In this document: positions 1 through 64,000 of the stretch, piece by piece
Numbering within the stretch: position 1 is the first letter of the stretch
How the letters are laid out: each line of letters opens with the position of its first letter
Assembly: GCA_021234155.1 (NCBI GenBank)
Contig: JAJEKV010000003.1
Coordinates: forward strand, 30,487,166-30,551,165
Reading direction: 5' to 3'
DNA: 64,000 bases
From: Isoetes taiwanensis
Taxonomy: Eukaryota > Streptophyta > Lycopodiopsida > Isoetales > Isoetaceae
The notes under the pieces: generated by a model
What the model was told of the DNA's origin: nothing
Seen by the model: the letters and a program-made list of their open reading frames with translations, nothing else
Database searches by the model: none
Translations under genes and position numbers: made by a program

Positions 1-66
1 TGAGTCTTTGCCTAACCTCCACCTCGGATGCGAGCATCTCTTGTAAAATATGATAATTATTTTCAG

Positions 67-614
67 TTAGCTTTCCGTGATGGGCGTGTAAGTATTTTTC
101 TCGACCTTAGCCTTTGGCTATGCGGCGCATGGCTCTTAAATATTTTTAACATGCTTGTTGTTTTCTATGTTAGGTCTGGGAGCTACAAGAAAAACTTTTT
201 GACATGTTCTCTGAGGGCACTTTAAAAACTAAAGGCAAGTCAACGGATTCCAAGAGGAAGAAAAATGATCCCGCAAAGCAAAAGGATATGGGTATAATGG
301 CCTGGCGTGAAATGCAAGGCCTACAAAATGTTGACAAAGTTTGTGAGGTCCTGCAAAAGGTTGTTGATAAACAGTTCACTCTGGAAGAGATGCAGCGAGA
401 ATTTAAACAGTAAGCCTACATTACACACTCACGTTTTTTCCAATGTTTGTTATTAACCTCTTGGAACGTTTGCAGCCAAAAAGATTGTGCACTCTGTCAG
501 CAACAGCTAATGGTTCACCTCAACTGCGACAACTGGGAGAAGGTGCGGGAATTATACCCCACGTGGTCCTCAGACGAAAAAATAAATCAATATGCCACCA
601 ACTTTACCAACTGG
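67..614 (+). CDS. Exons of an unrecognised multi-exon gene (internal fragment)
   Basis: Three exons can be read: 67-87, 174-409 and 476-614. Each has AG upstream and GTAAGT, GTAAGC or GTATGT downstream, and the reading phase stays open across both junctions. The first is a 21-nt microexon (LAFRDGR). The second encodes a lysine-rich, probably helical stretch (VWELQEKLFDMF, then a KSTDSKRKKNDPAKQK basic patch). The third starts with a CALC motif and ends ...NQYATNFTNW. The 3' splice sites have modest pyrimidine tracts. I do not recognise the family; the pieces could belong to a host gene or to a transposon-encoded protein. The gene extends left of the window, and no further exon is evident before the hairpins at 673. 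The splice pattern is seen in the sequence; that it is a live gene is inference. Confidence 0.5.
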
Positions 615-672
615 GTATGTCATTTCTTTCTCCTCCTTGCTGCTTGAGTTAAGGTATTCGTTTTTTAAATGC

Positions 673-738
673 GCTATGCGGCGCATAGCATGTGATTGAG
701 GACCTTATGGTAGTGCTATGCGGCGCGATAGCACTACC
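673..738. repeat. Two GC-rich hairpins (CTATGCG family)
   Basis: Positions 673-689 form a palindrome, GCTATGCGGCGCATAGC. Positions 709-738 form a second hairpin with 11-bp perfect arms (GGTAGTGCTAT and its complement) around GCGGCGCG. Related CTATGCG...CGCATAG motifs occur near 118-132, 2076 and 2241, so this is a small local family of foldbacks. Confidence 0.6.
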
Positions 739-739
739 C

Positions 740-2070
740 CGAGTCCCTCTCTCCCCATGCTATGCACGATAAAGCACGAAAGTGAGGAGCTGTCGTTTTG
801 TTTCTTACAAATTGTTTTTGGCTTTCGAAAAGAAAGACCCCATGCCACGGCTTTTTGAACATGGTCCGGCTAGCTAAGGAGGGCGGTCAAAGCTGAAAAA
901 AGTCTCAAGAAATTTGAACGAGTTTGGTGCCTTCGAATTTGAAAGATTTGATATGTTTGGCCAGAATTGTCTTTATCGGGTGTATCGTGGGAATTGTGTC
1001 AAACTTCGACCACACTTTGAGACACGGCAACTATTCCTTGTGCATTTGTGACATACCTTCACGGGTTTAAGTTGCTCGACGGTAGCGTGGTGATGACTCA
1101 CCATTTACGTCGCGGAGTTTGATTCTTTTTTTGGGAAGGTTTGTTAAGATAAACACCGCCCGCCTCGGAGGATTGTCGTCTTCCACTCCACTAACCAGGC
1201 GGTATGGTGCAAGCGGCTATGAAGACCCACTTTGCAAAGGCTGGTTTCTGAGGCTGCCATATGGTAGCGTCTAGTTGTTTTCTCCATGCGGGCATAAGCG
1301 AATACAAAAGTGTTTCCTTTCTTTGCAGGTTAAAGGCGAATATTAGGGGAGGTGGTGGTGCTAGACTTGTCAACTTGTGGGGAGCAGATTCACATAGGCT
1401 ACCATAGCATATCGGGCGAGAGAAGCCAAATGCACTATAACTGCTAGCGGCATGGATTTTCGCAATGCGTTTCAATGCCCAGCAGTCTTACAAAAGCTTC
1501 TGAGACCAGTTCACGAGGGGCGCATTGTCAATCCCTACCGAAGCCTCGGAGACTAATTAACACGCAGCTTACGGACATGTTCTCGCAAACGGAGATTGGG
1601 TCGTTGGCGCATTTTCGAGGATCGGCACCACGTTGGCTTGTGCATTCTGAAGGGCGCGAAGCTGGCAGAGCCATTGGCGTCGACGCGATGCGTAGCATAC
1701 ATCAAGTCACGTGTCGGTTCCTTACGACTTGCTTGGGACGAAAAGCAGGAACTTGGGATCAAGGATAAGGATGGTGTTAGGCCTTCTCTGTTCGAGCACT
1801 GTGCCTCCTCTTTACAGGGAACAACGACGATCAAAGCGACTATGTTGAATTGATTCCGTCGAAGATCCACTTAAGGTCACACGGGTTGAAGATCCGCCGA
1901 GTCGAGGAAAATCTAGAAGCTACTAAGCCTAAGTCTCACGGAGGTTGAATCGGATGAGGAAATACACGCAAAGGATGTTCCTTTGGATATTTAAAATTTC
2001 ATTCCAAAAGTTAAACATTTTATTCTATGTGCCCTATTTTTAAATGTAATATATTCCATTAATGATCTGT
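740..2070. other. No gene recognised
   Basis: Mixed-composition DNA with short open frames on both strands (longest about 105 codons, 1553-1870 minus). None has a recognisable motif or convincing splice signals. I see nothing else to annotate here. Confidence 0.5.
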
Positions 2071-2395
2071 CATGTCTATGCGCATAGGCTTTTTCTCTTT
2101 CGAGTTGCATTTTGTTGGTCTAAAAAGTTTGTCTTTTACTTTGTTTAAAAACAAGAAAACCTGCTTGTCTTCGAAATGTGGATTTCTTTAGGCTCACTGC
2201 GTTTTTTAAATAAATTATAATTTAATAAGGACTGTCTTCTCTATGCGCGCATAGGCTTTTCTCTTTTCAGTTGCATTTTTGTGCTCCAAAAAGTGTGTTT
2301 CTTACTTTGTCCAAAACCAAGAAAACCTGCTTGTCTTCGAAATGTGGACTTTTTTTAGGCTCACTGCGTTTTTTGGGCTTGTTTTTTTTAAAAAA
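2071..2395. repeat. Tandem duplication, about 165-bp period, two copies
   Basis: Two diverged copies start at 2076 and 2241. Each begins with a CTATGCGC...GCATAGG palindrome and continues through a shared stretch (…GAAAACCTGCTTGTCTTCG…, …AGGCTCACTGCGTTTTTT…). The second copy lacks some of the AT-rich filler of the first. Confidence 0.75.
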
Positions 2396-2513
2396 TGGCT
2401 AAAATGCCGAATTTACGTGTTTTTGAAAAAGGAATCTGCAATTGCACCACAGGTCATTAGTGCATTTGCTAGGTCACCTTGTTAGAGGAGAGAATGTTCT
2501 TTACCGCCCCGGG

Positions 2514-2719
2514 TTTCTCGACTCGCGAGTCGAGAAAGTCCCTTGAATGTTTAATTTTCTTTTACTTCTATGGTTTTCTCGACTCACGAGTCGAGAAAGC
2601 TCCGCATCCTTTGACTTTTCTATGTTCCCCTGGCTTTCTTGACTCGCGAGTCGAGAAACCCCAGTGAAAATCGAGAAATGATAGGATGCTAGGGCTTTCT
2701 CGACTCGCGAGTCGAGAAA
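2514..2719. repeat. Array of four 24-bp palindromes at about 61-bp spacing
   Basis: Four near-identical palindromes with core CTCGACTCGCGAGTCGAG flanked by TTT/AAA lie at 2514-2537, 2575-2598, 2635-2658 and 2696-2719. Start-to-start spacing is 61, 60 and 61 bp. The 36-37-bp spacers between them differ strongly but look weakly related, so the array is best read as a diverged tandem repeat whose palindrome has been conserved or homogenised. The same core recurs at 5302-6220. Confidence 0.85.
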
Positions 2720-3236
2720 CCGCCGAATCAGAGAGTTCTTTACCTTATGTAGCTGGCACTCACTGCTATTGTGTTGCAGCGGTGGCTAATCTTTGGCCAG
2801 CTTCGGTCTTTGGCGTCTCGGCTGCAAGAACTTCGCACTCTAAACAGCATATCTATCCTTGATCCTTTGCGGCACCTCCTTCTCCGTCTCGCAATACTTG
2901 CGCTGCCCTCCTCGAATCTTTGACCGTCTACTACCGAGGTCGGACGTCTTTTCCCTTGAGGTCTTCCTCGGACTTCCGGTGAACAAGTCGCCGATTCGAT
3001 CTGCTGAAAGGTATGACATCCGCGGGCATTGGATCTGCAGCGGGGGATGTCGCACCATCAGGTTGAGAATCTCCGGCATGTGTCTTTGGATTAAATTCCA
3101 CCGTGGTTGAACAAGGCGGCATCTCCGTGCAAACCTTCAGCGTCGATGTCCACCGGCGGCTTGTGTGATATTCCCAGCGGATATCTTGAGCCGGCCGCTC
3201 CATTTTACGTGCCCCTCTCTTTGAAATCTGATGCGG

Positions 3237-3941
3237 TCATGCGGATCCATTGGTGGGAGTCGACCATATCTTCGTGCGCTTCATCATCGATTCCTCCCGT
3301 GTTGTGTCATCTCCTCCATCTGTGGTCTTGTCCGGACTTTTTTCTTTATGAACCACAACTTCCCTCCCCACTGTCGAGTGTTGTAGAGTCTTCAGCACAG
3401 TGGATGTGAAGCTCCCCGTGTTGAACAGTTTTTCCCTCACTCTGGAAATCTCCATTCCAAGCTCCCTGGATATTAGGGTCCCGGCCTCCTCCATCCTTTC
3501 CAGATCCTTCCACCCAAGGTTCTGACAGTTTAAAGGCGCCGGCCTTTTGTCGGTGCTCTTCGACTTGCTCATTGAGGAGTGAGAATAATTTGAAACTGAT
3601 AATTTTTTCGTGTGGTAGAACTTACTCTTTTGGCAGTCTTCCACAAACATTGATAGATGCTTCGAATCTGGCGCAGAGACGGAGAGCACAACACCGACCT
3701 TCTTGTACTTGTCTCTGGAGCTCTTCTTATCCCTTTGGTGGAGAAACAGATCTTTCTCCTTCCCACTTGTTGATACCTCGACAAACCACCAAGAATCTGC
3801 TGGTGTGTCAAGAAGCTCTGTCTCCAATCCCTCGATGACGAAGAACGGAGTTCGGCCAGTGATCACTAGTGAGTCCTCGGTGAATGCTGCAAGACCAAAG
3901 GATGGATCAGTAAAGGTATTCCGACCAAAGAAAAACCTCAC
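3237..3941 (-). CDS. Unrecognised open frame, possible exon
   Basis: A 234-codon open frame on the minus strand. It does not begin with ATG (the 5' codon is GTG), so it is more likely an exon, or chance, than a complete protein. The translation is varied rather than low-complexity, with a middle rich in Lys/Ser (KKSSRDKYKK, SMSKSKSTDKR) and a helical section (LERMEEAGTLISRELGMEISRVREKLF). Directly upstream on the same strand, 4162-3938 is another open frame, very basic (RRKLNLRKGSSKRRSGG…KKLRRRAKPGSSGSKKRK), overlapping by a few bases in another phase. I recognise no family for either. Confidence 0.3.
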   Translation of the reverse strand: MRFFFGRNTFTDPSFGLAAFTEDSLVITGRTPFFVIEGLETELLDTPADSWWFVEVSTSGKEKDLFLHQRDKKSSRDKYKKVGVVLSVSAPDSKHLSMFVEDCQKSKFYHTKKLSVSNYSHSSMSKSKSTDKRPAPLNCQNLGWKDLERMEEAGTLISRELGMEISRVREKLFNTGSFTSTVLKTLQHSTVGREVVVHKEKSPDKTTDGGDDTTREESMMKRTKIWSTPTNGSA

Positions 3942-4176
3942 ATCTCACCTGGAGCGCCTGTCTTTCTCTTCTTGCTGCCGCTAGAACCCGGTTTCGCTCG
4001 GCGCCTAAGCTTCTTGGGCCGAGTCGTCATGTCTATATGCCCCCCACTTCTTCTTTTGCTCGAACCCTTACGTAAATTAAGCTTCCTCCGCGCCTTGGAG
4101 GTTTTAGGACTGCTGCGTAAAAGGGTGGGCGTGTTCTTAATTTTGAATTTAAGGACATACAATCATTTAAGAAAAA

Positions 4177-4220
4177 GCGGGCTAAAGGGTGCAAAGCCGC
4201 GGTCGGCTTTAGCCCGCCCA
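4177..4220. repeat. Hairpin with GCGGGCTAAAG arms
   Basis: An inverted repeat with arms GCGGGCTAAAG and CTTTAGCCCGC around a short GC-rich loop. It could be the end of a foldback element, but no partner terminus was found. Confidence 0.6.
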
Positions 4221-4418
4221 AACACCATTTCGAAATTGAATCACATCCAGGGACTTAGTGAGCGCAGTGTGGCTTATCTTCACTGCGGCATTGGCGACTT
4301 AGAGTTGGGAGGCGAGCATCGACCTATGGCGACTTCAGGAATGGCGCCCACGGCGTGGTAAGCTCCTCACGGCCTTGCTCAGGTGTATTTTTTTCTTCCG
4401 GCGTCTTATTGCAAGTAG

Positions 4419-4845
4419 TTGATTTGATCGATGAGCACGGAGCTAAGGTAGCAAGCGGAGAGGAGCTGCCAGACACGGGAATGCTACACTGCAGCGCCAT
4501 GGAACGGGGATACACGAGAATCGCATTGATACAAGTATTAGATGCGAATGCACTCTTGATGAGACCGACAGAAGAAGCAAAGACTCTCGGTGAGGCTGCG
4601 GGATCTGTCATACAATGGCCCAAGGAATTACTGCGTGAAGAGGTGAGTTTCAGAGATGCCTGTGTTATTTTGCGTGTAGAACATGCCGTCTGTGTTTAGA
4701 TCATGGAACTGCTCATAAGCTCGACAGATTTATTGTTTCCTTGTCCAGCATTTTTCAGCTTCGAGAGATGATTTACTCTCTGGGTTGAGAGATGCTCGGC
4801 ACGGAAACAATGGATCGGGGGTTAACGTGAACAGTTCCGTTTTAG
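4419..4845 (+). CDS. Two exons with a DUF8039-like domain (partial gene)
   Basis: Exon 4419-4642 is preceded by AG and followed by GTGAGT. It encodes VDLIDEHGAKVASGEELPDT, then a tail ending TLGEAAGSVIQWPKELL. The Gly-Ala-[VA]-Gly-x-x-x-x-WPK-x-L end resembles the plant DUF8039 domain, which is often found in CACTA-type transposon proteins and their relatives. Exon 4749-4845 follows in phase, reads on from HFSASRDDLLSGLRDARHG, and ends at a GTGTGT donor; read through into 4846 onward it soon meets a stop. Upstream exons are not resolved. The splice signals are seen; the domain match rests on memory of the family. Confidence 0.4.
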
Positions 4846-4944
4846 GTGTGTTTTTTCTTGGAATGTTTTCTTCGAATGTTGTATATATATCAGGCTAGGT
4901 CTAAGGCCCTGGAGATGTGGTTCAAATGCATACTCCTGTGGTTA

Positions 4945-5042
4945 GTCGGAGAGGCCTCTACCCTCTCAGAACCACTCCTCTTCGCAATATTCGAGGAATG
5001 TGGTTCGAAGGAGAGTGGCTCAGACAGGCTAGAGGCACTTGG
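4945..5042. repeat. Imperfect foldback
   Basis: A stretch reading ...GGCCTCTACC...CCACTCCTCTTCG, then AATATTCGAGGAATG, then CGAAGGAGAGTGG...TAGAGGC. Outer and inner arms both pair imperfectly. It is related to the foldbacks at 5107-5189, 5480-5580, 5790-5890 and 5926-6008, which share the AATATT-centred loop. Confidence 0.6.
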
Positions 5043-5106
5043 GACTAAAAACAGGAAAATACAAACAGGAGTGCTTAGTTGTAGAGGCCTGTGCTACGTC
5101 CCAAAG

Positions 5107-5189
5107 GCCTGCAGACAGTCAGGGCCACTTCCCTTCGCAATATTCGAGGAATATAGTTTGAAGGAGAGTGGCTGAGACTGTCTGCAGGC
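5107..5189. repeat. Compound hairpin with 14-bp perfect outer arms
   Basis: Outer arms GCCTGCAGACAGTC (5107-5120) and its exact complement (5176-5189) enclose a second imperfect stem (CCACTTCCCTTCG with TTGAAGGAGAGTGG) and an AATATTCGAGGAATAT centre. A near copy with one arm mismatch lies at 5926-6008. Confidence 0.8.
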
Positions 5190-5280
5190 ACCTGGAGATT
5201 GCTATGTGGGAGCGGGCATTGCTATGTGGGAGCGGGCTAAGGGATTCTGACTGGGTCGAGGCCACTGCGACCATACACAG

Positions 5281-5902
5281 GAGAATTGGCTGGCTACGGG
5301 ATTCTCGACTTGCGAGTCGAGAAAGGCCTGTATTGGCTTCCTGTCTGCATTCTCGACTCGCAAGTCGAGAATGCCTTAAGCCATCGACAACTCTAGATAG
5401 TACACATGGAGTGCTGGCTGGTTTAAGGCATTCTCGACTCGCAAGTCGAGAATGCAGCCAGCAAGCTCTGAGGTTTCCCTGTGGTTAGTTGTAGAGGCCT
5501 CCACCCAGTTCGAGCCCCTCCCTTCAATATTAAGCCGAAGATGGTTGAAGGAGAGTGGCTCGACGGGTGGAGGCCATTCTCCACACGAGGAGAATTGGCT
5601 GGCTAAAGGATTCTCGACTTGCGAGTCGAGAATGCAAGTGTTGGCTTCCTGTCTGCATTCTCGACTCGCAAGTCGAGAATGCCTTAGCCATCGAGAACTC
5701 CAGATAGTACACATGGAGTGCTGGCTGGATAAGGCATTCTCGACTCGCGAGCCGAGAATGCAGACAGCAAGCTCTGTGGTTTCCCTATGGTTAGTTGTAG
5801 AGGCCTCCACCCAGTCCGAGCCCATCCCTTCTAATATTCGGCCGAAGATGGTTCGAAGGAGACGGCCTCTGACTGGGTAGAGGCCACTGCGACCATACAC
5901 AG
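5281..5902. repeat. Tandem duplication of a 309-bp foldback-rich unit
   Basis: Unit 1 is 5281-5589 and unit 2 is 5590-5902; a third copy starts at 5903 and soon diverges. Each unit begins GAGAATTGGCTGGCTA and carries three palindromes with core CTCGACTYGCRAGTCGAG, the second and third extended to GCATT...AATGC (28 bp). It then has a large stem whose arms contain GGCCTCCACCC and GGGTGGAGGCC or variants. Palindrome positions are 5302-5323, 5347-5374, 5428-5455, 5611-5632, 5655-5682 and 5734-5761. Some copies carry single changes that unpair one position. Confidence 0.85.
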
Positions 5903-5925
5903 GAGAATTGGCTTGCCAAGGGTTG

Positions 5926-6008
5926 GCCTGCAGACAGTCAAAACCACTTCCCTTCGCAATATTCGAGCAAGATAGTTTGAAGGAGAGTGGTTAAGACTGT
6001 CTGCGGGC
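5926..6008. repeat. Compound hairpin, second copy
   Basis: A near-duplicate of the 5107-5189 foldback. Arms GCCTGCAGACAGTC (5926-5939) and GACTGTCTGCGGGC (5995-6008) differ at one paired position. Confidence 0.8.
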
Positions 6009-6072
6009 ATCTGTAGAATGCACTAGAGCCGGCACTGGTGTGTGTGAGATTAGCGGGCTTTGGCTAGGAATG

Positions 6073-6220
6073 ACATTCTCAACTCGCGAGTCGAGAATGC
6101 AAGAATGGCGTTATTCTCGACTGGCGAGTCGGGAATCCCTCAACCAGCCAACAATCCAGAGTGTACATTCCCTGTTCTCGCCTCGCGAGTCGAGACATTC
6201 TCGAGTCGCGAGTCGAGAAT
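6073..6220. repeat. Cluster of four further CTCGACTCGCGAGTCGAG palindromes
   Basis: Palindromes or near-palindromes lie at about 6073-6100, 6113-6136, 6174-6196 and 6197-6220. The last two abut. Copies differ by single substitutions such as CTCAACTCGCGAGTCGAG. They are flanked by arms CCAACAATCCAGA and its complement (TCTGGATTGTTGG), so the cluster sits inside a larger inverted repeat of about 100 bp. Confidence 0.75.
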
Positions 6221-7324
6221 AAGGCCTGTACTTTCTGGATTGTTGGCAAGCTGAGGGATTCCGACTTCGCCAATCAGAACTTCGAGTTCCATACGCACCT
6301 CTCACGCAAAGGAGGATATCTTTGTGAGTTAAATTGCGGTTACGTGAAGCAATTCCTATTCTTAGTTTATAGTTAGAAAAAATCAATCCTAGTTATGTTC
6401 TGTTATGAAACATTCATAGACAGTTTAGCAATTTCTGTTGTGAATCATTCCTAGTAATGTTCCGTTACTGCTCTGCAATATCTTACTTCCTATCACCTCT
6501 CTCTGATGATTTCTATCTCGGTTGCTTGCTACTACTCTTACCACTATTCTCACTTGTGCCTGTACAATGTATTCAATTCAACAAAAACTAAGAAAAAGAA
6601 AACAAAAACAGAAAACAATACAAAAGAAAAACAGAAAACAGAGAACAAATGAGATTAATGAGAAAACAGAGAACAGTGGAGACAAATGAGATTAAAAAAC
6701 GGTATGATATTACAAAAACATACCTGGAAGATTTGTTGGATGAGGAGGAAGCTCCCGTGTTCGATTCCATGTGGCTACAGGCGTTCGCAAAGCATGAATA
6801 AGGATTTGTCGGGCTGGAAATTGTATCAGGCAATAATAAGAGCCTCTAACAAAGAATATAAGTAAACGTGCAGTAAAGAACTTACAGAAAACTAAAAAGA
6901 AGCAGTAAAAAAAGCTAAAAACTTACAGAGAAGAACCTCACTTTCTTCTCAGGCAGTAACGCCCGCTCGAACACTCAATCTGCGCGAAAACTTCGGCGCT
7001 GGATGCGTCGTGATCCGCCGACCAGGCTGCTGTCATCGATGGCCTTGGAATCGATCGGTTCGGTCGATCGCCTGATGGGAAAACAGGGCGCTTAGGGAAA
7101 ACAGAGAGCGGGAAGAGTGATCAGAGAGAACAGGGGAGGAAGAATGGTCGGGGAGGAAGAGGAAGAGGGTGCAGTTATTTCTGGCTGCACCCTCGAACTA
7201 AATAAAAGTGCAATAATAAAGATCACATCCGCGTGTGGGCCATACCCTCCATGACATGGCAATGCGGGTTCTTGGCGTGTACGCTATCGGCCTCGAGGGG
7301 CGCCCGCGTGGCCAGGACAAGATA

Positions 7325-7558
7325 TTAAAGGTTAATATGATTTATACCATGGTTGATATGGTTATACCATCATCTAAAATGGTTATGTTCATATGTTATA
7401 TATTTAATATGGTTATATAGTTTCAATGGTTACATATGGTTTTAATGTTTACATATGGTTTATATTGAATATGGTTGTATGGTTTAATATGGTTATATGA
7501 TTTTAGTGGTTATATATGGTTGTATGGTTTATATTTAATATGTTTGTATGGTTTTAAT
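7325..7558 (+). repeat. AT-rich ATATGGTT minisatellite within an intron
   Basis: Degenerate repeats of ATATGGTTATAT/TTATATGGTT end at a TTTAATTCAG acceptor, after which the coding frame of the transposon gene opens. The complementary stretch in copy B (about 59285-59505) has diverged freely, as expected of an intron. Confidence 0.6.
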
Positions 7559-7559
7559 T

Positions 7560-10466
7560 CAGGGAGCATGTGAGATGAGCAAAGTGGAGCCAAGGAAGCC
7601 CAGCACAGGCCATTGCCCTAGGCTCCAATGGAGGAAGATGGGTTGCTTGTTGTTGCACCCTTGCAACGAGACGGTATTTGCAGAGGGCATAATAACTGCA
7701 GTTGATCCTTTTGATAGTGTGAATGATGAAAGGCTGGGAGATGATCATCTTGGAGTTGGCATTGTGAAGCTTTTTATCGAAGTTGATACAATCATGTCCC
7801 AGGGAAGCTCTAGTGATTGCATTGTGTGCTCTGGGTTGCTAGAGTCCCAAAGTCAGTTGAGATGGCCAATTAGATATATTACACACAAGAATGGTGATAG
7901 TCTGGAATACCCTACTCAACTACATACCCCAAGACCCACCCAAGGCCATGTGGAAGATTTGGTGGTCGATGAGCATCCTTTGATCACAAGGAAGAGACGT
8001 TATGTTTTTCATAAAAGGCAGCCAAGGGTGCCCAAGAGGCCTAGAAGTAACAAATATTTAGAAAGGATGGAAAGTATGGCCCCAACCAAAGAAAACCTCG
8101 AGGCAATTAGGGGACAAGAGTGTTGCAACCTAGATTGCTGGTCGCGATCTGGTGTGGATGACCTCGTTCGAGATAAGGTCCCAATACATTGGATGACTTC
8201 AAAAAGATAGGATTAATTTCATCTACTCCTTGTGTAAGAATTCCAGCTATGATGAAAACACAGGAAGGCTACTATATCAATTGAGGGGCATGAGGGTATG
8301 TATGAGAGCAGATGGATTCTTGGGGTGAGCAAGTCTTCATTCTACAGATACTGGGAGCATGTTAGAAAAGGGCACAGTTTGTTCCAACATGGTAATGCAC
8401 TCACTTTGAAACCTAGAGCAAATACTCTCAAGGCCATTGCAGTCTTCGAGAGCTTTGTGAGATACATGTCTCAATCTATGCCCCACAAGAATTTGAGCGA
8501 GCACGGGTGCGAGTGGTGCAAAAAGGTGTTGCCACAACACTATATCCAAAAGGAGTGCCTTAAAGAGGTCAACTCCATCCTAGAAACTACTGGAGGTAGG
8601 CCTCTTTCTCAATCACATTTCAGCAAGTTATGGAGCACTCACTTCTCAGACGTGAGTGTCCTGCAACACATGCCATTTTCAAAGTGCAACACTTATATTC
8701 AACTCAAGGATACACTTGCATCAACTGCAATAGAGAAAGAAAGAATGGCAATTAGGGAGTAATTTGCAGATCACCAAAGGGACCAAATATCATGTAGACA
8801 GTTGTATTGGCGGTGGAGAACATTTTTACGAGATCTTGTGGGACAAATTTTTGTGTATAATGCATGATAAGATGGACCAACACAAGACTTTCTTGCCAAA
8901 GCTAGATCCTTTACCCAAGCGTTGTCAAAACGCTTTTCAGATGAAAGTAAGTTTGGCGGGTGTCTTAACACATGGTCATGGAACTGGAACATATGGTCAT
9001 TTTGTGCTTGATCTATGGAGGGATGATCCAAACTTCCATGTGAGCTCTATTTTCAAGTGCTTGAGAACACTAGAGAAAGGATCGATAGAAGGGAGGAGGT
9101 ATTCCCCTTCAGCACCCATTTTTGAGGCTTTGATGGATGATCAACCGCTTTGTTACCAAAGGCGGATAAAAAAAGCTCACATCCAAGGTGTCTAGTGAAT
9201 CAAGGAGGACTTGGGATGATTTCCCTTACTTGAGAAACCCTTTGCGAGGAGCTATGTGTTCAATTGGACAACCTGTTGGAAAGAAAACAAGAATAGATGG
9301 ATGTTTGGGGCAATGTCATACTTGGCGGTGGTGGGAGTATTCAAAGTTGTGAAAGTGGGATTCATGATGGTTGGGCACGCATGATGATATAGATGGATTC
9401 TTTGGAACTTTCTCCACCAAGCTCAAGAGAGAAAACGTGACTAGTCTCCGGGAACTAATTGGATGTGTTTGAGAGGCGCATTGACCCCAACCCAATGGCT
9501 TTCTTGATGGATGAGGTTGATTGGAAATCATTTGTAGAGGGATACTTGCTAGATGGTAAGGACTAGTTGACAGGACACACAAAGCCACTTCAGTTCAAGT
9601 TTTGGGTTAGGGATGGAATACCAATCATGCAATATAAGTGGAGACCAGGTGACAAGTTGTGGATGCCTGTACAAGGAATCGAGTTGTGGCAAAGGGGTGC
9701 TGCTGGTAAAGTTCTCATTCCTAAAGGGCAGCCAAAACCACTACCTCCCTTCAAGACTGTCAAAGACTCTAGCCAACTAGTGAAGGGCATCAAGGATTAC
9801 ATAACGCACTGGGATGATGTTCGAAATGGAAAGCACACCTCCACTCTTAAGAAAAATCAAATGGACTCCCTAATCAAGTACTGGGAGAAAGTTGTGACAT
9901 GCTTAGAAACTGAACAACCATGTGGGAGGAAGCTAAGAGACGGGTTCTTGCCAGAGTCAAGATGGGAGGGTTCTCAAGGAGCAAGCACGTCTAAGAATGT
10001 TCACTTGGGTCCTAACAAGGGTTCCAAGTGGTTTGTGGGAAGTAAGGCCTCAAAGACGAAGTGGTTTTATCTTCCTGAGTGGGATCCCTTTGAGGACATC
10101 AAGGAAGGATACTTTGTGCTAGTAAGGCCTGATGATGAGGACTGTCCAATATGGTTAGGGGTGTCACTCTCTGATGTAACCACCACTATGCCTGATGGAG
10201 AGGAGTTGCATCCTGGATTCCAAATTCAATATTGGGAGCCCATTGGGAGACACAAGGGCAACTTGAAGGAGCAATACACCGACTGCTGGGAGAAGAAGTG
10301 GAGGGCAAATTATGTTGATCCTCAGAGGAGGGAATTGGTGGAGTGTGTGGTATGGTCATATCCAAGTTCTCACACTGCAAAGGAGAACACACACAAGATC
10401 CCAAAAAGGGAGATGGACAAAGCCATGAGCAACCTCCATGCTATATCATTGTATGAGGGTAGATAA
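7560..10466 (+). pseudogene. DUF7869-like transposase-type protein, broken
   Basis: Coding blocks: 7560-8210, 8298-8762, 8764-9195 and 9567-10466, with frameshifts and stops between them. Landmarks in order are QWRKMGCLLLHPCNETVFAEGIITAVDPFDSV, the SKSSFYRYWE...RKGHSLFQHGNAL segment, a CEWC motif, a region with THGHGTGTYGHF, and a C-terminal part with KWRPGDKLWMP. The key HTHDDIDGFFGTFS motif, intact in copy B, is broken here near 9375 by a small change that creates an in-frame stop. DUF7869 proteins are transposon-linked and are thought to carry an RNase H-like core; the exact reaction is not something I can state. The last block alone is 299 codons and intact. Confidence 0.65.
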
Positions 10467-11082
10467 TATTGAGAAGCTTGAGAACTTTCTCAACTAGTGT
10501 TTTGTAAAATTTATGAGGAAAACAAGTAACCCAATTCTTTGTGTGTGATGTGTAATTCTATTCAAGCAATGAATTCAGATATTTTTTTGTCCCATTTTCA
10601 GTCCGAGTCCCAAAAATCAAGATTTGTCCCACTTTAATTAAATACGACTTATTGGAGAAACATACATGTTCCCTTTGCACCTCCAAATCTATTGGTGCAA
10701 TCGCTCGTCAAAACAATGGGCAGAGAGGAGAATAAGGAGAAAAGAATGACATAGAGAGGAAGGAAAGAAGACAACATCTTTCAATCTGAAAGAATTACAA
10801 TGCTTAGTAGTACTTTGATCTAAACTGCAAAACAAACATGGGAGATATAGAAAGCAGAAATAAGAGTTTTTATTGATCAACAAAAAAGTACAATGTATTA
10901 AAGCTCGCAAGCCTTTTAAACTTATAACGTAAAATATATGGAGTTCCAACATGTCACAAAGTAGTTGGCTCATGTCCACATTCTAAATAGTATCGTTGCC
11001 TTCGCACCCTCCATCATTGCCTTTTTCATTGTGATCCTATCAAAATTACATTTGTAAAGGTATGTTATCAGACCGTTTCATA

Positions 11083-11635
11083 TATCCCATCGATCCGAGA
11101 CATCGGATCGCCATTCTAGAATGGGAGGAGCATGCATGTCTTGCATGCATGCGGGCGGCGCATGCCCGTTCTGGTTGGGAGTTCGCTATTTTAGGCGTGT
11201 TTCTGCATCAACATCTCATCGGCGCTTCCTCTTCTCTCTCAGCAGTACCTCTTTCTCTTTGAATTGTTTCCAGGCAGGGGAGGGGCTTCTTCCTGCTTGG
11301 TTTGGCCAATTTGGCGTTTCTTTCATCTTTGTCCTTTTAGGCCTTTAGCCTTCGTCTGTGACCTTCGTCCCTCGATCCTAGTTTATAAGGAAGTCCTTTG
11401 GTATTCCAGGCGGTTTTTGTTGGTTTCATGCGAGTCCCATTCTAGTATCCCATCGATTCGAGACATCGGATCGCCATTCTAGAATGGGACGAGCATGCAT
11501 ATCTTTCATGCATGCGGCGGCATGCCCGATTACGGTTGGGAGTTAAGCTATTTTAGGCGTGTTTTACGCATCAACATCTCATCGGCGCTTCCTCTTCTCT
11601 CTCAGCCCGGTACCTCTTTCTCTTTGAACCCATCC
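11083..11635. repeat. Direct repeat of about 185 bp, copies 363 bp apart
   Basis: Copies start at 11083 and 11446. Each opens TATCCCATCGATYCGAGACATC, including an 8-bp-arm hairpin (CGATCCGA GACA TCGGATCG, 11091-11110), then CATTCTAGAATGGGA, ATGCATGC-type palindromes, and a pyrimidine-rich tail ending ...CTCTTTGAA. A third, more diverged copy lies in reverse orientation at about 30045-30235. Two close direct copies could be the ends of a small TRIM-like element, but no TG...CA ends or primer site were found. Confidence 0.65.
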
Positions 11636-12189
11636 TCCCCCTTCTTTGTTTATTATATTTTTGCGGCGTGCACGCCGCAAGATAATCAACCCCCTCCACT
11701 CACGGGAGGTTTGTTTTGTTTTTTTTTTTTTTTTTGTGTGATGTGTGCGGTGCGGGTTGGTTGGCGGCATCTGTTTCGACTTCTCCATTCGTGGGTTTTG
11801 GGGGCGATTTCTACGCCTTGCGTTTGTCTAAGCCCCTTGCGAAGGTTTATCACTAGGGTTTATCCTCGAAAACCGAAAAGGGGGGTTTTTAATCCGGTGA
11901 TAAGCTTTCGGCAGTACACCAATTAGAACATCTGTTAGCATTGTATTTTTGGGGTCCAAATGATATAATTGGATTTTCCCTTTATTTTTCGTGGGTAGTT
12001 CGCATGTGTGCGGCTACCCACTATCCACCATTGTAGAAAATCTGCTGAGATGAATGAGAAGCAAGTCTAGAATTGAATATTAAACAATAGAACTTCCTTC
12101 CCTTACCTCATCCGCCTTTTGAGCATCATTTTCTCCAAGACAACATATGGAACACACCATTCACTTATTCTCCACTTGAAGGCGGCTGT

Positions 12190-12423
12190 CAAAGAACCAT
12201 TATAGACGTCCAGGCCATTATAGAACCAGCCAGAAATGTTATTGTTCTTGCCAAAGGGATAGATGAAGTGGGAAAAGCAGTCATCATATTTGTAAAGATG
12301 AAGCACTCCAATAATGTACTTGTTTTTGGCAAAAAGTATGCAAAATTCAATTGTGATGGAAGAACCATTGAAGCCTCATTCAAGAAGCATGCTATAGAAG
12401 AAGATTTACCCTTGAACACATAG
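12190..12423 (+). pseudogene. Decayed coding remnant, unrecognised
   Basis: A plus-strand frame with protein-like composition (ARNVIVLAKGIDEVGKAV..., then FGKKYAKFNCDGRTIEASFKKHAI) ends at a stop at 12421. It resumes in another frame with ELETGAFTKIAKIANLRG and NVDLILTAQGREVLV to about 12590. This looks like an old broken gene; the family is unknown to me. Confidence 0.3.
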
Positions 12424-12599
12424 GGTTGAAGTTTATAGCCCATGAACAACTTACCCTCCATACAAAGAGAGAGGAATTGGAGACTGGTGCTTTCACAAAG
12501 ATAGCAAAAATAGCGAACTTAAGAGGTACTTGTGTGATTTCTAATGTAGATTTAATTCTAACTGCTCAAGGAAGGGAAGTGTTAGTATAAGCAGTATAG

Positions 12600-14140
12600 A
12601 ATATTTAAGAATGGGTGCAAAACAAGAGAAGCAACAAATGCTATGCTTAAATCATTGGTGCAAGTAGGTGAAGTTGCTGGCATATTTGTTATAGCAAGCT
12701 TTCTTATAATTCTTGTGGCTGATACACTGGACAAGTGTCTTGAAAAGCTGAATATCAAAGATTCAAGAAGAAGGGTGATATGGTACTTCATACTTTAGAA
12801 GTGAATATTCTACCTACAACAAAACAAATTCAAAGGCAGATTCGAAAGGACTATCTTATGAGATACGAAGCAGACTTGATCATATGGCTGAGTTGTTGGT
12901 TTGAGGGAGGGTATTAGGCTACAACAACCCTGCCAACTCAGCATATCATATGATCGACACTCGAAAGTGTGAAGCATGAGGAACTAGTTTCTTATTACAC
13001 TATATATTTCGTTCAATTAGTACTTCTAAAGGCGTCACAACTTGCTGTAGCAGTGATGTTAAAATGGTTTTTATTAACACAATAATTAATAAGTTTAAGC
13101 AATTTAAGAGTTGTCTTTGACATAGCTGCAGAAAATACCAATCGAGGAAATCTACTCAGCATGTTGTTTGAGGATCGTCTGCAAGTCAAATAATGTTGCA
13201 GCTATGGAGACAATTAGAGCTTTGTGCAACCTCCAAGCTTGTTCTTATTATGCTGAGCACACAAATGTCATAATTGATAGACAAGAAATTTAAAAAATAA
13301 GCAACTCAAACATTTGCGCTTTTTCCATCCCATGTATATTTGTATAAATGGTTTACCATTATATTTAAGATTTGTTTAAAAGTAGAAAAGATATGCAAAT
13401 GCCAGATCATATGCCTCACTATCTGCAGATCAGAAAATCTCCCTTCATGATTATTGTTACAACACACATGAGGATACACATATGAGGTTAGACACATTGG
13501 TATATTTTGGTTTGCAAGGTTTACAAAAGTGAGTTCATGTTGGATAGCATCAAGGTTTCTACCCTTAATAAACTTGGATTATTGTAAATTGTACAGAAGT
13601 AGCATGAAATCTAGATAAATTCTATTATCGCTTTATAGTCTTGTTTGCATAGATTGGATGGCTTGGTTCCTTATACGACCAACAATCCAACAGTAATGAC
13701 TTCGATCTCTGGGACTATAAAGTTTAAGGTCAACCAATAAGATGTTATAATTTTGATGGGGATTGTCATTGGGCACTTGTGTTGTCAACTCTGGTGTTTC
13801 TCAATCTTAGGAATGTGGCTCCCCTATGAAGATGTTAAATCGGGATTCACACATGCACCCCAAAACATCTATGCCACTTAGTTTACTTCATTTGTAAATC
13901 CTTACATATGAACAAATTGCGTAGTTCTATTAAATAAGTTGTAGCACATGCTCTTGGCTATGTCCTACCAAACAAACTCTTATTCAACTTGCTTTGCATG
14001 CTATATCAACTCCAATTAAAATATCTTATATGGATCTGCTATATGGGGAACTATTGATGGAATCTCAAAGATGTTGTGCTTGATTGGTGTGCAGTTTGAA
14101 GCAACTTACAAGAATCTATAATGAGGATTTCATACAATGA
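12600..14140. other. AT-rich DNA without a recognisable gene
   Basis: Only short frames with stops. Scattered fragments such as AAENTNRGNLLSMLFEDRLQVK near 13120-13190 look weakly protein-like, but nothing can be assigned. Confidence 0.4.
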
Positions 14141-14345
14141 ATTTTCTATAGGTCATAATAATTATTTAATGTTATTTAGAAAAAGAATTGAATTGAATTG
14201 ACCTATCATTTGCTCCATATTTTTATGCCGAATGGAAAAATTCAATTTCTATGGGTCATAATCATTATTTAATGCTATTTAGAAAAAAAATTGAATTGAA
14301 TTGAGCTACATATTTGCTCCATATTTTTATGCCTACTGGAAAATT
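14141..14345. repeat. Tandem duplication, 102-bp period
   Basis: Two copies (GGTCATAAT at 14151 and 14253) share TTATTTAATG, GAATTGAATTGA and GCTCCATATTTTTATGCC. Differences are scattered substitutions. Confidence 0.8.
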
Positions 14346-14964
14346 TCAAGGGTATTGGCCACCTTCAAGTGCTTGGTCAAAACTCTGGAGAAAACCTATA
14401 ACAAAAAGGGCGTTTCTGCTAGTTTTTTTTTTATAGGTGTTACTGCAACTTCGAGGGTTTGATTCAGGCATGGCTATGGCAACTTTGAAGCTGGGTTAAG
14501 CCAGGGCCACCAGTATGATTATTTGCGTAGCTGCTTTTTATTTCATGCAGCCCGGATGGCCCAATGCAAATCTATTGAAAAATCCAAGAGCCCGGATTCA
14601 TGGTTTGCTTCACGGCATGGCAGCACAGAAATTTCAAGGCAAAAATGCAAACCCAACAGAAATTACAGCCAGAAATTTCAAAGCGAAAACGCAAGGACCC
14701 GACAAATTTTTTTCCCTCCATTTCGAGACGTAAACAGATCTGAGTCTCAATATTGCTGCAAAGTCGTGAATCCGGCCCAGATGCAGATGCCGTGGACTGT
14801 TTTCGCTCGAAAAATTTACTGGTTGCAATTTTAGTGTACAGCAGGCATAATTTCAATAAGTAAAAGGCCCTTCACAGAAACCGTGACTTTCAACCGTGAA
14901 ATCCTTGGTACCACAAACTCCAGAATTACGGCCTGCCATAAAAAAAAAAATGCCCTTCCACACG

Positions 14965-14993
14965 CTGCCGGATGATTGCATTATCCGGCAGCA
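14965..14993. repeat. Hairpin upstream of the B3 gene
   Basis: GCTGCCGGAT and ATCCGGCAGC, 10-bp perfect arms, about 85 bp before the proposed start codon. It would fall in the promoter or 5' leader; no function is implied. Confidence 0.6.
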
Positions 14994-15076
14994 CAGTTCC
15001 CATTTATTCTTCATCACTTTCTAAACAGATCTCTTGAATGGTGTAGCAGCCGCTGCGTTTTTTTGATCGATCCAAT

Positions 15077-16331
15077 ATGAAAGCTCTCACTCATTTCACC
15101 GTTTCAGTTGAAGAACCACCTTGCCTGGTAAGTTTAGCTTGATCTATTCCAAACCCATTTTAATGCCGAACAATCGACATTCTGGATGCAGATCTAACTT
15201 GTTTCATTTTATTTTTCTTGCCGCAGGCTCTTCCTTACCGTAGTATCAGACAGCATATCAAGTCTGACTCCATACTTCTTGAAGGAGATGATGGAGAAAA
15301 CTATAAGGCCCGGCTGTTCAGAAGATCAAAAAACTCAAATAATATTTATGTTGCAGACGGATGGAGCAGATTTGAGCGGGCTCAAGGAATTGGCGAAGGG
15401 GATATTTTGTTCTGTAAGCTGCTGGAAGGGCCCAAACTCAAGATTTCTGTGGCAGAAAAATCTGGCAGGCAAAACGCCCAACATACTGATTCTGATTCTA
15501 ACATCAAGAAGATTTATATGAAGAAAAAAACCCAGGTGCAGGATCTGCCTTTCAGGCTTTCTTGCTTCTTGAATACCCTTTCTCCTTTTCTTTAACAGCG
15601 CTTCTTTCTTTCAGGATCAGGGCACAAGAGGGCAAAACAAGGATCAGATTGATTTTGATTCTAGCATGAAGCACATGTTTAATAAGATTAAGAAGAGGAA
15701 GATTGAGGAGCATGCTGATTCTGGATCTCACTTCGACAGCAGTGTGTTGAAGAAAAAAAGAAAGCCTATTTCAAAAGCAAGCACCAAGATCGAAAAGCCT
15801 ATTTCAAAACCAAGCACCAAGAAGATCGAAAGGAAGAGCAAAATAAATTCGAGAGGGCAAAATGAAACCCGTGCTGGTTCTGAATCTGGTTCTAGCATCA
15901 AGCAGGTCAAGAAGACGCAGATTTTTTCCAAAAAGAGTGTACTTCCAGAGTCAGGCTTAGAATCGAGATCCTTCACCATACTGGAAAAAAGAAAAAATAT
16001 TCCAGCGGCAAGATCATCCAGAAAGAATGCAGTGACAGGTCTCGATTCTGAATTTTATTCTCAAAGCAGTATGCTGGAGAAAGGGAAAGAGATTGCACGG
16101 TCCTGCATTCTCAAACAACGTCAATCCTTGAGCAAAAAGAAAGCAGATCCGACCTCCAAACCAGAGCCTCGAAAGCATGAACAAATGAATCGAGTAAAGC
16201 ATGAAGAGAGGAGTTTTTCATACAAAATTTGCAAACCAGAGCCCTGCACCTGCTCAATCTCAGACTCAGAACTCGAAGAACAGCCTTTTCGTCCTAAAGC
16301 CATGTATTCCAGGTATTGTAACTTCGCGTAG
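15077..16331 (+). CDS. B3 DNA-binding-domain protein (three exons)
   Basis: Exons 15077-15127, 15227-15535 and 15615-16331, all phase 0, with donors GTAAGT and GTGCAG and acceptors GCCGCAG and TTTCAG. The predicted product is 358 residues. Residues about 1-100 form one B3-type domain: MKALTHFTVSVEEPPCL, then the core strands (SILLEGDDGENYKARLFRR, NNIYVADGWSRFERAQGIGEGDILFCKL). The WxxFxxAxGIxEGDxLxFxL pattern is diagnostic of plant B3 folds such as the REM group. B3 domains bind DNA in the nucleus. The remaining 250 residues are basic and Lys/Ser-rich, with near-repeats (KPISKASTKIE/KPISKPSTKKIE; repeated SGSE/DSxS-type motifs), probably disordered and with nuclear-localisation-like clusters. 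A possible donor (CCAG/GTATTG, 16310) near the stop means more exons could follow. It is flanked by AT-rich DNA and is the most credible host gene here. Confidence 0.75.
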
Positions 16332-17687
16332 AAGTTTTTCAGGACTCTTCATGTTTTCAGTCTAGGCTAAAACAGCAAAATTTTGAAAACCATTTTAAAG
16401 CACTCGGATGCTAGTTTTGAAATACAAATGGTTCAACTTATTGAAAAGGTTGTTGCATTTTCCTAAAAGTTTTCAAATATGCAATCTCTAGTAGCAAATC
16501 AGATCACTCCTAACGATTCCTTTCATATTTACATTTTCAAACTCTTTTTGGCATATATCAACAAGAAAATATAACAAAAGGAGCTTGAGTTCACATTAAC
16601 CTATATATGAAACTTAAACAAACAAACAACAAAAGAAACCTTGCAAAAATTGTACGAATTTGAGATATCTAATTTATGCCTTGTTAGAATTGATTCAACA
16701 ATCCCTCCAAAGTTACCTTTTGGTAGAAACACCTAACGCACCATTAACTATTATATGTTTGAAAAAGCCTGAGTTGAAGAATCACCCTTCTTTAGAGGAT
16801 TGCTAAAACCATATGTTTAGAGGATTGCTGAAAGCATAGGACGTTGTATAACATCTCTTTCCCTCAATAAGAGGAAAATATTATTTTAATATTTTTAAAA
16901 CCCACTAGGTCAACAAAAATCACTTGAACTGGTGGATAAAGGATAATGGTTGATTTTAGGGGCAAGCCATACTTTCTCATTGATTTGTCTATCTATCTAA
17001 ATAGGGTTCTCACTAGGTGGAAGTTTGGCAGAGTTTATTCAAGTCTCTAGGATTGTCTTGGAAATGAAATATCACTTGAATTATTACTAGACCATAGCTT
17101 CAAATGTTGTGCCTAAGAAATTTCTAGAGCATGTGCACAAGCAAAGAGTTAACACTGGGATCTATTAGCCATCCATCAAAGGCCAGATGTTTACTATATC
17201 TTATTGCCCTCTATTAAGCAACAACAAAACTTAGCCTCCAAATACTTGGCATTAATTACGATGATAAAGGAAAAATATGGGAAAAAGTTAAGCACATTTT
17301 ATAGCACTAGAGGCACACAACACCTAGAGTCAACACACAAGTAAAATTATATAAGTGATCATTGTCTAGATAGTAAACATGTAACCCACACAAACTTGTG
17401 CAAGAGGATGTTTATTTGCTACGTAGTCATATAATATCTACTCGATATCAATAGAATTCCTTATCCGTAATGACCAGAAGGTTGAAATTTCCACCCTTTC
17501 CCTATTCCGACGGATCTTCTGCGTGAGGAGATCCTCTGTGTCTAGCCTTTTGATAAGGCTTTAACAGAGCCATTAATAAAAGGATTGTATAAGAAAACTG
17601 TGACATTGGTAACAAAAAAATTGAATAAGAAACAAAAAGATTGAGTAAGAAACAAATGCACATATCTGCAAGCTTCCGACATAATTA
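16332..17687. other. AT-rich DNA, no gene recognised
   Basis: Between the B3 gene and the gypsy LTR. Short stop-rich frames only. It could contain the 3' UTR of the B3 gene in its first few hundred bases. Confidence 0.5.
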
Positions 17688-18655
17688 TGGCAATGAAATG
17701 GCAAGATCCTAGACCTGGATTCAAAGTAGTCGCTTCGTAAGCTGGCTTATACCAGTGATAAAACTACAACTGCTTCATCCACTGATAAAATCACAACTCG
17801 GTTCAGAAGAACCCTGCTGCAGGATGACTGTCTAGCTTCATAGATCAAGGCGATGCATTAGGGGCTTCTGTAGCCCTGGATATTTTCACAGAGAAACAAG
17901 CAAATGACGATTTTTGTTGAGGCAGACGAGGCAAGCAAAGGATGTGGCGCCACTCTACAAAATCTGGAGCACTATTATGTGATATAATTTTAAGGGAAAA
18001 ATGCTGTAATATCAATCTTCCGGTCATTACGTGAATAATTATGCTAGCATGCCAAGAAATATAATGTGGTGAATTACCCTTACTAAACTTGATGGACTAA
18101 GCATTATTACATATCATATATACTTACACTACTATAGATGCCAACTATGTTTCGTTGCAATGTAAATAAGGTATGTACGCACAGGTCAAGAGAGCCTTAC
18201 CTTGGATTTGATGCAATGTAAATAAGGTATATACGCACAGATCAAGAGAGCCTTACCTTGGATTCGATGATCATCGCCTCAAAAAAAATCTTGTTCTGGG
18301 GAATCCCCCGCTTGTCTCCCATGGAGCCCATTCTCTCCCTCTGTGACGTCTATACGAATATTCGTATCATATGAACATTATACTCGTATGTACAAAAGAT
18401 GGTCGTCATACGGATACAAAAGGATAGTTCTCCCTCTGTGACGTCTATACGAATATTCGTATCATACGAACATTATACTCGTATGTATAAAAGATGGTCG
18501 TCATACGGATACAAAAGGATAGTTGCACAAGACTTGATTTAAACTCGCAACCTTCTAGGTGCAAGTCCTACACCTTTGCCAAGTGTGCTACCAATATTTG
18601 TTAAAGTCATTCCCTTATTGTTATATCTTTTTCATATGTGGGGCTGTTTCCAGAA

Positions 18656-18677
18656 GGTTCTAGAATATTCTAGAACC
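18656..18677. promoter_or_regulatory. Perfect four-unit heat-shock element in LTR 1
   Basis: A 22-bp perfect palindrome composed of gTTCt, aGAAt, aTTCt, aGAAc in direct succession, the canonical alternating nTTCn/nGAAn array bound by heat-shock factors. It lies about 70 bp upstream of the TATA box. An identical element is at 28778-28799 in the second LTR. Confidence 0.7.
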
Positions 18678-18746
18678 TACATCCATGCGCAACACTTGGC
18701 ATAATCTCATCCACTGGAGTGGCGCGATCCCGACCGTTGGCCTAGA

Positions 18747-18753
18747 TATATAA
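18747..18753 (+). promoter_or_regulatory. TATA box of LTR 1
   Basis: TATATAA followed by GGAGGCACC, with the same sequence and spacing from the heat-shock element as in LTR 2 (28869-28875). Transcription would start about 30 bp further on and run into gag. Confidence 0.6.
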
Positions 18754-19013
18754 GGAGGCACCTCCTTCTTGTCGAACCATTCCAGTTCAACACCAGTCTT
18801 GAGCCTTCTAGACATCTGTCTCGTGTTCCTGCTTACTTTTGGGCCATTGTACTCTTGATTCATGTTCATATATTAGATTCTTTGCCGATCTTGACGTATT
18901 TCTTCTATATTTCTAGCATATTTTTCACGTATTTTCCTTATCAGAATCCCTTACCGGTTCTTGCCTGCTCTGATCCCAATCAATTTTTTGCTTGTATTTG
19001 ATGATTTTATATC

Positions 19014-19551
19014 TATGGAGGAGGTTGACTTTATTACAGCAGGTCCAACAGCTTGTTCAAGTATGCCAGCAGTTGCAGTTGGACAATAAAGTGCTTAAGG
19101 AACGTTTTGCTTCACATGAATCTGCCTTCAGCTCTAGATTGAGGCTATCAGAGCCTAAGATTAGCCTGCCAGAGAAGTTTGATGGCACTCGGTGCAAGCT
19201 CTGTGGTTTTCTGAATCAGATCAGGCTTGTGATCCAGCTCATCCTCATAGATATCCTATAGCCCAGAAACTTGTTGGACTGATTGGTTCTCTCCTCACAG
19301 GGCTAGCTCTAAGTTGATTTGCTCCTTTATCGGAGAAAGGAGCCCCAGAATTGCAAGATTTTGCTGCTTTTACTGTAGAGCTCGAGGCATGCTTTGGAGA
19401 CACCGATCGTCAGCACGCAACAGTCATAAAACTTTGCAATCTAAGGCAAGGCTCAGAGCCTGGTAGATATTGTTCTGAACGATATTGCACTTCGAGATTG
19501 TTTCCGAAGGGGGTTACGTAAGGATGTCAAAGATATGTTGTTGTCTATGGA
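19014..19551 (+). pseudogene. Gypsy gag, 5' part of first copy
   Basis: Matches the gag at 29165-29735. It has a glutamine-rich coiled-coil-like start (LLQQVQQLVQVCQQLQLDN in the second copy), then ERFASHESA...RLSEPKISLPEKFDGTRCKL, a typical retroelement gag opening (a set-up phrase before the capsid-like domain). Frameshifts near 19030 and 19230 and a stop break it. The coding sequence is interrupted at 19551 by the CACTA-like element and resumes at 25707. Confidence 0.6.
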
Positions 19552-20263
19552 CACAAGGCCCCCAAAAAAGAACCATTACCAGTTTTTCACAACAGTTTTT
19601 ACATAAAACTAGTATAATAAACCAATATTACTAAGTGGGTTAATGTGTTGAATAACCACTACTAGTTACATAGTATAGTTCTTATTTATGGTTTATTACT
19701 CTAGTTTATTACCACATTTCATCTTCGTGGTTTCTTATGGTAGTTTGTTTGCATTTTAAGTATGTGGAAAAGTCCATGTTGTAGACCAGAAACCATTAAT
19801 GGATTTGTTTTTAAATATTTGTAGAATCTAAAGTGGTTTCAACATGAAATTATTTATATTTTTTCATAGGAATCAATGTCGTTGCATACAAGAAAATGTA
19901 TCTATTTATTATGATGGTTTGCCATTATGATAGTAAAGATTTGCATATCAAATCAATAGTGCTTTGGACAATGCAATTAGTGTTAGTTTAGTGACATAAT
20001 TAAGGCATATCCAACTTGAAAATCAATGCCACTATGAATAAGTATCATGAGTTTCTCCATTACATAATCAATGTTTTGCTATCTCAAACGTTATTGGTTT
20101 CTGAAACAAATTAAGAAAGGTTCATTGAACATCCCATTGTTGTTGTATGGTAGGAAAACGTAATATCTATATGCAAGTCTATCAAGCAAATTGATGCAAG
20201 TTTTTGTGTTAAAACATTGATGAGAGCTTTACGAAAGCATTGATGATCAGTTTATGAACCGAG

Positions 20264-20274
20264 GGATTTGAACC
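20264..20274 (-). promoter_or_regulatory. Pol III B-box-like motif of a tRNA-derived fragment
   Basis: The minus strand reads CCAGGGTTCAAATCCCTCGG, containing GGTTCAAATCC, a perfect match to the B-box consensus, within a T-arm-like stem. No complete tRNA cloverleaf can be drawn around it, so a SINE or tRNA relic is likelier than a tRNA gene. Confidence 0.4.
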
Positions 20275-20443
20275 CTGGTATTTCCATGTTTCGCACAAAT
20301 GAAAGTACTTGTCACAAACAATATAATATATGACTAACTTTCCTACTATCCTTAAACAAAATCAGTCAGACATTAGAAGAGATTGCAAAGGTTTCAAAGG
20401 ATTGGAAATAACAACCCATTAACTTGCCTCCCTTACAAAGATA

Positions 20444-22044
20444 TCACAATTTCGTCTTGCAATATTCTTTCTCATGGTGAGTTTCCTTATAAGCCAAACC
20501 ATTTAAGTTTGTGAAGCAAAGACTGTTTTCAACTTCTATTTCCTGTGTCACAGTGCCAGCTCTATCACTTTTCCGATCATTTTCAGTTGTTGAACTTAAA
20601 GAATCATCAGGATCTATTTGTTCAATATTACGCAGCTCGACAAGATGTACAAGTGCTTTGTTTCCCATCTGAGCGACACCATCACCAATAAGGTGTACAC
20701 CAGAAAGAAGACCTTGCTTATATTCTTCTTCCTTGGGACTGGATGTATTCTCACTCCCAGTATTTGTCCCATTCATATCTTCATTGCAGGGAAGAAAGGT
20801 GTCGTCATGACCTTCTGAGAGTGGTATTCTGTTAGAATAAGCCAAAGACACACCTCCATCGGAAACATTCCTCCTGCGGCAAATTGGACTAATATTCTTT
20901 CCGTTGTCTGTCATATAGTTCAGGCTTACCACATGCAACACATGAAGGTTCGTGATTAAGTGAGTAGGATAGCCTGCGAGCAAAATTTCGACATTCAGAC
21001 AATGGAGATCCAGGCTAAGTTCGTAAGATGTGCGCATCTTAAAATAAGATGCTTAGATGTAGATGTGTGCGCATCGACACCCGCATCTTACATAGATGCT
21101 TCACCTATTTTTTTCAATTTTTTTTTTTTTTTTCAAAAAACACTTGGATTATGTTGCCTGGTACTGCTGACCCTAAAATAGGTGCAATTTGTTGCCTCTT
21201 TTGCCTTTTCTAACCATTGTTTCTTCAAAGCTCTCTGTTTGGCGATGGAGCAAGCAGCAATCCCAGTCTGTAAGGTCTATAAGGAGGTCGAGATTTGAGC
21301 CAAAAGTTTGCATCAGGATTGGGAGGTCAGCAATAGAGAAAAGGGGTTTGCTGCAACAGGCTAGGAGACCTACAACAAGGCAAAAGAATCTGCAGCAAGA
21401 AACTTGTAACAGTAAGATCTGTAACGGTTTTCTCTTCTATTGTTTATATATATTTTGTATTTTAGTTCTAAAAGACTCTATAGATCAAAGGTATCTAAGG
21501 CTGCAATGGAGTGAAGGTATTTCCCAATAATTTAATTTAATTTTTTAACGCATCTTAACCGCATCTTAAAACTTAGATGCTTTCGATGTGTCGCATCTGA
21601 CGCATCTCTCTTAAGATGCTTTTGAACTTAGGATCCAGGCCCATCATATTTATTAGCAGAATTCAGAACATCCAACTGCTGCTGCAAATCAACCATATCT
21701 GCTTTCATTTTTTCATCTTGCAGATGGCGACTTTGTTTTCGTTCTTCATTCTCCCTTATTCTTTGCAGGTGTTCTTTCTTCCAAGCTGCTTTGTCCTCCT
21801 GAGCTCGTGCTCTGGCCTCAACTTGTTGTGCTGCTAAATATTGTAGGACCTGAGAGAACTCCATTGAACAAAACACTTGAGATTGAATGCCCACAATGCA
21901 AAATATCGTGATATCTACAAGAGCGGACTTAGCAGTGATTTTGAAACCATAGTCATACTTGTAGAGGCCAAAAATGCTGAATGGGTTACAACCTATCCCA
22001 TCCATGAAGCCAAAATATGGGAGCTTGGAAGAAGAGGGAAGCAA
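20444..22044 (-). pseudogene. Gene fragment carried in the CACTA element, split by a hAT-like insertion
   Basis: Reading on the minus strand from 22044, a helical, charged segment (QYLAAQQVEARARAQEDKAAWKKEHLQRIRENEERK, DLQQQLDVLNSANKYDGPGS) runs to 21632. The 21015-21631 insertion follows. Removing it leaves a continuous frame, PLSECRNFARRLSYSLNHEPSCVACGKPELYD, which ends after a few more codons; an open frame in another phase then continues to 20444. The CVACG motif and coiled coil give no family I can name. It may be a transposon accessory protein or a captured host gene fragment. Confidence 0.4.
21015..21631. mobile_element. hAT-like 617-bp element nested in the CACTA element
   Basis: It starts CTAAGTTC and ends GAACTTAG (8-bp perfect terminal inverted repeat), flanked on both sides by GATCCAGG (21007-21014 and 21632-21639), an 8-bp target duplication. 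Subterminal regions are packed with AGATGC/GCATCT motifs in both orientations. The interior 21190-21520 has no recognisable coding motif. An 8-bp duplication with short ends fits hAT; CTAAG is not the usual hAT terminus, so the superfamily is uncertain. Confidence 0.7.
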
Positions 22045-22799
22045 CTATGAGTATAAAATTGTACAGTCTTAGAAAACGAAATATTACATTTCCTTTCTTC
22101 ATAATGGTACCCCTCATGCGAAAAAATGCCATCGAAAAATGCAAGGTAGCCCAAATGTAGGAGATCATACTGAAGGGTTCCTGTTATGAATACAAGGAGA
22201 AGTACGAGATGCAGAAAATGGCGATAGAAAAGGAAACGGAAATAGTCTAGCCAAGTCCCAGCGATCCTTCGTTGCATAAGAAATTGCTCGACCATGCCAA
22301 CTTATCCTTTAAAAGAAAATGCTACGGGGACGGGCGCACTCTAAGTGGCTCTCGCATATAACTTTGCTCGTGGCGAAAGCAAGAGACTAAAAATACCATA
22401 AAGTAAGCAACAAGCATTTGACGGTCATCAATTGCTAGACCTGCATGTGAAATACAAGTTATTATCATTAATACAAAAGCAGCAACCTGGAAACATCACA
22501 ATCAGTATCCTTACCTCTGCTCCTTTGGCCAGTACCATCCTTTAAGTGAAGGGGGGAAGCCCCTTTTCTATGATCCTAAAGGCAGATCTGATGAGTCTGG
22601 CACCTATCAGTATAAAGAAACGTTGAAGGGAAAGAACCTACCTTAAAATGAACAGAGCGATTGTCCAGAGTGACTAGATCAGTAAAAAGACTCAGTTTGC
22701 ACTCTCCCTAATCTTGTAACAAAAATCCGTACAATTCTGGCACTTTGACTCCTCATCTCTAGGTATATAAGCATCTAACAAAGCCTCCATCCCCCCCTC

Positions 22800-23320
22800 C
22801 CCCTTGACCATAAACAATCTTTCGTCAGCACAATCATTTAAGTTACCTAGGAATAATCAGGGACAGATTTATGAAAAGAAACAACGTAGAAACTATGAGA
22901 AACAAAGCTCACATTTTCAACAATGTGGTCTAGAAGTAGATCCTACTGATGCTGGCCATATGCATATTCCATGCAAATATAACAAGAGTCTTTGAAAAAA
23001 CTGTAAGAAGACAACAAATAGGAGTTGCTTTCCCCCTGACACATATCTCAACACGGCAATGCATGATGCAATTTTGGGCCCAAGTCGGTGGACCTGAGCT
23101 GTCTGATCACATGCTGGTATCACAGAAAGGCATGGTTCATGAGGAAAACGAAAGAAAAATTGAGGCAAAGCTTTGGGTTGAGGCAAAAAAAAAGCTAATC
23201 CATCCAGCTAAAACTCTTGATGCTTCTAGGATGGTTGGTCCTTCTAGGATGGCGATTGCTCTGCATCACAAAGAAGAGATTAGGAAGGTAATATGCATCT
23301 CACACACATATAGCACTTAA
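22800..23320 (+). other. Possible exon-like open frame in the CACTA interior
   Basis: Frame 22949-23320 includes IGVAFPLTHISTRQCMMQFWAQVGGPELSD...EENERKIEAKLWVEAKKKLIHPAK. Composition is protein-like but I recognise no family. Confidence 0.25.
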
Positions 23321-24427
23321 TATTCAGTTGGATAGTATGCATCACACAGGGTACGTTACAACAGATATTATATGATGTCTATCCGTGCAAATGTGAGTTA
23401 AGAAATTGGATATCATCAAAGTATAACATGAAATGAATGCCCAACTTCTTATATATGATATGAAATGCCTTCCAACAGCACGCAAGAGTTGTTTCTGGAT
23501 CTACCTCAAACTTCACAAGCATAAACAGAAATAGATTAAATAAGCAAAAGCAGGTTACCTATCCATTTTGAAATGTCTCCGGTACTTTCTCGAGCTGGAA
23601 GTATCAAGTTTTCCAAGATCAACAACCTGCATTTATGAAGAGGGGATCTTTTTATTAAAACGATAGATAGACGAGGCATTTCTGGATTGGATAGAAAGTA
23701 GACAATACCGGAAATGAATTTGAATAGGACCTAATTCCCGTTTCTTTCTTTCTTTCACAACATTTTTGAGAAACAGATTCAACAGAGCTATCTGCCATTC
23801 TTGGCATTTTGTAGGCAGGCTTTTGAGGCCGAATTCTTGCTTAAAACTTTTTGCACTAATCACCTCTTAAAAATTGAGACCGAGAGAGATTGAATGCTGC
23901 TTACCGGTAAAATCAATGTGCCACTATGCCTGAATCTTCTGCTCCTTTACCAATCCATATGCGCATAGAATAGCAGAAACAACAAACGGCCGAATGCAGG
24001 AGAGGAATGGCCGTCATAGGGTTAGGTAAAAAAATTAGGGTTAGGGGAAAAAAACACACACACAACAAGAAGTCCTTTTTGGGGGGTTAAATCAAAATAC
24101 CTTTCTTAAGTCGAATACTAGAAGGGAGAAGGGAAGTTTTTAAAATTGTGATAATTTTTCAGATAATAGCTAGCATGTTTGTTTTTAGTCCGTAGTGATC
24201 CATTTTTTTTTTTGCATGTTATTCAATACCGCTTTAGATTTGAACTAGAAAACTAGAGCCATTAACAAGCACTATAAGAAGCAGGCGAGGGTGAAATAAC
24301 AGTTGGATAACATGCACCCCAACTTGATGCACCCGAACTTGGCGGTGGAAGTTGGATTCCATCCCATCTCTACAAATTTTCTAAATAGCATTAGTGGGTA
24401 TAAAAGACATTTGAGATGTATATCTAT

Positions 24428-25035
24428 AGGAAGGAAGGAAAAATTTTTAACGTCCACGGAACCCAATCGGGTTATGGGACCAAGTACATAAGGGACCGAA
24501 GTCCTGGACCGAAGTCCAAACAAGAACATGGGCCGAAGCCCTTAAACCAAAGCACAACGTGAGCTAGAACACAACCATCATGACCCGGATTAAAAACCAC
24601 CTGGGAAAAAACCGTTGCCAGGATGACTATGGCTGCTCACCGATCCAAAAATCCATGCTGTTGCACAAGCAACAAGCATACCTTCATACCTCCAGCAGGC
24701 AAAGCTTCACCAAGCAACTCCGAACCGTAACCTCTTCACAACTGGGTGCTGGAAAACAGACGCCCCCAACGCCAATCGCCCAGACACGCAGGGAAGGCGG
24801 CGCTCAGAAAAACCGCTCAGGGAAATCGCCCATCGGAGGTGCCTCCTCACCCATCCACCAGCCCTGCGCCAAGGCGCCAGCACCCCCAGGTATGCGCGCA
24901 GGCGGACATCCACTCAGGCACACACAGGGGCGCCATCCTTCACTGCCGCTGCTCCAACGCCATCCATCATTGCATCCGCTCGGGCAGGCCTCAGGCAGCG
25001 CCTATAGGGCAGGGCGATGCAACGAAATACTATAG
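24428..25035 (-). mobile_element. LINE 3' end fragment
   Basis: On the plus strand, GGAAGGAAGGAA (24429-24440) is followed by TTTTTAACGTCCACGGA, the same junction as at the LINE fragment at 55518-56340. The LINE therefore lies on the minus strand with a TTCC-repeat tail. Inside are short repeats (ACCGAAGTCC twice) and a GC-rich stretch from 24590 on. The 5' truncation point is not defined; 25035 is where GC content falls. No reverse transcriptase motif is left. Confidence 0.5.
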
Positions 25036-25479
25036 TTCTCCATTTTATTAGTATGCCTATTCCACATAGTCACTTCCTTTCGCATTAACCATGCCTTCAC
25101 GGGAGAGAATAGTTGGCCAGGAAATACCTGACTAGATATTATTTTTTATCAATATTGCCATCAACTATAAATTCCTCTTCTAACATATATCACTCAACAA
25201 CCATTTTCTTGTAGTAGAAAACTCATACGATCTAACCACATGCACACACATCTGGGCTTGTACATACCTAGCAATCCCATTTTATTTGAAGTTCCTTATA
25301 GCTACCAAGAATTATGTCGGTTGCCTATCCAAACTAATTGCCATTATGTAACCTTGGTTCTTTATCCAATACAAGATGAATTTTGAGTTTATGTTCAAGG
25401 AATTGTAATTTAGGCAATAAAAAGAAATTAGATCTTTTGGCTTCTCAAAATTTATGGAGTGACCATCACTAGTTTTAAT

Positions 25480-25610
25480 GAACCACTATAGTATGCACGA
25501 GAACCACTACTAGTCTAATAAACCACTATATCGCTGATAATTTTCGTTAATTTTCGTATCAAAAACCACTATGAGTATTGAAAAACCACTAATGCATGTG
25601 GTTTTCTTCT
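25480..25610. repeat. Subterminal AACCACTA repeats of the CACTA element
   Basis: At least five AACCACTA copies in about 130 bp, plus inverse GTGGTT copies nearer the end. Left-end counterparts (19600-19760) are fewer and degraded. CACTA transposases typically bind such subterminal repeats. Confidence 0.65.
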
Positions 25611-25706
25611 GTCAAGAAAATTTATGCATAAAAAACCATGTATATGGTGGTTTTTAGATAATATGGCACTAGTTAAATACAATAGTTCATTTTTGGGCTC
25701 CTTGTG

Positions 25707-26039
25707 GGAGGACCCTCAAACTTTGGAAGAAGCCATCATGTGGTTCGATGTGATAATCGGCTCTTCGAACGTAGGCAAGAGAGACATAATCAAATCTTTT
25801 CAATCACACATGCGCCTGTAGCCACGCCTTCCCCGGTCTCCTCTGTAGAATCCAGCAGGTCCGGATCTGAGCCTATGCAGATTGATCGGGCAGTTCGAGA
25901 ACTTTTATCTGCCACCGAGAAGAAGCGTCGGAGAGAGGCTAATCTTTGCCTATACTGTGGAGGAGCTGGTCATATTGCTCGTGGATGCCCCGTGAAGCGC
26001 TCAAATCAATTGAAAAACTTCGGGGGCGGGTCCAAGTAG
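25707..26039 (+). pseudogene. Gypsy gag, 3' part with CCHC zinc knuckle
   Basis: It continues the gag broken at 19551. It encodes a Pro/Ser linker (MQIDRAVRELL...) and a CCHC knuckle, CLYCGGAGHIARGC, the nucleocapsid motif that binds element RNA, followed by a stop at 26037. The homologous part of the second gag (29740-29975) loses similarity within this knuckle. Confidence 0.65.
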
Positions 26040-26850
26040 TAGGAGTCTCTCATCGGCTGGCCGCCTTTTCTCAGACTCCTTCTACACTTCTTGACATGTT
26101 TATTCCATCGGATAAGGTCAGCAAGACATTTTTCATCTCTATATTATTGAAATCAGAGGTTGGAAGGTTAAAAGCATTGGTGCAACTTGATTGTGGTGCA
26201 AATGCTTGGTTTATGGATAGTGCATTCGTCAGTAAACATGTCATCCCTAGAAGCTAGGTTGAGCATCCCAGTTCTGTCGATGTGATTGATGGCCGGGAGA
26301 TCTCCTCGGATGCAATCACAGAATGTACTACGCCTCTTCAGATTTTGTTCGAGGGAGTTTCTTGTAGCATTTCCTTCAATCTCATCGCTAGCCCACATGC
26401 GTCTTGGGTCTACCCTGGCTCGAGCTACATAACCCATAGATTGATTGGCGTACTAGATCATTTCGATTTGCTAGTTCTAGCTCTAGTTCCAGTAAATCTG
26501 CACTTCAGGCCTCTGCACCAACATCGACTTCAGTCCGTATAATATCGTGGGCTCCTGATTCCGTCCTTGATGTTCCTGTTTTTGCTCCATGTTCTGATTC
26601 GACTCTTTTCTCTGCTCCAATTTATGTCGCAGATTCTGACCACGCTGTCGATCATGTCCCAGGTCTAGTTTGTTCAAGTTCCTGCTCCAGTTCCAGTTCC
26701 AGTTCTAGCTCCTACTCCTGTAGAGGCTTCCTCATGCCCTAAGTTTCGTATCTCGAAGATTTCACTTTACGAGTTTATTAAATCTGGAAGGCAAGATCCA
26801 AGTTCAGTATTTGCAATCCAGGTTCATCTATCGGCTAGCTCTGCACCAAT
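26040..26850 (+). pseudogene. Gypsy protease and linker remnant
   Basis: One frame gives VGRLKALVQLDCGANAWFMDSAFV, which resembles the retroelement aspartic protease active-site strand, with DCG in place of the usual D-[ST]-G. Surrounding frames contain stops. From 26500 to 26760 the strand is rich in CAG/TCC-type simple sequence encoding alternating Ser/Val/Pro in broken frames. Confidence 0.45.
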
Positions 26851-27678
26851 GAAGTCCGCCCCAATGCTCCCAGATAAATATGGCGACTTCTCTGATATTT
26901 TTGACAAAGTCAAGGCCAGCAAGCTTCCAGAGCATCGTCCATATGATTGTCCTATTGATTTGCAGCCCGACACAATGCCACCATATGGTCCGATATATTG
27001 TCTATCTCCTGCTGAGTTGAAGGTTTTGCGGGATTATATTACTAGCCACTGATTTCGTTCGACATTCCCAGTACCCTGCTGGAGCGCCTATTTTCTTCGC
27101 CTGCTGAAGATGATTCTCTGCGTCTGGTCGTTGATTATTGTGGCCTCAATAAAATCACAGGTGGCCTCAATAAAATCACAATGCCAAATCGTTATCCTCT
27201 TCCTCTAATCCCAGAGTTGTTGGAGCGATTCCAAGGTGCGCGTTATTTTACGAAGATTGATCTTCGAGGTGCCTACAATCTTATCTGGATCCGGGAAGGT
27301 GATGAGTGGAAAACAGCTTTTCGTACTCGGTATGGCCACTTTGAGTACACAGTAATGCTGTTTGGGCTTACCAATGCTCCAGTAATATTCCAGCATATGG
27401 CCAATGATGTCTTCCGGGAGTTCTTAGACACTTTTGTCATCATCTATTTGGATGATATTCTCATTTATTCTAAGACTCTTGAAGAACATGAGAGGCATGT
27501 TCGACAAGTCCTTCAGAAGCTTCGTGAGCACGGATTATATGCCAAACGTGAGAAGTGTCAGTTCGAACAGGATAATGTGGAGTTCCTTGATTATCATATC
27601 ATTCCACATGGTATGGATTCTAAAAAGGTTAGCACTGTTCTAGAGTGGCAAACACCTTCATCCGTTTTAGATGTTTAG
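26849..27678 (+). pseudogene. Gypsy reverse transcriptase
   Basis: 26849-27052 encodes the segment before RT (LPEHRPYDCPIDLQPDTMPPYGPIYCLSPAELKVLRDYI). After a disrupted stretch, 27181-27678 encodes RT motifs: MPNRYPLPLIPELLERFQGARYFTKIDLRGAYNLIWI, WKTAFRTRYGHFEYTVMLFGLTNAPVIFQ, and the catalytic YLDD at 27445-27456. The PYPLP/FTKIDLRGAY pattern is diagnostic of Ty3/gypsy. A 21-bp direct duplication (GTGGCCTCAATAAAATCACA, 27140-27181) inserts seven codons just before the RT core. Confidence 0.8.
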
Positions 27679-28007
27679 TGTTTACTTGGGTTTTCCAATT
27701 TCTATGGGCATTTTATTCCGGATTTATTCGGAGATTTCCCTTCCTTTAACACGTCTCACGGTTAAGGACGTGCCATTTGAATGGAGCGTGGAAGCGGAAT
27801 CTGCTTTTGTTACTTTGAAGCATGCTTTTGTTCTTGCTCATGGAGATCGTTTGCGGCCATAAGTTGTCGAAGCAGATGCTTCTGATTTTGCCCTTTGTGG
27901 TATCCTGCCACAGGAGGAGGATAACCATGAATTGCATCCAGTCGCCTATCACTCGCGGAAGTTTCAGGCTGCTGAAATCAATTATACCATTTATGACAAG
28001 GAGTTGT
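27671..28007 (+). pseudogene. Gypsy RNase H, truncated at the LTR
   Basis: Frames carry LPLTRLTVKDVPFEWSVEAESAFVTLKHAF and [18 protein letters not shown]...[25 protein letters not shown], the RNase H domain of gypsy elements, with a TAA interrupting at about 27860. The domain is cut after YDKELLAMK where the second LTR starts. Integrase is absent. Confidence 0.7.
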
Positions 28008-29105
28008 TGGCAATGAAATGGCAAGATCCTAAACCTGGATTCAGAGTAGCTGCTTTGTAAGCTGGCTCATGCCAGTGATAAAACTACAACTGCTTCATCC
28101 GCTGATAAAACCACAACTGCGTTCAGAAGAACCTTGCTTCAGGATGATTTTCTGTCAGCTTCATAGATCAAGGCGATGCATTACGAGCTTCTATAGCCCT
28201 GGATATTTTCATAGAGAAAAAGGCAAATGACAATTTTTCTTGAGGCAGACAAGGCAAGCAAAGGAAGTGGCGCCGCTCTGCAAAATATGGACACTATTAT
28301 ATGATATAATTTTAAGGAAAAATGCAGTAATATCAACCTTTCGATCATTACTTGAATAATTATGCTAGCATGCCAAGAAATATAATGTGGTAAATTACCC
28401 TTACTAAACTTGATGGACTAAGCATTATTACATATCATATATACTTACACTACTATAGATGCCAACTATGTTTCGTTGCAATGTAAATAAGGTATGTACG
28501 CACAGGTCAAGAGAACCTTACCCTGGATTTGATGATCATCGCCCCAAAAAAACCTTGTTCTGGGGAATCCCTCGCTTGTTCCCCATGGAGCCCATTCTCT
28601 CCCTCTGTGATGACCACACGGATATTCGTATCATACGAACATTATACTCGTATGTACGAAAGATGGTCGTCACACGTATGCAAAAAGATTGTTCTATAAG
28701 ATCGGGTTTGATCTTTACCAAGTGCACTACCAATATTTGTTAAAGAGTCTTTTTCATATGCGGCGTTGTTTCCAGGAGGTTCTAGAATATTCTAGAACCT
28801 ACATCCATGTGCGACACTTGGCATGATCTCATCCATTGGAGTGGCGCGATCCTGACCGTTGGCCTAGATATATAAGGAGGCACCTCCTTCTTGTCGAATC
28901 ATTCCGGTTCAACACCAGTCTTGAGCCTTCTAGGCATCTGTCTTGTGTTCTTGCTTGCCTTTGGACCATTGTACTCTTGATTCATGTTCATATATTAGAT
29001 TCTTTGCCGATCTTGGCATATTTCTTCTGTATTTCTTGCGTATTTTTCAGGTATTTTCCTTGTTTTCGTGTAGGTTCATGATATTTTGAACCGGAATCCC
29101 TTACC
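28008..29105 (+). repeat. Gypsy LTR, second copy (3' boundary approximate)
   Basis: Homologous to 17688-18965 but lacking the 95-bp internal duplication and most of the tRNA-like segment, and with an extra ...TAGGTTCATGATATTTTGAACC stretch near 29070. It retains the same heat-shock element (28778-28799) and TATA box (28869-28875). Confidence 0.65.
28778..28799. promoter_or_regulatory. Perfect four-unit heat-shock element in LTR 2
   Basis: Identical in sequence to 18656-18677 and at the same distance from the TATA box (28869-28875), although the surrounding LTR sequence has diverged by substitutions. Confidence 0.7.
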
Positions 29106-29164
29106 GGTTCTTGCCTGCTCTAATCCTAAGCATTTTTTTGCTCGTATTTGATGATTTTATATCT

Positions 29165-29975
29165 ATGGAGGAGGTTTCAACTTTATTACAGCAGGTCCAG
29201 CAACTTGTTCAAGTATGCCAGCAGTTGCAATTGGACAACAAAGAATTTAAGGAACGTTTTGCTTCACATGAATCTGCCTTAAGCTCTGGATTGAGGCTAT
29301 CAGAGCCTAAGATTAGCCTGTCAGAGAAGTTTGACGGCACTCGGTGCAAGCTCCGTAGTTTTTTAAATTAGATCAAGCTTATGATCCAGCTCATCCTCAT
29401 AGATATCCCACGGCCTAGAAACAAGTTGGGCTGATTGGTTCTCTCCTCATAGGGCCAGCTCTAAGTTGGTTTGCTCCTTTAGTGGAGAAAGGAGCCCCAG
29501 AATTGCAAGATTTTGCTGCTTTCACTGCAGAGCTCGAGGCATGCTTTGGAGACACTGACACCGATCGTCAGCATACAGTAGTCACGAAACTTTATAATAT
29601 AAGGCAAGGCTCTCGTCCAGCTTCAATATATGCTTCAAAATTTCGTCAAATTGCGGTAGATACTGCCTGGGATGATGTTGCACTTTGAGATTGTTTCCGA
29701 AGGGGGTTATGTGAGTATGTCAAAGATATGCTGTTGTCTATGGAGGACCCTCAAACTTAACGTAGGCAAGAGAGACATAGTCAAGTCCTTTCAATCACAC
29801 AAGCACCTGTAGCTACGCCTTCCCCGGTCTCATCTGTAGAATTCAGCAGGTCCGGACCTGAGCTTATGCAGATTGATCGGGCAGTTCGAGAACCTTTATC
29901 TGCCGCCGAAAAAACAAACCGATCAAGCGTGCCATGCGACAAAACAATCTCTTCAAATAGAGGGGCTGGTCATGC
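29165..29975 (+). pseudogene. Second, partial gypsy gag
   Basis: The start (MEEVSTLLQQVQQLVQVCQQLQLDN, ERFASHESALSSG) is open to 29371, where a stop occurs. 29482-29688 gives ELQDFAAFTAELEACFGDTDTDRQHTVVTKLYNIRQGSRPASIYASKFRQIAVDTAWDDVAL, a retrotransposon gag capsid-like segment. After a 16-bp gap relative to copy 1, similarity continues through the Pro/Ser linker and fades within the zinc knuckle at about 29970. Confidence 0.65.
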
Positions 29976-30044
29976 GTGCCACAAGATAATTACATTAAAC
30001 CATGAAATTAAAAAGGGGGGATGGGGAGGGGGAATGGTAGAGGG

Positions 30045-30235
30045 AGCATTCAAAGAATGAGAATAAGGTACTACTGAGAGAGATGAGAAACTGCCGATGA
30101 GATGTTGTTGAAGAACTTTGCCTTAAGTTTCGATCTCCCAGATGAAACAAAGGCCCAGAAAATGCATACATGCGAGACATGCATGCTCGTCCATTCTAGA
30201 ATCCAGATCTGATGGCTCGGGTCGATGGCATTAAA
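30045..30235 (-). repeat. Third copy of the 11-kb dispersed repeat, reverse orientation
   Basis: The complement carries CTAGAATGGACGAGCATGCAT, an ACATCTCATCGGC stretch and a CTCTCAGTAGTACC tail, matching the two copies at 11083-11635 with moderate divergence. Confidence 0.55.
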
Positions 30236-30299
30236 CATGCTCAATCTTCTTCGGTCAACATGCTTTACTAATTTCTCAAGTCATAAAGCATAGCTAGAT

Positions 30300-31928
30300 T
30301 GTGACGCTCCCTGAACATATACGGCGCTCCGGACGTATACATACAGGGACTTCCCCCTCCCATGGCAATTAGCTCACCATGAGCAGGGCCCTCCGTCTAA
30401 CTCGGACCATCCATAGAAAGATGCCCGAATGAAGGACACGGAGGTGTCATTCGGCCCACGCCTTCAATGGGACTCCTAAGTCGCGGAAGCGTGAATACAT
30501 GTTAGTACACAGCATAAATCATACATATATAACCACCACGAAGGGTGGCACATCCATCCAAGTACTAACGGCAAAGAAGATGCATCTAGTCCTAAGGAAA
30601 ACACCCCAAACCTCGGGTTCTACCCCGGCTCAGACTCCTGTGAGGATGGACTGACGGCTCGGTCTCAAGAGATCAGCAGACAGAGGTATAACCTGGCATT
30701 GGCTGGCATAGAACAGTGGCTAGGGTTGTCCACTCCATCCGCCCCTCCTGTGCACACTTTGCAGATGAGTTGAATCAAGCTATGGCGCCATTGTAGCCTT
30801 CCGGAGACGCAATCCCAAGGAATCACCCTTCGGAACTACTCCGGGTTACATCTCCCCAGTCCGATGAGGCAGGTCATAGAAGTGTCCCTTCCCAGAGTCG
30901 CAGTGAATCCATGGGTGAGCTAGAGAATACGTGCCGCATCAGCGACCCCCGCATCCCTACCCGACCTACTCCCCTAACTTTATCTTCAAAGTACAGGATG
31001 ATCACACCACTGTACCTAGTGAGTGTCAGACCCATACCCGGCCCTCTACGTGACCGGCTATTAGGCCTAGCTCACTGAAGAAGTTCCCGTAGCCTTTTAT
31101 GCTCAGGCGAGACCCCACCCCACACTTCATCACTACGGCCCCTTGTCTGGTGCTTCAATGATGCCATAGATTCCACAGCTCGGTGGGATCTTGTACATAG
31201 GCCGCATCTAATGGGAATAATATAGGGCTCTATCTAGGAGCATACTACAATACATGGGCTCAGAGGTCTCTACCCCCCGTAATCCCCCATCTCTGGAGTG
31301 CTAACTAAGCAAAGAACTACTAAACCATCAACCAAAGCACATACAGAGACTAGAGATAAGAATACTCACTATATCAATCAAGGGTTAGCCTAACAGGTAA
31401 ACCACAGAGAAAAATAGAGAGAGAACACACCACAGAGAGGCGCTACACTATAGATCACCAAAGAAGCCTAACAGAGGCGCTAACCTACTAGAATCACAAC
31501 TAAGCTAACTATGTACTAACCGGAACCATAGCTAGCTTCACTATCCCTTTGGGTCGCCATCCTTCTGGCTGGAACAGGGTCGAACAGCATCTCAGGGTTG
31601 GGCAGCATCTCCTCCTCCATCTCCAATTGCCCCAAATCGAATTGGGGCAAATTGGGGTGCAATCCCCCAATTTGGGTGTCCCAAATTGGAAACTCTGCCT
31701 TGCCCAATCGATTTGGGCCAGGTGGCATGCTAATCATTATCTACTTTAATAACTAAACCCCTTTAATTATCTAATTTCGAATTAGGGTTAAGTTTAGGTT
31801 TTCACTTTAATAATTAATGGTTAACATAGCTAACCTTAACTTAAGAATAATTAATGTACCATTAATTATTCATAGTGATGTGTCATGTATTTATACCCAA
31901 AAGGCATATAAATACGTGGAACGTCACA
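30300..31928 (-). repeat. LTR of a second gypsy-type element (minus strand)
   Basis: The 1629-bp block runs from TGTGACG (30300) to CGTCACA (31928), the TG...CA inverted ends of an LTR. Immediately right, the plus strand is TTCTCCCCACCTT, i.e. a polypurine tract AAGGTGGGGAGAA on the minus strand, preceded by codons resembling a pol terminus (AEDRIISKVGRM). This makes it the 3' LTR of a minus-strand element. A minus-strand TATAAATA lies at 31888-31895. No second LTR copy is visible in the window. Confidence 0.65.
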
Positions 31929-34900
31929 TTCTCCCCACCTTAGAAATGATTCTGTCCTCAGCATCAAGACTAGTGTAAGGTCGTCTTCCCACCTTAAAGA
32001 GGTAACAGTCCTCAGCATTGGGGTTAGTTTTATTATTAAATTCATTTTAATAGCGTATAGAACTCCATATTATAGGAGGTAAAATATTAACAAGATGACT
32101 ATGATCATCATAGAATTTAAGCACCGTAGTGCATTTTACATATTAGCACAAAATAATGTTTAATTCAATGATACTTTACATGCCTTGCAACACGTTATAA
32201 CAAAATGTGTGTTGCAAGTCTTCGCACCTTGAATTCCTGTATTAATTCTACAATGTATGTAATTACATACTTAGTAGCTTACACAAAAATTACAAGTACT
32301 CTAGAGTTACGTATAACAAGTGTTCGTGATGCGACTGTCTCGCCGGTTGTTCGTTCTCATTGGCGTCCTGGGTTCACACCACGCTAGAATATTAATTTAA
32401 AGTTGGTTATGAGGGAACCACCCATACTAATTTCCTAAATGGATGCAAGACTAATCTCCCGGCATAGGAAGAGGATGCTTCTTCCATCGTGGTCGTGGAG
32501 ACAGCGCCCTATAATGCGTATATCTTTCTAAACCTTGCACTCGATCATGGCCCCAAAGGTTTAAGCGTAAGGGTCGTTTAAGACGATCCTATCATTGCCC
32601 ATGATTAGGTGCTACCTTATGTATGATCTCCTTGACCATGCATACCCCAGTGCACCATGGTCCAGAGGATTTATGCTAGAGAACATCCCCGCTGATCTCA
32701 TCATCGCCCATGTTTACTTCTAAAAGAAGAAGAGCATACCCTTCCCCTATGGACATGCTTACATTACGGTGCGGCATTTTTCTAGAGAACAATTTAAGAT
32801 GGTCTCATCCTCGCTAATGTCACGATTTGGCTAAGTGAAGCAAACCGTGGTCATGCCTACATTGACAGTACACCACGTCCTAGGGAACACCGAAGTGGTC
32901 TCATCATCGATAGTGTCGTTTTTACGTATGGAACGTATAGTAACATAAGCTGCATACATAGAGCAACTTGAAGCGATTAATGTAATTACCTTAAGGTAAT
33001 ATTTATGAAGTAACATTATGATAATATCGGATACATTACCTCCGATAGCACTATTACTTTGCCTCTAGGCTTTACTATATCTAACGACATTTAGGTCGTG
33101 ATTATTAAACAATAATTTTAATTTAGACCTATTGTTACATAGACCCGGTTTTAATTATCATACACAAGAATTAGGTGTGCTTCTTATTCTCTTCCGTGGG
33201 TTTTGCATTACCCCTGGAAGTATATCGTTAAGATACCTGGGATGGTTCTATCATGAAAACATTCCTTCTGGACACACAAGCTTAGGGAACTATATATGCT
33301 TCTTATTTTAGGTGTATCCTAAATATATAATGCATTTTCTGGAGATTCGCGTTCTCATTGTTTATTAAATTTTGGAATGAGTCCTACCAAGTGAGTTGAT
33401 GTTATCATAACAAGTTGGCCGGACTTGTTAGATTACTTCCCTTCATTTGGTTGGATTATTCCCAGGAGATACTAGCTTTACACATAGTTAACAATTATCC
33501 TGGTAATGATTCCGTCTTAGCAAGGTGATCAAGCTCACCAAGTGGATCCAATACGTTGGATATGTGCTAACAATCATGTATAAGTTTAGTTAATCCTGCG
33601 GATTTCCTTTCCCCACATTGAGGACTTCCTCAGTTCTTGAGGTAATAACTCGTACAAGGCATGTACCAAAAATGCTTGACGATCCTATAGTTCGTGATAT
33701 CACTCAAAGGTTATGCTACTTAAGGTATATGACCGTATGCACCTGGGAGCGTGCTAAAAGTTCGGGCAGCTACTGCGTACTTGAACGGTTTCTTTGCCGA
33801 CGGTCGCTTCGTAAAAGCTTGAAAGGGAAGTCTCTAAAAAAGAAGTTCCATGTTGAGTTCTTGATTTTGGCGTCTAAAGAATGGCCCTAGTTTTAACATT
33901 ATCGTGCGAACTCGATTGACGTCCTTTATATCGAGTCGATCTCTTATCGATAGATAGGTCGCATCAACAGGTAAGCTATTGATGTTATACTTCAAGTTAT
34001 GATATATTACGTTGATAGCAGGTTACAATATACACAATTTAGAAAACATTATGTATTTAGACCCATTTATCTAACTGTAGATAATACACATTCGTAAATG
34101 TAGACTAGTTCTATTTGGTTACAAGCAGTAATAATTCTGACAGTGAATACTGGAAACTTATTCCTTATGTACGCAAGTTATTTTTATATCCCTATTATAC
34201 CCGCGATTTACTTTAGGTTTGCTTTATTACATTATGCACTGAGTTTTATTTACTATAATTTTCTTACCTTTTGTTTTACATTTTTAAACAAGTCATGTAT
34301 TGTTACCCCCCAGTGCTATACCTACCCATCAGATTTATACTTTTATTATTTTATACTATGCAGACATAGTCCTTTAACCCTTATCCCTTATTGTTAGGTA
34401 TATACGTCAAGATTATTTAGACAGAGATATTCTTAGGTATTTATGAATTGTATAATTACTTTTTAATGATATAGTCTAAGTCGCCTTATTCCTTCTGAAG
34501 GTTTTATAACACACATATAATTACACGCTCACATTTTACTAAATTTACACTTCAGCATTCTACATTTGAAGATATTTATAGCTTAGATTCAGATGTATAC
34601 ACATTAGAAGTCATTATTTACATCCATTTTCATTTTAAGACATTAAATACACGTACAAACTCTCTTATAGTTTTTCATTTACAGACATTAGTCACACATG
34701 GAAACGGTCCTATTCTATTACGGCACCGATACGTCTCTCAGATTAACGATGCAACTGTATAAGTTTGGTAAGGTCCGGACGGTATCTATGTGAGCTTCTT
34801 TTTAGATAATGATACACGATGCACATTTTCAGCTGATAGTGAGCCTTGAAGACGACGTCTTGGTGATCCAACAGTGGAGATGCCAGTAAGATGTTGAAAA

Positions 34901-36380
34901 GTGAAGACATCTCGACCTGCAGTCGTTGTGCTCGATTGTCGAACGTTGCTGAGCGCTGGCGCTTAGTAGTCGACGTATGTTCTGGATCATTTCGCTCGCG
35001 AAGAATGAGTATGGTATTATCAACCACTCGCTGACGCACTAGATTGCACACTGTCTGATTGTCTAAAACGTCTTGGTTTGTAAGGTTACGAGTAGCTGCA
35101 GGTGCTTGGCTGCTTGGAGTTATTGTTATAGGATAATTGGTAGACGCTAAACCTGTCGGTCTACCTATAATTATTTCAAGGAGAAATTTAATTAAAAGAT
35201 CGAAAAACTGAGGCTAGCTATAGATGAGAATTGTGTATGAGTGAAATCAAAATTGATCAACATACACGCACATCATCCATGAGTAAGAATTCGAATCGTA
35301 TCATTAGCGACAATTTTTATTATATAAGGCAAATGAGAGTTGTATGAAGGGCTATGACATAGACATGGCTGAAGGCTAATAAATTATGGCACAAGAAATT
35401 GACATGAAGAGCTTGGTCCCGGGTTACGCTACATGGACGTCGGCGGCGGGGGTGATGATTGTTAACAAAGTAATTCAATACTATGGCTGAGGGCACTGCA
35501 TCTGCTGATGGAATCATCACCGCAGAAGCGGCCGCCAAGGCGTTTGTAGAACGCATTTTATACTGTTTCAGGAGGCGATGTCGTGGCGTTACCATTTAAG
35601 GCGTCGGTGGCTGAGGTACACATTGCTTGACATACGCCTGCAGTTCCGCCATTTGGTGCTTGAGAAGGGTAATTTCGCGTTCGCAAGTCGAGAGTAGAGA
35701 TTTTACTGTGGCGGTCCGTGGAGCAATGATAGAATGCATAATATCTTTCGGGTCCTATAAGGAGATTTACTCTGTGCAGAATCTAGCTCACCATCAACAT
35801 CGATGTGCTTCCAAACTCCCTTCGAAGTGTGATTTGTTGTATTGAAGCCCATTAGAATACAATAGATATATACTGATACTCTAACAGACTTGGAACTCAT
35901 TATAAAACCTTAATGTTTGTAAGCCATAAGTTGCATTTGTAACGCATTACAAATTATCATGTTTTTTACATGTTACAAGTTTCATATGTAACGCGTTACA
36001 AAATTTAATGGTTGTCACTTGTTGAAACAGGTTCACACAAATTTTAGTAACGCAGGATGAGTATTTGACGTTTGCGACCGATTACAATAATGTTTTTTGT
36101 CACGTGTGACAAATCTAAAATAGCATGGCAAATCAATATGCGTCACGAATTAATATGTTACAAACCCCCATTAGCCATTATGCATTGGAATCATGCTTTT
36201 GATGATAAAAAATTACATAATGTGTGATGTGCTTGAAAATATTTTATGATGATTGAAATGGTATTACGTGATGCAAATTGCAATGTTGCACATGTTTGAT
36301 GATTTAATTAAGTGTTACATGAAGCGTTGGTATTGGGAACTTCCTTTGAACTATGCCTGGACGATTGTGCCAGTGCCTTA
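31929..36380. other. Repeat-rich, AT-rich DNA; interior of the minus-strand LTR element or its debris
   Basis: The polypurine-tract region is duplicated (31929-31965 and 31985-32025). 32470-32930 holds diverged tandem repeats of about 90-100 bp. Minus-strand frames at 34743-35051 (QRSATFDNRAQRLQVEMSSLFNILLASPLLDHQD) and 35595-35320 have protein-like stretches but no recognisable domain. At 35620-35690 the minus strand reads EITLLKHQMAELQAYVKQCVPQPPTP, a coiled coil reminiscent of plant transposon accessory proteins. Around 35945-36010 short palindromes of the GTAACGCGTTAC type recur. Confidence 0.4.
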
Positions 36381-36417
36381 TTTGTATTAATGGATGTAAA
36401 TGCTATGAACTGCAAGT

Positions 36418-36612
36418 TTTGATGGTCTATCATTGAGTAGCACTGCATCAATGAATGTATGTGGATATCCTATTATGGCCTCTGATAGAACTGTTGATGG
36501 TCTATCATTGAGAAGCACTGCATCAATGGATGTATGCGAGGCATATGCTATTGGGAAGCAACATGTGGGGCATGTGTTGTTGGAAAGCAACGTGTGAGGC
36601 ATGTGCTATTGA
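36418..36612. repeat. Two overlapping minisatellites
   Basis: GATGGTCTATCATTGAG occurs at 36420 and 36496 within a 76-bp repeat. From 36536, a unit of about 30 bp (GAGGCATRTGCTATTG.GAAGCAAC) is repeated three times. Confidence 0.75.
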
Positions 36613-36739
36613 GAAGCAACATCGTCCTCCTTTCAATGCGAAAGGGAAATGCGCAATTTAGCTTTGGGAGCTTGTGCATGCTAATGTGGCCCACTACCTT
36701 ATGCTTTGAGTGGTGCACGTTGTTTCATCTTGTTTGTAG

Positions 36740-38145
36740 ATGATTTCTTACGATGCTTTATCTCTACGAAATCCAAAGTCTTCACCAAGTGTTTAAAAGT
36801 ATGGTGGAGACACATACTAGTAAAATGATCAAGCGATTACATACTGACAATGGTGGGGAATTTATCTCTGCTTAATTCAAAAGTTTTTGTGAAAAGCATG
36901 GTATAATTCATAAGTATACCATTCCTTATTCCCCTCAGCAAAATGGTGTTGTTGAGCGTCAGAATCATACAATAATCAATGTTGTTCGATGTATGCTACC
37001 TAATTCCAAATTTGGGACTGAAGTTGCTAAAGCCTAATGTGGATGATAGACCTCCTCGTCTTCAAGTTGTGAATCTTAATGTGAATAATGCACCTCAAAA
37101 TCCCCATGTTATAAATTCTAATGTGAATAATGGGTCTTTACATCCTCATGTTGGGAATGAGCTTGTAAATCCTGAAGTGGAAGATGATTTTATACAGGAA
37201 TTTGATTTGCATGATGGTGCGGATGAGGATCATGATGGCCTACTTGATGTCAACATTGAAGTTTTTGATAATATAACTCCGATACAAAGGCAATGGAAGC
37301 CCGCTAGATGGATCTTGAAATATCTTGCATTTTTAGCTACTAGTGCAGATTCGGTTACGGTGAAAGAGGCTATGTCTTCATTACAAGCCAAAAATTGGCA
37401 CATGGACATGGAAGCTGAGTTTGAATCTCTTATCAACAAGGGTGCTTGGGAGCTTGTTGAATTCAAAGCACGACTAGTTGCAGAAGAATAGTCACAAGTG
37501 CCTGGAATCGATTATGAGAAAACCTTCTCACTCGTTGCGCATCTCACTGGCTTGAGAGTATTGCTAGCATTTGCCGCTCAGTTTGATTTGCATGTACATC
37601 AAATGCATGCCAAAATTGTGTTTCTTAATGGAGACCATAGTAAAGTGATATACATGAATCAACCAGAAGCTTTTGAAATTCCAATGCATATCTAAAGTGA
37701 TGCTAAGAACACTTTGTGGTGATTGCGCTTTATTTGGATGATACTATCTTGGTTTCGATTAACCTGGAATACTTGCAAGCAATCAAGAGAAGACTCTTTT
37801 CTGCATTCGAGATAATGAACATGGGCAAAATATACTCATGTTTATGTATTCAGGTCAAACGAGACAATGACAAGGGCTTCAGATTGCTTGGATATACAGA
37901 TGCAGATTGGGGTGGTTGTCCACACATACAGATCAACAAGTGGTGGTTGTTTTTTCTTAGAAATTTTTTCGGTGTCTTGGATGGGTAAGAAGCAACGATG
38001 TGTTTCACTTTCCACTGCCAAAACGGAATATGTTGCTGCATCTTTGGCGAGCCGAGAACTTGCTTGGTTACGATGTGCTGGAGTGCTAAAACAAGTTCAA
38101 GATGGATCGAGTATCTTATGTGTGATAGTCAAAGTGCTAATATGT
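36740..38145 (+). mobile_element. Ty1/copia remnant (integrase, RT, RNase H pieces)
   Basis: In order: an integrase piece near 36830-37000 (TDNGGEF, then YSPQQNGVVERQNHT), a spacer with repeated NVNN motifs (36979-37190), an RT opening (WHMDMEAEFESLINKGAWELV; IDYEKTFSLVAHLTGLRVLLAFAAQFDLHVHQMHAKIVFLNGD), LYLDDTIL at about 37722-37745, and RNase H (YTDADWGG, CVSLSTAKTEYVAASLASRELAWL). Stops and deletions are frequent. No LTRs were found. It is unrelated at close range to the young copia at 50883. Confidence 0.75.
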
Positions 38146-38297
38146 AGCATAATAACGGGGGGTTTTCTTTGTGTTTTTGTACGCTTTTCACTAAGGTTTT
38201 CCTATGATTTCGTGATGTATTCAAATGGATGTACTAATGCGTACATCTAGAGGGCACCATTTCTGAGCCATTGATTTTAGCCTTTTTTTTTTCCAAT

Positions 38298-38470
38298 GGT
38301 CAACAACCAATGGCTCACAACAAAAGCCCTTTTTTTGTGCGTGTGGTGCATAATGGTCAACAACCAATGGCTCACAACAAAAGCCCTCTTTTTGTGCATG
38401 TGGTGCATAATGGTCAACAAGCAATGGCTCACAACAAAAGCCCTCTTTTTGTGTGTGTGGTGCATAATGG
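38298..38470. repeat. 57-bp tandem repeat, three copies
   Basis: Copies start at 38298, 38355 and 38412 (GGTCAACAACCAATGGCTC...). Because 57 is divisible by three, repeated frames stay open on both strands across the array. Confidence 0.9.
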
Positions 38471-38474
38471 GCAC

Positions 38475-39200
38475 ATGAAGGCTTGAAGGGCGCATGTAGT
38501 GCAGTTTCCCCGCCGGCAACACATTTCTTCCCATAACTTTTGATCCAGAGCTCTGTTTGAGATGATTTTTATTGCGTTAGAAAGCTCTCTCCGAGTTCTT
38601 TTTGATAGTATATGATATGGATATGTTTGGTTAAGTTATCTATACTAAAACAGCAATTTTTCGGCCGGGTTTGGTAGGCTTTCACATCCTACCAACTGAT
38701 TAATACAGGATTGCGCTATTGGATATTGTTTTATTGCTCATTCCGAATGAAGGTTGCAAAAAATTACCATGCATTTTTAGATTTTGAGGCAGTTATTAAG
38801 CAAATTCCAAGGATTCTAGATCCTTGTGCTAACAAGCAGAAAAGTTTCCCACTTTGGTTTCTCACCACAAGAATCCATGGAGGCCAAAGGCTGCTGTTAA
38901 ATGTTGAAAAATGTTTGTGTATGGGTGTTGCAAACTTTATGACTTTCAGAATAATGGGATCAATCCGCTCTATCTTTATGGTAACTTTTACTTATGTTTT
39001 ATTTGTTTTATTGTGATGAAATTCAAAAGCTACAGGTGATGAAAGCCTCAAATGAATTCTAGTTTTTTTTCTGGTTTGAATTCTAAAATTTTTGTCACAC
39101 TGGGGGGGGGGGGCGTCCCTAGGGCCCGAAGGGGCCAACAAATGTTTTTTGCAACACAAACTATTAACATCCAACATATAAAAATTAAATCCCCCAATAC
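38475..39200. other. No gene recognised
   Basis: AT-rich with a G13 homopolymer run near 39103-39115. Nothing else is supported. Confidence 0.4.
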
Positions 39201-39204
39201 ATAA

Positions 39205-39264
39205 CAACCAACACATAACAACCATTGACATTAACAACCAACACATAACTACCATTGACATTAA
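39205..39264. repeat. 30-bp tandem repeat, two copies
   Basis: AACAACCAACACATAACAACC... followed by the same unit with one substitution (AACTACC). Confidence 0.75.
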
Positions 39265-39318
39265 TTAACACAACCATTGGGTCCAACACATTTAAATTAA
39301 AATCCCCCTTAAACCCTT

Positions 39319-39599
39319 TTTGGTTTGGGTGCATATTCACACGGGGGGTGACGTAGGGCAGCGAGAGCCCTCATAATTGTATTTTGCACGTACAAAATCA
39401 ACACCATATAGTATTCCGCTTGAAATCTTATAGTATTTTGCGAATCTTGTTATACAGTATAACAAATTTTGTACTTGCATACCCCACAAACGAGGAACTT
39501 TACGTACGGTGTAGATTAAGGAATAAGGGGTAAATATGCCTATCCAACAGCTCTCGTTGCCCGGAGTCAACCCCCGTGTGAATATGCACCCAAACCAAA
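39319..39599. mobile_element. MITE-like inverted-repeat element, about 280 bp
   Basis: The left arm starts TTTGGTTTGGGTGCATATTC and the right arm (39571-39599) is its complement over 29 bp, with no mismatch in the inner 26 bp. The 220-bp interior has no coding motif. A target duplication was not identified, so the superfamily is open. Confidence 0.6.
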
Positions 39600-41384
39600 T
39601 AACGAAGTTTTGCATTTCAAATCCAAGCACATTGAGTTATATTATCATTATGTTAAGCTTGAAGTTGCAAAGCACGTACTTAGGTTGGAATATTGTCCAA
39701 CTACTATTATTTTCACTAAGCTCCTAAATGAAAAGAGATCTTGGTGTCCTTGAGAATAAGAATAGATATTAAAGGTTTTTTCCTTTGTGACCACCAAAGG
39801 TTTTTTCCATCGAGTGTGAAACCTCGCAGGTGGGGAGATTATCTATAAATTGCGTTGTTTGCAATTTCGTCTTCTTTCTTTTTTATATCTTATTTGGTGA
39901 AGGACTAAAGTTGCTGGTGGCATGTTAGTGCTGTCCTTTATGGGCTTTTACATAGGCAGCCTTTAGCGCCTTTCTCTCTTCACCTTTACCTTTTCTAGTA
40001 CCTTTATAGTACCTATATATGTATGTCATATTCATTGAATAAACATGTCTTGTATTGTGGTGCATCTCTTTCTCTCTCTTATGCTTTCACTAAACTAGTA
40101 TGTTTAACATATGCATTGAAGAGCCTGCAGATGGAATTCGATCACAATAAAGCTTTATGGACTGCTGAGGAGCATTCCATTTATGGAGGGAAGAAAATGG
40201 TTGATAATCTCATACATCCCAAGCAGCCAGGTAAACAGCTTTGCTTGATGGGAACTGTTGTTTGGAGATGCCTCATGCAATTTCTACCTCAAGATCTCTC
40301 AAACTCAGCGCCATCTTGATCAACCAAAGAAGGATTCTTACTTGACGATGAAGAGGTAAGGTTTTGTGCTCGAAATGTCGTTAGTGTGCTTTAGGATGCA
40401 ACCTGAGTGCTCTTACTTGAAACAAAATTGAACTCTTGAACATGTATTGTTGCATGTACGGACCTCAAGATCACTCAGCAAACAATCATGTAATGGTGGC
40501 GAGACCTCGGGGGATTCAGAAAGAAGACCCGTATAAACCTAGTGAATGTGTGAAAGGGGATGTTTTCGTATGTATACTAGGGGTTTAAATCCCCTCTTAC
40601 TGACATTCTAGTGTATTTTCTCCACTTTAGGGGTGTCTTTCCAACCTTAAGCATGCAGGTGGCATATGCTCATGTAACAAAGGTGAATCCCCCGGGATGA
40701 GACCACCTTCTCCATGTAAATGAAGGAAAAGGGTTGAGAAACGAGAGGGTGTGAGGAGCGGTTTTAGATGCCATTTTAAAATTAGGTAGCTGTATGTTTT
40801 TTCCATAATGCTCGAAAATCTGAAATGCTCCATAAAGTGATGGAGAGTTTGACTACAAATGACATGCTCTCAATGCCTCACATTTCCAATATTAAGAAGA
40901 GTTTCGCTTGTGACATTTGAAAGTTACACGACGACCTTCCTATTAGAATAGAATAGAATAGAATAGAATCCGTATATGGGCTAGATTGCATGTAGACAAC
41001 ATGTTCTTTCACCAACATGATAACTAAAAATAAGGGTGTCGTAGTTTTTGATGGTTTTCCACTAGTATTTTAGTCGTGTCATTTTCTTATGTGGAAAAGC
41101 AAGTTTAAATTTATGTGTCGCATCTGTTGCCGAGGAGTTACAAATGGTGTCATAATACTATATATGACAGTCTTATTTTGCAACTACTTTGGAAAAAGGG
41201 CCTTTCGATCATCCAAGGCGGTATTAAATCGAATCGACCCACCTATGGAGCTACAAGAACGACCTAAGTTAAAGGGTCTCCATGTGCGTGTAGTTAATAT
41301 CAAGATTAACCTAGACGAAAATTTGAGTTAACTTGGTCATGTGTCCATGTTAACCGTTACCTAGCCGATATTTATATATGTCCA
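39600..41384. other. Mostly empty; one weak exon-like segment
   Basis: 40129-40232 is bounded by CTGCAG and a GTAAAC donor, with open frame QMEFDHNKALWTAEEHSIYGGKKMVDNLIHPKQP. That is suggestive but isolated. A GAATA microsatellite lies at about 40945-40968. No other gene is supported. Confidence 0.3.
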
Positions 41385-41582
41385 AGAAGTCGTATTTAAT
41401 TAAAGTGGGACAAATCTTGAATTTTGGGACTCGGACTGAAAATGGGACTCACACCCCATAAAAAACATTTCTGAATTGATTGCTTGAATAGAATTACACA
41501 TCACACACAAAGAATTGGGTTACTTGTTTTCCTCATAAATTTTACAAACCACTAGTTGAGAAAGTTTTCAAGCTTCTCAATA

Positions 41583-43304
41583 TTATCTACCCTCATACAA
41601 TGATATAGCATGGAGGTTGCTCATGGCTTTGTCCATCTCCCTTTTTGGGATCTTGTGTGTGTTGTCCTTTGCAATGTGAGAACTTGGATATGACCATACC
41701 ACACACTCCACCAATTCCCTCCTTTGAGGATCAGCATAATTTGCCCTCCACTTCTTCTCCCAGCAGTCGGTGTATTGCTCCTTCAAGTTGCCCTTCTTGT
41801 GTCTCCCAATGGGCTCCCAATATTGAATTTGGAATCCAGGACGCAACTCCTCTTCATCAGGCATAGTGGTGGTTACATCAGAGAGTGCCACCCCTAACCA
41901 TATTGGACAATCCTCATCATCAGGCCTTACTAGCACAAAGTATCCTTCCTTGATGTCCTCAAAGGGATCCCACTCAGGAAGATCAAACCACTTCGGCTTT
42001 GAGGCCTTACTTCCCACAAACCACTTGGAACCCTTGTTAGGATCCAAGTGAACATTCTTAGACGTGCTTGCTCCTTGAGAACCCTCCCATCTTGACTCTG
42101 GCAAGAACCCGTCTCTTAGCTCCCTCCCACATGGTTGTTCAGTTTCTAAGCATGTCACAACTTTCTCCCAGTACTTGATTAGGGAGTCCATTTGATTTTT
42201 TTTAAGAGTGGAGGTGTGCTTTCCACTTCAACATCATCCCAGTGCGTTATGTAATCCTTGATGCCCTTCACTAGTTGGCTAGAGTCTTTGACAGTCTTGA
42301 AGGGAGGCAGTGGTTTTGGCTGCCCTTTAGGAATGAGAACTTCACCAGCAGCACCCCGTTGCCACAACTCGATTCCTTATACAGGCATCCACAACTTGTC
42401 ACCTGGTCTCCACTTATATTGCATGATTGGTATTCCATCCCTAACCCAAAACTTGAACTGAAGTGGCTTTGTGTGTCTTGTCAACTGGTCCTTACCATCA
42501 AGCAAGTATCCCTCGACAAATGATTTCCAATCTGCAACCTCATCCATCAAGAAAGCCATTGGGTTGGGGTCAATGCAGCTCTCAAACACATCCATTAGTT
42601 CAGGGAGACTAGTCACGTTTTCTCTCTTGAGCTTGGTGGAGAAAGTTCCAAAGAATCCATCTATATCATCATGCGTATGCCCAACCATCATGAATCCCAC
42701 TTTCACAACTTTGAATACTCCCACAACTGTCAAGTATGACATTGCCCCAAACATCCATCTATTCTTGTTTTCTTTCCAACAGTTGTCCAATTGAACACAT
42801 AGCTCCTCAGGCAGTTGTTTCTCAAGTAAGGGGAAATCATCCCAAGTCCTCCTTGATTCACTAGACACCTTGGATGTGAGCTTTTTATCGCCTTTGGTAA
42901 CAAAGCGGTTGATCATCCATCAAAGCCTCAAAATGGGTCTTTGAAGGGGAATACCTCCTCCCTTCTATCGATCCTTTCTCTAGTGTTCTCAAGCACTTGA
43001 AAATAGAGCTCACATGGAAGTTTGGATCATCCCTCCATAGATCAAGCACAAAATGACCATAGGTTCCAGTTCCATGACCATGTGTTAAGACACCCGCCAG
43101 ACTTACTTTCATCTGAAAAGCGTTTTGACAACGCTTGGGTAAAGGATCTAGGTTTGGCAAGAAAGTCTTGTGTTGGTCCATCTTATCATGAATTATACAC
43201 AAAAATTTGTCCGGCTGCATCTCAGAAAATGTTCTCCACTGCCAATACAACTGTTTACATGATATTTGGTCCCTTTGGTGATCTGCAAATTGCTCCCTAA
43301 TTGC
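41583..43304 (-). pseudogene. DUF7869-like protein, C-terminal part (copy B)
   Basis: Three consecutive frames (43304-42885, 42916-42377, 42367-41583) with small frameshifts. They include LPKRCQNAFQMKVSLAGVLTHGHGTGTYGHFVLDLWRDD, WMFGAMSYLTVVGVFKVVKVGFMMVGHTHDDIDGFFGTFSTKLKRE (the His-Thr-His-Asp-Asp-x-Asp motif typical of DUF7869), and a C-terminus ending NLHAISLYEGR. An early stop near 42378 (GTATAAGG instead of the coding form in copy A) separates the last part. The acidic HTHDDID cluster is the best candidate for a catalytic site, by analogy only. Confidence 0.65.
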
Positions 43305-43713
43305 CATTCCTAGGATGGGTCCTATGATACAACTAGTTAGTGAAGTGGTGTTCTCATTGAGCTTTGTAAAACATTGAGTACAAATGGACCCCTCACTAGG
43401 GATAGATAAATTTGGAAATGTGAACTTTAAATGCTCTGAAACTAGACAATCATCGAGAGCATGATGAAACTGAAGAATACAACATGAAAGATGGTTTTAT
43501 CCGCCACTTGGTCGATGCAAAGGTGAGAAGACTCGGTGACTGCTCCTCATCGGAAAGAAGAATCACGCCTTCTTAGTTTTTTTGAGGAAACCCAAGCAAA
43601 TAGTTAAAGCACGACCCCACGCACTATGGCAACCACAAGACCCTAACAATCCTGCAGAAATCAAGGCTGAAAGAAAAATAACCCGTCAATGAATTAGATG
43701 CCATGGGCAAGAA

Positions 43714-44045
43714 GACTCGGAGGCTCCAGGGCCACGCCGAGAAAGAAACAACAGCCGACCAATCGGAAATCGTCCGCGGAATGATCATCGCGGGAAAAAA
43801 CAACCGATTAGTGCTGCCTCGGAGGCTACAGCGCCACGCCGAGAAAAAACAATAAATATGATCTCGGAGGCAACAGCGTTCACACCGAGAGAAACCATGA
43901 ATAATAAATATTGACTCAGAGGCTACAATGCCACACCAAGAGAAAACATGAATGAATAAATAAAATACTAGTGCCATGCCGAGAAAGAGTAAACCAATAA
44001 GTATGCCTCAGAGGCTACAAAGCCACGCTGAGGAAATAAAGAATG
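43714..44045. repeat. Minisatellite of hairpin-forming units, about 50-60 bp, six copies
   Basis: Units of the type CTCGGAGGCTACAGCGCCAC followed by GCCGAG and an A-rich tail. The ends CTCGG and CCGAG pair, so each unit can fold. Units degrade progressively towards 44045 (CTCAGAGG...CTGAGG keeps pairing by compensatory change). Confidence 0.75.
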
Positions 44046-44420
44046 CAAATTCAAAGGACATAGAAAAGAAAATAACGAACAGGATCAAATGAAAAACCAT
44101 CAAGGGAGGGAGGGTGAGGGAAACTGACAGGATAGAGAAGAAGGATTTCTTGCCAAACATGGAGGAAAACAGGTGCTGCAGAGGGACCCGAGAAGTATAG
44201 ACAAATAGACAAATACAGATAACCGACTGACTAACAGGAAACGAAGCAACTTCAACGATGGAACATGAAATGAGAAAACGGGAAAACGGATGAAGAAATG
44301 ACCAACAAGCTCGGATATGATAAAGGGAGAGGGGGGCGGGAAGCTTGTGGAGCTAGAAAAGAACAATAAGGAAAATAAGCTCAAGAGAACGCCGATGATT
44401 GGAAATGAGGAAGGAGGCAG

Positions 44421-44430
44421 TATAAATAGG
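44421..44430 (+). promoter_or_regulatory. TATA box near the 3' end of unit 1
   Basis: TATAAATAGG, a near-consensus plant TATA box, pointing into unit 2. The same sequence is at 50555-50564 at the end of unit 2, where it points out of the element. Promoter activity is inference. Confidence 0.45.
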
Positions 44431-44500
44431 AGGTGCAAGTAGGACGTCCCCATCCAAGGAATGTCGGTTCTATTGCTATCGCAATAGAACCGTGGCATTC

Positions 44501-47500
44501 CTAGGATGGGTCCTATGATACAACTAGTTGGCTGATAGAAGAGGAATCTACTTCAAAAGGAATGGAGCAAACCAAGACGACAAAGAAATAAAAGGCAAAA
44601 AGTGAAACGAAAGAAAAATTGGCCAAAAATAATGAATAGAACAAATCAGGAAAAGGGGGCAACCTGAAAACTGCAAAGCAAGAATGATAGAATAACGGGG
44701 ATAATCAACGCAGTGGGCAAAGAACATGATATATGGACTCCAATATGAAAAAGAGAATTAAGTTGAATCAAGAGAAGACATGGTCAAAATAGATATGAAA
44801 GCTATGCATTCTAGAAAGACTAGCGTAATACACACATGATGAACTAAGGGAACTAATGGAGTTACTGGAATAGAAGAAGCAAGACAAAGTGGAGGAAAAA
44901 CGAGGCAATAAGCAAAGGCAAGAAGGGCATGACGCAAAGGAGTTAAGGAGGTCAAAGTGGAGCACAAGGAAACAAAAGAAAGAAGAAAGGAGGCAATTAA
45001 AAGCAACAGCAGAAAATGCACTACCCAAAAATGTTAACGGGGTCAAACTGGAACAGACAAAGGAATTAAAAGAGCTACAAGGACTCAACAAAAAATTGAC
45101 AAGGAAACACACAAATACATAAAGCACGTCAGAGAATAAATTACTAATCGCATATTTCTTATTAGCCAGAATGACTTTAGCTAAACTTGCTCGATATTAA
45201 TCCCAAAACTTTCTGTGGTTTAGCTAAACTCTACACATTTTTCCTCTCATGCTTTCTAGCGTTTAGCTAAACTAACCCAAACGTCAACCCGAAAATTTCT
45301 ATGGTATGACAAACAGAAAATATTAAGCCAAATTACTATACTTTTTCTCAATATATTCCATTTATTTTGGTCATTTTCTTTGTGAAAACATTCTGAAATA
45401 ATGCTAACTAGCAAAGTCTAGGACTCAAATTAGTTCATAATACTAATCCTATATTTCATATAAATTAGAATGATGTTAGCTAAACTGGCCCGAAATTCAT
45501 TCTAAAAGTTTCTATGGTTTAGCTAAACAACACAAAATTTCACTCTCTTACTTTCTAGCGTTTGGCTAAAGAGCTCTAAAGCTGGTGCAGTCCCGAAAAA
45601 AGTTAAGCTAAAATTATTATTTTTTTCCCAATTTTTTCCATTTACTTTAGCCAAATTATTTTGAAAATGTGCTAAAAAATCGCCAAATAGCTAAGTTTAG
45701 CCCTTAAATTATTCCATGAAGCACGTAGACTAAACGATACAGAATAGAACTTTTACAGATATATGCACCAAAAGGATCCAAAAAACTCCAAAACCTAAAT
45801 ATATCATTGCAAAAAGGAAAAAATACGTCAAGGCATAGAGCAAACAAGAACCAATGAGAACACAAAAAAGGAACTATACCTTAGAAAATATAGTAGAGCA
45901 ACAAGGAGAAGGTGGGTGAAGTAAAACAAAGGAACTGATGGAGTATGTGAATAAAGCACAAGAAGGTAATGAAAAAATGATCAACAAGGCCAAAAAGGAT
46001 GAATTAGACTAACAAACGGAGCAAACTACGACGAGGAGGGCAATAGGGCAGAAGCAAACTGATGGAAGAACGAGTGAAAAAAGGATACTTCGAATGAAAG
46101 AGACAAATGGGACAAAAAAGAAAATATGGCTAAGCAGGGCTAGTGGGGAAACTTGGATAACCAGGGTGACGGGCAAAAACATTATATATTGTAGGCGACT
46201 CAAGAGATGAGGAGCAAACACAAGAGACAGAACAAATAAGGGACAAATCGATTTAAAATAGATTTACGAAGTCAATGATTAAACGAAGGAGCGAGGATAA
46301 TAAGAATATGTGAAAGAGAGAGATAAATATTAAAAAATGACCCAAAAACGAATCAAAAGAACTAAGCGAAAATCTAACAAGGAACGCACCAACATACATG
46401 GAGCAGAAGAATAAAGAACAAACCAACAAGAAGAAGAAAAAGAACTAAATGAGAACGAAGACGAAATGACAAATAAACACAATTGGAACGAATCTAGGAT
46501 CATGAAAAGGAACAAAAGATATGTGGAACATAGAGAAAAATTACACGCAAAATGAACAAAAGGTATAAACAGAGCAGAGACATGGAATAAGCTGCAGAAG
46601 AGATGGAATAAACAAAACATCTAAAACCAACCGGATTGCTACATCTAAAAATAACATAACGGAAAGATAATGATCAAAGACGAAAGCAGAACTGGGGAAA
46701 AGAGGTAAAGGCACAAAGGATGCCCATGTATAACCGATCAAGAATCCAAACACACCTAGCCCCTACCATGATAAGAGCCAACCGACACACAAGACTGAAT
46801 AAAATCAAGCTTTATGAAAATCATGCTAACCAAAACTAGACCATTAGGACGAACAAATGTGCATGGAAACAAGACAAGAGTGCATGGAGAAGATCAAACG
46901 CTAGAACAACGCAAAGAACGTAACCATGTACATATTCATCGATACCTGAATGCGTCAACAAAACAACAAACATACAAAAGCTTGAGAGAAAACCTGATGA
47001 AGATTATGGAACATAGAATCTAGCAATCATGCCCGAATCACCTCCGTGACCAAGCTGTACCAAAGGAATAAATAAAGGACACAATACCAAGAACCCAGCC
47101 ATTAAGCGAGACAGCACACCCGATAGTAGCAAATAAAGGGAACCGACTAATTAAAAGATATTAAAATCATAGTCAAGCATACATATCATGATGAACGAAT
47201 GAACCTCACTTGCAGCAAGACAGAACCTAAATACAATAGTCTTAGACGTCGTTTACACATGTACATACCATATCTCATATAAAAGAATGTATCTAAGGTA
47301 CTAGGGCCGTCAAGTCAATGTAGACAAAAAACCTAAGAGATACTTCCCTGCAACCTTGCACCATATAAAACGAACGACGGCAAAATCTAGACAACTTATC
47401 TAAACATCTATAATCAAAAAGTTATTTGAGAAAATTGATAATAAGATCCCAACCATATAAAAATCATATTCATGTTAAGCATGCGAGTACAAAAAATACC

Positions 47501-50500
47501 AATACGAACTTAGAAAGCGACATTAAGCAACGGACAATGGAACTTCTCATGCCGATCTAACCATAAGCATCAAAAGAATAAAAAATTCGTGGAAACCATC
47601 CACACATCACCAACCACATGAAACCACAACCAGCAAATCCTCCAAAAAAGACAACATGCAATGGGTATGCTAGACTGGCGAGTAAATGGAAGACGCGAAG
47701 TGTAGAAGCAGAGTGGAGAATAAATGTAAATGCCACGTTAGTAATGCGAGCAAGCTCCTAGAATGAGCAAATCTGAACTTCAACCCTGGCATGCTATCAA
47801 AGGGAATAAACTCAAACATCATGAACTGGGCAAGAGAACCACCTCTATATGATGGAATAGAATAGAATAGAATAGAATAGTTGGAAAAGAGACACTCTAG
47901 CAAGAACAATGGAAGAAACTAACAAGGAGAAGAATAGCATACTAAAGATGGAACCTTTCGCAGAGAACGAAAGATACAAACGTTATGAAAGTAGTCAACT
48001 AGACAACCAACCATGTTGGTACCATATGCCAAATGGGTGCTCACACCAAAAAATAAAAATTACAATGCAAAATGTACTTATATAAAGAGCTAACTTTAGC
48101 AAATAAAACCACGTCTAAATGAAAACAAATCAGATGCGTGTTCCAGTGACTGAAGATATAAGGTGCAAAGGACGCCAATATAGAGAATGCGAATAGAATT
48201 CAGGGAATTGCTATATAATGGACTAGGCATCACCTAAAAGTACTAAATGCCCAAACGGGATGCTCTCACCAAAAATGAAGCTCCTCGTGAAAAAATGCTC
48301 ATATGCAAAATGCGAATTTACCTGGATCCAGACAAAGTCGAATTGCATCGTCAAATAACATATGTAAGATGATGATTAAAATTCTCAGTCGCTTCCATGC
48401 AGATAAAAAACTTGGACCACAGCGAATGAAAAGAAATGCGATTAGATGGCAAGGTTAGGTGTAAAGCACCAGCTCTCTTATGAAAGAAAAAACTTGGATG
48501 TCATAATCTTATCTCAAACAAATGCTAGAGCAAAAATTGAAAACCAAGTGTATGAGAAACTGAAACATCTTGCAATGACCCATAACATGACTATAAAAGA
48601 AAATCTAGATGTAATAAGCTTATTTCAAACAAATGAAAATCAAATATATGAGAAACCGTTCGTGGCGATGTTGCACTTCATAACCAAGACAAAAGCGAGT
48701 CCAAGGAAAAAAGGAGAAGTTAGTCGCGTTGGGAAATTGTCATGGCAGTCAAAGGGAACCGAACCAGCAACCAATAGCTAAAAACCACGGAACGTAACCA
48801 CCAAAGCAATATATCGATCTAGGATACTATAACCTCTGTATGAAAACCAATGGAACTGTAGCAACAGCTCATACCACATGGATCTCCAGAGTGGCTTCCG
48901 TATTAACTGTTGCGCCGCTATCTGAAAAGGAAGGTTCCAAAAACGAATCCAAGAATAACCGAAAATTTATGTATTGAGAGACTTGAACCCAAATAATAAA
49001 ACCCAAAAATTTACATACTGAGAGACTTGTACCCATGACCATGTACTGTAGTATATTGAGAGTCATGAAGATAAAATGATCACACAATTGAATTTGAAAA
49101 TTGTCTATACCAAGACTTGGACCCAAACAATCGAATCCAAAATTGAATTTGAAAAGTTGTCTATCTATACCAAGACTTGGACCCAAACAATCGAATTCAA
49201 AAGAATAAGACGTGGACCCGAATAAATAATCGAAACCAAAAAATTGTGTATGGAAAGACCTAAACCCATAAAATTGTGTGTGGAGAGACTCGAACCCATG
49301 ACCTTGAAAGTGAAAAGCATCTACCTAACCAACACATCGAACTATGTTATGCATTATAATTCATACTGCAATAGAAATGTATGTTATCATCGACTTATAG
49401 AAAGGACAAACTTACAGAAAGGTATTGTCTTGAGGAGGGCAGCGGCAGCAATCGGAATCCCTGCATTAGGTAGCTCTCTACAATCGATGATCTGGAGTTC
49501 TGCGGCGTTGTACATGTGCAACCCAAGAGCCTGAGCTCAAATCAAACCACGTAGACTGCCCAAACTAGAAGTTCCTGACACCAAGGATGTAAGCCCAGCC
49601 CTCAAAGTGGACCAGGAAATAGAATGGAGCATCAAGAATCACCGCCCTGTTGGTGAAGATAATCCTTCTTGAATCCCTATCCTCCGAGAACCTGTAACAA
49701 AAAAGGAATATATGCCACAGATTTCCAGCCAGGGATGATCCAGGGATTATTTCAACTGTGGTGCTGCTGTAGATCCAGGGCGCAGACCACAGAGAAACTC
49801 GGCAAGAAGAGGTAAAAAGCAGTAAGTTAGATTGATGTAATCGCACAGAGCCACAAATGATGAAAATCGAAAGGAAGATCCAGAAAATTCGAGCACCGAC
49901 ATACCGACATATCGACACTGGAGCGTAATATATAGCAGAGTACATTGAGCAAGCTAAACCGAAATCAATCCACGAAAATCAAAGAAAAACCAATCTATAA
50001 GCAACCATTAAACAAACAGGGACAAACACAGATGAATCCAAACCGACAACAAGGCGGAATGGAATAGGGATTGGAGATCAGTAGCACCAACGGGCAAAAT
50101 CAGGGGAAAACAGAACAAAGGGGGGCCACAACTGGTGCACCCAGAACAGACTGGCTGGGCTAATCAAACAAAATAAGGGAAAGACGGCAAAGAACGGAAC
50201 CAAGGAAAAGCTCGACCCCAGCGTCAGTACCGAAGATTCGCCAAGATACAATCCAAAAAACTCAGATCAAGAACCCATGAAGCCATAAATCGAAGAGAGG
50301 ACCTAACCGACAAAAGAACCAAAGCTTAAAGCAAATTATCGCATGTCAGACTGCACCCAAACGCCCAACTCAATGCATAATAAAAAAACCAACTATGGTG
50401 AGATATGGTCGAAAGAAGCTGAATCGATGCCCATTCAAAACTTCTGGTAGGATGGTAGGAAGAAGCTGGAGGGGAAGCTTGTGGAGCTAGAAAAGAACAA

Positions 50501-50629
50501 TAAGGAAAATAAGCTCAAGAGAACGCCGATGACTGGAAATGAAGAAGGAGGCGGTATAAATAGGAGGTGCAAGTAGGACGTCCCCATCCAAGGAATGTCG
50601 GTTCTATTGCTATCGCAATAGAACCGTGG
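44501..50629. mobile_element. Element unit 2 of the head-to-tail pair (6.13 kb, no gene)
   Basis: It shares with unit 1 about 31 bp at the 5' end and about 155 bp at the 3' end (50474-50629), including the hairpin (50599-50626), the inverted CATTCC motif and the TATA box. The interior differs completely. Its plus strand is strongly purine-rich over several kb. It has a duplicated segment of about 305 bp (around 45160 and 45465, with GTTTAGCTAAAC motifs), a GAATA microsatellite at about 47856-47880, and tRNA-like repeats at 48960-49330. No Rep/helicase, transposase or other recognisable protein was found. Confidence 0.6.
48960..49335 (-). repeat. Degenerate tRNA/SINE-like repeats with a Pol III B box
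   Basis: On the minus strand, about 49335-49270 reads TTGGTTAGGTAGATGC ... CATGGGTTCGAGTCTCTCCAC, with an A-box-like D-arm and GGTTCGAGTCT, one base off the B-box consensus. Towards 48960 the plus strand has several copies of AGACTTGGACCCAAACAATC and CCCATGACCATG-type motifs, which look like multiplied T-arm halves. Not a complete tRNA gene. Confidence 0.45.
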
Positions 50630-50634
50630 CATTC

Positions 50635-50877
50635 TTTCTTTCTCTATTGCAGTTGATGCAAGTGTATCCTTGAGTTGAATGCAAGTGTTGCACTTTGAGA
50701 ATGGCATGTGTTGCAGGACACTCACGACTAAGAAGTGAGTGCTCCATAACTTGCTGAAATGTGATTGAGATAGAGGCCTACCTCCAGTAGTTTCTAGGAT
50801 GGAGTTGACCTCTTTAAGGCACTCCTTTTGGATATAGTGTTGTGGCAACACCCTTTGCACCACTCGCACACCGTGCT
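50635..50877 (-). pseudogene. DUF7869-like protein, middle part (copy B)
   Basis: Encodes RVLPQHYIQKECLKEVNSILETTGGRPLSQSHFSKLWSTHF and INTQLKD-type sequence up to TAIEKERM, between the two large insertions. It matches copy A at about 8500-8750 with few differences. Confidence 0.7.
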
Positions 50878-50882
50878 CGTTC

Positions 50883-51409
50883 TGAGAATTATACAGGAAA
50901 CATGCACAGGAATTACAGCTAGTTCAAGGTGCACTGGCCAAGATTCATGTAATATTCTGTGTTTAAGAGGCAACTTACTATCTTAGAGCTAGACTAGCTA
51001 TTCAAATAAACATATGACATGACTATATCTAGGGATGACGGTTCAATAGAAATTGGACATATACAATAGTGATGAAAATAGAAACCGTCATAACCGACGG
51101 ATTCAGCAGATAAGAGAGAGGACATTGTGGATGCACGGTGAGCTGGCCTAAGATCGGAAACAGGAGAATGGACTAGGAGATTGATCGTTAGTGATTGAGA
51201 GGTGGATACTAAGGTCGAAAATATGTCGTCATGGTGAAACGAGTAGCCGGATATATGAATATTAAATTCTGACCATTGTTGCAATATTGAATGAATAGCT
51301 TATCTGTGTTCAGTTGAAATATTGTCTACTTGGTGTATTTTCTGGATCATTGGAGCAAACGTGACTAAGTGCATAATATTAGATTATTGTGCAAATTGGA
51401 TTTCTTTCA
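50883..51409 (+). repeat. Copia 5' LTR (527 bp)
   Basis: Begins TGAGAATTATACAGG and ends TTTCTTTCA, TG...CA. It is followed after two bases by the primer-binding site complementary to initiator tRNA-Met. Confidence 0.9.
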
Positions 51410-51437
51410 TCTGGTATCAGAGCAAGGGTGATCCAGG

Positions 51438-53617
51438 ATGTCTAGTAGGTTTGGAGCATCTCTGTTGAGTGCTATTGAGGTGTATCTGAGGAGGCTGGCT
51501 TCCAAGTGTGGAAGGAGAAAATAAAATATGTGTTAGAAGTGGAGGATCTGTGGTACCTAGTAGATGGAGATGGGAATGGAGTAGTAGCTGCAGCAAGCTC
51601 AGTTGCAGAAGGAAGTGATAGCAGCACTGGTGCAGCTGCTGGAGGTACAAATGAAGGAGTCAGTGCAACCATTAGCGCTGGTGTTACTGGTCGGGGAACA
51701 GAAAAAGCTAAGATTAAAGAAGCACAAGGCATTATCTGCAGCAAAGTGGGCTCTTCAATTCTCTTAAAATTAAGAGGTATGTCACCTAAGCAAATGTGGC
51801 AATATATGCTTAAGAATTTTGAAGCTAAAACATCATCACAATTAGACGTACTGGATAAAGAGCTGAAGAAACTAAGATACAATGAAAATGAGGATATAAC
51901 AGAGTTTTTTCAGAAACTAGACAATATAGTTGCAGACATGGAGGGAGCAGGCGTAATGATTACAATGGAAAGTCAAGTACTGGCAGTCTCTCGAGCTTTT
52001 GCAAGGTATGAACACTTGTCCACATTAGTAAGAAACATAGCAAGAATAAGAGAAGAAGCTGAAAAAATGGTCAGAACTGAACTTGCACAAAAACGGATGC
52101 TAGATGATGAGAATGAGCATGCCTCTGAGATTTTATATTCTGGAAAGAACAAAGGAAAAGATGAAGGATCAAACAGAATTGGACCATGCTATAACTGCAA
52201 TCAGTTTGGACACTTGAAAGCAAATTGTAATAAGCCTCAAAGAGACAATAACTGCTTCAATTGCGGAGGCAGAGGACATATGGCAGCCAAGTGTCCTACT
52301 CCTAAAGGAAGAGGAAGGGGAAACAAAATGAGAGGTGGTAATGCCAGAGGGAGAGGTTATGAGAGAAGGCCTACTAGTGTGAACATTGCAAGCGAAGTTA
52401 ATAAAGATGATGAGCAAAATGAGGACACAGAGGTAAAACTTCCAGTTGCTTTATCCATTTCTGAAAATGAACAGCAAACTGACCATGACATGTTGATTCT
52501 AGATAGCGGAGCTGAGAGATCAGTGATCAAAACTATTGGAGTGCTCAAAAAGACATCTCCGAGCCTATCTAAGTTCGTTCAAATGGGGAATGGCAATCTG
52601 CAAAAAGTTGAAGAAGCTGGATTTCTTGAGTTGTTTGATTTAGGAGGAGAACCTGTGTGTTTAAAAGACGTTTTATGTGTTCCTACTTTAGTTAGAAATC
52701 TGATTTCTGTCACGCAGCTAGTGGATATGGGCTATGAAGTCAGATTCATGAAGCATTATTGTAAAATCTTTTTCAGAAATGAATTGAAATTTCTTGCTCA
52801 TCGTATTGGAAACTTTTTTGGTTTTCTTAATAAGCATGTGAATCCTAGTGTCAATACAATTTCTGAATGCTCTATGGAATTATGGCATGAGAGATTGGCT
52901 CATGTAAATGTTGGCAGCATTGAACATATGAGCAAAGAAGGGCTGATATGCTCAGAAAAGGAATATAAACCATTCAAATGTATTGGATGTATGTTGGGGA
53001 AGCACACAAGAACTCCATTTCCTAAGAAAGCAAAAAGAACTTCAAATGTTCTAGAAATTGTGCATACAGATCTTTGCGGGCCACTTAATGTTGATTGCAT
53101 TAATGGGAGAAAGTACTTCATTACATTCATAGACGATTTTTCTAGAAAAACAAGATGCTATTGTTTAAGAAGAAAAGATCAAGCATTTCAAGCGTTCAAA
53201 TATTACTTGGCAGAAGTTGAACGAGAAACAGGTAAAAAACTCAAGTGTATTCGTTCTGATCGAGGAGGGGAATATTTATCAGGAGAGTTCAACACATTTT
53301 GTGCTGAAAGAGGCATAAAGAGACAGCTTACATGTAGTTTTTCTCCACAGCAAAATGGTGTAGCCGAGAGGAAGAATAGGACGATTTTGAATGCTGTCAG
53401 ATCAATGCTCAAATACTCCGGTTTGCCAAACTTTTTATGGGAAGAGGCAGTTAAAACAGCTATATATGTGCAAAATAAATTGCCATCTGTCATAACATAT
53501 GACAAATCTGCTCAGGAATTGTGGACCGGGCATATACCAAGCTATGATATGTTAAGAGCCTATGGATGTCTTGGTTTTGTGCATGTACAACAAGAACAAC
53601 AGGGCAAAACTGGATGA
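51438..53617 (+). pseudogene. Copia gag, protease and integrase
   Basis: The natural start ATG is 51438, but a small frameshift near 51487 separates it from the long frame 51506-53617 (703 codons). In that frame: gag helices (PKQMWQYMLKNFEAKTSSQLDVLDKELKKLRY), two CCHC knuckles at residues 228-241 (CYNCNQFGHLKANC) and 250-263 (CFNCGGRGHMAAKC), the protease DSGA at about 333, and the integrase zinc region (WHERLAHVN...CIGCMLGKH). The integrase core has D522, D585 and E621, the expected 35-residue gap between the last two. The frame ends at a single-base shift near 53600 in the linker between integrase and RT. The gag packages RNA, the protease cleaves the polyprotein, and integrase inserts the cDNA. 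Confidence 0.85.
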
Positions 53618-56513
53618 TAGAGCAATAACTGGGTATCTTGTGGGATATGATCAACAAAGTAAAGGGTACAGAATGTACATACCTGGCAGTAGAAAAATTG
53701 TGATCAGCAGGGACGTTACATTTGATGAGCAAACCTTATACAAGGACAGGAAAAAGGTGGCTGATAATGAGAAGATACAGGGTATAGAAAAGGATCAGCA
53801 TGCAAATACAGAATTCATGATAAAAGATCAAGTTGTAGATCTAGATAATGATAATAAAGCTGAAGATCAAAGAGAAATAGTGCCGATAGATCAGAAAAAT
53901 GATGAAGTTGAATTGCATGGAGAACTTGAACCAAAGAGAAGAAGACTCACTGAATCTGAACGATTAAAGAGAGATGCGCATATAGATATTAATGAATATG
54001 GCAGAAAGGAAACAGGAAAAAGTAAGAGATTAGAGGATTTGGAAGAAAAGGATAATGCTGATCTTATTGTGCCAGCATTAATGGCAATATTTGAACCTCA
54101 TGTGCCTACGTCATTTGAAGATGCAATGCAAGTGGCTGATGCAGCAAAATGGAAAGAAGCCATGGATGATGAAATGAACTCCTTTGCTAGGACTGATACA
54201 TATGAGGTAGTAGATAAACCAAAAGATAAGAACATTATGGGGAATAAATGGTTATTTAAGCTGAAAACTTGTGCTGATGGTATGACGCAAAAGTACAAAG
54301 CAAGATTGGTAGCACAAGGATTTTCACAGAGAAAGGGAGTGGATTTTGAGGAGACTTTTTCTCCCATTGTTAAAATGACCAGTATTAGAACTCTACTGGC
54401 ATATTCAAATGCACATGATCTGGAGCTGCATCATATGGATGTAGCCACCGCATTCTTGAATGCAAAACTTGATGAGGAGATTTATATGAGACCTGCACCA
54501 GGTTATGATCATAATCCAGAAAAGGTATGGAAGCTCAAACGTGCACTATATGGCCTCAAACAATCTCCAAGACAATGGTACATTTGCATAGATAATTATC
54601 TCAGAGAAAGAGGATTTGTGAGACTGAAGAATGACGAAAACTTATATGTATTGCAGCAAGGAGGTAAATTTTGCATCATAGCATTGTATGTGGACGACTG
54701 TTTGATGGCAGCTAATGATTTGGAGTGTCTTAATCATTGCAAGAGGTTGCTTAAAGGCAGATTTAAAATGTCGGATTTGGGAGAGTTAAGAAAGTTTCTA
54801 GGTATGGAGATTCGAAGAAACAGGAAGAAGAAGATCATAATGCTTACACAGACAAATAACATTAAGGGCATACTTGAGAGATTTGGAATGGAGAACTGCA
54901 ATGCAGTAGATAATCCCATAATGCCAGGGCACAAAATTTCAAGTGAGCATTGCCCAAGGGATGCAAAAGAGCTAGCTGATATGGCAAAGACACCGTATAG
55001 AGAATTGATAGGTTGTTTATTATATGTGTCAAATTGCAGCAGACTAGACATTTCATTTGCAGTTGGAGTACTTAGCAGATATTGTAACAATCCTGGCAAA
55101 CATCATTGGATGGCAGCGAAAAGAGTTGTAAGATTCCTTAAAGGTACAATGCATCAGGGTATTGTTTATGATAATGATAATTTGTCTTTAAATGCATATT
55201 CAGATGCTGACTGGGGCGGTGACATTGATTCAAGAAAATCCATGTCTGGTTATGTGTTGATGCTTGGAGGAGGTGCTATTTCATGGAAAAGTAAAAAACA
55301 AGCTTCTGTAGCAATGTCTACAGCAGAAGCTGAGTATTATGCTACTACCTTGGCTGCAAAAGATATAGTGTGGATTAGAAGATTATTGGATGAGTTGGGA
55401 GAAAGTCAAACAGAACCAACTGTATTATGGTCAGATAGCTCCAGCTGTATAGCAATAACTAAAAATCCAGTCTTACATGAACGTACAAAGCATATTGAGC
55501 TGCATATGCACTTCATAAGGAAGGAAGGAAGGAAGGAAGGAAGTTTATTTTAACGTCCACGGAGGCCAGAGGCCTATGAGACGGCACAGAACAGGCAAAA
55601 AAGCCAAAAACCCCAACACCAAAAACAAACAATGTAACTGTACAGTAGAACCCTACTACCGGGATGAAAAAACCCCCACTTGGGAGGAAAAACCCTAACA
55701 GTAGGCTCTCAAATACCATGCCCCAGAAGAGCAAGTCTGACGGCCGAAATCTGCAGGATGTAAGCTCCCAGTCGCGCTACCATAGGTGATGCGAGTAACT
55801 GATGTAGCGGTGTGTCAGAGCATCTAAGATCAGTGTGCACTGCTCGGACATGGGCATATGCTGGGCACCGCTAGAGGGCATGGTGCTCATCCTCTATCAC
55901 GTGCATCTCACAACACTGACATATCCTCTCCTCCCTGGGGATCCCGTGCCCGCCATTCACCCCCCAGCGACCTGTCTCAATTCTGAGGTAATGGGAACCC
56001 GTCCTTATGGCGGCAATAGCTCTCCGTTTCTTCACAGAGATGTGTGCTTTCAAGTACCGATGGGGTCCATGCTCAAGGCTGGGATTAATCTGAGCGTGAT
56101 AGTGCTCTGTCTTGGGCTTTGCAAGAGTAGAGGCATCCCACAGAGTGGCAGCATAGCCCGCATCCAATTGCCCATTCTGCGCATCAGAATCTGCCAGTGC
56201 CACCATCTGTTGGTAATCCATAGACCACCTCCTAAACCATCCCTTACAGTGCTCGTGCCATACCCTCTTCAGCCGCTGGGGGCCCTGCGTTAACAACACG
56301 GCCTGTGGGGGCAAGCGATGCTCATCCATCCCATCCACCTTATGGAAGCAAGTAAGATGGTGAAGAAAGGAAACATTTGCTTGAAATATATTTCCACAGA
56401 ACTACAGTTAGCAGATGTGCTTACAAAAGCTTTATCAAGTAGAAGATTCAAAGTGATCACTGAATTGTTAGGATTGCAGAAGTCTATATCTACAGAAGAA
56501 ACGAATATTACAT
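53562..56513 (+). pseudogene. Copia reverse transcriptase and RNase H, split by a LINE
   Basis: It continues the polyprotein in another frame. The integrase C-terminal region (YLVGYDQQSKGYRMYIPGSRKIVISRDVTFDE) is followed by an acidic linker, then RT from WKEAMDDEMNSF with YVDD at residues 376-379 of this frame (54687-54698). RNase H has SDADWGG at about 547 and STAEAEYYA. The frame runs to 55553 inside the LINE insertion; beyond it, VKKGNICLKYISTELQLADVLTKALSS (56350-56440) is the normal copia C-terminus, ending at the stop just before the polypurine tract. Apart from the LINE insertion, this half is intact. Confidence 0.85.
55518..56340 (-). mobile_element. 5'-truncated LINE inserted in copia RNase H
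   Basis: The minus-strand frame 56338-55871 encodes the C-terminal end of a LINE ORF2: RTGSHYLRIETGRWG...RICQCCEMHVIEDEHHAL, the CxxC...H...H-type cysteine-histidine motif that follows RT. It continues to a 3' UTR ending GTGGACGTTAAAATAAAC and a tail of TTCC repeats (six GGAAGG units on the plus strand at 55518-55541). The flanks CATAAGGAAG and CTTATGGAAG are a possible imperfect target duplication. About 820 bp, with RT lost by 5' truncation. Confidence 0.75.
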
Positions 56514-56525
56514 GAAGGAGGGATA

Positions 56526-57062
56526 TGAGAATTATACAGGAAACATGCACAGGAATTACAGCTAGTTCAAGGTGCACTGGCCAAGATTCATGTAATATTC
56601 TGTGTTTAAGAGGCAACTTACTATCTTAGAGCTAGACTAGCTATTCAAATAAACATATGACATGACTATATCTAGGGATGACGGTTCAATAGAAATTGGA
56701 CATATACAATAGTGATGAAAATAGAAACCGTCATAACCGACGGATTCAGCAGATAAGAGAGAGGACATTGTGGATGCACGGTGAGCTGGCCTAAGATCGG
56801 AAACAGGAGAATGGACTAGGAGATTGATCGTTAGTGATTGAGAGGTGGATACTAAGGTCGAAAATATGTCATCATGGTGAAACGAAGTTGCTGTAGTAGC
56901 CGGATATGTGAATATTAAATTCTGACCATTGTTGCAATATTGAATGAATAGCTTATCTGTGTTCAGTTGAAATATTGTCTACTTGGTGTATTTTCTGGAT
57001 CATTGGAGCAAACGTGACTAAGTGCATAATATTAGATTATTGTGCAAATTGGATTTCTTTCA
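56526..57062 (+). repeat. Copia second LTR (537 bp)
   Basis: Nearly identical to 50883-51409. The extra 10 bp (AAGTTGCTGT-type) lies near 56886, and two substitutions were noticed by eye. Confidence 0.9.
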
Positions 57063-57090
57063 TCTGGTATCAGAGCAAGGGTGATCCAGG

Positions 57091-57944
57091 ATGTCTAGTA
57101 GGTTTGGAGCATCTCTGTTGAGTGCTATTGAGGTGTATACAGGAGGAGCTGGCTTCCAAGTGTGGAAGGAGAAAATAAAATATGTGTTAGAAGTGGAGGA
57201 TCTGTGGTACCTAGTAGATGGAGATGGGAATGGAGTAGTAGCTGCAGCAAGCTCAGTTGCAGAAGGAAGTGATAGCAGCACTGGTGCAGCTGCTGGAGGT
57301 ACAAATGAAGGAGTCATTGCAACCATTAGCTACTGGTGTTCTTGGTGGGAACGAGAAAAAGCTAAGATTAAAGAAGCACAAGGCATTATCTGCAGCAAAG
57401 TGGGCTCTTCAATTCTCTTAAAATTAAGAGGTATGTCACCTAAGCAAATGTGGCAATATATGCTTAAGAATTTTGAAGCTAAAACATCATCACAATTAGA
57501 CGTACTGGATAAAGAGCTGAAGAAACTAAGATACAATGAAAATGAGGATATAACAGAGTTTTTTCAGAAACTAGACAATATAGTTGCAGACATGGAGGGA
57601 GCAGGCGTAATGATTACAATGGAAAGTCAAGTACTGGCAGTCTCTCGAGCTTTTGCAAGGTATGAACACTTGTCCACATTAGTAAGAAACATAGCAAGAA
57701 TAAGAGAAGAAATTTGAAAAAATGGTCAGAACTGAACTTGCACAAAAACGGATGCTAGATGATGAGAATGAGCATGCCTCTGAGATTTTATATTCTGGAA
57801 AGAACAAAGGAAAAGATGAAGGATCAAACAGAATTGGACCATGCTATAACTGCAATCAGTTTGGACACTTGAAAGCAAATTGTAATAAGCCTCAAAGAGA
57901 CAATAACTGCTTCAATTGCGGAGGCAGAGGACATATGGCAGCCA
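57091..57944 (+). pseudogene. Second, truncated copia gag
   Basis: Starts MSSRFGASLLSAIEVYTGGAGFQVWKEK, with the N-terminus intact here where the first copy is frameshifted. It has its own frameshift near 57715 (GAAATTTGAAA in place of GAAGCTGAAA) and a diverged patch at 57315-57355. It ends within the second zinc knuckle (CFNCGGRGHMAA). Confidence 0.85.
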
Positions 57945-57949
57945 CGTTC

Positions 57950-59306
57950 ACCTTCGACTTGTTCACCTTCGACTTGTGGGGCATAGATTGAGACATGTAT
58001 CTCACAAAGCTCTCGAAGACTGCAATGGCCTTGAGAGTATTTGCTCTAGGTTTCAAAGTGAGTGCATTGCCATGTTGGAACAAACTGTGCCCTTTTCTAA
58101 CCTGCTCCCAGTATCTGTAGAATGAAGACTTGCTCACCCCAAGAATCCATCTCAATGCTCTCATACATACCTTCATGCCCCTCAATTGATATAGTAGCCA
58201 TCCTGTCTTTTCATCATAGCTGGAATTCCTACACAAGGAGTAGATGAATTTAATCCTATCTTTATGAAGCTGTCCAATGTATTGGGATCTTATCTGCATG
58301 AAGTCATCCACACTGTACTGCACTGTGCAATCTAGGTTGCAACACTCTTGTCCCCTAATTGCCTCTAGGTTTTCTTTGGTTGGGGCCATACTTTCCATCC
58401 TTTCTAAATATTTGTCACTTCTAGGCCTCTTGGGCACCCTTGGCTACCTTTTATGAAAAACATAGCGTCTCTTCCTTGTGATCAAAGGATGCTCATCGAC
58501 CACCAAATCTTCCACATGGCCTTGGGTGGGCCTTGGGGTATGTAGTTCAGTAGGGCATTCCAGACTATCACCATTCTTGTGTGTAATATATCTAATTGGC
58601 CATCTCAACTGAGTTTGGGACTCCAACAACCCAGAGCACACAATGCAATCACTAGAGCTTCCCTGGGACATGATTGTATCAACTTGGATAAGAAGCTTCA
58701 CAATGCCAACTCCAAGTTGATCATCTCCCAGCCTTTCATCATTCACACTATCAGTGTTGTATCCGTACGGGTACGGTAACTTTCAAGTACTTAGCATACC
58801 GTACCAGAGGTACGGTACGTACGGAATAAAAAATGCATTGTTTTTGTGTCAAATTTTGGTAGTTTTCAACACAAGTACGGTAAGTATTTTATAGGTACGG
58901 TACGTATTTTATAGGTATTTTAAAAGTATTGTAAGTATTTTATAAGTATTTTATAGGTACGGTACGTATTTTAGAGGTACGGTAACAACACTTTTTAACG
59001 TACTTGTTTTTTTTTTCGGTACGTTAAAAACTTAGAGGTACGTTACGAGGTATAATACATAAAATACTTACAGTACCGTACAGGTACGGTAAGTACGTAA
59101 CAACACTGCACACTATCAAAAGGATCAACTGCAGTTATGATGCCCTCTGCAAATACCGTCTCGTTGCAAGGGTGCAACAACAAGCAACCCATCTTCCTCC
59201 ATTGGAGCCTAGGGCAATGTCCTGTGCTGGGCTTCCTTGGCTCCATTTTGCTCATCTCACATGCTCCCTGAATGAAAGAGCACACATTAAAACCATATAC
59301 AACCAT
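57950..59306 (-). pseudogene. DUF7869-like protein, N-terminal part (copy B)
   Basis: Two blocks separated by the MITE: 59306-59117 (GACEMSKMEPRKPSTGHCPRLQWRKMGCLLLHPC...AVDPFDSV) and 58743-57950 (NDERLGDDQLGVGIVKLL..., then RPRSDKYLERMESMAPTKENLEAIRGQECCNLDC, and RWILGVSKSSFYRYWEQVRKGHSLFQHGN). A CAG-to-TAG change at about 58444 is the only stop in the second block relative to copy A, and this block lacks the frameshift copy A has near 8140. At 57950 the flanking sequence carries a 15-bp tandem duplication (GTTCACCTTCGACTT twice). Confidence 0.7.
58752..59108. mobile_element. hAT-type MITE, 357 bp
   Basis: Ends CAGTGTTGTATCCGTAC and, on the other strand, CAGTGTTGTTACGTAC, flanked by an 8-bp target duplication CACACTAT (58744-58751 and 59109-59116). 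The undisturbed copy A reads through this site with one CACACTAT. The interior is built from GGTACGGTACGTATTTTATA-type repeats. CAGTG ends with 8-bp duplications fit hAT. Confidence 0.85.
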
Positions 59307-59880
59307 ATATGAAAGAGCACTATAGCCATATAACCATTAGAAACCATATAACCATTAAAAACCATTGAAATCTTGGCTAACATTAACCATTAAGAAGCAT
59401 TAAAACATTATAACCTTATAACCATTAAAAACATTAAAACATTTAACATTAAAACATTTAACATTAACCATTAAAAAGCATTAAAACATTATAACCATTA
59501 AAACATAGGGTTCCCCGAATTCATGACTGTGCTGACGTGGCCCTTCGTCAGCGACATCTGACATGGCCACGTCAGCAATCCAGGTCACGGATGGTATGCC
59601 ACACACGTGACTCTATGAGTATCATAAATGCCACTTTTTCGAGGTTCGAGGGTGCAGCCAGAAATAACTGCACCCTCTTCCTCTTCTCCCGCGACCCCTA
59701 TTCCTTCTATTCCTCTTTCTCTTCCCCTGTTCCGACTCCGGCATCCGCCTGTTCCCCTGTTCCGCCTTGGCGATCGATCGACTCCCGCATTTCCGAAGCA
59801 ATCTTATGACTGCAGCGTGGTCGACGGATTGCGACGCATCCAGCGACGACGTTTTGGCTCAATTTGAGTTAGCCAGCAGA

Positions 59881-60980
59881 AAGTATATCCTAAAACAAAG
59901 TTGTGTATTAAACGGGAGCAAATCATCGAAACGAGAGCGAAAGGAATATTCCTCAAAGATTCCTTTTTTTTTTACAAAAAAGGGGTAAAATGAGGTTAAA
60001 AAAAAAAAGATGCATGAAATTCTATTTTGACCCCCCCAAAAGTGACTAATTTTTTTGTGCAACGAAAGAATTGACTTTTTTAAAGTGTCATTTTTCTTAG
60101 CAAATAGAATGTTGTTGAAGTATATTTTACGAGAGAAACCCTAATTTCAGAGGATAAAATATTTAACAAAAAATTGAAGTTAGTCCGTAACTGAAACTGT
60201 AGTATTCTCAAAATTTGAAGATAGAATCTTCATATTCACATGCAAAATTTACAGTCTTTTTCTAAGACTCAGTTATGTGCAAAAGTATGAAACCATCATT
60301 CATTTAAATTGGGATTATGTCTGTTCCAAAAGCGCGCCAGTTTGGCCCTATAAAAGCCAAATATTGTTGTTTTTACATTAAACCAATTCACCAAAAATCT
60401 CACTCAAAAACACTTGTTGACTAGTCTAATTTAAATTATGCCATAAAAAGGAGACTTATTCATGCATTATTGAGATATTTCTCTGAGGTAGAATAATGGA
60501 GAATAGCTATTGTTTTTCATGTTTTATCTTCTAATATAATTTATAGGACATGCAAATAGCGTCAATATACATGTAATATATATTTAGCAACATTAAAAGT
60601 TAACCCAATATCCAGCGTTTGAAGACAGAATCAAGACAAACACAATACACCTTATAGTTGATATTCAACACAATTATTCAAAAATACACTCTCATTAATT
60701 TGCAAAGGGCCTACGAACAACAAAAAAATGAGGTACGTAAACATTTACTTTTTGATTTATAAAAACATATATGTAAATAAAATCATGCTTTACAGTTTAC
60801 ACGCTTTAAACTTTAGAATGTAAAAACATGGAAAACGCGCTTGGCGCGATTTAGCTTGGATGATTGAAGGTCCAAAAGTTTAAGTTTCGCAGTAAATATT
60901 AATCCATCTTTCATCCTCTTCTTTGAGAATGATAGAGCCCATGCATATATCGAAAAGATCTATCCCCTTCAGCAGCATCT
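59881..60980. other. AT-rich DNA, no gene recognised
   Basis: Homopolymer-rich, stop-rich sequence. Composition changes sharply to GC-rich at about 60985 where the LINE begins. Confidence 0.5.
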
Positions 60981-60984
60981 ATTC

Positions 60985-63900
60985 TCATCCCATGTGCTCA
61001 AAAGGCAAATCGGGGTCGAGAAGAACCGTATCACATGCTTGGAGACCCGCACGCTGCATGTGGAAGATGGCCTTGGCCTTGCACACTTCGAAAGGCTAAA
61101 GAAAGCCGTGCAGAGGTCACGACATGCGGGCCGCCAGACTCAGGTTCATCACTCGACACCATGACACAGAGAGGGAGCTGCAAACGCAGAGACGATGGTC
61201 ACGTTGTCCCCGGCTTCGGTCAGAGGTAGAGGCAGCCACCACCATGGCACGGGGAGCACAGCCGCTCTTGCGCATGTGCATACCCAGGATCTTCTTCAGA
61301 GTAAGATCGGAACAGCAAGCCCGCCCCGACGCCTGTAGGCGGGGCTCGAGCACGCCTCGCTACTCGCAGCCTGAGCTCCGGGGGTTGCGCAACCGCCCAT
61401 CCACGGCAGAGCCGGCTGGTCTCCCCTACCGAGGTTCATAGTCACCGCAGCAGCAGTGTGAGATGGCTAAGCAAAGAAGAAGCTCGCAAAACTGTCCTCC
61501 AAACTTCCTGCGGGGCCGAACGCGGCTCGGAACCGCTATCCGCCCGGCCTCACGGCAGCCGCCCCCATGCTTCTTTGCCCGCTCTCCAGCCACTCCACGC
61601 CATCCCGGCCACACTCAAGTCACTCCCGCCATCCAGCCACCACCACCACCCCCAAAGAGGACCCGGCCCGCCCACCTTGGACCCCTTGAGCCTTGAGAAC
61701 TCGAGGCGCGGCGGAGAGGCCACAACTGGTAGTTCGAGGCATGCGGAAACGGTGGGGAGAGTCTCGCCCACCACATCCGAACACACATTCTCGATCGGAT
61801 GACATTCCGGGGCGATTCACATTTCTCGAGCAGCGGCATGGGGCCGGCGCCGGGCGTGACCGCATTGTCACATTCACGGTTGCGGATGCCGGGTGCGTGA
61901 TGCCATATTGTGCGAGGGGGCGGATGTTGAAGGGGACATCCACATCGTGGGACGGGACCTCACACCCATTGCAGCGGGAGGCACGAGGCGGGAGCTTGTC
62001 GGGTACCGGAGGCATTCGCCACCAGGGGGGTGCCGCAGGATTGGTTCGAGGCAGGATGCACATTTTCCGACAGCCTGCTACTGCTGCAGACCCCGCAGCC
62101 CCAACCACAGCTGCACGCGGCCCATACCTTCTACTACCACGGCCCCCTTCTCTGCTCCCTACTCCTGCCCCTCATGGCCCACGCCCCTCGGCCACATCTT
62201 TGCCTCCGCTCCATCTACTTCTCACTCAGCCTCTGCTTCCCGTCCTCCCCCCGCGACTCAGGCTGCGCATACCATCCCTGCTGACAAATAGGAATTGTGC
62301 CTCCGGGTGGTCTCATGGAATTGTCGAGGCTTCCCTTGGCGAGATGGGGACGATCCCGAACTTCCGTGGCGGCGGTATGGATCTCATCTTCCTCATGGAG
62401 ACATGGGAGCATCTTGGAGCCTAAGGCTACCGATTTGCGAGTTACCAACATTTCTCGGTCTTCAAACACCATGCGGTGACGCCGGGTCATGGGGGTGGCT
62501 TGCTACTACGGACAACCTTGGCACATCGGTTACCCTCCAGAACACGACGTGGAACACAACCGGTACTTTCGGGTTCGTGTGCATAATACCAGTGGCAACC
62601 CTCTTTTTCTGGCCGCCTGTTATTTCCCTCACGCAGACAGCACCTTCTATCGCAGCCACCCCGATGCGGATAGGATGGACCCGTATGTCGATCTATATGA
62701 TGACATACAGCAGCATCAGCAGTTGGGTAGGGTCGTCCTTCTTGGAGATTTCAATGCACGGACAGGAGTAGAGCAGCCCATGCGACTTGACCCCCTCGCT
62801 GACGATGTCCTGCAGCTACGCCCCGCAGAAGTAGCCTCGCCACGCGGGTCGGATGACAGCCAGGTCACCGCTTTGGCGCACAGTTGCTCTGCTATGTGGC
62901 ATTTTTGAATTGATAATTTGCAATGGCCTTTCACAGTGGCCCGATTTCGCAAGTGCACATGCGATTGGGACAATCGGGGAGGGTCTAGTGTGGTGGACTA
63001 TGTGCTTGTAGCCGCGCAAGATATGCATCTCATGGTCGTTTCCGGGTGGGCACGAGACGATGGGATGAGGAGGTCGACTCAGATCACCTCCCACTTTATT
63101 TGGACCTGGTTTGGCGAGCCGCCAGAACCCCCACTATGCGGCCCTTCGCCGTCCTCAGTTGAGACTCGATTATGAGCAGGCAGAGGACTACGCCGAGATG
63201 CTCATGGACGCCCTCCCAGTAATTCTCTGAGACCTCCACACTAGAGCGTGAGGAGATGGTAGCCGACTTCGCTATTACGGGATGCGTGGACAGTGCTGGC
63301 GGACCCCCAGCGCCGTGGTCGGTCAAGAGCAACATTCCAGCGAATCGATGGTTTGATGCGGATTGAAAAAGAAGCATAGCGGCAGCTGGTCACATCGATC
63401 CAGTGCCGCTTGCGAGGCCACCACGCATACGCGCCATCCCCGAAGGACACAAAGGCGCTGCACCTTGCCGGGCATGGGGGAGATGTTCGGCCCGGCTGGA
63501 CACTCATCCTCGAACCTTTTGGCGCAGAGTGCCGAAGGCCAGCCCAGCCCTCATGGGGACATCACACCGGGCGGTGGGAGCAGTACTTGCAGCGGCTCTA
63601 TGACCCGCCAGGGGGCAGCGTGCGCCCATACCCCCCGGGATGGCCCCATTGGTTCTCGTGGGCGAGGATGTTGAGGAGGGCCCGCAACGGCTAGCTAATG
63701 GGAAGGCGGTGACCTCGATGGTATGCGTGCCGAAGTTACTCAAGTGGGCGTGGCAGCTTGTTGTGCCGGTCCTCACTACCCCGTTCAACGAGCATTGCGG
63801 GGAGGGTTTCCCGACAATGGACCCAAGCAGGGTTGTTCCCATTCACAAGGCGAGGCGACCCACACCGTCCGCCAATTGGACGATCATGGTCGGTTCGGTA

Positions 63901-64000
63901 TTTGCCAAACCGCTATCTGGCATTCTCGAAAGCAAGATTGACCGGGCGGAGGCAGCGGATGTGCGAGCCCTCACACAGCGGGCTTTCGACCCGCCACTCA
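60985..64000 (+). mobile_element. LINE (non-LTR retrotransposon), 5' half, runs off the window
   Basis: A GC-rich block starts at about 60985. 61000-62290 has proline/serine-rich frames consistent with an ORF1-like or leader region, without a nameable domain. From about 62300 a broken frame encodes an AP-type endonuclease: VVSWNCRG (the start motif) near 62307, then 62489-62908 with LAACYFPHADSTFYRS and VVLLGDFNARTG, then RFRKCTCDWDNRGGSSVVDYVLV at 62940-63015. Near 63735-63960 the RT begins (VVPILK-like region, then NWTIMVGSVFAKPLSGILESKID). Several frameshifts and stops are present. Confidence 0.7.
62295..63180 (+). pseudogene. LINE endonuclease domain (frameshifted)
   Basis: An exonuclease-endonuclease-phosphatase fold domain that nicks target DNA to prime reverse transcription. 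Visible motifs are SWNCRG, GDFNARTG (catalytic Asp and Asn) and SSVVDYVLV (the region before the catalytic His). The coding frame shifts between 62470 and 62500 and again at about 62905, and the TQITSHFI end where S/T-D-H-x-P/L is expected is altered (…RSTQITSHF), so it is probably inactive. Confidence 0.65.

Follow-up and report, generated by a model that had tools for sequence, protein, structure and literature searches.

The window analysed here, 64,000 nucleotides of the Isoetes taiwanensis genome (contig JAJEKV010000003.1), contains two copies of the long terminal repeat (LTR) of a gypsy-type element, together with gag and reverse transcriptase fragments (Table 1). Both LTRs carry the same perfect 22-bp palindrome, GGTTCTAGAATATTCTAGAACC, which has no third occurrence within the window, and the first-pass annotation had placed it at exactly these coordinates. 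It had also described the surrounding LTR as differing between the copies, and the substitutions, the 95-bp duplication and the indels are all present. Other details need adjustment: four contiguous alternating TTC/GAA units are found in the second copy, as described, but six in the first, and the distance to the TATATAA box, given as 90 and 91 bp, is 91 bp in both. With six units from position 18648 and four from 28780, each array exceeds the three contiguous alternating inverted nGAAn units that make a heat-shock element (HSE). Three four-unit HSEs (TTCNNGAANNTTCNNGAA) occur in the window against 0.01 expected, a number that none of 100 dinucleotide shuffles reached; they represent a single event, since the first LTR contributes two that overlap and is homologous to the second.

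Table 1. Coordinates of the features discussed, in window positions
Feature	Position	Strand	Remarks
Flank before first LTR	17688..18341	.	Outside the element; repeated ahead of second LTR
First LTR copy	18342..18943	+	Begins TGTGACG; 3' end and primer site deleted
95-bp duplication inside first LTR	18342-18436 / 18437-		
Extended HSE, first LTR	18648..18675	+	Six adjoining alternating TTC/GAA units
22-bp palindrome (four-unit HSE), first LTR	18656..18677	.	Perfect palindrome
TATATAA box, first LTR	18747..18753	+	91 bp 3' of site start
Predicted transcript 5' end, first LTR	18779..18790	+	ATTCCAGTTCAA; 32 nt past TATATAA start; self-priming sequence with one change
gag fragment	25686..26036	+	CCHC-type zinc knuckle by eye (CLYCGGAGHIARGC); no Pfam match
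Reverse transcriptase fragment of gypsy element	27046..27675	+	RVT_1, E 7.5e-36
Second flank copy	28008..28605	.	Tandem duplication junction at ~28007/28008
Second LTR copy	28606..29083	+	478 bp; TGTGATG...TTCATGATA
22-bp palindrome (four-unit HSE), second LTR	28778..28799	.	Units 28780-28797
TATATAA box, second LTR	28869..28875	+	91 bp 3' of site start
Predicted transcript 5' end, second LTR	28901..28912	+	ATTCCGGTTCAA; predicted to fold back as primer
5' internal region (leader and gag start)	29084..29912	+	From second LTR to end of homology with first copy
Self-priming primer-binding site (predicted)	29086..29097	+	TTGAACCGGAAT; 2 nt beyond LTR end; complementary to 28901-28912

The two repeats had been taken for the two LTRs of one gypsy element, a reading that the locus does not bear out. 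Each is preceded by the same flank of about 600 bp (92% alike over 529 bp), whereas ordinary 3' LTRs of the family directly adjoin the chromodomain end of pol; a 5'/3' pair is thus ruled out. The flank shows no match to that chromodomain end by tblastn, and a polypurine tract is absent from the 40 bases preceding each LTR, both stretches being the same in kind. Elsewhere in the genome, the best match of the flank covers at most 341 of 641 bases (40 of 46 candidates scored). Judged from these junctions, the arrangement arose by tandem duplication of a unit comprising flank, 5' LTR and 5' internal region, in which the two LTRs look like one 5' LTR duplicated along with its flank. Their present spacing of 10.3 kb includes a later insertion of 6.15 kb. 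Both copies are decayed, and neither could transpose autonomously.

Family identity and promoter geometry

The window element lacks the end of pol, and the evidence on this region comes from other copies of the family. In one of them (L015), a chromodomain (PF00385, E 1.2e-15) and an SH3_Tf2-1 domain (E 1.4e-14) lie at the C-terminus of pol, and likewise in a second (L010). The position of these domains, immediately ahead of the 3' LTR, identifies the element as Ty3/gypsy and not Ty1/copia, so that its assignment to the gypsy type stands. The W and Y of the motif ...VDWEGY... and an upstream F, candidate positions of an aromatic cage, are visible by eye in the L015 chromodomain. With its 478-bp LTR and about 1,700 TATA-anchored places genome-wide, the family is a high-copy chromovirus, probably of the Tcn1 type.

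The Tcn1 clade, described from mosses and club-mosses, likewise combines a C-terminal pol chromodomain with LTR ends of the TG...CA type, and the LTR of its Selaginella member SM-Tcn1 is 440 bp, against 478 bp here (PMC6317226, PMC2864245). In a PCR survey that included Isoetes histrix, Tcn1-like clones were obtained, among these plants, only from Selaginella (PMC2864245). The parts of these accounts drawn on here contain no mention of HSEs (PMC6317226, PMC2864245). Self-priming of reverse transcription has been predicted for most members of the clade (PMC6317226, PMC2864245), SM-Tcn1 being different in showing no sign of self-priming or of tRNA priming (PMC2864245). The Isoetes family has a putative primer site of the self-priming kind: a 12-nt complement between the position 32 nt past the TATATAA start and the position 2 nt beyond the LTR end could be measured in 13 of 14 5'-type LTRs, with no mismatch in register in four, one in three, two in four, and three and four in one each. 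In the imperfect copies, uninterrupted complementary runs were not above those of shuffled controls. It is this match that places the predicted start sites.

The site across family copies

The exact 22-mer occurs 509 times in the genome, and its reversed control not once. We sampled 98 copies of the family without using the site itself, 38 through the downstream LTR and 60 through a TATA 20-mer. At least four perfect units were found between -140 and -50 in 30 of the 38 and 42 of the 60, while each of five control segments from the same LTRs gave 0/38 and 0/60; in all, 72 of the 98 copies keep at least four perfect units and 26 have fewer.

The spacers between the units do not vary alike. Those of the TTC-nn-GAA type are stable (pi 0.022, 0.043, 0.127 and 0.022), with TA retained, and the central GAA-nn-TTC spacer is variable (pi 0.130 and 0.388). 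The same asymmetry is seen in structures of heat-shock factors (HSFs), where a pyrimidine-purine step is preferred in the tail-to-tail spacer and the head-to-head spacer is free (PMC8379338), and TTCtaGAAnnTTCt has been reported as a high-affinity motif of HSFA2 and HSFA3 in Arabidopsis (PMC10230730). The pattern of change therefore supports a site that varies according to the rules of HSF binding and not those of a palindrome. Selection for a fifth unit was considered and rejected: the nine G-to-A events at 28776 are no excess, other columns reaching 17.

A proposed HSF-driven promoter and its alternatives

We propose, with a probability of roughly two-thirds, that the 22-bp site is a four-unit HSE through which the U3 promoter of a Tcn1-type chromovirus was activated from upstream, as may still be the case in intact relatives. 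The LTR promoter is thus probably HSF-driven and heat-inducible. The array, its place relative to the TATA box, its retention in most sampled copies, its HSF-like tolerance and the self-priming match can be read directly from the DNA, and so can the HSF genes of the host and the HSEs at host HSP70 genes. In the course of events that we infer, heat or another proteotoxic stress would bring host HSF trimers onto the TTC-TA-GAA-nn-TTC-TA-GAA array, which spans roughly -123 to -102 relative to the start, RNA polymerase II would initiate at ATTCCGGTTCAA, 32 nt past the TATATAA box, and the first 12 nt of the transcript would fold onto the complementary site just past the LTR and prime reverse transcription. 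As the transcript would prime itself from an HSE-driven promoter, every transposition would copy the heat switch along with the element, and the family may be active at present.

The first-pass annotation had likened the arrangement to ONSEN (ATCOPIA78) of Arabidopsis. The likeness holds for a canonical HSE at promoter distance, kept in most sampled copies; it does not hold for the kind of element. All eight Arabidopsis ONSEN LTRs have four clustered nGAAn units in the promoter (PMC3907296, PMC5059998). The Isoetes site is free of CG and CHG, as is the whole ONSEN promoter (PMC3907296, PMC5059998) but not the Isoetes U3. ONSEN and the heat-responsive COPIA37, TERESTRA and ROMANIAT5 of Brassicaceae are Ty1/copia elements of few copies, whereas the Isoetes family is a Ty3/gypsy chromovirus with far more copies, from another plant lineage, and its heat response is predicted.

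In support of such a promoter, the host genome contains 16 matches to the HSF DNA-binding domain. HSP70 promoters, which replaced those of small HSPs as the host control, comprised six loci, one of them (L145) without a start found. A perfect four-unit HSE lies at -212 of one gene (L142) and a perfect three-unit HSE at -260 of another (L141), both with clear starts; a third (L143) has only three-unit arrays with one mismatch each, a copy with a stop (L144) has only weaker sites farther upstream, and L146, whose start was not identified, has two perfect three-unit arrays. The small HSPs speak rather against the reading: an HSE was assigned at none of 10 loci, one perfect three-unit array being present among the 10 upstream stretches. 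The starts of these genes are uncertain, probably because of introns, and one of the scans sought the ATG of minus-strand loci on the wrong strand, although its search for HSEs is symmetric between strands.

Of the alternatives, the one that survives best, although we consider it improbable, is that HSFs read the site in answer to a signal other than heat, such as oxidative stress, submergence and reoxygenation, or spore development, or that a repressive class-B HSF silences the element through it. HSFs answer several stresses, and class-B members exist, for example TrHSFB2a. The host is moreover an aquatic CAM plant (PMC8566536). In Brassicaceae COPIA elements, however, four-unit arrays go together with heat induction, up to a thousand-fold (PMC5059998).

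Somewhat less probable is that the HSE is a relic of the family ancestor, preserved by common ancestry and the low mutability of a sequence lacking CG and CHG and not by present function. None of the 12 unit columns has CG or CHG context in at least 5% of copies, against 52 U3 columns (28606-28859) that do. Matched for this, the unit columns still stand out: in an alignment of 92 of the 98 copies (L005, L060, L074, L082, L091 and L121 dropped for missing upstream homology or a missing homologous site region), their pi is 0.038, against 0.125, about three times more, in U3 columns without CG or CHG context, and none of 20,000 random column sets was as low. Internal branches carry few changes: one falls in the 12 unit columns and 120 in the 180 other columns, and a count as low was drawn in 139 of 20,000 random sets. 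The contrast between internal and terminal branches, however, is not significant by Fisher's test (P 0.34 and 0.33). The concentration of change in the spacer that HSFs tolerate also speaks against a relic, and the promoter of the ancestor would in any case have been HSF-driven.

Comparison of LTR pairs gives this alternative some support. We tried 41 pairs, 13 from adjacent TATA places and 28 guessed at a distance of 4.55-5.95 kb; 20 partners were absent at the guessed distance, 3 were too diverged and 18 were used. Within these 18 pairs the unit columns differ in 6 of 212 comparisons and the others in 178 of 3,294 (P about 0.06), and in all 21 pairs in 13 of 242 and 249 of 3,841. An earlier version from a multiple alignment of 13 pairs (5/147 in units, 195/2,391 in other U3 columns) included misaligned ends and is superseded. 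Since the unit columns are somewhat, though not significantly, less changed within pairs too, part of the conservation may reflect low mutability or alignment noise. Divergence of the pairs, to which no clock was applied, runs from 1.7 to 11.3% in the 18 and reaches 16.3% when all 21 are counted, so that no sampled pair is very recent. In addition, in an alignment of 95 copies with L005, L074 and L121 restored, a second stretch near 28816-28843 was as conserved as the HSE. Together, the LTR pairs and this second stretch leave selection on the site suggestive. The site had been called unchanged amid a varied LTR; the two window copies cannot decide this, whereas the wider sample does show lower variation, to which mutability may contribute. 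That the site might vary as fast as its LTR neighbours, which would have spoken against the heat reading, was not found in the 92 copies aligned.

It is also unlikely, and more so than a relic, that the main present role of the LTR HSEs is to enhance adjacent host genes, as described for Helitron HSEs in Caenorhabditis elegans (PMC6927752): HSE-bearing repeat copies are numerous, but the position of the site relative to the TATA box fits expression of the element itself first. Least of all do we favour the palindrome itself as the functional unit, whether through a cruciform, through a hairpin of the RNA in the 3' U3 or through binding of some other dimeric factor: although it is perfect in 9 of 40 TATA-chosen copies and at the 509 places genome-wide, its position precedes the predicted start and so falls outside the 5' leader, and 13 of the 40 copies share one central, uncompensated change that breaks palindromy and leaves the HSE units intact, so that we reject it.

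Heat-shock elements in other repeats

The HSF-driven LTR promoter proposed here belongs to a genome rich in such sites: perfect four-unit HSEs number 10,040, a 23-fold excess over the 436 of a composition control. Among 50 such places listed, 39 belong to two other repeat families unrelated to the Tcn1-type LTR family: one (B) is dispersed, with arrays of up to eight units, and is not supported as an LTR pair; the other (C) is satellite-like and has only short stretches in common with the first. At 14 other gypsy loci, with about 3.2 kb fetched at each, no comparable array was found. Because the genome has thousands of further sites, many lying in repeats other than this one, several kinds of mobile DNA may respond to heat together. 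We regard it as a tentative idea, more doubtful than the promoter reading, that HSEs are a shared regulatory currency of Isoetes mobile DNA and that heat could trigger a genome-wide programme of HSF-bound repeats; if true, selfish elements would be transcribed in concert, or HSFs would be titrated by repeats and clustered on them in the nucleus.

Among comparable cases, repeats hold a very large share of the HSEs of one Caenorhabditis genome (PMC6927752), but those are Helitrons, which are DNA transposons, whereas in Isoetes they are an LTR family and two unclassified repeat families. The LTRs of PHRE1 and PHRE2 of moso bamboo, also plant Ty3/gypsy elements, are activated by heat, but were shown to bind TCP20, DOF2 and GATA factors; the main text of that report does not use the term HSE (PMC8656106). 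TCN3 and TCN12 of Cryptococcus are LTR elements (TCN3 a Ty3/gypsy) with putative HSEs and are mobile at 37 C (PMC12810828); they are, however, fungal elements.

Heat-responsive LTRs of plants are best known from low-copy COPIA elements of Brassicaceae, and the Isoetes family would add a high-copy Ty3/gypsy chromovirus from a lycophyte. Together with TCN3 and TCN12, it raises the question of whether HSF control is recurrent in Tcn1-related chromoviruses or has been repeatedly reinvented. The excess of perfect four-unit HSEs makes it testable whether a stress-response site aids the spread of mobile elements, and bears on whether such elements rewire or burden the heat response of their host.

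Duplicated LTRs in the window

The same 22-bp palindrome is present in both LTR copies of the window, as the first-pass annotation had stated, and its reading as a heat-shock element (HSE) was correct: it contains four contiguous alternating TTC/GAA units, an array kept in most sampled copies of the family. In each LTR, TATATAA lies 91 bp downstream of the palindrome. Three four-unit arrays, which overlap or are homologous to one another, were observed in the window versus 0.01 expected by chance. The claim that these are both LTRs of one gypsy element was wrong. Before each lies a flank common to both (92% alike over 529 bp), with no chromodomain end and no polypurine tract in it, which rules the two out as a 5'/3' pair. 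Ordinary 3' LTRs of the family, a high-copy Ty3/gypsy chromovirus, directly adjoin the end of pol, which encodes an SH3_Tf2-1 domain and a chromodomain (Pfam E 1.4e-14 and 1.2e-15, respectively, at L015, a copy fetched from elsewhere in the genome). The flank has no match to the family's chromodomain end and, with 40 of 46 candidates scored, no place elsewhere in the genome matched more than 341 of its 641 bases. The arrangement is explained by a tandem duplication that took in the flank, the 5' LTR and the 5' internal region. The two LTRs differ at 45/456 aligned positions and the flanks at 35/523, so this divergence dates the duplication and not an insertion.

Judging from their sequence, both window copies are decayed. 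RNase H is interrupted and integrase absent before 28008 (judged by eye), the primer site of the first copy is deleted, and neither LTR is followed by a gag start with an open stretch above 89 codons in any frame. The LTRs now lie 10.3 kb apart, of which 6.15 kb is a later insertion with terminal inverted repeats about 85% alike over 26 bp, a 3-bp target duplication (GGA at 19549-19551 and 25707-25709) and an empty site in the second copy, near 29738-29749. By the hallmarks of the superfamily, it looks like a CACTA-type DNA transposon, and it looks to have arrived later than the tandem duplication.

An ORF with a B3 DNA-binding domain (15164-15592, Pfam E 8.1e-9) precedes the first LTR by about 2.7 kb. 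Among the other repeats, the protein-coding one encodes, for example, ...GHGTGTYGHFVLDLWRDDPNFHVSSIFKCLRTLEKGSIEG..., and the one piece scanned (9567-10463) gave no Pfam match; the copia-like element is possibly young.

Features of the window
Feature	Position	Remarks
Unknown protein-coding repeat	7539-10463, 41586-43496, 57895-58782	at least 3 copies or part copies, both orientations
Flank before first LTR	17688-18341	
First LTR	18342-18943	
First-LTR HSE, extended	18648-18675	six units
Four-unit HSE, first copy	18656-18677	GGTTCTAGAATATTCTAGAACC
Insertion, about 6.15 kb	19552-25706	in gag of first copy; ends CACAAGG...CCTTGTG
Flank before second LTR	28008-28605	
Second LTR	28606-29083	
Four-unit HSE, second copy	28778-28799	GGTTCTAGAATATTCTAGAACC
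ATTCCGGTTCAA	28901-28912	32 nt past TATATAA start
Copia-like element	51479-55550	two long frames, 712 and 665 aa; nearly complete (by eye)
Second copy of copia-like start	57085-57714	

Retention and conservation of the HSE

The HSE is kept in most sampled copies of this large family. Exact 22-mers number 509 genome-wide (reversed control 0), each place being reported on both strands because the sequence is palindromic, and the TATA-box 20-mer, with up to three mismatches, occurs at 830 + 908 places (control 34 + 35). We sampled 98 copies without use of the site, namely the 38 best-scoring by similarity to 18700-18925 and 60 taken from 100 listed with an exact TATA 20-mer. The expected place has four or more perfect units in a row in 30/38 and 42/60, and three or more in 35/38 and 46/60. 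In each of five control segments taken from these LTRs, four units occurred in 0/38 and 0/60, and three units were present in one copy and one segment only. Of 13 neighbouring LTR pairs, which overlap the 98 copies, eight have at least four units in both LTRs.

The expectation that the site varies less than its LTR neighbours across copies was partly borne out. In the main run (92 of the 98 copies), the 12 TTC/GAA letters, or unit columns, had a diversity (pi) of 0.038 versus 0.125 for U3 columns without CG/CHG context, and no random set of such columns was as low (0/20,000); a stretch at 28816-28843 is as quiet as the site when 95 copies are used. With a sliding mask the site comes 19th among 462 starts, and all 15 of the lowest fall on the TATA region, which is the sampling anchor. 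When changes are placed on a tree that leaves the site out, the unit columns have 1 on internal and 19 on terminal branches, versus 120 and 730 in 180 other columns (92 copies), random column sets being as low in 139/20,000 (internal) and 1/20,000 (terminal); with the three dropped rows restored (95 copies), the counts are 3 + 26 versus 187 + 802 in 179 columns. The deficit extends to terminal branches, where it should not be the work of selection on the active lineage alone, a point against selection. LTR pairs, which record post-insertion changes only, gave 6/212 in the unit columns versus 178/3,294 in the rest of U3 (P about 0.06 for the 18 pairs used) and 13/242 versus 249/3,841 with three other found pairs added, so lower mutability may explain part of the conservation. 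Taken as a whole, the pattern is only suggestive of selection on the active lineage.

Predicted recognition and priming, and comparable elements

In HSF-DNA structures, the dinucleotide of TTC-nn-GAA prefers pyrimidine-purine and that of GAA-nn-TTC is unconstrained (PMC8379338). Spacer variation in the family, as read from the alignment, follows this rule exactly: pi is 0.022 + 0.043 and 0.127 + 0.022 in the TTC-TA-GAA spacers, and 0.130 and 0.388 in the central GAA-nn-TTC spacer (92 copies). A common central A-to-G change (13/40 copies) abolishes palindromy and leaves the HSE intact, most of these copies carrying a fifth unit. In Arabidopsis, TTCtaGAAnnTTCt is the high-affinity motif of HSFA2/HSFA3 (PMC10230730). 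HSF DNA-binding domains gave 16 matches above cut-off in the genome, 15 of which look split by an intron, stopping at position 59 or 60 of the profile.

Host HSP70 genes with an N-terminus identical to that of a plant cytosolic HSP70 query share the LTR's HSE grammar. One (L142) has a perfect four-unit array at position -212 relative to the ATG, a second (L141) a perfect three-unit array at -260 and a TATA at -147, and a third (L143) three-unit arrays with one mismatch. The 138 matches of this query, which are not gene counts, include many clustered on contigs C1055, C1068 and C910, suggesting local HSP70 expansion. Small-HSP genes, the starts of which are uncertain, had an HSE in 0/10 loci, with one perfect three-unit array in ten upstream stretches.

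The LTR limits are TGTGACG...GTTCATGACA, about 480 bp, as given by the BLAST ends of 38 other copies. Two nucleotides past the LTR end lies TTGAACCGGAAT, the 12-nt complement of ATTCCGGTTCAA. Among 14 LTRs followed by an internal region (13 fetched and the window's second), 13 were measurable, and the in-register pairing has 0 mismatches in 4, 1 in 3, 2 in 4, 3 in 1 and 4 in 1; in the imperfect copies the longest unbroken run is not above shuffled controls. This is the self-priming arrangement described in Tf1/Sushi, one that most members of the Tcn1 chromovirus clade in mosses and club-mosses are predicted to share (PMC6317226). The family is likely to be a member of the Tcn1 clade. The ATTCCGGTTCAA match also suggests a transcription start site, and the HSE would then fall between about -123 and -102.

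Like ONSEN, the heat-induced Arabidopsis copia element, the family carries a four-unit HSE in its putative LTR promoter; unlike it, the family is gypsy and has many CG/CHG columns in the LTR, the ONSEN promoter having none (PMC3907296). In Brassicaceae COPIA elements, four-unit HSEs accompanied up to thousand-fold induction, and other LTR stretches were conserved as well as the HSE, as is one in our family (PMC5059998). The Cryptococcus elements TCN3 and TCN12 are mobile at 37 C and carry putative HSEs (PMC12810828). Literature searches on HSEs in gypsy LTRs, ONSEN-like elements, Isoetes repeats, Isoetes heat shock and heat-responsive lycophyte retrotransposons, in a collection without most subscription papers, showed no account of this case.

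HSE-bearing repeats across the genome

Perfect arrays of at least three units, and four-unit arrays with one mismatch, were each found in 0/14 other gypsy loci (about 3.2 kb each, a span outside which some LTR may lie). These are the 14 best of 150 scored by the SH3_Tf2-1 profile, among 13,075 first-look candidates, and form about two other gypsy groups by mutual similarity.

Among the first 50 places listed for perfect four-unit arrays (contigs C1-C11), 44 are covered by 20 fetched stretches (L039-L058), which share no similarity with the LTR beyond the 18-28 bp of the HSE. A dispersed family, B, accounts for 29 places, a satellite-like family, C, for 10 and other stretches for 5; of the 6 not fetched, one is also an exact 22-mer of the LTR family. 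B and C have stretches of 60-260 bp in common. Arrays of three or more units number 53 in nine B loci (13.8 kb), the longest with eight units, and 20 in seven C loci (8.7 kb), the longest with nine; shuffled means were 0.0 (8 B loci) and 0.05 (7 C loci), and the loci were picked for holding HSEs, so these densities are not family averages. Their TTC-nn-GAA spacer is mostly TA (59/78) and the other one mixed, CA being commonest (20/68). Family B has 2,427 first-look candidates by a rough count. Family C lies beside CT-rich tandem arrays.

Caenorhabditis Helitrons provide a precedent for HSE-rich transposons within a single genome (PMC6927752). By rough extrapolation (42/60 x 1,738), about 1,200 four-unit arrays, or roughly one-eighth of the total, would come from the LTR family. 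The genome holds 10,040 perfect four-unit arrays versus 436 for the reversed pattern, an unexpected excess of which the LTR family's site is a part.
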